This document shows, piece by piece, positions 1-39,675 of a stretch of 39,675 nt of DNA. The notes below the pieces were generated by a model. The model had not been told where the DNA came from and made no database searches. It saw nothing but the letters and a program-made list of their open reading frames with translations. The translations under genes and the position numbers were made by a program. Source of the DNA: a virus; the IMG/VR virus record IMGVR_UViG_3300009786_001527, positions 1 through 39,675 of that record. One strand, 5' to 3'. Every line of letters begins with the position of its first letter. The stretch's first letter is position 1.

Positions 1-7
1 TCTCATT

Positions 8-355
8 ATGGCACATAATGTTTATCAGCATATAACAGCAGTACAAGAAGCAAACAGACTCAGCGATGCTAGGGATTTTAGTAAAGTTCCAGCAAATGTT
101 ATTGAGTTTGTTGATTTAACAAACGAGGTATTTCAATCAGAGAAGCCAATGGATGTAATTAATCAACATAAACGATTACTAGATGAACTTAGTGTTGCAA
201 AGTTCTCTGGTGCTCCTCGTAGAAATATGATGGAAGATTTTCACGAAAGCGGATTAGTAGATTATATGCCCGGCCCAGGTAGGAAGTTAGAGAAAGAACC
301 ACAAAAAGAATTAACAGCAAGTACATTTGGTAATTTGTTTGAGGAAACACAATGA
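8..355 (+). CDS. Conserved hypothetical phage protein, 115 aa, start uncertain
   Basis: I do not recognise this family. The protein is about 115 residues, polar and mostly charged, with a Pro/Gly stretch (PGPGRK) near residue 88 and no signal peptide or membrane segment. The ATG lies only 7 bases from the window edge and the frame is open upstream, so the true start could be outside; no ribosome binding site can be judged. Its TGA overlaps the ATG of the phosphomannomutase gene (ATGA), which suggests translational coupling and membership of the same operon. It is a real gene by its position and codon use; the function is unknown. Confidence 0.7.
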   Translation: MAHNVYQHITAVQEANRLSDARDFSKVPANVIEFVDLTNEVFQSEKPMDVINQHKRLLDELSVAKFSGAPRRNMMEDFHESGLVDYMPGPGRKLEKEPQKELTASTFGNLFEETQ

Positions 356-1062
356 GGGCATATATTTTTGATGTGGATGGAACACTAACTCCAAGTAGTG
401 ATATGATCGATCCTAACTTCCATGATTGGTTTTTAAATTTTGCTACATTAAATGCTGTGTATCTAGTTACTGGCGCTGATCATCTACAAACAGTAAAGCA
501 AGTAGGTGAACAAATATGTACAACTATAAAACGTTGTTATAATTGCTCAGGGAATAGTGTATGGGAAAATGATAAAGAAGTTTATCATAGTGATTTTGAA
601 CTTACTGATAACCAAGACATATGGCTTCGTGCCCAATTAAAACTTAGTAAATTTCCATTAAGAACTGGTAACCATTTAGAGTTCCGGCCCGGCTTACTTA
701 ATTTTAGTGTTGTTGGGCGCAATGCTGATATGGAAGAACGTGCAGAATATATGGCATGGGATAAGGCAACTTATGAAAGAGAAATTATTGCTGGAAAATT
801 TAATTTTTGTTTTAGTGGAGTACGAGCACAGGTAGCAGGCGAAACAGGTTTAGATATTGTATATACAGGACAAGACAAGGGACAAATTATAAAAGATTTC
901 GAAGAAGTGCCAGTTTCATTTTATGGTGATAATATGAGAGAAGGCGGAAATGATTATTCCTTAAAGCAAAAAATTACAAAACGAGATAATGAAGGTGACA
1001 TAATACATTCTGTTACAGATTGGCAACATACATGGGAACTTCTTAAGGAGGAAATATCATGA
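352..1062 (+). CDS. Phosphomannomutase (eukaryotic-type HAD superfamily)
   Basis: Predicted to interconvert mannose-6-phosphate and mannose-1-phosphate, the entry to GDP-mannose. The N terminus carries the HAD motif FDVDGTLTP with nucleophile D7 and acid/base D9. Further family hallmarks are NCSGNSVW, RPGLLNFSVVGRNAD (the cap-domain sugar-phosphate segment of the PMM/SEC53 type) and a C-terminal FYGDNMREGGNDY motif that binds magnesium. At 236 residues it is close to the usual 245-250 of eukaryotic PMM2-like enzymes, so it looks complete. The stop overlaps the start of the next gene (ATGA), which encodes a cupin. With that cupin and a cytidylyltransferase it forms a small sugar-phosphate operon, probably serving glycan or envelope modification. 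The assignment to the family is strong; the physiological sugar is inferred. Confidence 0.88.
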   Translation: MRAYIFDVDGTLTPSSDMIDPNFHDWFLNFATLNAVYLVTGADHLQTVKQVGEQICTTIKRCYNCSGNSVWENDKEVYHSDFELTDNQDIWLRAQLKLSKFPLRTGNHLEFRPGLLNFSVVGRNADMEERAEYMAWDKATYEREIIAGKFNFCFSGVRAQVAGETGLDIVYTGQDKGQIIKDFEEVPVSFYGDNMREGGNDYSLKQKITKRDNEGDIIHSVTDWQHTWELLKEEIS

Positions 1063-1394
1063 AAATAGGTAGTAGGTTTAAATTAAACGTTGCAGAAATT
1101 GCTAAACAAGATGATAGGTATATAGTCGAAGATAACAATACACTGAATAGTTTAGTTGTTAGTAAAACAGAACTAATGCCTGCGTGTCAAACAACCGGAC
1201 ATAAGCATGAAGGACAGGAAGAGGTTTATATTTTTACTAGTGGTACAGGACGAATAGAAATAAATGATGCTCTTTACGATGCAACTGCAGGAGACACTTT
1301 TTTAATTGAGGATGGTGTTTTTCATAAAGTATACAATCATGGGCACGAAATATTAGAATTTATTTGTGTATTTAACGGCCGAAGAGACCATTGA
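1059..1394 (+). CDS. Small single-domain cupin, possibly a sugar isomerase-type cupin
   Basis: A 111-residue protein that is essentially one cupin barrel. The first cupin motif is visible as GHKHEGQEEVYIFTSG with metal ligands H48, H50 and E54/E55, and the second motif carries H89 (GVFHKV). Single-domain cupins of this size are often mannose-6-phosphate isomerase-like or bind metal without a known reaction. Because the preceding gene is a phosphomannomutase, a mannose-phosphate isomerase role is plausible, but size alone does not prove it. A strong AAGGAGG ribosome binding site lies at 1045-1051. Its TGA overlaps the TTG start of the next gene (TTGA). Confidence 0.8.
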   Translation: MKIGSRFKLNVAEIAKQDDRYIVEDNNTLNSLVVSKTELMPACQTTGHKHEGQEEVYIFTSGTGRIEINDALYDATAGDTFLIEDGVFHKVYNHGHEILEFICVFNGRRDH

Positions 1395-1834
1395 AGATAG
1401 GCTTTACATGCAGTACATTTGATATGTGTCATGCTGGACACGTTATAATGCTACAAGAATGTAAAAAAGTTTGTGACTATCTTATTGTAGGTTTACAAGT
1501 AGATCCGAGCAAAGACAGGCCTAACAAGAACGCTCCTGTGCAAACATTAGTAGAACGATACATTCAATTAGATGCAATTAAGTACATAGACCAGATAGTT
1601 CCATACGAAACAGAACAAGACTTGGAAGATATATTTAGTATGTTCGATATAAATGTAAGAATTCTTGGTGTGGAATACAAAGATAAAGACTTTACAGGAA
1701 AAGATATATGTAATAAACGAGGTGTACAAATACATTTTAATAAACGAGATCATAGATTCTCAAGTACCGAGTTGCGAGAACGAATTACGAAAACGGAGAT
1801 CACAAATAAATATGGATACACAGGAAAAAGATAA
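1391..1834 (+). CDS. Cytidylyltransferase-family nucleotidyltransferase (TagD-like)
   Basis: Belongs to the HxGH nucleotidyltransferase superfamily: the N terminus has a Rossmann strand followed by CHAGH (H14, H17), and the C-terminal part has FSSTELRER, equivalent to the ISTTxxxxR motif that contacts the nucleotide. At 147 residues it is the size of glycerol-3-phosphate cytidylyltransferase. It probably activates a polyol- or sugar-phosphate with CTP. The start is a TTG fused to the cupin stop codon (TTGA); no ATG lies earlier that keeps the Rossmann strand at the N terminus. It shares the operon with a phosphomannomutase and a cupin. CTP versus ATP use and the acceptor cannot be read from sequence. 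Confidence 0.82.
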   Translation: MKIGFTCSTFDMCHAGHVIMLQECKKVCDYLIVGLQVDPSKDRPNKNAPVQTLVERYIQLDAIKYIDQIVPYETEQDLEDIFSMFDINVRILGVEYKDKDFTGKDICNKRGVQIHFNKRDHRFSSTELRERITKTEITNKYGYTGKR

Positions 1835-1994
1835 ACTTACTGCTCTTAAATTAGAACATAGAAAGTTAGATTGGCAGGTAAAGAAGTTAGAAGGGTTAAC
1901 TCCATATGCCGGAAATAAAATTAAAGTACTTAAAAAACAAAAATTAAAGATGAAAGACTTAATTGAGTTAATTGAGCAATTAGAAAACTTATAA
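1812..1994 (+). CDS. Small coiled-coil protein resembling YdcH/DUF465
   Basis: A 60-residue, highly charged, helical protein. The pattern EHRKLDWQVKKLE followed by LKKQKLKMKDLIELIEQLE resembles the YdcH/DUF465 family, which is built as a short antiparallel coiled coil with a conserved LKK-x-KLxLKD segment. Family function is unknown. The gene overlaps the end of the cytidylyltransferase gene by 23 bases; the frame is open further upstream, but the ATG at 1812 restricts the product to the conserved part. I judge it real because of the family resemblance and its place in the operon. Confidence 0.72.
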   Translation: MDTQEKDKLTALKLEHRKLDWQVKKLEGLTPYAGNKIKVLKKQKLKMKDLIELIEQLENL

Positions 1995-1996
1995 TT

Positions 1997-2563
1997 ATGG
2001 AACGAACATACTTAAAGAAACCAAAGAAGAACGAAGTGGTCAAATTTTTTCACGGTATTGAAGTTGAACATACGCCAGCATATGGTCTTATGACTTTATT
2101 TGTAGTTGGTATTCGAAATGTTGATGACATTTTAAAATATGCAGACAGTAATGATTGTAAGCATATATATTTAGGAGCGAATCAAAGTTTTTTCCCCGAA
2201 GGACATGTTTTAGGTTATCCTGGGTTAGATGATTGGGATAAACTTATAACAAATGTCTTGACAAATACAAAATTATTTGTTACACTAGACTTTGATGTTA
2301 AATGGGTAGAACATATTTTAGATTATGGTTGGACTGAACATACAAACTTTATTCCAATGATAAGTGTTAAACTTCCTTATGTTACTCAACTTGGATATAA
2401 TGCATCACTTAAAATTGATGACATCGAGTTTGATAAAAGTAATCCAGGGGTGTGGACACACCAAGTACATGATTTGCTAGATAGAGACAGATTCACGCCA
2501 TGGTGTGAATATTCAGGTGATACTATAATAAAGGAGAAGAAAAATGACAAACGGACCACCTAA
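1997..2563 (+). CDS. Hypothetical protein, 188 aa
   Basis: No family recognised. It is a soluble, aromatic-rich protein with an alternating pattern of hydrophobic strands (LFVVGIRNV, KHIYLGA, KLFVTLDFDVKWVEH, IPMISVKLPYV) that suggests an alpha/beta fold, possibly barrel-like. No catalytic motif is evident. It starts two bases after the stop of the small coiled-coil gene and its 3' end overlaps the ClpP-like gene by 20 bases, so it is part of the same transcript. A domain of unknown function shared with other marine phages is likely, but I cannot name it. Confidence 0.7.
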   Translation: MERTYLKKPKKNEVVKFFHGIEVEHTPAYGLMTLFVVGIRNVDDILKYADSNDCKHIYLGANQSFFPEGHVLGYPGLDDWDKLITNVLTNTKLFVTLDFDVKWVEHILDYGWTEHTNFIPMISVKLPYVTQLGYNASLKIDDIEFDKSNPGVWTHQVHDLLDRDRFTPWCEYSGDTIIKEKKNDKRTT

Positions 2564-3131
2564 GCCTGGCGCGGGAATGCCAGGAATGCCAGATCCAACA
2601 AAACGGTCGTTGGCAGAAGAAGGAATTTTCTTGTTTATGGAAGACTTCAATGAGGAGTCATGTAAGCAGGCAATTAACTTTATCCTTACACATAATATTC
2701 AAGATAAGCCTCTTAAAAAGTTGCAACTAATGATTAATAGTCCAGGCGGCTCTGTTCATGCTTGCTTTGCATTAATTGATGTAATGAAAGGATCACGAAT
2801 TCCTGTTCATACTATTGGACTTGGAATGATTGCCAGTTGTGGTATTTTAACATTTATGGCCGGGAAAAAAGGCCATCGTTATCTTACACCTAATACAAGC
2901 ATTCTTAGTCATCAATATAGTTGGGGTTCTCGAGGTAAGGAACATGAACTGTTTGCTGTAGTACGCGAGTTTGAACTTAGTACAGAGCGTATGCTTGAAC
3001 ATTATAAAAAGTGTACAGGGATGTCAGAGAAGAAAATTAGAGAAGTATTACTGCCACCACAAGATGTTTGGCTCGATGCTAAAGAAGCAATTAAATACGG
3101 TATCGCAGATAAGATTAAAGAGATTTACTAA
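2544..3131 (+). CDS. ClpP-like serine peptidase
   Basis: A 195-residue ClpP-fold peptidase. The catalytic triad is in place: S98 in GMIASCG, H123 in SILSHQYSWG and D174 in PQDVWLDA. The oxyanion-region signature NSPGGSVHA (residues 65-73) and the handle-type C terminus AKEAIKYGIADKI also match the family. The first ~20 residues (Pro/Gly/Met-rich) differ from bacterial ClpP. No Clp ATPase is encoded in the window. In phages such peptidases may act with host ClpX/ClpA on host proteins or work in capsid maturation; neither is shown here. A good AAGGAG site at 2531-2536 precedes the ATG, and the stop overlaps the next ATG (TAATG). Confidence 0.9.
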   Translation: MTNGPPKPGAGMPGMPDPTKRSLAEEGIFLFMEDFNEESCKQAINFILTHNIQDKPLKKLQLMINSPGGSVHACFALIDVMKGSRIPVHTIGLGMIASCGILTFMAGKKGHRYLTPNTSILSHQYSWGSRGKEHELFAVVREFELSTERMLEHYKKCTGMSEKKIREVLLPPQDVWLDAKEAIKYGIADKIKEIY

Positions 3132-3631
3132 TGTCAAATCCTAACGAGTTTACACCAACTGAACGACTTTGGGCGGCACAACATGACGAGGCCGCAACCG
3201 AACAAGTTCTGGCGGCACGGAGAGATCAGCAAATGAGTAGAAAAAATAGTTCTAAACGTATAATTTGGGTTACATGGAGACAGGAAGCAATACATAAGTT
3301 TCCTGCCGCGTTAGACGATCCAAAGTTTGCAACCGGAGATGAATATGATGTGTCCTTTCTAGGATACCCACACAGGCATATTTTTCACTTTAAGGTTGGA
3401 GTTCAAGTATGGCACGACGATAGAGAGATTGAGTTTATACAATTCTCTAGATGGTTACAAAACTTGTATAAAGGCGAAGGGGAATCTGTACTAGATTTAG
3501 ACTTTAAATCGTGCGAAATGATTGCAGATGATATGTTTGATCAGATTGCTCAACGTTTTCCTGATAGAGAAGTATCAATTGAAGTATCTGAAGATGGAGA
3601 AAACGGATGCTTAGTATGTTATCCAGTATAG
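3131..3631 (+). CDS. Conserved phage protein with possible QueD/PTPS-like T-fold
   Basis: A 166-residue protein of unassigned function. Residues ~78-166 have the order of elements seen in 6-pyruvoyl-tetrahydropterin synthase/QueD-type T-folds: YPHRHIFHFKVGVQVWHDDREIEF, then a helix, then SCEMIADDMFDQIAQRFPDR, then a strand with VSEDGENGCLVCY, which recalls the family's PTSENLA and final glutamate strand. The usual three-histidine zinc site and catalytic Cys are not obvious, so if the fold is right it may be a non-catalytic or differently acting member. The N-terminal 45 residues are polar and may be disordered. It is translationally coupled to the ClpP-like gene (TAATG). The fold call is tentative. 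Confidence 0.5.
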   Translation: MSNPNEFTPTERLWAAQHDEAATEQVLAARRDQQMSRKNSSKRIIWVTWRQEAIHKFPAALDDPKFATGDEYDVSFLGYPHRHIFHFKVGVQVWHDDREIEFIQFSRWLQNLYKGEGESVLDLDFKSCEMIADDMFDQIAQRFPDREVSIEVSEDGENGCLVCYPV

Positions 3632-3635
3632 GATA

Positions 3636-3643
3636 GATAAATA
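3636..3643 (+). promoter_or_regulatory. T4-like late promoter candidate (GATAAATA)
   Basis: GATAAATA followed by TACTTG, 53 bases before the ATG of the small gene at 3696. It matches the NATAAATA consensus of T4-like cyanophage late promoters (T4 itself uses TATAAATA). The same octamer occurs before other small genes here (17584, and the minus-strand units at 29961 and 30410). Assignment rests on motif and position only. Confidence 0.5.
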
Positions 3644-3695
3644 TACTTGTAACAAAAGTCGACAGTTACAAATATTAAAACGGGAGATCTCAAAT

Positions 3696-3986
3696 ATGAC
3701 AGCACGTAGATTGTTTAGATTCTCAGGTAGCGTAAGAATGCGCGGCATGGGTAGTATTGTACTTGGTAACCTTTCAGATGTTACTGATTACGGTGCAATT
3801 AGTTCAGACGCGGCAGACTGGCCAGATGTATATAATTCAACAAATGCCGCAGGTAATGCCGGTGGTGTTAGTTCGTTGATTAATACAAATCGTACTTGGG
3901 TAGACAATATGGATTATGGAAGTGGTACATATGGTTTTGCAAGTGGTAATCCAAAAAATAGTATGGATTTTGGTAGCGTAGCCTAA
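3696..3986 (+). CDS. Small Gly/Ser/Asn-rich protein, possible late or structural product
   Basis: A 96-residue protein rich in Gly, Ser, Asn and Asp after a basic N terminus (MTARRLFRFSGSVRMRG). It has no signal peptide and no recognised domain. The composition and beta-prone repeats such as DYGSGTYGFASGN would suit a surface or virion decoration protein, but that is inference. It has its own ribosome binding site (GGGAGA at 3681-3686), a late-type promoter motif upstream and a strong terminator downstream, so it behaves as a separate, probably strongly expressed unit. Confidence 0.65.
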   Translation: MTARRLFRFSGSVRMRGMGSIVLGNLSDVTDYGAISSDAADWPDVYNSTNAAGNAGGVSSLINTNRTWVDNMDYGSGTYGFASGNPKNSMDFGSVA

Positions 3987-4011
3987 GAAACACAATAATA
4001 TTGCAATATTT

Positions 4012-4038
4012 AAACCCCATCATCCAAAGATGGGGTTT
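4012..4038 (+). terminator. Rho-independent terminator
   Basis: A 10-bp stem (AAACCCCATC at 4012-4021 with GATGGGGTTT at 4029-4038), a 7-base loop, and a following ATTTTTAAAAAA. It ends the unit containing the small gene at 3696 and separates region 1 from the promoter at 4055. Confidence 0.85.
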
Positions 4039-4054
4039 ATTTTTAAAAAAGTCC

Positions 4055-4083
4055 TTGACAGATTATGTTCTTTAGTGTATTAT
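4055..4083 (+). promoter_or_regulatory. Sigma70-type promoter
   Basis: TTGACA at 4055-4060, a 17-base spacer and TATTAT at 4078-4083, just after a terminator and 27 bases before the glycosyltransferase ATG. This is close to the bacterial housekeeping consensus and likely drives the long plus-strand operon that follows with host RNA polymerase. Confidence 0.75.
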
Positions 4084-4110
4084 ATATGTTAACAATAAAG
4101 GTTTTAGAAG

Positions 4111-5289
4111 ATGAGAAAACTATTTTATATGGGGCTTGAACCCTATGAAGGTAGATATACATTACAATTACAGGATTGGAACGAGCGTGTTTTTAAGAAC
4201 CGCGATATAGATTATGTTTTAGTTCCTGGTGATACTTTAGATAATAGTAAAGCAATTGTAACCGGCCAAGTGCTTGATGCACATGGCCGCAGTTATTTTG
4301 GCATGAGTCAAATCATGAATCTTGTTAAAATGATGCGTGAGGGCGAAGTTACTGCCGAAGATACTATTTTCTTTGAGGATATGTTTCAGCCTGGTATGTC
4401 AAGTCTGCCATACATTATGGATCAAGTTGATTTAGAGATGAAGCCAAAGGTATTCGTAAGATGCCTTGCTCAAACTATTGACCCAGACGACTTTGTTCAT
4501 GTGTGGGGGATGTATCCATGGATGAGTAAATATGAGCAAATGGTAGATGAATTTGTAGATGGTGTTATTTGTGCAAGCGAAGAAATGGTTGCTAATTTGC
4601 ATATTGCAGGGTGGAAAGCAAATAAGTATGTTACTGGGTTACCATTTGGTAAAGCAGAAGTAGCAAGTAGAATTAAGAATGTTCCAGCATTCGAAGATCG
4701 AGTGAAGCGTGTAGTATTTGCGGCACGTTGGGATCAAGAGAAGCAACCAAATTTTTATATGGATCTTATTGAGAAGTATCATAAAGAATATGATTCCGAA
4801 GTCGAGTTTCAAATATTAGGCGGCGGCAAGTTGCGTAGCAACAATGATGATTATATGACACGAACCAGACAAATGTCACAAGACGGTAAGTTACGTGTAC
4901 AAGAAAATCTATTAAAGGATGAGTATTATGAGATACTTGCAAATAGTAGAGTATTGTTTAATTGTGCATTACAAGATTGGGTAAGCAATACAGTTAGTGA
5001 AGCAGACACGTTTGGTACTAATGTATTATATCCTGCCTATAGGAGTTTTCCTGAAACATTTGGCAATGATGCCGATCGTTTATATATTCCATGGAGCCTT
5101 GATGATGCTTGTCGACGTTTATCAAAGTTACTCGAGAGACAACATCCAAACACAGGAAAGATTAGCGATTATCAAGATGGTACTATCGATAGAACAGTTG
5201 ATGTATTACAACAAACAGGTACTAGTTTAGATTATTTACGTAAGGGGACTGATTATCGTAAATACATAACAAAAAGTAAATTTGAATAA
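4111..5289 (+). CDS. Glycosyltransferase, GT-B fold (GT4-like)
   Basis: A 392-residue protein with two Rossmann-like halves. The C-terminal half has the strand-loop pattern of retaining GT4-type enzymes: RVVFAARWDQEKQP (residues ~201-214), a glycine-rich VEFQILGGGKL, then ILANSRVLFNCALQDWVSNTVSEAD, which holds the nucleotide-sugar binding region with the acidic residues of the E-x7-E type. The N-terminal half (residues 1-190) is phage-like and would bind the acceptor. It is the first gene after the 4055 promoter and is followed by a GalE-like epimerase, so the pair may make and transfer a sugar to phage DNA, a virion protein or host surface glycan. Donor and acceptor are unknown. Confidence 0.75.
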   Translation: MRKLFYMGLEPYEGRYTLQLQDWNERVFKNRDIDYVLVPGDTLDNSKAIVTGQVLDAHGRSYFGMSQIMNLVKMMREGEVTAEDTIFFEDMFQPGMSSLPYIMDQVDLEMKPKVFVRCLAQTIDPDDFVHVWGMYPWMSKYEQMVDEFVDGVICASEEMVANLHIAGWKANKYVTGLPFGKAEVASRIKNVPAFEDRVKRVVFAARWDQEKQPNFYMDLIEKYHKEYDSEVEFQILGGGKLRSNNDDYMTRTRQMSQDGKLRVQENLLKDEYYEILANSRVLFNCALQDWVSNTVSEADTFGTNVLYPAYRSFPETFGNDADRLYIPWSLDDACRRLSKLLERQHPNTGKISDYQDGTIDRTVDVLQQTGTSLDYLRKGTDYRKYITKSKFE

Positions 5290-5309
5290 CAGAAATAAAT
5301 TAAACACCA

Positions 5310-6341
5310 ATGAATGAACATAATATAATTAACTTCCCAGTAGAGAACACCGAAGCCCATGTTATTGTAACAGGCGGCTCTGGTTATGTAGGCGGCCACA
5401 TATGTAAGGCATTATCACAAGCAGGGTATACGCCAATTAATATTGATAGAGCACAGTCACCATGGTCAAACGCATGGGGCCCATTTTATAATATGTCATT
5501 TACTCCGGCTCATCACGCAATACATGATGCAGTAAAGAAATTTAATATAACAGCAGTAATACATTGTGCGGCCAATAGTTTAGTTGGCCCAAGCGTTACA
5601 ACTCCAGCAATGTATTATGAAAATAATGTTACTAGTACACTTTATATGTTAGACTTTTTATATGCACAAGGCATTAATAAGATTGTATTTAGTAGTAGCA
5701 GTAGTGTATATGGTGATCAAGAAATAGTTCCTATTAGAGAAACTGCAAACTTAAAACCATTAACCAGTTATGGTAGAAGTAAGCAAATGGTAGAAGGTAT
5801 ATTACATGATTATAGTATAGCATATGATATGCGTAGTGTATCGTTGCGATATTTTAATGCATGTGGAGCAGACTTTGACGGAGATATAGGACAAGTTAAG
5901 GATGCTACACATGTTATAGCAAGGGTAATAGAATCTATTATTAATAATAGTATTTTTAGTGTGTATGGTGGGGATTATAATACACCCGATGGCACACCAA
6001 TTAGAGATTATACTCATGTATGGGATTTAGCATTAGCACATGTTCAGGCTGTAAAATATTTAGAAGCGGCCGGCGACACTAAGATTTTAAATCTTGGTGC
6101 TGGGAAAGGACAGAGTGTTAAAGATATTCTTAATGCAACAGAAACAGTTATTGGTAAGTTACCAATTATTGAATACGGCGAAGCAAGGCCTGGCGATCCA
6201 ACTAGAGTTATTGCAGATATTTCTAAAGCAAAAGAAGTATTAGACTGGGTTCCTAAGTATTCTGATCTAAATACAATCATAGACAGTGCTTGGGTATGGT
6301 ATAACAGTAACACGTATAGAGGATTAAGTAATGCTAAATAA
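5310..6341 (+). CDS. galE: NAD-dependent sugar epimerase, GalE-like extended SDR
   Basis: An extended short-chain dehydrogenase of 343 residues. The NAD-binding motif TGGSGYVGGH sits at residues 21-30, the catalytic Ser lies in the serine run SSSSSVYGD at 128-136, and the YxxxK pair is Y154/K158 in SYGRSKQM. Later GalE landmarks are LRYFNACGAD and a C-terminal ARPGDPTRVIADISKA. It most likely interconverts UDP-glucose and UDP-galactose or the N-acetyl forms. The first ~17 residues extend beyond the usual start; the ATG at 5310 is the only suitable one. Its last bases overlap the folE start. Confidence 0.88.
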   Translation: MNEHNIINFPVENTEAHVIVTGGSGYVGGHICKALSQAGYTPINIDRAQSPWSNAWGPFYNMSFTPAHHAIHDAVKKFNITAVIHCAANSLVGPSVTTPAMYYENNVTSTLYMLDFLYAQGINKIVFSSSSSVYGDQEIVPIRETANLKPLTSYGRSKQMVEGILHDYSIAYDMRSVSLRYFNACGADFDGDIGQVKDATHVIARVIESIINNSIFSVYGGDYNTPDGTPIRDYTHVWDLALAHVQAVKYLEAAGDTKILNLGAGKGQSVKDILNATETVIGKLPIIEYGEARPGDPTRVIADISKAKEVLDWVPKYSDLNTIIDSAWVWYNSNTYRGLSNAK

Positions 6342-7023
6342 AAAGTCAGTTAGTCAATTAATTAAACAGCGAATAGTTAATGCTGGAAAAGATTTTAGAT
6401 GTAATAACAATATTTCAGAATTTATTGAGGAAGGAGAATTGGACCTACTTCAAGAAGAATTACAAGAAAAAATAGAAGAGGTACTTCAGTCATTAGTGAT
6501 TGATACAGTAAATGACCACAATACACAAGAAACTGCAAAGCGTGTAGCAAAGATGTATATACGCGAAACGTTTGCAGGAAGATATAACCCAATGCCGCGG
6601 ATTACTTCGTTCCCCAATTTAGGTTACCAAAGTATGTATACAAGTGGACCAATTAGTGTTAGGTCAACTTGCGCTCATCATTTACAGAATATCGTAGGTA
6701 AAGCATACATAGGTATCATACCAAACGATGAAGTTATTGGACTAAGTAAGTTTAATAGAATTGTTCATCACATTGCGGAAAGACCACAAATTCAAGAAGA
6801 GATGACATCACAAATTGCTGATGCATTAGTTGAATTTGCAAAAACACCCAATATTGCAGTAGTTGTAAAAGCGGAACATATGTGTATGACACATAGGGGT
6901 GTAAAGGAACATGAATCAGATATGACGACAGCAATTATGCGTGGTGCATTCTTTGATGATCCTGGCACGAAGCAAGAATTTTACAGCATTTGTATGAGTA
7001 TGAAAGGCCATAATGGCAATTAA
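6331..7023 (+). CDS. folE: GTP cyclohydrolase I
   Basis: Converts GTP to 7,8-dihydroneopterin triphosphate, the first step toward folate and toward 7-deazaguanines such as preQ0. Zinc ligands C114, H117 and C185 lie in STCAHHLQN and HMCMTHRGV. The signatures VIGLSKFNRIVHHIAERPQIQE (residues 135-156) and the C-terminal TTAIMRGAF are typical. The N-terminal ~45 residues are a helical extension of the type seen in family members. Overlap of 11 bases with galE indicates one transcript. Because queD and queE follow within 3 kb, preQ0 synthesis is the more likely purpose than folate, although DHFR and ThyA at 26-27 kb would also use folate. Confidence 0.95.
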   Translation: MLNKKSVSQLIKQRIVNAGKDFRCNNNISEFIEEGELDLLQEELQEKIEEVLQSLVIDTVNDHNTQETAKRVAKMYIRETFAGRYNPMPRITSFPNLGYQSMYTSGPISVRSTCAHHLQNIVGKAYIGIIPNDEVIGLSKFNRIVHHIAERPQIQEEMTSQIADALVEFAKTPNIAVVVKAEHMCMTHRGVKEHESDMTTAIMRGAFFDDPGTKQEFYSICMSMKGHNGN

Positions 7024-7040
7024 AAACTAAAGGAGGAATC

Positions 7041-7250
7041 ATGGCAACAGGTAAATTAAAATGGTTTAACCCAAATAAAGGTTACGGATTCATTACACCG
7101 GACGATGGTAGTAATGATGTCTTTCTTCATGTTTCAGCACTAGAAGAATCTAATATAGAAACTCTAGATGAGAATGAAGGACTAAGTTACGACATAGGTG
7201 ATCATAATGGGAAGACAAAAGCCACTAATGTAAAAAAGTTAGAGGGATAA
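7041..7250 (+). CDS. cspA: Cold-shock domain protein
   Basis: A 69-residue single cold-shock domain that binds single-stranded RNA or DNA. RNP1 is KGYGFITP (residues 13-20) and RNP2 is VFLHVS (26-31). The starting motif GKLKWFNPNKGYGFI is near-canonical; residues 32-50 hold an acidic insertion-like loop (ALEESNIETLDENEG). It has its own strong AGGAGG site at 7031-7036. It may act as an RNA chaperone or anti-terminator during infection; that role is inferred from bacterial CspA. Confidence 0.93.
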   Translation: MATGKLKWFNPNKGYGFITPDDGSNDVFLHVSALEESNIETLDENEGLSYDIGDHNGKTKATNVKKLEG

Positions 7251-7254
7251 TAGA

Positions 7255-7785
7255 ATGGTTAAGATGGTTTATTATTCGCAAGAAATGATTAAATCATTTG
7301 TACTGGACATAGTGCGTCAAGTGTATAGGGACGATTGGAAACCTGATTATATTGTAGGTATTAATCGAGGAGGTTTAACTCCGGCATTAATGATGAGTCA
7401 TTTTATGGACTTACCAATGCATACGTTAAATGTAAGATTACGACAAGGATCAGACCCTGAGTCTAATTTGTGGATGGCGGAGGACGCATATGGTCCAGAG
7501 TATAAAAACATTCTTATTGTAGATGATATAAATGATAGTGGTGCAACATTTAATTGGATTGTTAATGATTGGGAAAGCAGTTGTTTCCCTGGCACAGAAC
7601 GATGGGATCATGTTTGGGGAAATAGTGTTAGGTTTGCAGTATTAACTGAAAACTTGTCAAGTGAGTTTGATGAAGTTAAAGTTACATATAGTGCAACAGA
7701 AATTAACAAAGCAGAGGACGATGTTTGGATTGTATTCCCTTGGGAAGAATGGTGGGGCGTTAATTATTTAGAGCGGCAAAATTAA
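7255..7785 (+). CDS. Phosphoribosyltransferase-domain protein
   Basis: A type I phosphoribosyltransferase fold of 176 residues. The PRPP-binding signature is ILIVDDINDSGAT (residues 86-98) and an upstream substrate loop reads YIVGINRGGLTPA (32-44). The C-terminal hood is acidic and Trp-rich (DDVWIVFPWEEWWG). The base it uses cannot be told: xanthine-guanine and related salvage enzymes have this layout. Position between cspA and the 7-deazaguanine genes suggests nucleotide or base metabolism. An alternative ATG lies 9 bases downstream at 7264; 7255 is preferred for spacing from GAGGGA at 7241-7246. Confidence 0.8.
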   Translation: MVKMVYYSQEMIKSFVLDIVRQVYRDDWKPDYIVGINRGGLTPALMMSHFMDLPMHTLNVRLRQGSDPESNLWMAEDAYGPEYKNILIVDDINDSGATFNWIVNDWESSCFPGTERWDHVWGNSVRFAVLTENLSSEFDEVKVTYSATEINKAEDDVWIVFPWEEWWGVNYLERQN

Positions 7786-8096
7786 TGACTGACGGAAATA
7801 GAGTATCAGATATAGAACTTAAAACTCATGAAATACCAACTAAGAGTGTAACACCAAAAGGTGACCTTAGTTGGTATATTAAATGGGTTGGAACAATTTT
7901 AATTATTATTGCAATGATACTTACAACTAATAATTTATTTCCATTTAATATGTTTTTCCAATCTGCCGGAGTGCTTTGTTGGTTGATAGTTGCAGTTTTA
8001 TGGAACGATAGATCGTTAATTGTATTGAACAGTGTTGCGTTAGCATTATTCGCTAATGGTTTATTGAAATATTTATTAGAGGAAGTAATTAAATAA
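7785..8096 (+). CDS. Small membrane protein with three predicted TM helices
   Basis: A 103-residue protein with a polar N terminus of about 30 residues and three hydrophobic segments: WVGTILIIIAMIL, a middle FFQSAGVLCWLIVAVLW and a C-terminal SLIVLNSVALALFANGLL. It probably sits in the inner membrane. The family resembles small membrane domains of unknown function found in marine bacteria and phages. It starts with a TAATG overlap after the phosphoribosyltransferase and ends with TAATG into queD, so it is translationally coupled on both sides. No function assigned. Confidence 0.75.
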   Translation: MTDGNRVSDIELKTHEIPTKSVTPKGDLSWYIKWVGTILIIIAMILTTNNLFPFNMFFQSAGVLCWLIVAVLWNDRSLIVLNSVALALFANGLLKYLLEEVIK

Positions 8097-8605
8097 TGGA
8101 TGAACATGATATGACAACCGAAAAAGAATTTGAAGAATATTTTACTTCGACAAAAAGTTATTATAACTTTCCGTGTGCTCATAGACAATACAGGCATGAA
8201 GGCAATTGCCATTTAATACATGGATACAGTAGAAGTTTTAAGTTTATATTTGGTATTAAAACATTTACTAAAGAAGGCTTTGCAGTCGACTATGGTGATT
8301 TAGATGAGTTAAAAGCACATTTAGATTATATGTATGATCATACATTGGTGTTGGATGAAGGAGACCCATATATGCATCTGTTTAAAGAGTTGGAAGAAGG
8401 AGGTGTGTGTATGATTAGAACACACCCAATGGGTCCAGGAATGGAAGGTACGGCACATTATCTATGTGAATGGACAGACGAGTTTCTACGCAAAAAAACA
8501 AATGGTAGAGCATGGGTTATTAGTGTTGAAGCACGTGAAAATGATAAAAACAGTTCTATATATGAGAACCCAAATGCAGGATTTAAAGGATGGCAAAAAA
8601 AATAG
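8096..8605 (+). CDS. queD: 6-carboxytetrahydropterin synthase-like protein (QueD/PTPS family)
   Basis: Second enzyme of preQ0 synthesis: dihydroneopterin triphosphate to 6-carboxytetrahydropterin. Family elements are FPCAHRQYRH (zinc ligand H29), CHLIHGYSR (candidate catalytic C38, zinc ligand H42), VDYGDLDELKAHLDYMYDHT (residues 64-83, with the Asp-His pair) and the terminal glutamate strand VEARENDKNSSIY. The usual HGH zinc motif reads HGY here, so the third zinc ligand is changed or supplied by a nearby His. The length of 169 is longer than the ~120 of bacterial QueD. It lies between folE and queE, which supports the pathway assignment. Confidence 0.8.
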   Translation: MDEHDMTTEKEFEEYFTSTKSYYNFPCAHRQYRHEGNCHLIHGYSRSFKFIFGIKTFTKEGFAVDYGDLDELKAHLDYMYDHTLVLDEGDPYMHLFKELEEGGVCMIRTHPMGPGMEGTAHYLCEWTDEFLRKKTNGRAWVISVEARENDKNSSIYENPNAGFKGWQKK

Positions 8606-8832
8606 AAATTTTAAATAACGAGAAACACATTTTTAGAGAGAAGGTGTCATTGGAGCAGAGCGCCAATTCAACCGATCTTTGTATTTCCATATCAGCAACA
8701 GCCTGGGAAATACTTGATTGGAAAGAAGGCACTCTGTTAGAAGTTAGACAGGATGATATTGATAAAAATGAGTTAACAATACGTATAGCACCCAAAAGTA
8801 TAAGAGAACAGATAGGAATTAGTTTTGAATAA
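8590..8832 (+). CDS. Small protein with AbrB/MazE-like beta pattern
   Basis: An 80-residue protein. The segment CISISATAWEILDWKEGTLLEVRQDD resembles the swapped-hairpin AbrB/MazE fold (strand, helix, W/GxxLEV strand), so a small DNA-binding or toxin-neutralising regulator is possible, but the match is by eye and weak. It overlaps queD by 16 bases and queE by 8 bases. No toxin gene is adjacent. The gene is supported by tight packing between two real genes. Confidence 0.55.
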   Translation: MAKKIEILNNEKHIFREKVSLEQSANSTDLCISISATAWEILDWKEGTLLEVRQDDIDKNELTIRIAPKSIREQIGISFE

Positions 8833-9676
8833 ATTTCGATACTTAGAAATTTTTTATAGCATTCAGGGAGAAGGAATACACGTAGGTACTCCTAGTGTAT
8901 TTTTACGTATGTTTGGATGTAATTTTAAATGTCAAGGATTTGGTATGCCGAGAGGCGAATTGTCTAATGAATATCTTAATGTTGATATAAAAAAATACAC
9001 AGATCTTAAGGATGCTCCATTGGTTGCTACAGGTTGTGACAGTTATGCTAGTTGGGACAATAGAGCAAAACATTTAACAACTGATACTGACGTACACGGA
9101 TTGGTAGATACATTGTTAGATGCTACACCCAATGGTAGATGGACAGAGCCAAATGGGCAAGATATACATTTAGTTATAACTGGCGGCGAACCGTTGCTCG
9201 GATGGCAACGTTTATGGCCAGATTTGTTAGGACATCCATATATGGAGGATTTAAAAAATGTTACATTTGAAACAAATTGTACGCAGGTACTTAGAGATGA
9301 TTTCCGCGACTATCTCAGATCTCAAAATAGAATCACAACCACTTGGTCTTGCAGTCCGAAACTTTCCGTATCGGGAGAGTCTTGGGATGATGCGATTAAG
9401 CCTGACGTTGCTGGGAGTTACTTTAATGCTCCCAATAGTATTATGTATTTCAAGTTTGTGGTCGCCAATGAAATGGATGTACAAGAGGTTGACGTCGCTG
9501 TTAACGAATTCGGCAATGCCGGGATCAAAGTACCTGTCTACTGCATGCCTGTTGGCGGATGTGAAATGGAGTATATGGAGAATAGATCGAAAGTTGCTGA
9601 AATTGCGCTCTCAAAAGGATATCGATACTCACCGCGTCTCCATGTAGATTTATTTGGTAATGCCTGGAGCACTTAA
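8825..9676 (+). CDS. queE: 7-carboxy-7-deazaguanine synthase, radical SAM
   Basis: Radical SAM enzyme that contracts 6-carboxytetrahydropterin to 7-carboxy-7-deazaguanine. Visible features: YSIQGEGIHVGTPSVFLR near the N terminus, the cluster Cys C32 and C36 (GCNFKC), ITGGEPLL at residues 118-125 for SAM binding, FETNCT, and the family C terminus SPRLHVDLFGNAW. The third cluster cysteine of CX3CX2C is absent at the usual place (F39 instead); C71 in TGCDSY is the likely replacement, giving C-X3-C-X34-C. The start is a TTG overlapping the end of the preceding gene. QueC is not in this window, so the product may stay as the acid or be finished by a gene elsewhere. Confidence 0.9.
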   Translation: MNKFRYLEIFYSIQGEGIHVGTPSVFLRMFGCNFKCQGFGMPRGELSNEYLNVDIKKYTDLKDAPLVATGCDSYASWDNRAKHLTTDTDVHGLVDTLLDATPNGRWTEPNGQDIHLVITGGEPLLGWQRLWPDLLGHPYMEDLKNVTFETNCTQVLRDDFRDYLRSQNRITTTWSCSPKLSVSGESWDDAIKPDVAGSYFNAPNSIMYFKFVVANEMDVQEVDVAVNEFGNAGIKVPVYCMPVGGCEMEYMENRSKVAEIALSKGYRYSPRLHVDLFGNAWST

Positions 9677-9680
9677 AACG

Positions 9681-10499
9681 ATGTATAAATTATTTGGATT
9701 ATTATTAGTAATAATATTATTAGGATGTGATAGTTTTGCTAACACATCTATATTACGATCTGATAGCAATAGAGGCCCATGGTCGGATACTGTTGATGAA
9801 TCAGCAAGGGCATATGCGTATAAAAGGGTAGCAGGTTTTTCACGCAAAGGTGCAACATCTTTACGGTTTGAAGTTAGGAGTGGAGATTGTTATACAGCAT
9901 ATCCATTACACCCAAGCAGTGGCTGGGATGATTGTACAAGGCACAGAGAACGTTCAGAAGTCCGTGAAAAATGGACAGCCGCTTGGGACATGGAAACTTG
10001 GTATGCTGTAAGTATTTTTATTCCAGAAGATTATAATTTTTTATATCCTAAGCAAATTATATTTCAATGGCACCGAGGTAAACAACCCGTTGCATATTTA
10101 AAACTTGAAAGAGATAATCTAAAATTTGATGTTTTAACTGAATTAGGTGAATCAACATCAATATATGATTTAGGGAATGTAACTAAGGAGAATTATAAAG
10201 GTAAGTGGATTGATCTCTTATGGAAAACGAACTGGAGTGTTGATGACACTGGTTATATAAAGATGTGGATCAATAAAAAATTAGTTATAGATCATAAAGG
10301 TCCAACAAGTGATAAGGAAGAAGGCAAATGTGGCAACAGGAGTTGTGGTGTATTTGTAAAGTATGGTATATATAGATCACATTTATTTCGATATGAAGGT
10401 GGTGAAGATAATTTACCTACACAAATATTGTTTTTCGATGAGTATCGCAGAGGAAAAACAAAACAGGATGTTGACATAAACAACGTAGAAGGAAGTTAA
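9681..10499 (+). CDS. Polysaccharide lyase-like lipoprotein
   Basis: From the ATG at 9681 the product has 272 residues and begins with a lipoprotein signal peptide MYKLFGLLLVIILLGC (lipobox LLGC, C16), so it would be exported and anchored in a membrane. The body resembles the heparin-lyase-like polysaccharide lyase fold (jelly roll): an RERSEVRE motif near residue 90, ETWYAVSIFIPEDYN, then IFQWHRG, and a C-terminal YGIYRS...LFFDEYRRG, where Tyr/Arg/His residues would be catalytic. An earlier in-frame ATG at 9654 would bury the signal peptide and overlap queE, so it is rejected. It may trim host capsule or exopolysaccharide, or be displayed on lysing cells. Confidence 0.78.
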   Translation: MYKLFGLLLVIILLGCDSFANTSILRSDSNRGPWSDTVDESARAYAYKRVAGFSRKGATSLRFEVRSGDCYTAYPLHPSSGWDDCTRHRERSEVREKWTAAWDMETWYAVSIFIPEDYNFLYPKQIIFQWHRGKQPVAYLKLERDNLKFDVLTELGESTSIYDLGNVTKENYKGKWIDLLWKTNWSVDDTGYIKMWINKKLVIDHKGPTSDKEEGKCGNRSCGVFVKYGIYRSHLFRYEGGEDNLPTQILFFDEYRRGKTKQDVDINNVEGS

Positions 10500-10501
10500 A
10501 T

Positions 10502-11134
10502 GTGTTTCGAATATGCTTAGATGACGAATGCCATAAAATTGATGAGTGCTTGGCATGTGAACGAAATGTATTAATTATATGTTTTTTACTTAATATAGCA
10601 ATGTTTGGTTTAGAATTATACTATGGTTTGATAGCACAGTCTGTAAGTTTAATATCAGATAGTGCTCATAATATAGGCGATGCGATTATATTAGGTAGTA
10701 GTCTTTTTGTAATTGGAGCAATGTTAAAAAGTAAAGCAAAGTTAGCAATTATTAAATCAATTGTAATGTTAGGGTTTGGTATATTAACAATGTATTATGT
10801 AATAAACAACATAACAACAGGATATGTTCCAAATAATGTAATAATTACATGGGTTGGTGTTGTTGTGCTAATAGGGAATATTATATCAGCATTGTTATTA
10901 TTATATTATAAAAATAAAGATATTAATTTAAAGAGTGCGTATATTTGTTGTAGGAATGATGCAATTGGATGTGTTGGAATTATTATAGCAGGTGTATTTG
11001 TAGGGTTGACAAATAGTAATATTCCAGATATAATAGTAGGTGGAGGCATAGCGATTCTTATATGCTATAGTGCAATAGGAATTTTTAGAGAGAGTTTAAA
11101 TGTTATTAAAGATGCTAGAACGTCTAGATCGTAG
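10502..11134 (+). CDS. Cation diffusion facilitator-type transporter, lacking the cytoplasmic domain
   Basis: A 210-residue inner-membrane protein with about six hydrophobic helices. TM2 carries SVSLISDSAHNIGDA, the CDF metal site with H56 and D60. TM5 carries ICCRNDAIGCVG, where the canonical HxxxD reads CxxxD (C149, D153). It ends right after TM6, so the C-terminal metal-sensing domain of CzcD-type proteins is missing. The N terminus is Cys-rich (CLDDECHKIDECLACE). Likely moves zinc, cobalt or iron; direction and metal unknown. GTG start at 10502 with AAGGAAG at 10490-10496; an ATG at 10500 is out of frame. Confidence 0.8.
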   Translation: MFRICLDDECHKIDECLACERNVLIICFLLNIAMFGLELYYGLIAQSVSLISDSAHNIGDAIILGSSLFVIGAMLKSKAKLAIIKSIVMLGFGILTMYYVINNITTGYVPNNVIITWVGVVVLIGNIISALLLLYYKNKDINLKSAYICCRNDAIGCVGIIIAGVFVGLTNSNIPDIIVGGGIAILICYSAIGIFRESLNVIKDARTSRS

Positions 11135-11525
11135 ACGTATAATTTATGATAGGGAGAAGCATGAGCCCTATCTTATTAGATACTATTTGTTTTTAAAGGA
11201 TAGAAAATGGTTCCCATTTAATGTTTTTTTACATAACTTTAGAAAATCTGATATAGACGATTTACATGACCATCCATGGCATTGGATGACAATAGTTCTC
11301 AAAGGTGGTTATTGGGAATATACGCCAAACGGAAAGTTTTGGCGCGGCCCAGGATTTATTGGCTTGCGTAAGCCTCAAGATTTACATAGGGTAGAACTTG
11401 TTGAAGGTATATATCCTTGGACATTATTTTTTGTTGGACCGAAACGCAAAGAATGGGGGTTTGTTGATAATGGTAAATGGATACAAAATGAGACTTATTT
11501 AAAGGAAAAATATAATGTTTTATAA
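11100..11525 (+). CDS. Cupin-fold phage protein
   Basis: A 141-residue protein whose core DDLHDHPWHWMTIVLKGGYWEY (around residues 53-74) has the HxH and glycine turn of a cupin metal site, followed by LHRVELVEG as the second motif. Such proteins occur in many phages without a known reaction. The start at 11100 lies inside the end of the transporter gene (35-base overlap). The gene ends overlapping the next ATG. Possibly binds iron or nickel; no substrate can be named. Confidence 0.7.
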   Translation: MLLKMLERLDRRRIIYDREKHEPYLIRYYLFLKDRKWFPFNVFLHNFRKSDIDDLHDHPWHWMTIVLKGGYWEYTPNGKFWRGPGFIGLRKPQDLHRVELVEGIYPWTLFFVGPKRKEWGFVDNGKWIQNETYLKEKYNVL

Positions 11526-11916
11526 ACTACAAAAAGCATTATTAAATTTTACTAAAGATGAAAAAGTAAAAGCAAAAAAGAATGCTGAATTAGATTTGCA
11601 GTATGGGAAAATTAATAAAGACGAACGTAATAAGCAAGTAGCAACAGCAGATGATGAACCGTATATTAAAGTGTTGCAAGTTCATTTTGAGCAGAAACAA
11701 CCAAACGTTGGTAGTTTTGAATTAGATTGGAATGAACCGTTTATTGAAACTTTAGCAAAGGCTGGCTATACAGGCGTTTCACCAGAGCAAATTATTGATA
11801 CATGGTTTAATGATGTATGTCGTAATATTTTAATGGAGGAGTTTAATGACAAGAATTTTGTTGCTGACTCTCCAGTAGAGATTAAACGAGATGACGGCAA
11901 AACAGAAAAATACTAA
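11515..11916 (+). CDS. Hypothetical phage protein, 133 aa
   Basis: No family recognised. It has a lysine-rich N-terminal 30 residues (KDEKVKAKKNAELDLQYGK) that may be helical, then a more globular part with WNEPFIETLAKAGYTG and IIDTWFNDVCRNIL. No motif, signal or membrane segment. Good packing: it overlaps the cupin gene by 11 bases and the following small gene by 26. AAAGGAAAAA at 11502-11511 precedes the ATG. Function unknown. Confidence 0.65.
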   Translation: MFYKLQKALLNFTKDEKVKAKKNAELDLQYGKINKDERNKQVATADDEPYIKVLQVHFEQKQPNVGSFELDWNEPFIETLAKAGYTGVSPEQIIDTWFNDVCRNILMEEFNDKNFVADSPVEIKRDDGKTEKY

Positions 11917-12076
11917 GAAGGACTTAGTACACATAAACGATTTAGTATTAGAATGTTTGAGTAATCTTGCTGAAAGGCATTATTATAAATCACCAAACGA
12001 AGATAAAACCATTGACAATTTAAAAAAAGTTGTTAAAATAATAGAACCACACCTAGCGAAGAGGCTACCAAATTGA
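11891..12076 (+). CDS. Small hypothetical protein, 61 aa
   Basis: A 61-residue basic, helical protein without a recognised domain (core LVLECLSNLAERHYYK and IDNLKKVVKIIEPHL). It overlaps the gene before it by 26 bases, and its TGA is fused to the TTG start of the exonuclease gene (TTGA), so it is probably translated to couple exonuclease expression. Support comes from position and codon use only. Confidence 0.6.
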   Translation: MTAKQKNTKKDLVHINDLVLECLSNLAERHYYKSPNEDKTIDNLKKVVKIIEPHLAKRLPN

Positions 12077-13056
12077 CTTATATTCTAATTGATACAGCAA
12101 ATATGTTTTTTAGGGCACGGCACGTTGCCCGCGGCGATCTAGAGATGAAGATTAGTTTATGTTATCATATTATGTTTAATAGTATTAAGAAAGCATTTAA
12201 TGACTTTAACGGGTCACATGTTATATTTTGTTTAGAAGGCCGCAGTTGGCGACGAAGTGTTTACGAACCTTATAAAAGAAATAGAGATGCTAATAGAGAA
12301 GCACTAACTCCAAAAGAATTAGAAGAAGATAAAATGTTTTGGGATGCCTATCAAGAATTCTTAGAATACTTAGATACTAAAACAAATTGTACAGTATTAC
12401 AAGAGCAAAATAGTGAAGCAGATGATTTAATTGCACGTTGGATACAAAATCATCCAGACAATGAACACGTTATTATAAGCAGTGACAGCGACTTTCATCA
12501 ATTAATTAATGATAAGGTTAGTATGTATAATGGTATTGCTAATCAACACGTTACTATTAATGGGATATATGATGACAACGGTAAAATAGTTATGGATAAG
12601 AAAACTAATATACCAAAAGTTATTGCTGATCCTGAATATATTTTATTTGAGAAATGTATACGTGGCGATTCAAGTGACAATGTGTTTAGTGCATATCCGG
12701 GTGCCCGTAAAAAAGGCAGTCGTAATAAGACAGGAATACATGAAGCATTTGAGGATAGGCACAATCAAGGCTTTGCGTGAAATAATTTTATGTTGCAAAA
12801 ATGGACAGATCATAACGATATAGAACACACTGTACGTGATGATTATGAGCGTAATAAAATACTCATAGACTTAACGTTGCAACCCGATGAAGTTAAAAAT
12901 GCTTGCGATGCTAAGATTGTTGAAGCAGTACAAAAAGATCCTATTTCACAAGTAGGAATACATTTTATGAAGTTCTGTGGCAAATATGATTTAGAAAAAA
13001 TGAGTCAACAACCAAATGACTATGCACAATTTTTAAATAAGGTATACGTAGCATGA
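12073..13056 (+). pseudogene. 5'-3' exonuclease (T4 RNase H/FEN-like), interrupted by in-frame TGA
   Basis: Structure-specific 5'-3' nuclease of the T4 RNase H/FEN family, which removes RNA primers and flaps in replication. Acidic active-site clusters are present: YILIDTANMFFRAR (D7), QNSEADDLIARW, ISSDSDFHQL and KCIRGDSSDNV. A TGA at 12778-12780 stops the frame after residue 235 (ending NQGFA). The same frame then continues without a shift to 13056 (NNFMLQKWTDHND, EHTVRDDYERNKILIDL), which is the C-terminal DNA-binding part; total about 327 codons, close to T4 RNase H (305). The TGA probably replaces TGG for Trp. It could be a point mutation, an assembly error, readthrough, or a split gene with a second start at the ATG 12790. 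The start is TTG at 12073. Confidence 0.8.
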
Positions 13057-13622
13057 AGGTATTAGTAATAGGCGGATCAAAAGGAGTAGGACTAGACATT
13101 ATTAATCATTTTGATGGCGATAGTATTAGTCGCAATGCTACAGATCCAGGATTTAATATTAGAAAGGATGAAGATCGAACAACAATAGCAAATGTATCAT
13201 TAGATTATGATATAGTTGTTAACCATGCGTATTCCGGAGACTTCTCACAGACATTAATGTTGCTAAATCTATTTGAAGTATGGGAAGAAGCGAAGCATGA
13301 AGGTTATCTTATTAACAGCGGTAGTGATGCTTCAAAGTTATATAGGATGAAGGCCCGTAAAGATCCAATGTATGCTGTATTAAAAGAAAGTCAAAATACA
13401 CTTAGTCATATTATTTCTCGTAATATACAAGAAGGTAATATTCCTATGCGTTATACAAATATTATATATGGTATGCTTGATACTGAGAAAGCACGAGCAA
13501 AACCGCATTATAAAAATGGTGTTAGAGGAGAAGATATTTGTAAAGTAATTGAGTTGCTATATAATTTACCAACGGATTGTTTGATCCCTGAGTTTGTTAT
13601 GGAAGCAAGGGATCCAGAGTAA
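13053..13622 (+). CDS. Short-chain dehydrogenase/reductase
   Basis: A classical-type SDR, short at 189 residues. The cofactor motif is VIGGSKGVGLD (residues 5-15), VVNHAYSG corresponds to the NNAG strand, the catalytic Ser is in LINSGSD (S89) and the YxxxK pair is Y107/K111 (YAVLK). The C-terminal substrate lobe is reduced compared with the usual 240-250 residues. It is joined to the exonuclease by ATGA and ends directly before a radical SAM gene with no gap. The substrate is unknown; a sugar or a product of the neighbouring radical SAM enzyme are possibilities only. Confidence 0.75.
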   Translation: MKVLVIGGSKGVGLDIINHFDGDSISRNATDPGFNIRKDEDRTTIANVSLDYDIVVNHAYSGDFSQTLMLLNLFEVWEEAKHEGYLINSGSDASKLYRMKARKDPMYAVLKESQNTLSHIISRNIQEGNIPMRYTNIIYGMLDTEKARAKPHYKNGVRGEDICKVIELLYNLPTDCLIPEFVMEARDPE

Positions 13623-14705
13623 ATGTCATATTTAGATTTATCTGAGATTCGATCAATACAAATTGATCATACGAGTAGATGTAATTTACTTTGTCCACAA
13701 TGTGCTAGAGTTGATAATGGCAAAGTAAATTCTCTTGTACCTCTTGATGAATTAACTGTTGAGGATTATAAAGTTATCTTTCCTAAAGAGATTATTAAAA
13801 ATATTACACAAATTACACAATGCGGTAATTATGGTGATGTTATAGCAAGCAATACTATTTTAGATTGTTTAGACTGGTTGCGTACAAATGGATATAATCG
13901 ATATATAAATGTTATTACTAACGGTAGTGCAAGGACACCAGCATGGTGGAAAGAACTTGCAAAAATATTAGGTAAAAACGGTAAAGCAACATTTAGTATC
14001 GATGGATTAAAAGATACAAATCATTTGTATCGTGTCAATAGCAATTGGGATAAGATAGTAGAAAATATTAAAGCATTTATAGGTGCAGGTGGCAACGCAA
14101 GATGGGATTACTTGGTATTTGAACACAACGAACATCAAGTTGAAGCGGCTAAGTTCCTTGCAAAAGAATGGGGCTTTAAAGGTTTTTATGTAAAAAAGAC
14201 AAATAGGTTTATTACTAATAAAAACTATAAAACAAATACAAGTAAAACAACCACTAAAAAAGTTAACATAGCAACGGAAGTAAAATATCAATCTAATTTT
14301 GATAGAATAGTACAGGAGTATGGTAGTTGGTCTAACTATGTAGACATTACTGAAATTGACTGTAAATTTAAAAAGCAAAAGACATTGTTTGTTGATTTTG
14401 AAGCACGTCTTTGGCCTTGCACTTGGACGGCCGCACCAATATATTTTGCAGGAAAAGATAATATACAAAAAATACAATTACATAAAATACTTGATCATTA
14501 TGGTTGGAATTTTAATAGTTTAAGACATGATAGTTTAGAATCTATTTTGGATCATGAATGGTTTAAAAAGGAATTAGTTGAGAGTTGGCATCGTACACAA
14601 AACGATGAGCCAATTGGAAAACTTATGACGTGCGGACGAACTTGTGGAACAAGTTATGATTTTAGTAGTAGTAGTGATAATAATAGAAAGTTAACGACAT
14701 TTTAA
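13623..14705 (+). CDS. Radical SAM protein with C-terminal SPASM-like Cys cluster
   Basis: A 360-residue radical SAM enzyme. The cluster motif CX3CX2C is CNLLCPQC (C20, C24, C27) after the strand IQIDHTSR. The barrel continues with ITNGSARTPAWW and TFSIDGLKDTNHLYR. The C-terminal third has further cysteines (DCKFKKQK, WPCTW, TCGRTCGTSYDF), which look like ligands of an auxiliary iron-sulfur cluster of SPASM type. SPASM enzymes commonly modify peptides. The gene is a clear paralogue of the one at 37415-38536 on the other strand (shared HTSxCNLLCPQCARV, DGLxDTNHLYRVNSN and EYGSWSNYVD). Substrate unknown. Confidence 0.85.
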   Translation: MSYLDLSEIRSIQIDHTSRCNLLCPQCARVDNGKVNSLVPLDELTVEDYKVIFPKEIIKNITQITQCGNYGDVIASNTILDCLDWLRTNGYNRYINVITNGSARTPAWWKELAKILGKNGKATFSIDGLKDTNHLYRVNSNWDKIVENIKAFIGAGGNARWDYLVFEHNEHQVEAAKFLAKEWGFKGFYVKKTNRFITNKNYKTNTSKTTTKKVNIATEVKYQSNFDRIVQEYGSWSNYVDITEIDCKFKKQKTLFVDFEARLWPCTWTAAPIYFAGKDNIQKIQLHKILDHYGWNFNSLRHDSLESILDHEWFKKELVESWHRTQNDEPIGKLMTCGRTCGTSYDFSSSSDNNRKLTTF

Positions 14706-14718
14706 GAGGAGATCGACG

Positions 14719-15225
14719 ATGCCGTACATTAAAGAATTATTAGATAAAAGATGGATTGTATACAGCGACATAGGTAATTATTCAGGTTTGCTTATCAAAG
14801 ATGATAAAGATACTTCATATCTTTATTATAATAAAAAGGATGATGTAAGTGCCGAGTCACAGATAACACGGTTTGCTAATCATATTGAGTTATGTAATTA
14901 TTTTGGTGAAGATATTACATTAAATGAGATTAATAAGAAAAGCAACCAAAATGGAGGCGTTATTAGTGAAATTAAAGGTTACCCATTAAACTTTAATACA
15001 CCAATTATTGTTGAACACGAAACGTTACCATTATTTAAAAAGAGCTTAAATAGTAATGTAATTTATTGTGCTGGATTTTATACTGTAAAAGGGCCAGAAG
15101 GTTGGCGTAAAAGTTTTTGCCCAAAGAAAGTTACTTTAGATTCTATTGAGGCTTATGATGGTCCATTTGTATCAGAGTTAGAAATGATAAGTGTGTTAAA
15201 TATAAAAAAGAAAGACAATGATTAA
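14719..15225 (+). CDS. Hypothetical phage protein, 168 aa
   Basis: Not recognised. The protein is rich in Lys, Asp, Tyr and Asn, with a predicted alternation of strands (WIVYSDIGNYSGLLIKD, VIYCAGFYTVKG) and no signal peptide. A good AAGAGGAGAT ribosome binding site lies at 14704-14713. It is followed with an 8-base overlap by another small phage protein. Its composition fits a phage protein of T4-like relatives; function unknown. Confidence 0.68.
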   Translation: MPYIKELLDKRWIVYSDIGNYSGLLIKDDKDTSYLYYNKKDDVSAESQITRFANHIELCNYFGEDITLNEINKKSNQNGGVISEIKGYPLNFNTPIIVEHETLPLFKKSLNSNVIYCAGFYTVKGPEGWRKSFCPKKVTLDSIEAYDGPFVSELEMISVLNIKKKDND

Positions 15226-15439
15226 TAATTTACATAACTTAAAAAAGTTTATGGGAATGTTTGATATTGCACAAGCATCAGGCTCCCAAGAGGTTCGTCT
15301 TTCAATTACAGAACTGTCCCTTGTTGTTTCAGATGTTAATAAACTATTGTCAACAATAGTTGAACAGGCCGCGACCACTCCTTCGAATATTCAAGTCGAA
15401 GCAGAGAGACAATTAGATATAGATGGCGGCTCATTCTAA
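15218..15439 (+). CDS. Small helical phage protein, 73 aa
   Basis: A 73-residue, largely helical protein (KKFMGMFDIAQASGSQEVRLSITELSLVVSDVNKLLS) that resembles short conserved proteins of T4-like marine phages with no known role. It overlaps the preceding gene by 8 bases. Its stop codon lies 10 bases before the HtrA-like gene, whose ribosome binding site sits between the two. Confidence 0.65.
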   Translation: MINNLHNLKKFMGMFDIAQASGSQEVRLSITELSLVVSDVNKLLSTIVEQAATTPSNIQVEAERQLDIDGGSF

Positions 15440-15449
15440 AGGAAAAATT

Positions 15450-16628
15450 ATGTTAAAACAAAAAAGAAATTTAATTCTTGCTTTTATTATTTCATTTGGT
15501 ATGATGATGGTTGCATCAACTGCAATAGCAACCAGTTCGGGAACAGACGCAAGTACTCCGCCTTACCCTATAATTACTTCACAAACATATATTAATTTAT
15601 ATAATAAAGTTATTGATTCGGTAGTAACAGTAATTGTTGAAGTTGAAGGCGAGGGCCAGAGAAAATTTATAAATAACCTCCCACCCGATTCACCATTTAA
15701 TCAATTATTTAAAGATGACGACGGCAAGGCTCCTACCATGCCTCGAGCAGTTGGCAAGGGCAGTGGTTACATTGTTAGCGAAGGTGGCCTTGTTTATACT
15801 AACCATCACGTTGTGTTTGGTGCTCAGGAAGAACAACCAAATATGAGAATTGTTGAAATTGTTATAGTATGGCATGATCAAAAATATAGGAAAGCAACAG
15901 TTGTTGCATCTGATCCTGTAGCAGACGTAGCAATTTTACAAATTATAAAAGAAGGTGATGAAACATTTCAAGCATTAAAATTTGCTGATAGTGATTTAGC
16001 AACGCCTGGAACAATGGTTGCGGCAATCGGAACTCCATTAGATCATCCGTTTAGTATTACCTCAGGAATTATTAGTGGTGTAGGAAGACCTACCGGCAAA
16101 GGTGTGTGGGTTAAGATGCTACAAACAGATACAGTTATTAATAAAGGTAATAGCGGTGGCCCTCTTTTTAATATAAAGGGAGAAGTTATTGGAATGAACA
16201 CATTAATTATGTCGCCCTCTGGTTTCTTTATTGGTATTGGTTATGCTATACCATCTAATACTATTATTGAAGTTGCCTCACAATTAATTGATCATGGCGA
16301 ATATATTCGGCCATGGATTGGCGTATCGCTTTCTAATTTAAGTGATGACTTTAAGAGTAAATTTAATGTTACCAATGATGCGGTTGTATTTATTAACGTT
16401 AAACCCGATGGCCCTGCAGGAAAATCAGGATTTCGATCATACGATATTATTTTAGAATGGGATGGAGAGACAATTGATGCTGAACAATTAATTACTCTTA
16501 TATCTGAGAGTAAACCCGGAGATACGTATACATTATTAGTTAGACGAATTAAGGATTTTGATAAAAATCTTTATGAAGACGTTACAGTTACGCTAACGAT
16601 AGGTGTAATGCCAGTTACTGGTAAATAG
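15450..16628 (+). CDS. Periplasmic trypsin-like serine protease with PDZ domain (HtrA/DegP-like)
   Basis: From ATG 15450 the product has 392 residues and a Sec signal peptide MLKQKRNLILAFIISFGMMM ending near ATA, so it acts in the periplasm. The S1C protease domain has the triad H120 (TNHHVV), D159 (VADVAIL) and S235 (NKGNSGGP). One PDZ domain follows (from IRPWIGVSLSNL to DTYTLLVRR). Bacterial DegP has two PDZ domains and DegS one, so this is DegS-like in layout. An in-frame ATG at 15423 lacks a suitable RBS; AAAGGAAAA at 15438-15446 supports 15450. It may process envelope proteins or affect the host stress response; for a phage this is an unusual cargo. Confidence 0.9.
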   Translation: MLKQKRNLILAFIISFGMMMVASTAIATSSGTDASTPPYPIITSQTYINLYNKVIDSVVTVIVEVEGEGQRKFINNLPPDSPFNQLFKDDDGKAPTMPRAVGKGSGYIVSEGGLVYTNHHVVFGAQEEQPNMRIVEIVIVWHDQKYRKATVVASDPVADVAILQIIKEGDETFQALKFADSDLATPGTMVAAIGTPLDHPFSITSGIISGVGRPTGKGVWVKMLQTDTVINKGNSGGPLFNIKGEVIGMNTLIMSPSGFFIGIGYAIPSNTIIEVASQLIDHGEYIRPWIGVSLSNLSDDFKSKFNVTNDAVVFINVKPDGPAGKSGFRSYDIILEWDGETIDAEQLITLISESKPGDTYTLLVRRIKDFDKNLYEDVTVTLTIGVMPVTGK

Positions 16629-16635
16629 ATATGGA

Positions 16636-17328
16636 ATGAAAGATGATTATTTTACAATTTTTGACAGGATAGATCCAGATTGGGCCCAGGAACAGGCCAA
16701 AGAAATCATTGAAACTATGCCTCGGTTCCAACGAGGTGTTACTACAGCAAAGTTTTATAATAATTATGAAACGTGGAAATTTGTAAGAGGATCAAAGGTT
16801 CCTCTAATAAAAAAGTTCTTCGAACTTGGCGACGAGCATAACGAAAAGTTCAAACATTTATATAATAGAGAATTAAACATACACGTATGTCGATTAACTT
16901 ATGTACATGATGCATCAGACGAAATCAGTGTATGGCATAAAGATGGAAAGTATTTAAATGGCAATACCCATTTAACAATTAAAGGTAATTGCAATCTTTT
17001 AATTAAAGATGATGAATGTGTAACACATTTACAAGTACCAAATGGCACCTATTTTTATTTTAGTGCAACAAAGTATCATCATACTGTTAAGCCTACTTCG
17101 GGCGAACGAATTGAGGCTTGTGGATTTATAGATGAATACCAATCATCAATTGATGCTTACTACGCTGCCGCAGAAGATAGCCCTTATAAACTTTGTGACA
17201 ATACTCATCCTGCTTGGATAGAGCATCAGTTTAAGGTTTATGATTATATGAAAGACTCATATGCTGAGGGAAGGGCATCGGCTGATCACCCGGCCGATTG
17301 GCCCCAGGAGAATAAAAATGAAGATTGA
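16636..17328 (+). CDS. 2-oxoglutarate/Fe(II) oxygenase-like protein (AspH-like)
   Basis: A 230-residue protein with a double-stranded beta-helix core. Iron ligands are H101 and D103 in ISVWHKDGKYL and H149 in KYHHTVKPTSGERIEACGF, where R158 could bind 2-oxoglutarate. The layout resembles aspartyl/asparaginyl beta-hydroxylase-like phage proteins. It sits between the HtrA-like protease and glutaredoxin; its 3' end overlaps glutaredoxin by 11 bases. A similar fold appears three times in the minus-strand cluster at 31844-36162. Possible target: a protein side chain, but no substrate is evident. Confidence 0.75.
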   Translation: MKDDYFTIFDRIDPDWAQEQAKEIIETMPRFQRGVTTAKFYNNYETWKFVRGSKVPLIKKFFELGDEHNEKFKHLYNRELNIHVCRLTYVHDASDEISVWHKDGKYLNGNTHLTIKGNCNLLIKDDECVTHLQVPNGTYFYFSATKYHHTVKPTSGERIEACGFIDEYQSSIDAYYAAAEDSPYKLCDNTHPAWIEHQFKVYDYMKDSYAEGRASADHPADWPQENKNED

Positions 17329-17548
17329 GATTTATAGTAAAGATTTTTGTGGCTTCTGTGATGCGGCAAAAAATTTAATGGAAATAAAAGGACTTGAGTA
17401 CACTGAATACCGTATAGGTTATGAAAATATAACTAGAGAAACCTTACTCGAACGGGTACCAAGTGCCCGTACGGTACCTCAAATTATCATCGATGGTAAT
17501 ATTATAGGCGGCTTTGATGACTTTAAAGAGTGGTTAAGTTCATCCTAA
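17318..17548 (+). CDS. Glutaredoxin
   Basis: A 76-residue thioredoxin-fold protein with the dithiol motif CGFC (KDFCGFCDAAK), cis-Pro segment RTVPQIIIDG and the GGFDD glutathione-binding turn. It is the size of phage and bacterial glutaredoxins, which reduce ribonucleotide reductase. The ATG at 17318 follows CAGGAGAATAAAA, a good ribosome binding site; an earlier in-frame start at 17261 would only add a non-conserved tail read from the overlapping gene. No ribonucleotide reductase lies in the window. Confidence 0.92.
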   Translation: MKIEIYSKDFCGFCDAAKNLMEIKGLEYTEYRIGYENITRETLLERVPSARTVPQIIIDGNIIGGFDDFKEWLSSS

Positions 17549-17583
17549 TTCTTGGATAATTTTCGCTATTCCATCGAATATCA

Positions 17584-17591
17584 GATAAATA
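17584..17591 (+). promoter_or_regulatory. T4-like late promoter candidate (GATAAATA)
   Basis: GATAAATA followed by TTATT, in an 86-base gap and 44 bases before the AGGAG of the gene at 17635. It matches NATAAATA. The gap shows no terminator that I can support. Confidence 0.45.
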
Positions 17592-17634
17592 TTATTAGTA
17601 AGTTAATATCAAATTTATTTGATAGGAGATGGAA

Positions 17635-17922
17635 GTGAGTAGACCAAAGCCGGAAGTTCTGTTATCATATACAGACCCGAAATCATATAAAAAAGAAGAA
17701 GTCCTGAAAGCAGAAGCAATCTGGGCAGTATTCTATGACGGCGGCCCGATCAACCTCCGTAACCTTAATTCTTTAGTTGACTATCCGGGGCCTAAATATC
17801 GTAAGGTCTCATTTAGTAATCCTGGCCATGCATTAAACTTAGCGGAAAAGTTAAACCAAAAATTTCAGACAGATAAATTTCAAGTGTATAAATTAATAGA
17901 TGGCGAAATCGTTGTTGAATAA
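17635..17922 (+). CDS. Hypothetical phage protein, 95 aa
   Basis: A small protein with no recognised family. Its middle reads EAIWAVFYDGGPINLRNLNSL and YRKVSFSNPGHALNLAEKLN, with a strand-helix pattern that could be an OB- or ferredoxin-like unit. The start is most likely the GTG at 17635, six bases after AGGAG (17624-17628); the ATG at 17629 directly abuts that site. It overlaps the next gene by 23 bases and lies behind a late-type motif. Confidence 0.62.
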   Translation: MSRPKPEVLLSYTDPKSYKKEEVLKAEAIWAVFYDGGPINLRNLNSLVDYPGPKYRKVSFSNPGHALNLAEKLNQKFQTDKFQVYKLIDGEIVVE

Positions 17923-18385
17923 TGTTCATGCATTTCTAGCGAATAAATTCATTGAAGAGCAGGCCGAAGAGTTAGGCATTGAAAAAAACGAACTGACCCA
18001 TGGAGTTGTATATGCTTTGTTATTTGATAATATTCGTATAAAAGACAATGAACCATTTGGACTTCGATTAACCAAAGAAGGTTTTAATTGGTTAAAAGAA
18101 CACTATGATGTATATAAAATTACATTAAGTGAAGAGTATTTAACAGGCCGGCATATATTATACTTAGACAGGTATCTTGAATTCCCATACTACATAATAC
18201 GTCGAACGCCTTATCGAAGGGCAGTAGGGCCAGCATCACCACAGAAAACATTTCAGGGTGTAGGTTTGTATCTATTTTCCGGTCAAGATACTATAGAACT
18301 TAAATTGCTTTCTGGAGACATAGATAAATGGGTCGAAAACCGAAAAACCGGAGAAACCCTACAAGATGAGTGGGATTCTAGTTAA
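17900..18385 (+). CDS. Hypothetical phage protein, 161 aa
   Basis: No family recognised. It starts with an amphipathic helical part (LANKFIEEQAEELGIEKNELTHGVVYALLFDNI), which could be a small dimerising domain, followed by a Tyr-rich region with many aromatic residues (RYLEFPYYIIRRTPYRRAV). No signal or membrane segment is visible. The ATG overlaps the end of the previous gene. The promoter for the SprT-like gene begins two bases after its stop codon. Confidence 0.65.
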   Translation: MAKSLLNNVHAFLANKFIEEQAEELGIEKNELTHGVVYALLFDNIRIKDNEPFGLRLTKEGFNWLKEHYDVYKITLSEEYLTGRHILYLDRYLEFPYYIIRRTPYRRAVGPASPQKTFQGVGLYLFSGQDTIELKLLSGDIDKWVENRKTGETLQDEWDSS

Positions 18386-18387
18386 GG

Positions 18388-18415
18388 TTGACAAAATAGC
18401 AAAAGGTAGTATAAT
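18388..18415 (+). promoter_or_regulatory. Repeated sigma70-type promoter, copy 1 (SprT-like gene)
   Basis: TTGACA at 18388-18393, a 16-base spacer and perfect TATAAT at 18410-18415, within the shared frame AAGGTTGACA-N16-TATAATGTATATA. It starts two bases after the preceding stop codon and drives the SprT-like gene at 18452. Two nearly identical copies follow at 18928 and 20194. Confidence 0.82.
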
Positions 18416-18451
18416 GTATATATAGAGTTAGAATTCGAATGGAAGACCAGC

Positions 18452-18910
18452 ATGGCCAGACCAAATAAGTTAGTTCAATTAATGGATACGAAACTCCCAA
18501 CTAAGTCAGAATTTAAGAAGAAACTCTATAGACCCAGTGATAGCGAAGTACAGGATGTATTTGCTATTCTCAATAAGAATATATTTGGAAACGAATTAGC
18601 GCCTGTTAATATTGTTTTAAAACGAATTCATATGGCATATGGTTGGTGTGAAGGACGAACAGACGAAAATGGAACATTTTATACCCATGAAATTAAGATT
18701 TCACCAACACATGGTTGTTTGCAATGGTTTGCCACAATTTTAGCCCACGAAATGGTGCATCATTGGCAATGGAGCATATATTCAAATGAGCGGTATGACC
18801 AAGGCATATCATTTAAAAAAGCGGCTATAATGAGTCATGGACCCTCATTTTATAAGTGGAAGAAACCCTTAGAAAAGTATGGTATTCCATTAAATACCGG
18901 ATATGAATAA
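18452..18910 (+). CDS. SprT-like zinc metalloprotease domain protein
   Basis: A 152-residue SprT/Spartan-type domain. The zinc motif HEMVH is at residues 99-103 (ILAHEMVHHWQW), a third histidine H129 lies in MSHGPSFYKW, and the strand NIVLKRIHMAYGWCEG is typical of the family. Bacterial and phage SprT-like proteins are thought to cleave DNA-bound proteins, by analogy with Spartan. It is preceded by its own strong promoter and is followed by the MoxR/VWA genes with the same promoter type, so the three may be co-expressed early. Confidence 0.85.
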   Translation: MARPNKLVQLMDTKLPTKSEFKKKLYRPSDSEVQDVFAILNKNIFGNELAPVNIVLKRIHMAYGWCEGRTDENGTFYTHEIKISPTHGCLQWFATILAHEMVHHWQWSIYSNERYDQGISFKKAAIMSHGPSFYKWKKPLEKYGIPLNTGYE

Positions 18911-18927
18911 GAGTTGCTCGTTTAAGG

Positions 18928-18955
18928 TTGACAAACCAAGATATCATGCTATAAT
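18928..18955 (+). promoter_or_regulatory. Repeated sigma70-type promoter, copy 2 (MoxR gene)
   Basis: TTGACA at 18928-18933, a 16-base spacer and TATAAT at 18950-18955, in the same AAGGTTGACA-N16-TATAATGTATACA frame as copies 1 and 3. It drives the MoxR-type gene after a leader of about 60 bases. Confidence 0.85.
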
Positions 18956-19019
18956 GTATACATAATGAGAAATAAGAAGTACGTCTCTCAAATTTTAATC
19001 GGCAATAGTGAGGTTATAA

Positions 19020-20129
19020 ATGGCTGATACACCTGAAGTTCGCACAGTAAGGATCCGGGACGCTAAGGTCTCTATTCTTCGCGCGATGAAGCGGAAGCGT
19101 CCTGTGTTTGTTTGGGGCGGCCCTGGGATTGGTAAATCCGATCTTATTGATCAAATCACTGGTGAGCTTAGTGGTTATATGATTGATCTTCGATTGGCAC
19201 TTATGGAGCCGACTGATTTGCGTGGTATTCCATACTACAATAAAAAAGAGAACAATATGAGTTGGGCCCAGCCGGTAGATCTTCCTACTGAGGAATTTGC
19301 CGCTAAGTACCCGATCGTTGTTTTGTTCTTAGATGAACTTAATGCCGCTCCTCCGAGCGTACAGGCCGCGGCGTATCAGTTGATTCTGAATCGTCGGATT
19401 GGTACTTACAAGTTGCCTGATAACGTTGTCGTAGTTGCCGCTGGCAACCGTGAGACGGACAAAGGTGTCACGTATAAGATGCCTAAGCCGCTTGCCAACC
19501 GTTTCGTCCATTTGAACTTGGATGTGAACTTTGAGGATTGGTTTACTTGGGCAACGAATAACAAGGTACACGCCGACGTAGTTGGTTACTTGTCGTTCGC
19601 TAAGTCGGATCTTTACAATTTTGATCCGCGTTCGCCCGACCAGGCTTTTGCAACTCCTCGGACTTGGACCTTTGTTGGTGAGCTCCTTGAGGACACTGAA
19701 GACGATATGCCGATTACTGAGAGTCAGTTGACAGACTTGGTATCCGGTACTGTTGGTGAGGGCATGGCCCTTAAGTTTATGAACCACCGGACTTTTGCTT
19801 CTCAGTTACCTAATCCTTCAGATATCCTTGCTGGTAAGGTTAAGGATTTGAAGGTCACTGAGATCTCGGCCCAGTATACTTTAACTGTTAATCTTTGCTA
19901 CGAGTTGAGCGAGGGTTACAAAGACGCCAAGAAGTCCAAGAAGTTGGATAACTGGCACAAGCAGGCCGATAACTTCTTTGGTTATATGATGGCTAACTTT
20001 CAGACTGAGATGGTTGTTCTTGGTGCGAAGATTGCACTATCCAACTATAGTCTCCCATTTGAGACTAAGAAGTTGAAGACCTTTAAAGAGTTTTACGATC
20101 GTTACGGTCAGTTGATCATTGATGCGTAA
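19020..20129 (+). CDS. MoxR-type AAA+ ATPase
   Basis: A 369-residue AAA+ ATPase. Walker A GGPGIGKS is at residues 33-40, Walker B VVLFLDELN at 100-108, sensor 1 N143 in AAGNRE and an arginine-finger candidate R161 in LANRFVH. The MoxR insert region MEPTDLRGIPYY follows Walker A. MoxR ATPases work with VWA-domain partners as chaperones that remodel or activate complexes; the partner here is the next gene. GC content and codon choice (about half G/C in sampled lines) are clearly higher than in genes before 18 kb, which suggests high expression or a different origin. It is flanked by its own promoter and a terminator hairpin. Confidence 0.9.
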   Translation: MADTPEVRTVRIRDAKVSILRAMKRKRPVFVWGGPGIGKSDLIDQITGELSGYMIDLRLALMEPTDLRGIPYYNKKENNMSWAQPVDLPTEEFAAKYPIVVLFLDELNAAPPSVQAAAYQLILNRRIGTYKLPDNVVVVAAGNRETDKGVTYKMPKPLANRFVHLNLDVNFEDWFTWATNNKVHADVVGYLSFAKSDLYNFDPRSPDQAFATPRTWTFVGELLEDTEDDMPITESQLTDLVSGTVGEGMALKFMNHRTFASQLPNPSDILAGKVKDLKVTEISAQYTLTVNLCYELSEGYKDAKKSKKLDNWHKQADNFFGYMMANFQTEMVVLGAKIALSNYSLPFETKKLKTFKEFYDRYGQLIIDA

Positions 20130-20135
20130 CACCCA

Positions 20136-20182
20136 GGGGGCTATATTGCATTATCAACTCACTTTGAAGCAATATGCCCCCC
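20136..20182 (+). terminator. Terminator hairpin after the MoxR gene
   Basis: GGGGGCTATATTGC (from 20136) pairs with GCAATATGCCCCCC (to 20182) with a two-base internal mismatch and a loop of about 19 bases; ACTTTT follows. It separates the MoxR gene from promoter copy 3. Confidence 0.7.
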
Positions 20183-20193
20183 AACTTTTAAGG

Positions 20194-20221
20194 TTGACAG
20201 ATCAATATACTGTAGTATAAT
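20194..20221 (+). promoter_or_regulatory. Repeated sigma70-type promoter, copy 3 (VWA gene)
   Basis: TTGACA at 20194-20199, a 16-base spacer and TATAAT at 20216-20221, in the frame AAGGTTGACA-N16-TATAATGTATATA. It drives the VWA/HExxH gene at 20256 and perhaps the HTH gene after it. Confidence 0.85.
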
Positions 20222-20255
20222 GTATATATACTAAGAAATTAGGTAGAAGAAGCAG

Positions 20256-21542
20256 ATGTCAATACAAGATTTAGAGAAGTGCCCAACTCGAAAACGGCTA
20301 ATCACAAGCCGGGTTCGTCTACTTATTAATAAGCCGTTCTTTGGGAATCTCATTACTCGCTTACCGCTAGTCGACGCAACAGATTTTGGATGGTGTAAGA
20401 CGGCCGCTACGGATGCGAAGTACATTTATTACAATCGCGACTTCATTGACAAATTACGAGACGGCGAGGTTGATTTTCTCTTTGGACACGAGTTACTGCA
20501 TTGTGTATACGATCATTTGGATCGTCGGAACGGCAGGCAACCCCTACTTTGGAACATTGCAAACGATTTTGTAGTTAACCAGACGCTCGTTGAAGAGGGT
20601 GTTGGCGAACTTATTACTACTGTTAAGGCTTGCTACGATCCTAAGTATCGTAATTTGGCTTCAGAGGAAGTATACGAAGATCTTGTCACTCAGCAGGAAG
20701 AGATGATGAAGGAGTTTTCCTTAGATGATCTCTTAGACCAGCATTTAGATGGCCAAGGCGGCGACGGTTCTGAGGATGGAGAACAAGGTCAGGGCATGCC
20801 GGTACCGGGTGCAGGCGCTGATACAGAGCCTGGTAAGAACGGTCCTCCTAAGTACTCTGAGGAAGAACGTAAAAAGATTAAAGACGAATTTAAGAATGCT
20901 GTGATTCAAGCGGCGCAGAGCGCAGGTGCTGGTAATGTTCCAAAGAGTGTTGCTCGGCTGATTAAGAAACTTACTGAGCCTAAGATGGATTGGAGAGAGT
21001 TTCTTGAGTTACAGGTTCAGAGCATTATAAAGGAAGACTACACAATGATGAAGCCGTCCAGGCGCGGCTGGCACATTGATGCAATTCTTCCGTCCATGAA
21101 GGATGCTGATGCAGTTGAAGTGGATTGTGTAGTTGATGCCTCAGGTAGTATGACAACTGATATGCTACGGGATGTTCTTAGTGAGATCAAAGGCATTATG
21201 ACACAGTTCGATGATTTCAAACTCCGTGTGTTCTCGTTTGATACTGAGGTATATGGACTTAAAGAATTTACTCCGTACAACATCGACGAGATTGATGAGT
21301 ACGAGTTACAAGGCGGTGGAGGAACAGACTTTGAAGTAGTTTGGACCTTCATGAAAGAGAACGATATCGAGCCCAAGAAGTTGATCTTCTTTACAGATGG
21401 TTATCCTTGGGGCGGTTGGGGCGACGAAAACTACTGTGATACACTATGGTTGATTCATAGTTATCATGACAAGTCTTTTGAAGCACCATTTGGACTTACA
21501 GTACATTACGAGGCGCAGGCAAAACTTGCCAATGCCGCTTAA
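20256..21542 (+). CDS. VWA-domain protein with N-terminal HExxH metallopeptidase-like domain
   Basis: A 428-residue partner of the MoxR ATPase. The N-terminal domain contains HELLH (residues 78-82 in LFGHELLHCVYDH), the layout of the DUF2201/VWA-like metallopeptidase family. An acidic, glycine-rich linker follows (~160-200). The C-terminal VWA domain has the MIDAS motif DASGSM (294-299) and FFTDGYPWGGWGD. In bacteria such proteins work with MoxR ATPases. Because both HExxH and the MIDAS are intact, catalysis and metal-dependent binding are both plausible. Same raised GC content as the MoxR gene, and the same promoter type. Confidence 0.85.
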   Translation: MSIQDLEKCPTRKRLITSRVRLLINKPFFGNLITRLPLVDATDFGWCKTAATDAKYIYYNRDFIDKLRDGEVDFLFGHELLHCVYDHLDRRNGRQPLLWNIANDFVVNQTLVEEGVGELITTVKACYDPKYRNLASEEVYEDLVTQQEEMMKEFSLDDLLDQHLDGQGGDGSEDGEQGQGMPVPGAGADTEPGKNGPPKYSEEERKKIKDEFKNAVIQAAQSAGAGNVPKSVARLIKKLTEPKMDWREFLELQVQSIIKEDYTMMKPSRRGWHIDAILPSMKDADAVEVDCVVDASGSMTTDMLRDVLSEIKGIMTQFDDFKLRVFSFDTEVYGLKEFTPYNIDEIDEYELQGGGGTDFEVVWTFMKENDIEPKKLIFFTDGYPWGGWGDENYCDTLWLIHSYHDKSFEAPFGLTVHYEAQAKLANAA

Positions 21543-21607
21543 AGGTTTTTCGCGTTCAGCGAGAAAGGGAAGCCAGGCCCTATCTGGCAAAATAAGGTGA
21601 AGATAAT

Positions 21608-21871
21608 ATGACTTCTACTACTAAAACTGGTCGGGTGCTTACAGCACTTCAGGAAGGCCAAGAGCTCACTGCCAAGCAGATTGCCGCACGTTTTAACGTC
21701 GGTAATCCTGGTTCGGTTGTTGCGTCTCTTCGCAGTTCGGGGTATGCTGTACACTTGAACACCCGTACTGATACGAAAGGTCGTGTGACCAAGAAGTATC
21801 GTTTGGGTACTCCGAGCCGTAGTGTTGTGGCCGCTGGCTACAAGGCTATTGCAATGGGTCTAGTTGCATAA
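21608..21871 (+). CDS. Small winged-helix DNA-binding protein
   Basis: An 87-residue basic protein. Residues ~10-60 read as a winged helix: TALQEGQELTAKQIAARF (helices), NPGSVVASLRSSGYAV (recognition helix and turn), then two strands with TKGRVTKKYRLG. It resembles short HTH proteins of T4-like cyanophages. It may regulate the upstream MoxR/VWA genes or bind phage DNA. AAGGTGAAGAT precedes the ATG and a GC-rich hairpin follows. Its codon choice matches the GC-richer MoxR and VWA genes. Confidence 0.78.
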   Translation: MTSTTKTGRVLTALQEGQELTAKQIAARFNVGNPGSVVASLRSSGYAVHLNTRTDTKGRVTKKYRLGTPSRSVVAAGYKAIAMGLVA

Positions 21872-21882
21872 ACTAGGTATAA

Positions 21883-21902
21883 GAGGGGGCTTCGGCCCCC
21901 TC
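21883..21902 (+). terminator. Hairpin with UUCG tetraloop
   Basis: GAGGGGGC (21883-21890), TTCG loop, GCCCCCTC (21895-21902): an 8-bp perfect, very stable stem after the HTH gene. The usual T tract is missing (TAATCCTA), so it may be a weak terminator or an mRNA 3'-end stabiliser. Confidence 0.65.
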
Positions 21903-21934
21903 TAATCCTAGAAGTTATATTTGTTGGAGGTAAA

Positions 21935-22222
21935 ATGGGTCCTTATATTTTAGTAATATTTTTTGCTATGACACCGTTCGGTGCAAGTGAAGAGGACACA
22001 AAGTTCACTCAGATGTATATCGAATTGGATAGCCGTATTGAGTGTGAAGTTGAGGCAGAAAAACTTCAAGAATTTCGAATGGTAACACCAGTTGGTACGT
22101 TTGAATTTGGCGCAGATTGCTTTCCGGCCGCACCCGAATCCGGTACTTATGAATATAATGAAGACTTATATCCTAACGTGCCACAAAATTTGGAATTGAA
22201 TAATGAAGAAATCAAAACTTAG
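21935..22222 (+). CDS. Small probable exported protein, 95 aa
   Basis: The first 17 residues (GPYILVIFFAMTPFGA) are hydrophobic and could be a signal peptide or N-terminal anchor. The remainder is acidic and carries two cysteines (ECEVEAEKL and ADCFPAAP) that could form one disulfide in the periplasm. No family recognised. TTGGAGGTAAA at 21922-21932 precedes the ATG. It overlaps the alpha/beta-hydrolase lipoprotein gene by 20 bases, so the two exported proteins are co-translated. Confidence 0.65.
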   Translation: MGPYILVIFFAMTPFGASEEDTKFTQMYIELDSRIECEVEAEKLQEFRMVTPVGTFEFGADCFPAAPESGTYEYNEDLYPNVPQNLELNNEEIKT

Positions 22223-23576
22223 GATTATTCCTTTAGTTTTAATGGGCAGTGCATTGATGGGTTGTAATGCTATAACCTTAGCACATGATCACGATGATGT
22301 TGTTACTAAGACAGTTGTTACTAATACAATAGTAAATCAGAACCATGATGGTGAATATGAAGTTTACGGAACTTGTAGTTGGTCCGATTACAATGCTGGC
22401 GCCGCGGTGTCAATAAATGATGAATACAATGTATGGACCATTAAAAAAGGCGTTCTAAATTACAAGAGTGGACAATTTAATATTACCGGAAAGGTTAAGG
22501 GAGACTCCCTTAGCATATCAGGCAAAAGACTATCAGGCATTAGTAACGATTGGCATGGCCTAGATTTTTCAGGAAAATTAACTAGCCCTACAGATTCTGT
22601 ATTACACGGCTCGTGGAAAAATGGTGACTGTAAAGTTACTCTTCGAAAGGTGATTGAACCAGTTAACGTAGTTGATACGCCATACCGGCAGATGGAGATT
22701 AAGGTTGCGAGTAGTAATCCATTTAATATGCCTGCCCTTTTGCTTGGTGGAGGAATTCCTCGAGAAGTTCCTGTAACGGTTAATGCGCCACACCATGGAT
22801 ACGCCGGTAATAAACCGTTTGTTATTATTATACCGAGTAGTACTCCAAATATGCGTAGCGAAGAATTCATTGCAAGGGAGTTGCGAAAGAACGGTTATAA
22901 TACTGCGGTGGTTTATAGTTACAAAAGCATCGATTCCGGTGCAAAGTTTTCTAGTAAATTAACCTCTTCGGCTTTACTTGCAGACCTAGTTGCAACGGCT
23001 AGAGAACTGAAATATAATTACGGTTACGGTGCGAATGGCTTTATGGGAATTGGTACGTCTCGAGGTGCATTGGCTATAATGAAAGCAGGGTTCGAAGATT
23101 TCCGCGATATGTATAGCGGCGCCGATCTCATTACTTACGGAGTTGCTTTAAATGGCCCTTGCTATGAACGGCTTGATGCACTTAAAGTTAGGAGTGACTT
23201 CTCATTACTAATTGCAAACGGCGAAAATGATGATTCAACACCCGTTGCTCCGTGTAAGAAAATGATGACAATAGTAGATGACAATGTGAAACTATATATT
23301 CATCCAAATGGAAAGCATCATTTCTTTACTCCCGAGCCGTGGCAGAGAGATTACTATGATGAAAATGGTATGCATTTCATGAACAAATGTTCCTTAGGCC
23401 TCACTAACGATATGAGGGCCACAGTACAGAAGCGTGGCACAGATAAGATTACAGTACTCACACCGGAGAACTATAAACGAACTATTGGTGCGTGTATTGG
23501 CCGCGGAGCACATTACGGTGGTGATCGAAATGGTTTCGATGCATTACTAAAACAAGTCAAACGATTGTCAAGTTAA
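22203..23576 (+). CDS. Lipoprotein with C-terminal alpha/beta hydrolase (dienelactone hydrolase-like)
   Basis: A 457-residue lipoprotein: signal peptide and lipobox SALMGC with C21. Residues ~50-150 form a separate beta-rich domain (WTIKKGVLNYKSGQFNITG, LHGSWKNGDCKVTL). Residues ~190-450 have an alpha/beta hydrolase layout: a first strand PFVIIIPSS, the nucleophile elbow GIGTSRGA with S286, an acidic candidate in NGENDDSTPVAP and a His in PNGKHHFFT. This order fits the dienelactone hydrolase superfamily. It probably acts in the periplasm or at the outer membrane on an ester or glycan. A bacterial origin is likely, as this is not a usual phage gene. Confidence 0.78.
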   Translation: MKKSKLRIIPLVLMGSALMGCNAITLAHDHDDVVTKTVVTNTIVNQNHDGEYEVYGTCSWSDYNAGAAVSINDEYNVWTIKKGVLNYKSGQFNITGKVKGDSLSISGKRLSGISNDWHGLDFSGKLTSPTDSVLHGSWKNGDCKVTLRKVIEPVNVVDTPYRQMEIKVASSNPFNMPALLLGGGIPREVPVTVNAPHHGYAGNKPFVIIIPSSTPNMRSEEFIARELRKNGYNTAVVYSYKSIDSGAKFSSKLTSSALLADLVATARELKYNYGYGANGFMGIGTSRGALAIMKAGFEDFRDMYSGADLITYGVALNGPCYERLDALKVRSDFSLLIANGENDDSTPVAPCKKMMTIVDDNVKLYIHPNGKHHFFTPEPWQRDYYDENGMHFMNKCSLGLTNDMRATVQKRGTDKITVLTPENYKRTIGACIGRGAHYGGDRNGFDALLKQVKRLSS

Positions 23577-23591
23577 AAGGAGACTAAAACA

Positions 23592-24110
23592 ATGCGAAGA
23601 TTTACATCAATTAAGGAGCACAAACACGGACACAAGTTTAATGTTCTTGTGCTTACTTTGTTAGTAGTAGCAGTATTTTCCCTCGGTGGTTGTAATGCTA
23701 CAATGGGTCCTAAAGAAGGATTAGGAACTATAGTCGGTGCCGCGGCTGGCGGGTTACTTGGTAACCAGGTTGGTGGTGGTAGAGGTAAGACGGCCGCAAC
23801 AGTTGCTGGTATTTTTATTGGTGGTATGTTAGGACGCGACGTCGGAGCCTCACTTGATAAGGTAGATAGGCAGATGATACAGCAGACATCATATACTGCT
23901 TTTGAAAAGATGCCTTCGGGTGTAGCATCAACTTGGAGCAATCCCGACACTGGTAACAGCGGATATGTTACTCCTACTCGAACATATAAAACTACTACTG
24001 GTTCGTACTGTAGGGAATTTCAAACAACAGTTAATGTTGGTGGAAAAACACAGGAAGCATATGGAACTGCCTGCAGGCAACCAGATGGTTCGTGGAAAAT
24101 TGTGCAATAA
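23592..24110 (+). CDS. 17 kDa surface antigen-like lipoprotein with glycine zipper
   Basis: A 172-residue lipoprotein of the alphaproteobacterial 17 kDa surface antigen family. Lipobox LGGC with C34, then a glycine-zipper region (EGLGTIVGAAAGGLLGNQVG through IGGMLGRDVG, about residues 42-85), then ALE-like AFEKMPSGVASTWSNP, and the diagnostic C terminus GKTQEAYGTACRQPDGSW. The two late cysteines (YCREF and GTACRQ) may pair. Glycine zippers of this type insert in or span outer-membrane structures. In a phage it could change the host surface during infection, for example to exclude other phages; that is inference. Confidence 0.87.
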   Translation: MRRFTSIKEHKHGHKFNVLVLTLLVVAVFSLGGCNATMGPKEGLGTIVGAAAGGLLGNQVGGGRGKTAATVAGIFIGGMLGRDVGASLDKVDRQMIQQTSYTAFEKMPSGVASTWSNPDTGNSGYVTPTRTYKTTTGSYCREFQTTVNVGGKTQEAYGTACRQPDGSWKIVQ

Positions 24111-24130
24111 GAATTAATTTTTAGTACAAG

Positions 24131-24162
24131 GAGGCAGGCCTAATTAGGCCTACCTCTTTTTT
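24131..24162 (+). terminator. Rho-independent terminator
   Basis: GAGG-C-AGGCCTA pairs with TAGGCCT-A-CCTC (24131-24154, one internal mismatch), followed by a run of eight T at 24155-24162. It ends the exported-protein transcript; the next gene is convergent. Confidence 0.85.
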
Positions 24163-24173
24163 ATGAGAATTTT

Positions 24174-24785
24174 TTACGAGCCGGGTGGCGCTGATAATGC
24201 CTCAATTTTCTCAATAGAGTCTTGAATGCCTCCCTCGCATACTATATTTTGTTGTAATAGTATTGCAATAAAAGATTCAACGGAGTCTGGTGAAGCGTGT
24301 GAATTTCCTAAAATACGAGTACCGTAATTAATAGCCTCATTGAATTGTCCTGCTCCTATATCCCCGAGGGTTTGATTGCTCGCGCCGCCCTTCTTAAGTT
24401 CTTGGACGAGTCCACCTTCCATCTGAACTAATTGCTGATATCTTTGCTTTGTTATTTCGAGCAATGTTGTTAATTGTGCTACAACTGGAAGACCTGGATC
24501 TATATTTTTTATAGTTGCTAATGATATACTAAAGGTTTTGCCTAAGTTTATCATTGTTGCTTGACAGAGATTAACCTGTCGAAATAAAATCATATAGAGT
24601 TGCTGTCTAGTTGCTGGTGTGGCCGGTACAATGGATGTTGTTTGATTTATGTCAGGGACGAGAGTCTGAGCCGGTTCTTGACTATTTTTAATGTCATTAT
24701 CCGCATTTACGCCTGATACTATGAAAACAGACATAAATACTATTAACATTAAAAACCCTACATAATGAACAATATTTTTTATCAT
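24174..24785 (-). CDS. Secreted hypothetical protein, 203 aa
   Basis: A single minus-strand gene within a plus-strand stretch. It has a signal peptide of about 28 residues (FLMLIVFMSVFIVSGVNA), then a Pro/Thr-rich linker, then helical segments such as QLYMILFRQVNLCQATMINLGKTF and ITKQRYQQLVQMEGGLVQELKK. Two cysteines (LCQAT, IVCEGG) may form a disulfide. No family recognised. It converges on the lipoprotein transcript and could be a separately regulated envelope protein. Confidence 0.65.
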   Translation of the reverse strand: MIKNIVHYVGFLMLIVFMSVFIVSGVNADNDIKNSQEPAQTLVPDINQTTSIVPATPATRQQLYMILFRQVNLCQATMINLGKTFSISLATIKNIDPGLPVVAQLTTLLEITKQRYQQLVQMEGGLVQELKKGGASNQTLGDIGAGQFNEAINYGTRILGNSHASPDSVESFIAILLQQNIVCEGGIQDSIEKIEALSAPPGS

Positions 24786-24834
24786 ATATCATTACCTTAT
24801 AAATTAGAATTATTTAGCAATCTACAAAAACAGG

Positions 24835-24863
24835 TTGACTTCTTTACATAATTTTGTTAAAAT
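24835..24863 (+). promoter_or_regulatory. Sigma70-type promoter candidate
   Basis: TTGACT at 24835-24840, a 17-base spacer and TAAAAT at 24858-24863, in the 148-base gap between divergent genes; it would serve the plus-strand genes from 24934 on. The flanking AGG before TTGACT resembles the three repeated promoters. Confidence 0.55.
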
Positions 24864-24933
24864 AATCCTATATTGTTAATTTTGCTTAGTAGTATTTAGT
24901 CGATATATCGTTAAACACAATGGAGAGACCAAA

Positions 24934-25215
24934 ATGGCAAAAGAAAAAGCGGAAGCCGCACAGCCGGCTCCAGAAGAACAACAAATAGAACAGCAGGTAC
25001 AAGCAGAGCCAGTAAGTATTACTGTAACAGATTTGCAGGCACTTGTTAATCTAATTGATGTTGCTAGTTCTAGAGGTGCATTCCGAGGCCCGGAGTTAAC
25101 GGCCGTTGGAACACTTTATAGTAAATTAGCATCATTTTTACAGCAGATAACAGACGCATCTGCTGAACAACAGGCGGCCGCCGTATCACCAGCCGCGGAT
25201 GAAGGAGGGCAGTAA
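24934..25215 (+). CDS. Small phage protein, Ala/Gln-rich ends
   Basis: A 93-residue protein. A central conserved-looking core (VTDLQALVNLIDVASSRGAFRGPELTAVGTLYSKLASFL) lies between low-complexity Ala/Glu/Gln tails. The core resembles short proteins conserved in T4-like marine phages with no known function. GGAGAGACCAAA precedes the ATG. It is followed by the gene at 25217 with one base between. Confidence 0.7.
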   Translation: MAKEKAEAAQPAPEEQQIEQQVQAEPVSITVTDLQALVNLIDVASSRGAFRGPELTAVGTLYSKLASFLQQITDASAEQQAAAVSPAADEGGQ

Positions 25216-25216
25216 T

Positions 25217-25831
25217 ATGCCAATGATTAAACATATGGGGATGAACACTGAAACTAGCCAAAAAGTTGCTGTAGTTTTTAGGCACATTTATAGAGAAGAT
25301 GGCAGTATTCAGGATGATACCCACGCACTTGTAGTAAATTGTGAGACATTACCAAATCTTTGGGTTGATGCATTTATGGACTCTGTTCGTAGTTCTGAGG
25401 CCCAAGATACTGTTAACTATTTTGAGGTTGCCAACAGGCAATTGCTACCAGATGGTAGAACAATTCTTCCAGCATTAGTACAAGAAGGAAGAATGGTAAA
25501 GGTTCGTAGTAATATTATTGAAATGCAACCAGACCATGGTATTAAAATTAAATTAGATGAGCTCAATCGTTTATTGGATGCACAAAAAGCAGGTCATACT
25601 GAGGATAGTCTTCGCACACAAACTAGTGAGGAGGTTATGCGAGTTGTTAATAATCCACCAGATTCATTAATGAGCCCAGATAAGCAAAGAGCATTTCAAT
25701 TACGAGGACAGGCCGATATGCTTAAAGAAGATATTTCTCGCATGGAAGCAGAAGCACAAGATTTAGATCCTCAACCTAAAAGAGGACGCGGCAGACCTAA
25801 GAAACAAGCAACTGCTGATGTCGAAGGATAA
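25217..25831 (+). CDS. Phage protein with C-terminal AT-hook-like tail
   Basis: From the ATG at 25217, placed after AAGGAGGG (25202-25209), the product has 204 residues. The N-terminal ~100 residues look globular (VAVVFRHIYREDG, CETLPNLWVDAFMDSV). The C terminus has a charged coiled segment and ends in PKRGRGRPKKQ, a classic AT-hook, which would bind the minor groove of AT-rich DNA. An earlier in-frame ATG at 25199 has no better support. Function unknown; DNA binding is inferred from the tail. Confidence 0.7.
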   Translation: MPMIKHMGMNTETSQKVAVVFRHIYREDGSIQDDTHALVVNCETLPNLWVDAFMDSVRSSEAQDTVNYFEVANRQLLPDGRTILPALVQEGRMVKVRSNIIEMQPDHGIKIKLDELNRLLDAQKAGHTEDSLRTQTSEEVMRVVNNPPDSLMSPDKQRAFQLRGQADMLKEDISRMEAEAQDLDPQPKRGRGRPKKQATADVEG

Positions 25832-26120
25832 AAAAGATTTTGGTAGATTTTTATCAGAAGTTATAACATCTGAGATACCTATTCAATATGTATCCGCGGT
25901 AACTGTACTTTTTAAAAATGGAAAAACTTCCCGGCTGACCCGAAAGGATTTGTCTAGTCCATTACCATTGGAGAGAAATCTATCATGGGATAAGGTAGCA
26001 GATAGTTTTTCAAATGTTGAGAATGTAGAAATACATATTGACTTAGATGCATTAGAGGAAAAAGTCACGGCAAAAGCATCGACTCTTTTTAAAAAGCATT
26101 TTAAAAATGACAGTGATTAA
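25818..26120 (+). CDS. Hypothetical phage protein, 100 aa
   Basis: A 100-residue charged protein with a strand-turn-strand pattern (IQYVSAVTVLFKNGKTSRLTRKDL) and a helical C terminus. No family recognised. The start lies in the AT-hook gene's 3' end (14-base overlap), and its own 3' end overlaps the DHFR start by 14 bases, so it is translationally linked to both. Confidence 0.62.
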   Translation: MSKDKKDFGRFLSEVITSEIPIQYVSAVTVLFKNGKTSRLTRKDLSSPLPLERNLSWDKVADSFSNVENVEIHIDLDALEEKVTAKASTLFKKHFKNDSD

Positions 26121-26619
26121 TTTAATTGTTGCTTGTGATCTGCAAGGCGGTATTGGATTGTTAAATCAACTCCCTTGGCCAGCGTTAAAAGAAGATATGC
26201 AATGGTTTAAAAAGCATACGATTAATAATATTTGTATTATGGGTAGTAATACCTGGCGTAGTCTCCCTGACGCCTACAGGCCATTACCTGACAGAATAAA
26301 TGTAGTGTTCTCAAGTAAGTCTGATATTAATTATAACGCTGACGTTGTGTTGAACGGCGGTCATAATGCGGCCGCCGTTTCTTATCTAACTGCGGAATAT
26401 CCAAATAAAGACATTTATATAATTGGTGGTAAAACATTATACGAATCCTGGAAGGAAGATGTAGACTATATCCATATAACAAGAATTGACCGCACGTTTG
26501 ATTCAGATGCCTATATTGATATTAAAACACTTTTAAATGGTTGTTCACTTAAATACTGTAAACAAGTTTCTGGTGATATTCCGTATACCATGGAGACGTA
26601 TGAATGCAACAATACTTAG
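26107..26619 (+). CDS. folA: Dihydrofolate reductase
   Basis: A 170-residue DHFR that regenerates tetrahydrofolate from the dihydrofolate made by thymidylate synthase. Features: NLIVACDLQGGIGLLNQLPW at the N terminus, DMQWFKKHT, the NADPH-binding IMGSNTWRSLP, and IYIIGGKTLYESW. The C-terminal half is less conserved. It overlaps the thyA gene by 16 bases, the standard functional pairing. Start ATG within the end of the preceding gene. Confidence 0.93.
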   Translation: MTVINLIVACDLQGGIGLLNQLPWPALKEDMQWFKKHTINNICIMGSNTWRSLPDAYRPLPDRINVVFSSKSDINYNADVVLNGGHNAAAVSYLTAEYPNKDIYIIGGKTLYESWKEDVDYIHITRIDRTFDSDAYIDIKTLLNGCSLKYCKQVSGDIPYTMETYECNNT

Positions 26620-27533
26620 ATGCTTTGCGCCATATTTTAGATAACGGTGTTGATAAAGAAGACCGAACCCAAGTAGGAACCGTTAGTGTCTTCGGTCACC
26701 AAATGCGCTTTGATCTACGACAAGGCTTTCCTGCTACAACCACAAAACGATTAGCATTTAAAGCAGTAACAAGCGAACTTCTATGGATGATAGAAGGCAA
26801 TGGCAACGAGCGCAGACTTGCTGAAATATTGCATGGGCCTAAGATAGATGGTAAGAAGACTATTTGGACTGCTAATGCAGAAGCAGAATACTGGAAACAA
26901 CGTGCCAAAATGCCCGGAGACTTAGGGCGTGTTTATGGTGTACAATGGCGACATTGGAAAACGTCTGACACTTGTAATTGTACAGAATGTTTACGTTGGG
27001 GATGTCATTGTACAGACATTGGAGGCATCTGTGATTGTCTATGCCCTAGTTGCAACACAGAAGTAGATCAATTAGCACTTCTTATTACAGGTATTAAAAC
27101 AAATCCAAGCAGTCGCAGACATATAATAACTGCATGGAACCCTGCAGAGTTACACTTAATGGCATTACCTCCTTGTCATATGACAGCACAATTTTATGTA
27201 GCAAATAATAAACTTAGTTGCCAATTATATCAACGTTCGTGCGATATGTTCTTAGGAGTTCCGTTTAACATTGCAAGTTATAGTCTGCTTACTCATATGG
27301 TAGCACAAGTATGTGGATTAGGAGTTGGAGACTTTGTATGGACAGGAGGCGACTGCCACATATATAATAATCATTTTGATGCAGTACATGAGCAATTAGA
27401 TAGGCAACCTGGTCCATTGCCGCAGTTATCTTTAAATGCAAATGTTGATTCAATAGATAACTTTAGAATGATAGATATTTCTTTAATCAATTACGATCCA
27501 CAACCAACAATAAAGGCGCCCATGGCAGTATGA
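26604..27533 (+). CDS. thyA: Thymidylate synthase with Cys-rich insert
   Basis: Folate-dependent methylation of dUMP to dTMP. Conserved segments: DRTQVGTVSVFGHQMRFDL, SELLWMIEG, LGRVYGVQWRHW, the catalytic Cys C191 in LPPCHMTAQFYV, QRSCDMFLGVPFNIASYSLL and GDCHIYNNH. An insert of about 27 residues between QWRHW and the VDQLALLITGI helix (residues 124-150) holds nine cysteines in CxC and CxxC pairs. This insert is not part of standard ThyA and may bind zinc or a cluster. The length of 309 against about 264 in E. coli is mostly explained by it. Adjacent DHFR and PyrF complete a pyrimidine set. Confidence 0.95.
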   Translation: MQQYLDALRHILDNGVDKEDRTQVGTVSVFGHQMRFDLRQGFPATTTKRLAFKAVTSELLWMIEGNGNERRLAEILHGPKIDGKKTIWTANAEAEYWKQRAKMPGDLGRVYGVQWRHWKTSDTCNCTECLRWGCHCTDIGGICDCLCPSCNTEVDQLALLITGIKTNPSSRRHIITAWNPAELHLMALPPCHMTAQFYVANNKLSCQLYQRSCDMFLGVPFNIASYSLLTHMVAQVCGLGVGDFVWTGGDCHIYNNHFDAVHEQLDRQPGPLPQLSLNANVDSIDNFRMIDISLINYDPQPTIKAPMAV

Positions 27534-28189
27534 AAAATAACAATATTATAGTAGCACTAGATGGAATGAGTTTTTATCAATCACAGTTGCTTATATCTAA
27601 AATCCGTAATGTCATTTATGGTATTAAGATTAATCATATGTTATTGCCTTACTTACAAGATTATGTTAAAGATGGATTGAAAGTGTTTGTTGATCTAAAG
27701 TTGCATGATATTCCTAATACAGTTGAAACAATATTGGAATGGTTAATTAAACAAAAAGCAGATATGACTACATTGCATTTAGCAAACGGGCCTGAATGTT
27801 TTAAGAGAATAGCACACCTTAATGTAGAAATTAAAATGCTTATAGTATGTCATCTTACTTCATTACCACAGCAAGAAATATGGCAAAGGAATACGTATAA
27901 AGAGATATGCGAATCTAAACTTGCCGCGCATGGTATGATATTATCTCCACAAGATTTAATAATGTTTAATGAATATGATTCTTCACATTCTTATAAACGT
28001 ATTTGTCCTGGTGTACGAATGCACGAACGACACGATGATCAAGTACGTGTTGGTACACCACACGATGCAATTCTTAACGGTGCTGACTATCTTGTTGTTG
28101 GAAGGCCTATTACAAAACACCTCTTCCCAGAACAAGAAATTTTAAGTATGTATACGAGTTATCCTAATCAATTTTACTTGGAGGTATAA
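27530..28189 (+). CDS. pyrF: Orotidine 5'-phosphate decarboxylase
   Basis: Makes UMP from OMP, the last step of de novo UMP synthesis. Active-site residues are visible: D11 (VALDGMSF), K33 (GIKINH), D55-x-K57-xx-D60 (VDLKLHDIPNT), and the phosphate loop near ICPGVRM and ADYLVVGRPIT. At 219 residues it is near the bacterial length of ~230-245. It starts with an ATGA overlap after thyA and ends two bases before purF. A phage-encoded pyrF is uncommon. Confidence 0.93.
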   Translation: MKNNNIIVALDGMSFYQSQLLISKIRNVIYGIKINHMLLPYLQDYVKDGLKVFVDLKLHDIPNTVETILEWLIKQKADMTTLHLANGPECFKRIAHLNVEIKMLIVCHLTSLPQQEIWQRNTYKEICESKLAAHGMILSPQDLIMFNEYDSSHSYKRICPGVRMHERHDDQVRVGTPHDAILNGADYLVVGRPITKHLFPEQEILSMYTSYPNQFYLEV

Positions 28190-28191
28190 TT

Positions 28192-29568
28192 ATGTGTGGT
28201 ATTATAGGAGTATATAATGTTGATGAAGCGAGTAAATATGCAACATTAGGTTTACATAATTTACAACATAGAGGTCAAGAAGGTGCAGGAATGATCTCTC
28301 GAACAAGTAAATTCCATTTTCATACTAACTATGGTAGAGTACATGATGTGTTCGGCGACCCCGAAGTTATAGAAAAATTACCAGGTGATATGGCTATAGG
28401 TCACGTACGATATAGTACAGCAGGCGGCCCAAGTGAAGCAAATATACAACCTTTATTTTATAACTTAGACTTTGGTGAATTTGCTATTGCTCATAATGGT
28501 AATTTTACAGACGGTGAAGAGGTAAGGCAAAAATTAATATCCGATGGTGCTATTTTTCAAACAACTACAGACACAGAAAACATTCCTCATATAATGGCAC
28601 GACAATTTAAAAACAAATCTCCAGTAGATAGACTTATTGATGCTCTTCAAGAAGTTAATGGTGCATTTAGTATCATTGCATTCATTAATGATAAAATGAT
28701 TATCGTTAGAGATCCGTCCGGGTATAGGCCTTTATGTATTGGGAAATTTGATACAGGATATGCCGTAGCGTCAGAATCGTGTGCATTAGATATTATAGGT
28801 GCTACAGAAATTAGAGATGTCGAACCGGGTGAAGTTATTATATTAGATAAAACTAGGGCCGGTCTTAAGGACGAATTAAAAGCACACTTACTAGATTGGG
28901 ATGTTAAACAAAAGTTCTGTATTTTTGAACATATCTATTTTGCTAGGCCAGATTCAGTCTTTGATAATAAATTAGTTTATTCTGTGCGTAAACGCATAGG
29001 GGAAGAACTGGCAAAAGAATCTGGTGTTGAATGTGATATGATAGTTCCTGTACCAGACTCGGGTGTGCCTTCGGCATTGGGATATGCACAACAAATGGGA
29101 ATACCATTCGAAGTTGGCATTACACGTAGTCATTATAGCGGCCGAACATTTATTCAACCTACACAGTCTATTAGAAATTTAGGTGTTAAGTTAAAGCATA
29201 GTGCAATGCGTTTATTCAAAGATAAGTCTATTACAATTGTTGATGATTCAATTGTAAGAGGTACAACATCTAAAAAGATAGTAGCGATGGCCAGAGAAGC
29301 AGGAGCAAAAGAAGTACATATGCGTATTGCTTCACCACCTGTAACAGGCCCTTGTTATTATGGCATCGATACTCCTACACGTAAAGAATTAGTTGCTTCT
29401 TCGTATACGGTTGAGGAAGTACGTCAATATATTAATGCTGATACATTAAATTATTTGTCAGTGTCAGGCTTATATAACGCAGTTAATAATGGTAATGAGA
29501 GTGGCCATTGTGATGCTTGCTTTACAGGAAATTATCCTACTAATGTATTAAAGAGCCCGACTCATTGA
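28192..29568 (+). CDS. purF: Amidophosphoribosyltransferase (4Fe-4S type)
   Basis: First committed step of de novo purine synthesis: PRPP plus glutamine to phosphoribosylamine. The N-terminal nucleophile is C2 directly after Met (MCGIIGVYN), so there is no propeptide. Glutaminase motifs LQHRGQEGAGM and IAHNGNF follow. The PRPP site is TIVDDSIVRGTT (residues 348-359). Cysteines C243, C388, C440 and C443 match the 4Fe-4S ligands of the Bacillus subtilis type. The length of 458 is full. The terminator at 29554-29576 includes its last codons. It is the last gene of the nucleotide operon. Such a gene in a phage is uncommon. Confidence 0.95.
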   Translation: MCGIIGVYNVDEASKYATLGLHNLQHRGQEGAGMISRTSKFHFHTNYGRVHDVFGDPEVIEKLPGDMAIGHVRYSTAGGPSEANIQPLFYNLDFGEFAIAHNGNFTDGEEVRQKLISDGAIFQTTTDTENIPHIMARQFKNKSPVDRLIDALQEVNGAFSIIAFINDKMIIVRDPSGYRPLCIGKFDTGYAVASESCALDIIGATEIRDVEPGEVIILDKTRAGLKDELKAHLLDWDVKQKFCIFEHIYFARPDSVFDNKLVYSVRKRIGEELAKESGVECDMIVPVPDSGVPSALGYAQQMGIPFEVGITRSHYSGRTFIQPTQSIRNLGVKLKHSAMRLFKDKSITIVDDSIVRGTTSKKIVAMAREAGAKEVHMRIASPPVTGPCYYGIDTPTRKELVASSYTVEEVRQYINADTLNYLSVSGLYNAVNNGNESGHCDACFTGNYPTNVLKSPTH

Positions 29569-29576
29569 GTCGGGCT
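29554..29576 (+). terminator. Terminator overlapping the purF 3' end
   Basis: AGCCCGACTC (29554-29563), ATT loop, GAGTCGGGCT (29567-29576): a 10-bp stem that includes the purF stop codon, followed by TT and later TTTTT. It lies between convergent genes and may stop both the purF and the minus-strand small-protein transcripts. Confidence 0.82.
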
Positions 29577-29605
29577 TTATATTATATTTTTGCAAAAAAC
29601 TTGTA

Positions 29606-29911
29606 TTAAGAGGCTGTTTCGAGTCGAGCAACTGACCAATCTACGCCAATGGTAATCTCGCCCCAGGTCGCTTTCCAAGTATCATACTGTTCTTCACTAT
29701 CCCAATTGCCTGTGTGTTGAATTACCGAATCACTAACACGTTCAAGTGCCCACCCATTAAAACCATCTGCAACTTCAAGATCGTCAACAATATTAATTGG
29801 ATCTATTAAGTTACTGTCCATTTTAAATATCTTCATGATACTAATATCATCTAATACACTCATATCGTCTGCTCCAATATAAGAAATTTCGCTTACTATC
29901 TCGTATGCCAT
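29606..29911 (-). CDS. Small Trp-rich protein, paralogue A (candidate maturation substrate)
   Basis: A 101-residue acidic protein starting MAYEIVSEISYIGADD. It is closely related to the gene at 30054-30362: both begin MAYE, share DPINIVDDLEVADGFNGW-type sequence, an HTxNWDSExQ segment and a WKAxWGEI segment, and end in ...LET. There are five tryptophans, four of them in the conserved C-terminal half, and no Cys. The start at 29911 (GGAGATTAAA just upstream) matches the paralogue; a TTG at 29923 is less likely. Each copy has its own promoter motif, leader and terminator. It lies immediately downstream of a radical SAM/oxygenase operon on the same strand. It may be a substrate of that system; it could also be a virion protein. 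No known family recognised. Confidence 0.75.
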   Translation of the reverse strand: MAYEIVSEISYIGADDMSVLDDISIMKIFKMDSNLIDPINIVDDLEVADGFNGWALERVSDSVIQHTGNWDSEEQYDTWKATWGEITIGVDWSVARLETAS

Positions 29912-29930
29912 TTTAATCTCCAATTGTTTA

Positions 29931-29961
29931 TGTTCATGAACTGAGCATAGTTATATTTATT
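29931..29961 (-). promoter_or_regulatory. Late-type promoter and palindromic leader, copy A
   Basis: On the minus strand AATAAATA (29961-29954) is followed by TATGCTCA and the palindrome GTTCATGAAC (29941-29932), ending 20 bases before the start codon. The whole leader is nearly identical to copy B at 30381-30410. AATAAATA fits NATAAATA late promoters; the palindrome could be an operator or an RNA element. Confidence 0.6.
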
Positions 29962-29995
29962 AACTTTGTAATGGAATCGATCTACTAACGTATTA

Positions 29996-30024
29996 AAAAA
30001 CCCGGCTTACTAAGCCGGGTTTTT
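29996..30024 (-). terminator. Bidirectional terminator between the two small genes
   Basis: AAAAACCCGGCT (29996-30007), loop TACTA, AGCCGGGTTTTT (30013-30024). The stem of A/T and G/C pairs gives a U tract on both strands. It stops the transcript of the gene at 30054-30362 before promoter copy A, so each small gene is a separate unit. Confidence 0.88.
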
Positions 30025-30053
30025 GTCGTTACTATATATTTTTGCAAAAACTT

Positions 30054-30362
30054 TCAATCAGGTGTTTCTAACGACGTTATTGTCCAATCATCACCGGGAA
30101 CAATTTCGCCCCAGGCTGCTTTCCAAGCATCGTGCTGGGATTCACTATCCCAATTGCTTGTATGTACAACAACATTGCTGTCTGTCCGTCTTACGGTCCA
30201 GCCATTAAAACCATCTGCAACTGCAAGATCTTCAACCATATCGATTGGATTTAATAGATTGCTTTCAGTTTTAAATTTATTCAATATTTGGCCGGTACCT
30301 AATGTAATTACATCATCCATTGCTCCAATATAAGTGATTTCGGATACTCTTTCGTATGCCAT
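30054..30362 (-). CDS. Small Trp-rich protein, paralogue B (candidate maturation substrate)
   Basis: A 102-residue protein starting MAYERVSEITYIGAMDD, paralogous to the gene at 29606-29911. Conserved blocks: NPIDMVEDLAVADGFNGW, VVVHTSNWDSESQ and DAWKAAWGEIVPGDDW. The N-terminal third after ITYIGA is the most divergent part, with a short insertion and deletion between copies. GGAGATTAAA precedes the ATG. Same strand as, and 46 bases beyond, the aminotransferase-like gene. The small size, the duplication and the location next to peptide-modifying enzyme families make it a plausible precursor or target, but no leader cleavage site can be proven. Confidence 0.75.
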   Translation of the reverse strand: MAYERVSEITYIGAMDDVITLGTGQILNKFKTESNLLNPIDMVEDLAVADGFNGWTVRRTDSNVVVHTSNWDSESQHDAWKAAWGEIVPGDDWTITSLETPD

Positions 30363-30380
30363 TTTAATCTCCTATTGTAT

Positions 30381-30410
30381 GTTCATGAACTGAGCATAAT
30401 TATATTTATC
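30381..30410 (-). promoter_or_regulatory. Late-type promoter and palindromic leader, copy B
   Basis: Minus strand GATAAATA (30410-30403), then TATGCTCA and GTTCATGAAC (30390-30381), 19 bases before the ATG of the gene at 30362. The motif overlaps the stop codon of the aminotransferase-like gene. Sequence and spacing repeat copy A. Confidence 0.6.
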
Positions 30411-31302
30411 AACTCTGTAATGGAATAGATAAACATACGCGGTTAATAATACCATTGCGGGTATATTTGTCCCATTTTGCATCGTTTGATAACCCAAATA
30501 TTACTGTATCACTTGGTGTTAAATCTAGTTCTTTACATAAATCAAGTTGTTTCCGTCTATATTTTTCGTAAATAAAGTCTGGTGAAAACTTTTTCATTAG
30601 TCCAGTATGTATTTTCATATTAAGTTTAGGCAAATAATTCCAGTCGTTGCACATTGCTAATGGGGTATCCAATTGATCTTTTGATAGTAATATTCCAACT
30701 CGCATAAATCCTGTGCAAAACATCTTTGACAAACTAAATGCTACACTACGAACATGTGGATATTTCGTTAGGTCCAATGCATCGGGACTATAATAGATGC
30801 CAAAATATGCAAGGTCAAGCATTACATTTGTATTCTCTAAAAACTTCATACGTTCATCAAAGTCGTCTAAGCAATTTCCTGTCGCGGCAAATGGATAACT
30901 TACTATCGATCCGTGGCTTATATATGGGCCGGCCGGCAGCGGAACTTTATCTGTCATACGTATACGTTTGTTTGCTTTAAATGATGTGTGGTATGGATAC
31001 TCACCTGGAAATGTATATACTCTGCCATTACTAATATTGTAATGGTTTTCAATTGCTTGGGTGTTTCCTAATGTAATATAAGAATGTTTAAATTTGTTTA
31101 AACCTTTAATTTTAAATAATGTAGAGTCATCGACCCAATCTAAAAATTGTGATTTAAACTCATCATTGTTGCAAGATACGTGCAGTGAGGCTGGGCCTTT
31201 CCCGCTATCAAATAGTTTTGGGCCACCGCCTATATTATACACAAGTTCCTTGTGTACTTCTTCATCGAGGATGGGCCTCGCACCTATTGTTGTTTCAAAC
31301 AT
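30409..31302 (-). CDS. PLP-dependent aminotransferase-fold protein (fold type I), short
   Basis: A 297-residue protein with the active-site order of fold type I aminotransferases: an Asp-x-x-Tyr pair D163/Y166 (VMLDLAYFG), the Schiff-base lysine K193 in AFSLSKMF, and R201 eight residues later (GFMRVG), as in aspartate aminotransferase. A G/N-rich SYITLGNTQAIENHY lies at the cofactor-binding start. It is about 100 residues shorter than typical class I enzymes, mainly missing N- and C-terminal small-domain parts. It is the last gene of the minus-strand operon; its ATG overlaps the upstream TGA (TGATG). The reaction is unknown: transamination, decarboxylation or a peptide amino-group reaction are all possible. 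Confidence 0.75.
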   Translation of the reverse strand: MFETTIGARPILDEEVHKELVYNIGGGPKLFDSGKGPASLHVSCNNDEFKSQFLDWVDDSTLFKIKGLNKFKHSYITLGNTQAIENHYNISNGRVYTFPGEYPYHTSFKANKRIRMTDKVPLPAGPYISHGSIVSYPFAATGNCLDDFDERMKFLENTNVMLDLAYFGIYYSPDALDLTKYPHVRSVAFSLSKMFCTGFMRVGILLSKDQLDTPLAMCNDWNYLPKLNMKIHTGLMKKFSPDFIYEKYRRKQLDLCKELDLTPSDTVIFGLSNDAKWDKYTRNGIINRVCLSIPLQS

Positions 31303-31847
31303 CAAATCATTTCCTTTAATATTGTAGGTAAGGATTGATCAATTTTACATAACCATTCGTTGTAACTGCGTTTTTCTAAATCAATTCCCTCAGGTCTTTC
31401 CCTGGCCCATTTAAAATCAAAAGCCATTAGTTGATCATTATGTAACGTTAAATTGCTTAGACTTCCGTTACGTTTAAATACATTATTCTCTTTAAAAAAT
31501 GCATACATTTCGATTATTTGTTCTTTTATATCTGGAATAGTTTTATGCAAATCCCCAAGCATATATAAATCTAATAGATCACAACCATAGTATTTTTGAA
31601 TAATTATATTATCTTCAACTGATACTAGTTCAGGAACCCATTTACCTTTTAATGTTTTAAGCCAGTGGGCTTCATTATTAAATGCTTTGTTTATTTGTTC
31701 TTCAGTAAACGTTGTTGGCTTTCCTGAAACTGTAATACCTCCTACTTTATATTCTTTTTTAATTAACGTTTTATCACTGTTAATATATACTTCAGCAAGT
31801 GTTCCAGTTTGTTTAAGTGGGTCAAAAATTATATTCCATTGTTTCAT
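31302..31847 (-). CDS. Kinase-fold protein with degenerate catalytic loop
   Basis: A 181-residue protein that follows the protein kinase/aminoglycoside phosphotransferase layout: a strand lysine (TLIKKEY, K30/K31), an alpha-C type glutamate E59 (NNEAHWL), a hinge-like IIIQKYYGCDLLDLY, a catalytic-loop equivalent KRNGSLSN, and DFK in AFDFKWA instead of DFG. The catalytic Asp of HRD appears as Asn. It is only about two-thirds of a normal kinase, so it may be an inactive binding protein. ATGA overlap with the oxygenase gene upstream and TGATG overlap with the aminotransferase-like gene downstream. Confidence 0.6.
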   Translation of the reverse strand: MKQWNIIFDPLKQTGTLAEVYINSDKTLIKKEYKVGGITVSGKPTTFTEEQINKAFNNEAHWLKTLKGKWVPELVSVEDNIIIQKYYGCDLLDLYMLGDLHKTIPDIKEQIIEMYAFFKENNVFKRNGSLSNLTLHNDQLMAFDFKWARERPEGIDLEKRSYNEWLCKIDQSLPTILKEMI

Positions 31848-32524
31848 TCGAAAAATCCTGTAAGGCTAAGACGATAGTTGTCACCTGCAGAACGATCTAC
31901 TCGTTCTACTTTATGCACAACTCGTTTATTAACGAACACTATACGATTTGGCAAGGGTGCAATATACATACCAAATCCTGGATCGAGAACAACTTGGCTT
32001 TCATTATCTAAATCAAATGTTGGTAGTATTTTTTTAATTTCTTTAGAATACATATCCATTGGTTCAACGTCAATGCTATGTTCTTTATAAACATTAAACT
32101 CAGTGTTGGGAGATGCTATAAGCATATTGCCTCCCCAAGTATGTTTCCATTGCTTATGTAAATAAAATGTGTATGCTCCAGCAAACATACCAGAGTCTCG
32201 ATGCCAACTTAGTTCTGCACCAGCGGCATAGGCGTGCATCATTAAACTAAAGTTACTCCAATCTGCACGGTGCTCGGATGCATATTCGTGTACTGCTCTC
32301 ATAAAATTACGGAAGGGAACTGGTGCCATGACAAGTCTATCATATTTGTATTTCTTATCAGATTTATATATAGTGCCAGCGTTTAGTTTATAGATTTTAT
32401 CGTCACCATATTCGAGTTGCTTTAATTTTAAGCATTCCGCTTGTTCTCTAACTAGATCAAGGCTAGTTTGATCTAGGAAGTTATCTATAATTGTTGCTTG
32501 TTCAGATTCATACGTGATTTTCAT
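31844..32524 (-). CDS. 2-oxoglutarate/Fe(II) oxygenase, prolyl hydroxylase-like
   Basis: A 226-residue double-stranded beta-helix enzyme. Iron ligands H108 and D110 are in LSWHRDSGMF and the distal H204 in RVVHKVERV; R218 in NYRLSLTGFF would bind 2-oxoglutarate. WGGNMLIASP between them is typical of the prolyl 4-hydroxylase-like group. The family hydroxylates protein or small-molecule targets. ATGA-linked to the kinase-like gene; 17-base overlap with the gene before it. Confidence 0.82.
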   Translation of the reverse strand: MKITYESEQATIIDNFLDQTSLDLVREQAECLKLKQLEYGDDKIYKLNAGTIYKSDKKYKYDRLVMAPVPFRNFMRAVHEYASEHRADWSNFSLMMHAYAAGAELSWHRDSGMFAGAYTFYLHKQWKHTWGGNMLIASPNTEFNVYKEHSIDVEPMDMYSKEIKKILPTFDLDNESQVVLDPGFGMYIAPLPNRIVFVNKRVVHKVERVDRSAGDNYRLSLTGFFE

Positions 32525-33239
32525 TTAATATTCCTAAATTAGTAAACAATGATAAAGCATGTTTTTCTTTTGGCGTCTCGCTCTTAAAGTTATTACTGCA
32601 ATGCAATTGGGTTGAATCAAAAAATATAATGTCACCAACCTTCCATTTAATTACTGTTTCAATTGACAATCCATGCAAGTTATCGTAAGGCATATGAGTT
32701 AAGTATTGTTCATACAATTTTTTATCAATATTTTTATTAGTATAATGTTCTAAATGTGTATAGTCTGTTATTTTTATATTTTTATCAGGTGTAAAATGAT
32801 TATACCGATCGCTTTTAAGAAAATGTGCTCCTACTCCATAATGTCTTTGAGTTAACATAATAGTATAACAGTTTTCACTATCGGTTGTCAACGGTATAAG
32901 TATATTTTTATACGGGGTTATGTTTTTTTCATGTGGTGTATCTGTATGCACTACAAACGGCGTTGTAGTTCTAAAATAATTGCCGCCAGTTTTATGTACA
33001 GGTAATGGCAATTCATCTTTAACTTTTTCTAATATAAACTCCCATAGTTCAGCATCCACATTAACATTTTTAACATTTGACTGCTTTTGTTTAAAATGTG
33101 TTTCTTTAAGTTTTAGTTCTTTAACTAGTAACCATTGAATATCGTATTCATCTAACTTTTCTAAGCAAACCTTAGGTGGACTAGCAAGTCGTTTTGCTTC
33201 TTTTACAACGTTAGGGTTTAAATTGTGGATTGATGTCAT
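32508..33239 (-). CDS. 2-oxoglutarate/Fe(II) oxygenase-like protein
   Basis: A 243-residue protein whose C-terminal half looks like a double-stranded beta-helix: H98/D100 in FVVHTDTPHE, then YKNILIPLTT, a distal H213 in FFDSTQLHCSNNF and a basic residue before HALSLFTNL that may contact the cosubstrate. The N-terminal ~75 residues are helical and could bind a partner. Similar proteins occur in marine phages without an assigned target. It overlaps the radical SAM gene upstream by 29 bases. Confidence 0.72.
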   Translation of the reverse strand: MTSIHNLNPNVVKEAKRLASPPKVCLEKLDEYDIQWLLVKELKLKETHFKQKQSNVKNVNVDAELWEFILEKVKDELPLPVHKTGGNYFRTTTPFVVHTDTPHEKNITPYKNILIPLTTDSENCYTIMLTQRHYGVGAHFLKSDRYNHFTPDKNIKITDYTHLEHYTNKNIDKKLYEQYLTHMPYDNLHGLSIETVIKWKVGDIIFFDSTQLHCSNNFKSETPKEKHALSLFTNLGILNENHV

Positions 33240-34368
33240 AAAAATTGTTACCTCTAATCGTATCTAGCCTTTCTATCCAGTCTGTAAATTTGTTCCATTT
33301 TTTTGTAGGATTTTCTGCACGCAACCTTTGGGCAATATGTTCTAAGTGTTGTACGGTTTCTAGATTATTAATTAGTTCCTTTCGAAACTCATCAGGGATG
33401 TGTTTTATATGTAAATTATCTGGTTTACTCAGGATTCTAAACATACCTCGTTCTGCAGGCATCGGCGCCCTCATTAAGTTTTTTATATACAAGAAATTCC
33501 AATACTCATGTATGTTAACTAGGTGTGCTATATTTAAAACACTTACAACTGTATTTGTTGATAACAGATAGTTGTTATTTTCTTTAAACAGTTCAAAATA
33601 TTTTTGTATATTCTTTTCTATTGTTTTCCAATCGCTATGATAACGTACATATTCTGCAACGTCTCCAATTCCATCGATACTCATAATAATATGCACTCGT
33701 TCAAAATGTTTCCAATAGTTTTTAAATTTGTATGGATCGTGCATAAGATTAACAATATATACTAATCTAATATTTTTAGCAATATCGTGTTTAATAAATT
33801 TTTTAATTAAAGATAGATGTTGTGGCATCATTAAAATTTCGCCACCTGCTAGTTTAATAGTTTTTAGATTTTTTAATATATCCCAACTTAATTGCTCAAT
33901 TTTAAATGACTTTTCTACGCCGCTGGCATTCTCAACAATACGGTCGCCGAAACTGCTAAACAATTCTCCTTTTGCAAGACCGTATAACTGTTGTTCATCA
34001 TCATACCATTTAGAACTATTATAACTTCCACACGTTACACAAGCAAGGTTACATAAGTTACCTAAATTTATTTCCATTGTTTCTAGTCTAGGTTCTGCTT
34101 GAAATCCTCTTGCATCATTATGTATTTGCCTATGACTTTTGCCGCCTTGTGCTTCATGTTCTGAACAAGTTACACAATTTTTAGGCAACGGCTCGCCATT
34201 AAGCATACCTTGCCTAACCTTTTGCATATAAGGACTATCAAACATTTCCTTAACGTTTTTCGCTGGTGGATGATCGGCCATTCGCCACCAGCAACAAGGA
34301 GTAACTTTGTTATTATCAATATAAGTATGAGAAAAGGCAGCATTGCAATAAGATGTTTTCTTATCCAT
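33211..34368 (-). CDS. Radical SAM protein with N-terminal twitch-like Cys domain (1)
   Basis: About 385 residues from ATG 34368. N-terminal cysteines C8, C25/C26, C65 and C68 (TPCCWW and NCVTCSEHEAQGGKS) resemble a twitch or half-SPASM auxiliary cluster placed before the barrel. The radical SAM motif is CNLACVTC (C106, C110, C113) and the SAM-binding motif is LAGGEIL. SIDGIGDVAEYVRYH is shared with the two related genes upstream. The alternative start at 34395 overlaps the preceding gene by 26 bases and has no clear ribosome binding site. Target unknown; N-terminal-twitch radical SAM proteins occur in marine phages and bacteria. Confidence 0.85.
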   Translation of the reverse strand: MDKKTSYCNAAFSHTYIDNNKVTPCCWWRMADHPPAKNVKEMFDSPYMQKVRQGMLNGEPLPKNCVTCSEHEAQGGKSHRQIHNDARGFQAEPRLETMEINLGNLCNLACVTCGSYNSSKWYDDEQQLYGLAKGELFSSFGDRIVENASGVEKSFKIEQLSWDILKNLKTIKLAGGEILMMPQHLSLIKKFIKHDIAKNIRLVYIVNLMHDPYKFKNYWKHFERVHIIMSIDGIGDVAEYVRYHSDWKTIEKNIQKYFELFKENNNYLLSTNTVVSVLNIAHLVNIHEYWNFLYIKNLMRAPMPAERGMFRILSKPDNLHIKHIPDEFRKELINNLETVQHLEHIAQRLRAENPTKKWNKFTDWIERLDTIRGNNFYDINPQFKP

Positions 34369-34369
34369 T

Positions 34370-35602
34370 TTAAATTCCGTCAAATAAAAATTCATTTAAA
34401 GGAAATAATTTTAAATAATTCGTTCCTTTGCTAACATCATATGCGTCTAGAAATGTTTTTAATTTTCGTATTTCATCATAATTTGGTTCTAAACTAGAAT
34501 AATTATCGCACATATCTAATATGTGAGATTGATATTTTTTATATTGTCTAAAATCTTGCTTCGCAACAAGTTCTTTAACACGTTTTAATTTATTTCCATA
34601 CTCTTTCATATAAAATTTAGAAGGCTTAGATACAAAATTATAATGCGGAACAACTCCGGGTGTATTATCATCTAACCATTGACATATTGTATCTAAGTAT
34701 TGTATATTAAGTATACTTAATGCAACATTACAACGCATTCGAGTTATTTGTGGATGGCCATACCATTCATTATAGTATTCTTTAAAGTTTATTTGAAAAT
34801 TATCCCAATTGAAATTAGTTCTAACATATTCTCCTTGTTCGCCAACTCCATCAATACTAAATCTAACAAATACAGTATGTCCTGCATTAAAAAGTCTTTC
34901 TAAATATTCATAATGTTTAGTTTTAAATTTCGCTGGCCAGTACCCATTAGTGCTATAACTGATTTGCTTTTTTGTTGCATCTTTTGGAGCATTTAGTATT
35001 AAATCTAATAACGGATAAAAGTCTTCGTGTATTACTGGTTCGCCGCCAAACAATTGAATGGATTGGATATCATTATAATTATCTTTTATCCATTTAAAGT
35101 ATTGCTGTCGTGTTTCTTTTGGGTCGATATCTCTGTTCATCCAAGATAATGCAGTGTCACTAAATCCTACATCTTCTTCCCACAAAGAACTACATATTGA
35201 ATGACACGTTAAGCATTTAATATTACATAAGTTACTAAATTTAATTTCTACCCATTTAGGGCCCATAGTTTTAATAGCAGATGTTCCGCGTTCTGGCCAA
35301 ATGTCTGATTCAAATACTTTGCGGTAACTTTTATCGCCGCCACTTGCTTCGGATTGCCAACAATCGTTACAAGCAGGATGTTTTTCTCCTGCTACTAATG
35401 CTTTCCGTAACTCTTGCAACGGTGCATGATTATTAAATTGTATCTCGCCGCTCTCAAGCGGCTGATATTGTTGTCGCGGGCAAATACGCCACATACCGAG
35501 TCCGGTATCAATACTATACCATTCCCACGGATGAGCACAGGCCGTATCTGTTTGCTTAGGACTGTCCGGATGGACTAATTTTTCTTGGGTTCTCCAACTC
35601 AT
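34370..35602 (-). CDS. Radical SAM protein with N-terminal twitch-like Cys domain (2)
   Basis: A 410-residue radical SAM protein. N-terminal cysteines C22, C41, C78 and C81 (ACAHPW, RICPRQQ, ACNDCWQSEASGGDKS) form a probable auxiliary-cluster domain. The barrel motif is CNIKCLTC (C126, C130, C133), with LFGGEPV for SAM and RFSIDGVGEQGEYVRT. It shares order and motifs with its two neighbours but is divergent enough to have its own substrate position. Start at 35602 overlaps the AspH-like gene stop (ATGA). Confidence 0.87.
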   Translation of the reverse strand: MSWRTQEKLVHPDSPKQTDTACAHPWEWYSIDTGLGMWRICPRQQYQPLESGEIQFNNHAPLQELRKALVAGEKHPACNDCWQSEASGGDKSYRKVFESDIWPERGTSAIKTMGPKWVEIKFSNLCNIKCLTCHSICSSLWEEDVGFSDTALSWMNRDIDPKETRQQYFKWIKDNYNDIQSIQLFGGEPVIHEDFYPLLDLILNAPKDATKKQISYSTNGYWPAKFKTKHYEYLERLFNAGHTVFVRFSIDGVGEQGEYVRTNFNWDNFQINFKEYYNEWYGHPQITRMRCNVALSILNIQYLDTICQWLDDNTPGVVPHYNFVSKPSKFYMKEYGNKLKRVKELVAKQDFRQYKKYQSHILDMCDNYSSLEPNYDEIRKLKTFLDAYDVSKGTNYLKLFPLNEFLFDGI

Positions 35603-36162
35603 ACTAATGTACCTACTATGTGTATACGTTCGTCAACTGGTGATCCATTAAATGCAGAATGATAGTGCCCATTTGTACTAACCTTCCATATTTTTCCTGT
35701 AGACAGATGAAATGATTCTTCTTCGATTACCATACGACAGCCAGGATGTGTAACTACAGGAATATGTATTCTATCCTCAGTATCTTTATGCCAAGTTAAT
35801 GCAGTTTTACGTATATTAACCATTATTCTAATTCTTCCTAGTTGATAATTTTTCTTTAAGTTTTTTAGTAGTTCAAACGTATACGGAAATTCTTGTAATT
35901 CGTGATTAAGTTCTGTAAAATCTTCTTCCCTTAACGGTATTTCTCTATCATATTGCTTAAATTTTCTATCATTCTCTGTAGCATATAAACGAGAGCCGCA
36001 TCCATGATACCATGGGTCTTTACAATCTACAGGATGCGTTAGGCATAACTGCTTATCCCAATAATGTAATGGTTTTTCTGCAATTATATATAATATTTCT
36101 TCTTCTAATACTCCGGGCCCGTCATGGGCACTAAGTTCCGTATAGTATTTGCCTACTATCAT
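35599..36162 (-). CDS. Aspartyl/asparaginyl beta-hydroxylase-like 2OG oxygenase
   Basis: A 187-residue AspH-like protein from ATG 36162, which overlaps the radical SAM stop (TAATG); an earlier in-frame start at 36192 is less likely. Iron-site residues H125 and D127 (LTWHKDTEDRIHIPV) and a distal H168 (NGHYHSAFN), with R179 (DERIHIVG). AspH-type enzymes hydroxylate Asp or Asn side chains in proteins. Embedded between two radical SAM genes in the operon, it supports a protein- or peptide-directed pathway. A Cys-rich segment near residues 40-55 (KQLCLTHPVDCKD) is unusual. Confidence 0.8.
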   Translation of the reverse strand: MIVGKYYTELSAHDGPGVLEEEILYIIAEKPLHYWDKQLCLTHPVDCKDPWYHGCGSRLYATENDRKFKQYDREIPLREEDFTELNHELQEFPYTFELLKNLKKNYQLGRIRIMVNIRKTALTWHKDTEDRIHIPVVTHPGCRMVIEEESFHLSTGKIWKVSTNGHYHSAFNGSPVDERIHIVGTLV

Positions 36163-37418
36163 TATTCCATACCTATTGTTGGTGCGCCCCAACCTGTATT
36201 CATTAATGTAGCAAACTTTGGAACTGTATCAGCAAACTTCTCGTTACGTGCTTTATCTAATTTACTAGTAAAGTCAACAAACTGCGGTATTAAATGACTT
36301 AAATCATCAGCATTCATATAGTTGCAAAGTTGATTCCAGTTTTGTTTTTGCTTTTCGTTTGGGCCGTTGTCCCACAATTGTTTCATTACAATATCCTTAC
36401 AATGCTGTGTTAAAATAGGCAAACTTAAACAACTAGGTGCCGCGGCATGTGTATGATTTAACCATGTACTATTACTAAATGGTTCTTTGTAATATTTATC
36501 CATCATTTCCGCCCACCAGTTAGTTATGTTAGGAACGTCTAGTATATTATAAACTGTAATTGTAGGACGAGAGCCCACAGTAATATTCATATCATGACTT
36601 AATTCCATAAGACGTTGTGTTACTTTTTTAACTGTATTAAAATTAGTAGGGTGTCGTACATATTCTATTACAGGGCCAATACCATCTAAACTTGTAGCAA
36701 ATTCAACGTGCTTGAATTTTGACCATAAGTTAATTAAATTCTTTTTAGGCATAATTGTTAGATTAGTACTATAATTTAAATAAACATCTTTTGCTTGTCC
36801 CATGTCTACTAACTTCTGTAATATTACCGAATATTCAGGCATAATAAAAGGCTCACCACCAGTCATTTTTAAATGTCTAATGTTAGGTAACACCTCATCA
36901 AGTTTTGACATATCGATAGTTCGTGGCTCTGGATGTTCTTCAATATACTTAGGTATGTCGTCGGGTCTCCATCCGTGATATTCTTTTGTAACTTCCCAAT
37001 CCTTATACCAGTTAGTGCTAAATGCTGGGCCGCACATACGACAACGTATATTACAACGATTATTAAAACTTAATTCTAGCCATGTAATCTTAGGATTATT
37101 AGTATCTAAATCATAGTGTAGGTCTCCTAAGCGTTCAATGTCTCGATTATAATTTTGCCTAAGACTTGTGTGCTTGCCGGCATCTTCCTCTTGCCAACAC
37201 TTTATACATCCACTATTCCTTCTACCAGATAGCATATCATCGCGCAGATTAGTTTGAAAATCTCCTGTAAAGATTTCCTCTAAACTATAACCACGTATGT
37301 TATTTTCTTTTGGAACTTTTTGTCCTGTATAACGGCAGCAAGGTTTTACTTGTCCGCCAGGCCCTAAAAACTGATGGTTCCAGCCGAAACTGCAAAAGGT
37401 ATCGGAAGGCCAATTCAT
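36162..37418 (-). CDS. Radical SAM protein with N-terminal twitch-like Cys domain (3)
   Basis: A 418-residue radical SAM protein. N-terminal cysteines C9, C27/C28, C71 and C74 (VKPCCRYTG and GCIKCWQEEDAGKHTS) give a twitch-like auxiliary cluster. The barrel motif is CNIRCRMC (C122, C126, C129), with MTGGEPFI and the ATSLDGIGPVIEYVRH strand. The C-terminal ~80 residues are helical. It is coupled to the SPASM-type radical SAM gene upstream (ATGA) and to the AspH-like gene downstream (TAATG). Best of the three matches to the N-terminal-twitch radical SAM type. Confidence 0.88.
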   Translation of the reverse strand: MNWPSDTFCSFGWNHQFLGPGGQVKPCCRYTGQKVPKENNIRGYSLEEIFTGDFQTNLRDDMLSGRRNSGCIKCWQEEDAGKHTSLRQNYNRDIERLGDLHYDLDTNNPKITWLELSFNNRCNIRCRMCGPAFSTNWYKDWEVTKEYHGWRPDDIPKYIEEHPEPRTIDMSKLDEVLPNIRHLKMTGGEPFIMPEYSVILQKLVDMGQAKDVYLNYSTNLTIMPKKNLINLWSKFKHVEFATSLDGIGPVIEYVRHPTNFNTVKKVTQRLMELSHDMNITVGSRPTITVYNILDVPNITNWWAEMMDKYYKEPFSNSTWLNHTHAAAPSCLSLPILTQHCKDIVMKQLWDNGPNEKQKQNWNQLCNYMNADDLSHLIPQFVDFTSKLDKARNEKFADTVPKFATLMNTGWGAPTIGME

Positions 37419-38536
37419 TTGTTTAATATAATCCTTTCTGCATTAGATGAGCCGAGTCCACTAGTAAACTCATAATCTGTGCCGCAAGTTCTACCACACG
37501 TATGTAACTTTCCAGGAGTATCTTTTTGTGTATTTGACCAACTCTTAACTAAATCTTTAGCATACCAGTCGTGTTGTAATATGTTTTCAAGTTTAAAATT
37601 ACGTATGGAATTAAAGCCTGGACTATGTATGGCTTCCAATGCTTGTAATTGTTGTTTTTGTATATTGTTTGTTCCAATAAAAAATTCTGGTGCGCCTACC
37701 CAACAACATGGCCATACTTTTCCTTGAAAATCAATATAAATTGTTTTATCTTTTTGATACTTACATTCTATAGGAGTAACATCTACATAATTAGACCATG
37801 AACCGTATTCTTGTAATACATATTCAAATTTTGTTTTATTTTTATTATCTTTATCAGATATAACTCGCAGTCGTTCACCAGTGTTTTGTTTAAAAACTTG
37901 CTCGGTATCCCGTGTTGTATTGTTTTTAAATTCTTGATTGGCTACAAATCTACTAGTATTTTTTATTACCATAGACTTAAAACCCATTTCTTTTGCTAAT
38001 GCTTTTGCTTCTTCAACTTGGTGTGCGTTGTGATCAAATATTAAGTAATCCCATCTAGCATTACCACCTGCATCAATAAATGCTTTAGCATTTTTCATTA
38101 TAATATCAAAGTTACTGTTTACACGATATAAATGATTTGTATCTGCAAGGCCGTCTATGCTAAAATAAACTTGATCGCGCGGCCTGTTAAAAATAATTGC
38201 TAATTTCTTCCACCAATCGGGTTTTCTTGCACTGCCGTTTGTGTACAATTGCATAGATTTAACACCAGAATAACGTAACCAAAAAGCACACTCCATCCAA
38301 GTTCCACTAGCAATACTATCACCATAACTGCCGCACCAATATACCCTATCCAGTTGCGGAGCAAATTCGGGTGTAAAGATCTTCTTATAATCTTTTAGTG
38401 TAAGTTCAGATAAAGGCAATTCTGGATTAAGTTGTCCTTCGTGTACTCTTGCACACTGTGGGCAAAGTAAATTGCACTTGCTGGTATGCTCGAGGTGAAC
38501 TACTTTAATTTCATCTAAGTTTAAATATGTGTTCAT
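37415..38536 (-). CDS. Radical SAM protein with C-terminal SPASM-like Cys cluster, first gene of the minus operon
   Basis: A 373-residue radical SAM protein, paralogue of the gene at 13623-14705. Motif CNLLCPQC (C21, C25, C28), TNGSARKPDWW, YFSIDGLADTNHLYRVNS, then C-terminal cysteines (ECKYQKDK, WPCCWVG, TCGRTCGTDYEF) likely binding an auxiliary cluster. It is the 5' gene of the operon that runs to 30409. The intergenic gap to the divergent gene at 38596 holds the likely control region. Peptide modification is the best guess from the SPASM layout; no substrate is proven. Confidence 0.87.
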   Translation of the reverse strand: MNTYLNLDEIKVVHLEHTSKCNLLCPQCARVHEGQLNPELPLSELTLKDYKKIFTPEFAPQLDRVYWCGSYGDSIASGTWMECAFWLRYSGVKSMQLYTNGSARKPDWWKKLAIIFNRPRDQVYFSIDGLADTNHLYRVNSNFDIIMKNAKAFIDAGGNARWDYLIFDHNAHQVEEAKALAKEMGFKSMVIKNTSRFVANQEFKNNTTRDTEQVFKQNTGERLRVISDKDNKNKTKFEYVLQEYGSWSNYVDVTPIECKYQKDKTIYIDFQGKVWPCCWVGAPEFFIGTNNIQKQQLQALEAIHSPGFNSIRNFKLENILQHDWYAKDLVKSWSNTQKDTPGKLHTCGRTCGTDYEFTSGLGSSNAERIILNK

Positions 38537-38551
38537 TATATATGTATTTAA

Positions 38552-38590
38552 TCGAATAAATATTATATGTATGCAATCGTCGAATAAATA
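38552..38590 (+). repeat. Direct repeat of TCGAATAAATA between divergent genes
   Basis: TCGAATAAATATTAT at 38552 and TCGAATAAATACTATTAT at 38580, 28 bases apart. Each contains AATAAATA (38555-38562 and 38583-38590), matching NATAAATA. The first is placed to act as a late promoter for the plus-strand gene at 38596; the second is too close to the ATG for that unless the transcript has almost no leader. Confidence 0.6.
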
Positions 38591-38595
38591 CTATT

Positions 38596-39675
38596 ATGAG
38601 CATTGATAAAGTAATATGGGTTAAAGACTTCATTGTGGCCAAGGTGCAATCCCTTTTTAATAAATTTATTGAACAAATATCAGGTAAGCCAATTCCACAA
38701 GAGCCGAAAGCCTGGGAAAAAGATAATAGATCATTTTGTATGTTACCATTTAGTCATTTCTCACCACGTGCAGATGGTAAAGTAAAGATATGTTCGGAAC
38801 AGCAACACTTTGAGGGAATTCCTAGAACAGGAACTGAGGATCAAATTGATCTTGTTAAAGGATTAATTCCTGGTGTTGAACCGTTTAATTTAAATAAAGG
38901 CGATACATTAGAAGATGTGTGGAACTCTGAGTTTTATCGAGACCTCCGACGTAAAATGTTAAAAGGCCAACGTGTTAATTTATGTAAACAATGTTATTTA
39001 GATGATAAAACCGCAGGCTATGAAAATTTAAATTATCCACGGCTGGCGGACGCTGGAGGTGTGTTGCAAATGTCACCTGCAACACAAAGTAAAAGATGGG
39101 CGTTAACATACGACCTAGAGTTTGTAAACGATTATAAAGAGGTTATTCAATATGCTGATGACAACAATGGACATATGGGAGAACACTTACCTCAACGTTA
39201 TGAAATGCGTCTTAGTAATAAATGCAATCTAGCGTGTAGAATGTGTGCCGCCGAAAACTCTTCGTTGTTTGCAAAGGAAGTAGTTAATAACCCAGAATTA
39301 TTATCTTGGTCAACCCGAGATGCGGAGTATATGAAAAGATATTTGCCAGGTAAACTTGAACTAGACAAAAATCCAGAGTTAATTGAATCTATAATTAAAT
39401 CACTTCCTACGATGCACTTCTTAGAATTGCATGGTGGCGAACCTACGTTGCATGACGGCATATGGGAAGTTGTACAAGCCGCAATTGATGGTAACTATGC
39501 TAAAAATATTTTTGTAGAGGTACATACAAATCTGCTAAAATTAGAAGAATGGCAAATTGAATTATTAAACCAGTTTAAACGTCTTAAAGTAGGCATTAGC
39601 ATAGATGCTTATGACGAGGAAAATCATTATATTCGATATCCTTCAAATTGGGATACAATTAACGAAAAGATGAAA
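38596..39675 (+). CDS. Radical SAM protein with N-terminal twitch-like Cys domain (4), partial at 3' end
   Basis: An open frame of 360 codons from ATG 38596 to the window edge with no stop. N-terminal residues 1-45 are a helical extension; cysteines C48, C66, C130 and C133 (SFCMLPF, VKICSEQ, LCKQCYLDDKTAGYE) resemble the twitch domain of the three minus-strand relatives. The barrel motif is CNLACRMC (C210, C214, C217), then LELHGGEPT and VGISIDAYDEENHYIRYP. It is divergently oriented from the minus-strand operon across a 59-base gap, and probably belongs to the same system. The C terminus lies outside. Confidence 0.85.
   Translation, partial: MSIDKVIWVKDFIVAKVQSLFNKFIEQISGKPIPQEPKAWEKDNRSFCMLPFSHFSPRADGKVKICSEQQHFEGIPRTGTEDQIDLVKGLIPGVEPFNLNKGDTLEDVWNSEFYRDLRRKMLKGQRVNLCKQCYLDDKTAGYENLNYPRLADAGGVLQMSPATQSKRWALTYDLEFVNDYKEVIQYADDNNGHMGEHLPQRYEMRLSNKCNLACRMCAAENSSLFAKEVVNNPELLSWSTRDAEYMKRYLPGKLELDKNPELIESIIKSLPTMHFLELHGGEPTLHDGIWEVVQAAIDGNYAKNIFVEVHTNLLKLEEWQIELLNQFKRLKVGISIDAYDEENHYIRYPSNWDTINEKMK

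Follow-up and report, generated by a model that had tools for sequence, protein, structure and literature searches.

A conserved cassette of radical SAM, 2-oxoglutarate oxygenase, kinase-fold and PLP genes in marine phages and its possible role in surface glycoconjugate tailoring

We analyzed nine genes in a viral record of 39,675 nucleotides (IMG/VR IMGVR_UViG_3300009786_001527, positions 1 to 39,675; the window is this whole stretch). The nine genes are a single operon-like block, and g5, g4, g3, g2 and g1 with g6 and g7 form the core of a cassette conserved in marine phages. We give somewhat less than an even chance to the reading that we prefer, namely that the cassette forms a late branch, devoted to tailoring, of a pathway for glycoconjugates and so makes or decorates a sugar-like group of an unusual kind on the surface of the cell or of the virus. 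A preliminary description, made from the sequence alone, had proposed a new phage system for maturation of peptides or virion proteins.

The nine-gene block and its proteins

All nine described ORFs were present on the minus strand at 30409-38536 and encode proteins of 181-418 aa. Successive ORFs overlap by 4, 31, 4, 26, 29, 17, 4 and 4 bases; the overlaps themselves had been described, but their range, given as 1-29 bases, was 4-31 when measured. The products are three radical SAM (rSAM) proteins with an N-terminal twitch domain, one with a C-terminal twitch domain, three Fe/2OG-type oxygenases, a kinase-fold protein and a HisC-like PLP protein (Table 1). g10 is cut by the end of the contig, and the island probably continues beyond the record. 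No recognisable structural gene, and no gp23, was found in the window record; gp23 was present in 3 of 7 records searched. Tandem proteins of ~100 aa encoded at 29606-30362, on the same strand downstream of the cassette, were considered as substrates and rejected, as they had no homologues in related loci.

Table 1. Positions and characteristic residues or matches of the cassette genes and of related genes in the window
Gene	Position	Strand	Features
g9: rSAM with C-terminal four-Cys twitch/SPASM-like domain	37415..38536	-	C21/C25/C28; C258, C277, C347, C351
g8: N_Twi rSAM	36162..37418	-	twitch C9/C27/C71/C74, CxxxCxxC at 122/126/129; NF033640 E 3e-98
g7: aspartyl/asparaginyl beta-hydroxylase-like Fe/2OG protein	35599..36192	-	PF05118 E 2e-8; H135xD137...H178...R189 invariant in alignment
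g6: N_Twi rSAM	34370..35602	-	NF033640 E 6e-67; orthologues 41-44% in G021, L084
g5: N_Twi rSAM	33211..34395	-	NF033640 E 4e-83; orthologues 42-46% in G021, G010
g4: PhyH-like Fe/2OG oxygenase fold (predicted)	32508..33239	-	H98xD100...H213...K226 conserved; AF2 model and Foldseek
g3: 2OG-Fe(II) oxygenase	31844..32524	-	PF13640 E 2e-8; H108xD110...H204...R218 invariant in alignment
g2: small kinase-fold protein	31302..31847	-	invariant Asn127 replaces catalytic Asp; N132, D144-F145-K146 kept
g1: short HisC-like fold-type-I PLP protein (predicted)	30409..31305	-	invariant S-L-S-K194, D164
g10: fourth N_Twi rSAM, divergent strand, open 3' end at contig end	38596..39675	+	NF033640 E 3e-60
SDR-like protein, paired with next rSAM gene	13053..13622	+	homologous SDR/rSAM neighbours in L008, L010, L035, L037
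rSAM / C-terminal twitch paralogue of g9	13623..14705	+	54% to g9

Proteins were assigned to the N_Twi rSAM family (NCBIfam NF033640) when the whole-protein score exceeded the curated cut-off of 170 bits. This was the case for g5 (279.6), g6 (226.5), g8 (329.6) and g10 (204.4), the last of which is incomplete and matches model positions 2-263 of 398. g9 is not a member (26.1 vs the cut-off of 170 bits). It gave a weak Pfam Radical_SAM match and a SPASM match at its C terminus, in agreement with its description as a C21/C25/C28 rSAM protein with a SPASM-like C terminus. In the N_Twi proteins a four-Cys auxiliary domain lies N-terminal to the CxxxCxxC motif; C9, C27, C71 and C74, as well as the motif residues C122, C126 and C129, were kept in 33 of 33 aligned members. 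The N-terminal domain is homologous to the C-terminal domain of g9 (hhalign E 1e-7, prob 94%). Therefore the twitch reading, proposed earlier for g5, g6 and g8, is right. The domain also weakly resembles the auxiliary domain of BtrN.

The rSAM paralogues of the window are mutually 22-26% identical, whereas orthologues in other phages reach 32-56% (for g8, 56% in L010 and L008). Orthologues are thus closer to the window genes than the window's own paralogues, and we infer that each rSAM protein is retained with a distinct specificity. The diversity of the N_Twi members was too great for a joint alignment of all of them to be used in scanning, and single-protein scans with g6 or g1 found no viral relatives. 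The AF2 model of g8 (pLDDT 88.9) matched rSAM proteins. The best Foldseek match of this model was the peptide maturase SkfB (3e-6), and its structural neighbours were mixed, SkfB and CteB standing beside the nucleoside/sugar enzymes BlsE and DesII; searching with the model does not discriminate between peptide and sugar substrates.

The HxD...H metal triad and the basic 2OG-binding residue of the Fe(II)/2OG oxygenase superfamily were intact in g3, g4 and g7. Three double-stranded beta-helix (DSBH) oxygenase-like proteins, one of them AspH-like, had been predicted, and Pfam recognised g3 and the AspH-like g7. Profile searches gave no sequence match for g4. Its AF2 model (pLDDT 81) matched the Fe/2OG oxygenases SnoK, SnoN, MysH, proline hydroxylase and PhyH (best Foldseek match E 7e-7, prob 1.0, TM about 0.5), so the DSBH reading holds for this protein as well. 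Among the structures nearest to the model are KanJ and HygX, which are aminoglycoside oxygenases, and the nogalamycin enzymes SnoK/SnoN. Twitch and DSBH assignments had been left open to refutation by structure models; the domain homology and the g4 model uphold them. PHROG labels on g3 relatives ('DNA endonuclease V', 'minor coat protein') were rejected, as the 2OG motif is intact.

Profile searches gave g2 a kinase fold (best PDB kinases 4e-5; RIO1 5e-4). In 15 aligned members the catalytic-loop Asp is replaced by an invariant Asn127, a position assigned by spacing to a conserved Asn and the DFx motif, and DFK is kept. g2 thus lacks the residue that marks active protein/APH-type kinases, and the earlier term, degenerate kinase fold, is apt. 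g1 gave weak HisC matches (2e-4 and 8e-3), and its Schiff-base lysine and pyridine-N aspartate were invariant in 10 members. g1 is thus a HisC-like fold-type I PLP protein and a putative enzyme, in line with the aminotransferase fold previously suggested. A tblastn search of g2 against 50,697 phage records gave no match.

Conservation in marine phages and in Bdellovibrionota

Homologues of g6, g3, g5, g4, g2, g1 and g7 recur on one strand in 4 other marine phage contig lineages at 32-51% identity, with g2 and g1 nearly always adjacent. On a 179,647-bp phage contig the order is g6-(B12 rSAM, rSAM)-g3-g5-g4-g2-g1-(GNAT-like)-g7, contiguous and on one strand. A second phage carries g3-g5-g4-g2-g1, and two further contig lineages (L233, L234) hold the same families. 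The grouping exceeds chance, given this synteny in other phages. Conserved synteny had been named in advance as the check on a phage unit, and the homologues indeed co-occur rather than being scattered. Among 14 non-redundant g2-bearing loci (twelve fetched by g2, L022 and L057 through other queries), an rSAM gene was nearby in 13, g1 in 12 and g7 in 9; g1 was near g2 in 13 of 25 loci of relatives.

The islands that hold the cassette are rich in rSAM genes, with a median of 9 (5-14) per roughly 20 kb. Such islands are widespread in marine phages, large and variable: one rSAM sub-family alone gave 457 hit stretches among viral contigs, and hundreds of viral contigs encode the family. Related islands, and Bdellovibrionota as well, also pair an SDR gene with an rSAM gene; family 7 was present in 29 loci, and an L010 protein related to the SDR-like protein of the window matches adh_short. 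IscU/ErpA, considered as a marker of the islands, was present in 10 of the 41 loci retrieved through g2 and in 0 of 78 A4-seeded loci within reach; a general link to Fe-S supply is therefore not supported.

The system is not confined to phages, as the rSAM family is chromosomal in 55 of 192 Bdellovibrionota genomes. Their N_Twi arrays share with the phage islands the rSAM families, g1-type PLP genes, f3/f5-type genes and an SDR gene beside a twitch rSAM gene. They differ in being cellular and in lying next to GT2, NTP-transferase and GDSL genes, which are clustered together with PLP and N_Twi genes. The Bdellovibrionota stretches examined contained no g2, g3, g4 or g7.

The closest systems reported are those of marine T4-like phages in which a variable island, close to tail fibres and LPS-type genes, carries several rSAM genes. 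In its available parts, PMC7029224 describes rSAM gene cassettes in host-recognition islands or clusters of T4-like pelagimyophages and places them, with LPS genes, in the tail-fibre island; PMC5332604 similarly reports a T4-like genome, TARA_ERS488813_N000010, with 12 rSAM genes. Fe-S assembly genes occur in some of these phages. The descriptions set them apart from the present cassette: the available text of both papers counts or mentions rSAM genes, and names neither the N-terminal twitch family, nor the 2OG/PLP/kinase cassette, nor a conserved order. NF033640 ('twitch domain-containing radical SAM protein'), which includes g5, g6, g8 and g10, is a family name only; its description gives no function, and the accession is used by no indexed open paper. 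The nine-gene set and its synteny are in no paper of the searchable literature. The claim of novelty has to be qualified, as rSAM cassettes in such phages had been reported and NCBIfam already names the rSAM family.

Possible function of the cassette

In the pathway that we tentatively propose, g1 would act with PLP on a small precursor resembling a sugar or an amino acid, adding an amino group to it, taking one away or decarboxylating it. Separate 5'-deoxyadenosyl-radical steps by g5, g6, g8, g9 and g10 would bring about changes such as dehydrogenation, epimerisation, deoxygenation or the formation of C-C/C-S bonds, with the extra cluster of the twitch enzymes as acceptor or donor of the second electron. 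g3, g4 and g7 would use O2 and 2-oxoglutarate to hydroxylate the product or to introduce a double bond into it. g2, devoid of the kinase catalytic Asp, may bind nucleotide or substrate and either scaffold g1 or perform a non-canonical transfer. Glycosyltransferases of the island or the host would move the product onto the host envelope or the tail fibres. A decorated envelope could block superinfection and alter receptors, and rSAM genes swapped between islands could alter the decoration, as swapped transferases do in O-antigen clusters.

Companion genes favour surface-glycoconjugate tailoring over peptide maturation without settling the choice, and so lend weight to the glycan chemistry mentioned earlier as an alternative. 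Genes with glycan-type chemistry in the islands encode UDP-glucose/GDP-mannose dehydrogenase, carbamoyltransferase, DegT aminotransferase and class III aminotransferase. Set against O-antigen-type clusters, with their glycosyltransferases and nucleotide-sugar enzymes, the picture is mixed: UGDH, DegT and carbamoyltransferase occur in the islands, GT8 in the Vibrio phage K566 and GT2 in Bdellovibrionota. Pfam GT2 and GT8 (PF00535, PF01501) were absent from the window and searches of island contigs with them were nearly empty, which lowers our confidence in this reading. Also against it, none of the cassette enzymes has a characterised orthologue, and g2-g1 occurs without a nearby rSAM gene in some T4-like phages. 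The commonest non-rSAM companions in phage islands, f3 and f5, matched nothing in Pfam and nothing credible in the PDB, so that their resemblance to methyltransferases/glycosyltransferases is a judgement by eye. The rSAM enzymes that tailor amino-sugar and nucleoside antibiotics (BtrN, SpeY, BlsE and DesII type) resemble the cassette proteins in their rSAM core and, on the reading preferred here, in their sugar-like substrates; they gave weak profile and fold matches, but sequence similarity is far below membership. BtrN and SpeY also have a twitch-type auxiliary cluster; the extra domain of BtrN follows the rSAM core, whereas that of g5, g6, g8 and g10 precedes it.

Alternatively, the rSAM and 2OG enzymes might target side chains, either in a virion protein (e.g. 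of the tail fibre) or in a small peptide of ribosomal origin, with g2 perhaps aiding recognition. We regard such maturation as rather unlikely. In known systems, peptides are substrates of SPASM/twitch rSAM enzymes and of AspH-type hydroxylases, protein side chains are also possible targets of AspH-like and PhyH-like enzymes, and the g8 model matches SkfB best. The cassette proteins share rSAM core and auxiliary clusters with the maturases SkfB, CteB, SuiB and PqqE; they differ in permuted domain order and in the lack of a precursor peptide, and all NCBIfam peptide-maturase models scored far below cut-off. A general Pfam scan found no RRE (PqqD-like) domain among the matches of g1-g10. No conserved precursor-like small ORF was common to the cassette loci, and the window had none next to the cassette. 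Other islands encode a conserved protein of 72-83 aa (f14), which lies between f3 and twitch rSAM genes in 60 of 78 A4-seeded loci and might be a ribosomal scaffold; an rSAM gene was within 4 kb in 74 of 79 f14-seeded loci, and the contigs or loci of the other 5 measured just 4.2-5.2 kb. However, f14 is conserved end to end without a variable core, and no f14-like ORF was found in the window, in two cassette-bearing phages or in the Bdellovibrionota stretches examined. We therefore rejected it as a RiPP precursor and keep it as a lead only; its PDB profile matches to designed repeat proteins reflect helix composition and were ignored. The earlier proposal of maturation thus finds little in the neighbourhood to sustain it, as the neighbours point to glycan tailoring.

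The phage might also carry auxiliary metabolic genes for a small molecule that diffuses freely, be it a cofactor, a signal or a toxin directed at competitors, but we consider this unlikely. Taken together, the PLP, amidinotransferase-like, carbamoyltransferase, B12-rSAM, 2OG and QueC-like PP-loop proteins resemble the content of natural-product clusters, and natural-product oxygenases are the closest folds to the g4 model. No transporter, NRPS/PKS or carrier protein was recognised beside the cassette, however, a secreted compound would be of little gain to a lytic phage, and tail-fibre genes adjoin the island in L022, the one contig checked.

It is quite improbable that independent accessory cassettes have simply collected at a hypervariable locus, each acting on its own outside any joint pathway. 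Island order and content do vary widely, g2-g1 alone or few N_Twi genes alone occur in some phages, and the available text of PMC7029224 describes such a region as a hypervariable island. Nevertheless, the g5-g4-(g3)-g2-g1 order, the strand and the close packing are kept across phages at 32-51% identity, which is best explained by selection on joint function.

Hypermodification of DNA or tRNA through rSAM and 2OG steps is very improbable: some 2OG and rSAM enzymes elsewhere act on nucleic acids, and the window holds QueE, PTPS/QueD-like and GTP cyclohydrolase genes, so that the phage very likely makes a 7-deazaguanine, but the cassette is without a nucleobase transferase, DNA glycosyltransferase or tRNA-binding domain, and its relatives are located in islands of the surface type and, in Bdellovibrionota, in glycan-type neighbourhoods.

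Surface tailoring may be part of a broader, doubtful picture: a modular, hitherto undescribed rSAM/2OG 'assembly line' of N-terminal-twitch rSAM batteries, a pseudokinase-PLP pair and oxygenases, whose rSAM core would be common to marine phages and predatory Bdellovibrionota. It would build a chemically new surface decoration, or a new ribosomal product on an f14 scaffold, and so influence which cells the phage or predator can attach to.

The islands, at 5-14 rSAM genes in some 20 kb, are an exceptional viral investment in oxygen-sensitive enzymes. Identifying the product would account for a large unannotated share of the genomes of marine phages, and new radical chemistry might come to light. 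For expression and testing, the cassette offers a minimal set (g5, g4, g3, g2 and g1). N_Twi-like genes also occur in the cultured Vibrio phages KVP40 and K566, the latter with 2 GT8 genes interleaved with 4 N_Twi genes, which makes part of the question testable in laboratory phages.

Gene content of the cassette

We analysed the nine cassette genes, g9 (first) to g1 (last), of the viral record (39,675 bp, IMG/VR) together with the other genes of the window. The cassette ORFs overlap by 4, 31, 4, 26, 29, 17, 4 and 4 bases. Since the neighbouring gene g10 is cut by the contig end, the island very probably extends beyond the record.

Coordinates of features in the window
Position (strand)	Feature	Remarks
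1059-1834	cupin-like and cytidylyltransferase-like pair	labels by eye
6331-9676	GTP cyclohydrolase, PTPS/QueD-like and QueE genes	
9654-11134	polysaccharide lyase family protein (PF14099) adjoining cation-efflux family protein (PF01545)	
13053-14705 (+)	SDR and twitch rSAM pair	far from the nine genes
26107-29568	row of consecutive ORFs: dihydrofolate-reductase-like, thymidylate synthase, OMP-decarboxylase-like, PurF-like amidophosphoribosyltransferase	thymidylate synthase by PHROG, rest by eye
29606-29923, 30054-30362	tandem paralogues, ~100 aa	same strand, 3' of g1; no family match
30409-38536 (-)	g9 to g1, nine consecutive ORFs	181-418 aa each
from 38596	g10	divergent from g9; ORF open at contig end

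Four proteins, g5, g6, g8 and g10, scored over the cut-off of NF033640 ("twitch domain-containing radical SAM protein", NCBIfam; here N_Twi). Seven cysteines were invariant across 33 aligned N_Twi members, four of them N-terminal and three in the CxxxCxxC motif. In an hhalign comparison the N-terminal domain of this family proved homologous to g9's C-terminal domain (E 1e-7), and it showed weak similarity to the auxiliary-cluster part of BtrN. The N_Twi and g9 domains are one type of twitch domain, placed on opposite sides of the radical SAM (rSAM) core. The AF2 model of g8 (pLDDT 88.9) matched rSAM enzymes. Its top structural matches were mixed, comprising the peptide maturases SkfB and CteB, the nucleoside or sugar enzymes BlsE and DesII, GDGT-MAS and viperin, and therefore the fold of g8 does not tell the substrate.

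Among the remaining proteins, g3 matched PF13640 and g7 matched PF05118 (Pfam). Sequence searches gave no family match for g4, which grouped with Fe/2OG oxygenases by its AF2 model (pLDDT 81) and Foldseek (TM ~0.5). The metal triad and the basic 2-oxoglutarate residue were kept in all three proteins. The kinase fold of g2 carries an invariant Asn in place of the catalytic Asp, and in g1, a short PLP protein resembling HisC, the Lys and Asp are retained.

Conservation of the cassette and rSAM-rich islands

Scanning with the window-type g2 family gave 25 loci. We observed g1 near g2 in 13 of them, directly downstream in nearly all cases. The order in L238, a 179,647-bp contig, was g6, B12-rSAM, twitch rSAM, g3, g5, g4, g2, g1, GNAT-like, g7, and its near relative L237 carries the larger gene set too. 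We found g3, g5, g4, g2, g1 with g7 close by in L236, the series g6, g3, g5, g4, g2, g1, g7 interrupted by insertions in L233, and the larger set reordered in L234. Cassette genes of these loci shared 32-51% identity with those of the window, and g8 shared 56% with its counterparts in the phage loci L010 and L008, compared with 22-26% between g8 and its N_Twi paralogues in the window. Since orthologues are closer than paralogues, the rSAM copies of the window are old separate lineages, not recent duplicates. Past the cassette, the 179-kb contig carries homologues of the window ORFs at 25199, 20256, 19020, 14719 and 12073 and of QueE, which suggests a shared genomic context.

In 14 non-redundant g2-bearing loci (twelve fetched with g2, two via other queries), the genes near g2 were rSAM (13/14), g1 (12/14), f16 (11/14) and g7 (9/14). 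The f16 protein is P-loop-like, ~245 aa long, and adjoins g2 in most g2 loci (L040-L051, L053); it is missing from the window and had no Pfam and no credible PDB match. The g2-g1 pair is the smallest stable unit, because it occurs without nearby rSAM genes in some T4-like phages. In those phages (L227, L229, L230, L235, L251) it is followed by gp59-like and gp32-like genes (labels by eye). Ahead of it, where the contig extends far enough, lie transferase-like genes and a Fe-S carrier of the ErpA type.

One N_Twi sub-family matched 457 viral stretches. We counted 5-14 rSAM ORFs per locus (median 9) in 37 loci of at least 19 kb fetched with query A4. Further, the window and 97 loci together supplied 1,810 ORFs for clustering. 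The recurring companions, by loci, were g1-type PLP (37), SDR (29), QueC-like PP-loop (23), carbamoyltransferase (21), kinase-like g2 (18), UGDH (14), AspH-like g7 (13), and g4-type, DegT aminotransferase and amidinotransferase-like (11 each); since the loci were selected on N_Twi or g2 content, these counts describe islands and are no test against a random background. Two further frequent families, f3 and f5, had no Pfam match and no credible PDB match. Tail-fibre genes adjoin one island (L022). An SDR/rSAM pairing recurs in phage islands and in Bdellovibrionota, and pairs resembling by eye the cupin-like and cytidylyltransferase-like genes lie within islands L127 and L129 (families 37 and 36).

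Chromosomal arrays of the same rSAM families occur in Bdellovibrionota; NF033640 was detected at 1e-40 in 55 of 192 sampled genomes, near GT2, NTP-transferase, GDSL and g1-type PLP genes. Arrays of N_Twi and twitch rSAM lie in predatory-lineage chromosomes (G012, G027, G136 and others; L036, L141-L145). Cultured Vibrio phages carry smaller rSAM sets. KVP40 encodes three N_Twi-like proteins below the NF033640 cut-off, two with a QueC-like gene nearby, and in K566 two GT8 genes are interleaved with four N_Twi genes.

Possible function

The analysis establishes gene content, conserved residues, synteny and distribution. We tentatively propose that the cassette tailors a glycan. The building block would be small and sugar- or amino-acid-like; a PLP step would be followed by radical steps, hydroxylations and transfer onto a surface. 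We prefer a glycan over a peptide because the islands carry UGDH, DegT and carbamoyltransferase genes, GT8 sits between N_Twi genes in K566, the Bdellovibrionota neighbourhood has GT2, and rSAM cassettes are placed among LPS and tail-fibre genes in published work (PMC7029224). However, few classical transferases were found in phage island contigs, and f3 and f5 are without an assigned fold.

Modification of a protein or peptide seems less likely; f14, a conserved protein of 72-83 aa encoded between f3 and twitch rSAM genes, provides a lead for it. It was present in 60/78 A4-seeded loci. In 79 further loci found with f14, f3 and f5 were present in all 79 and rSAM lay within 4 kb in 74, the other five loci being just 4.2-5.2 kb long. 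Neither the window nor the cassette-bearing phages read contain f14, which may serve as scaffold, substrate or small partner. Its loci (L148-L226, L055-L132; e.g. L084:8612-8845, L010:7227-7451) are marine phage islands, in which it accompanies f5 and f3 in every case and twitch rSAM genes in nearly all. Phage records gave no match to it, and the PDB none that was credible.

The biochemical function of the cassette is possibly new. The abundance of rSAM in T4-like marine phages (PMC5332604) and rSAM cassettes in a hypervariable host recognition cluster (PMC7029224) were noted earlier. In the open literature searched, with most subscription papers outside the search, NF033640 was named in no paper and no description of the 2OG/PLP/kinase gene set was found.

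Elsewhere in the window, the GTP cyclohydrolase, PTPS/QueD-like and QueE genes make it likely that the phage produces 7-deazaguanine, and the row containing thymidylate synthase would represent phage nucleotide metabolism, with a purine-pathway enzyme included.
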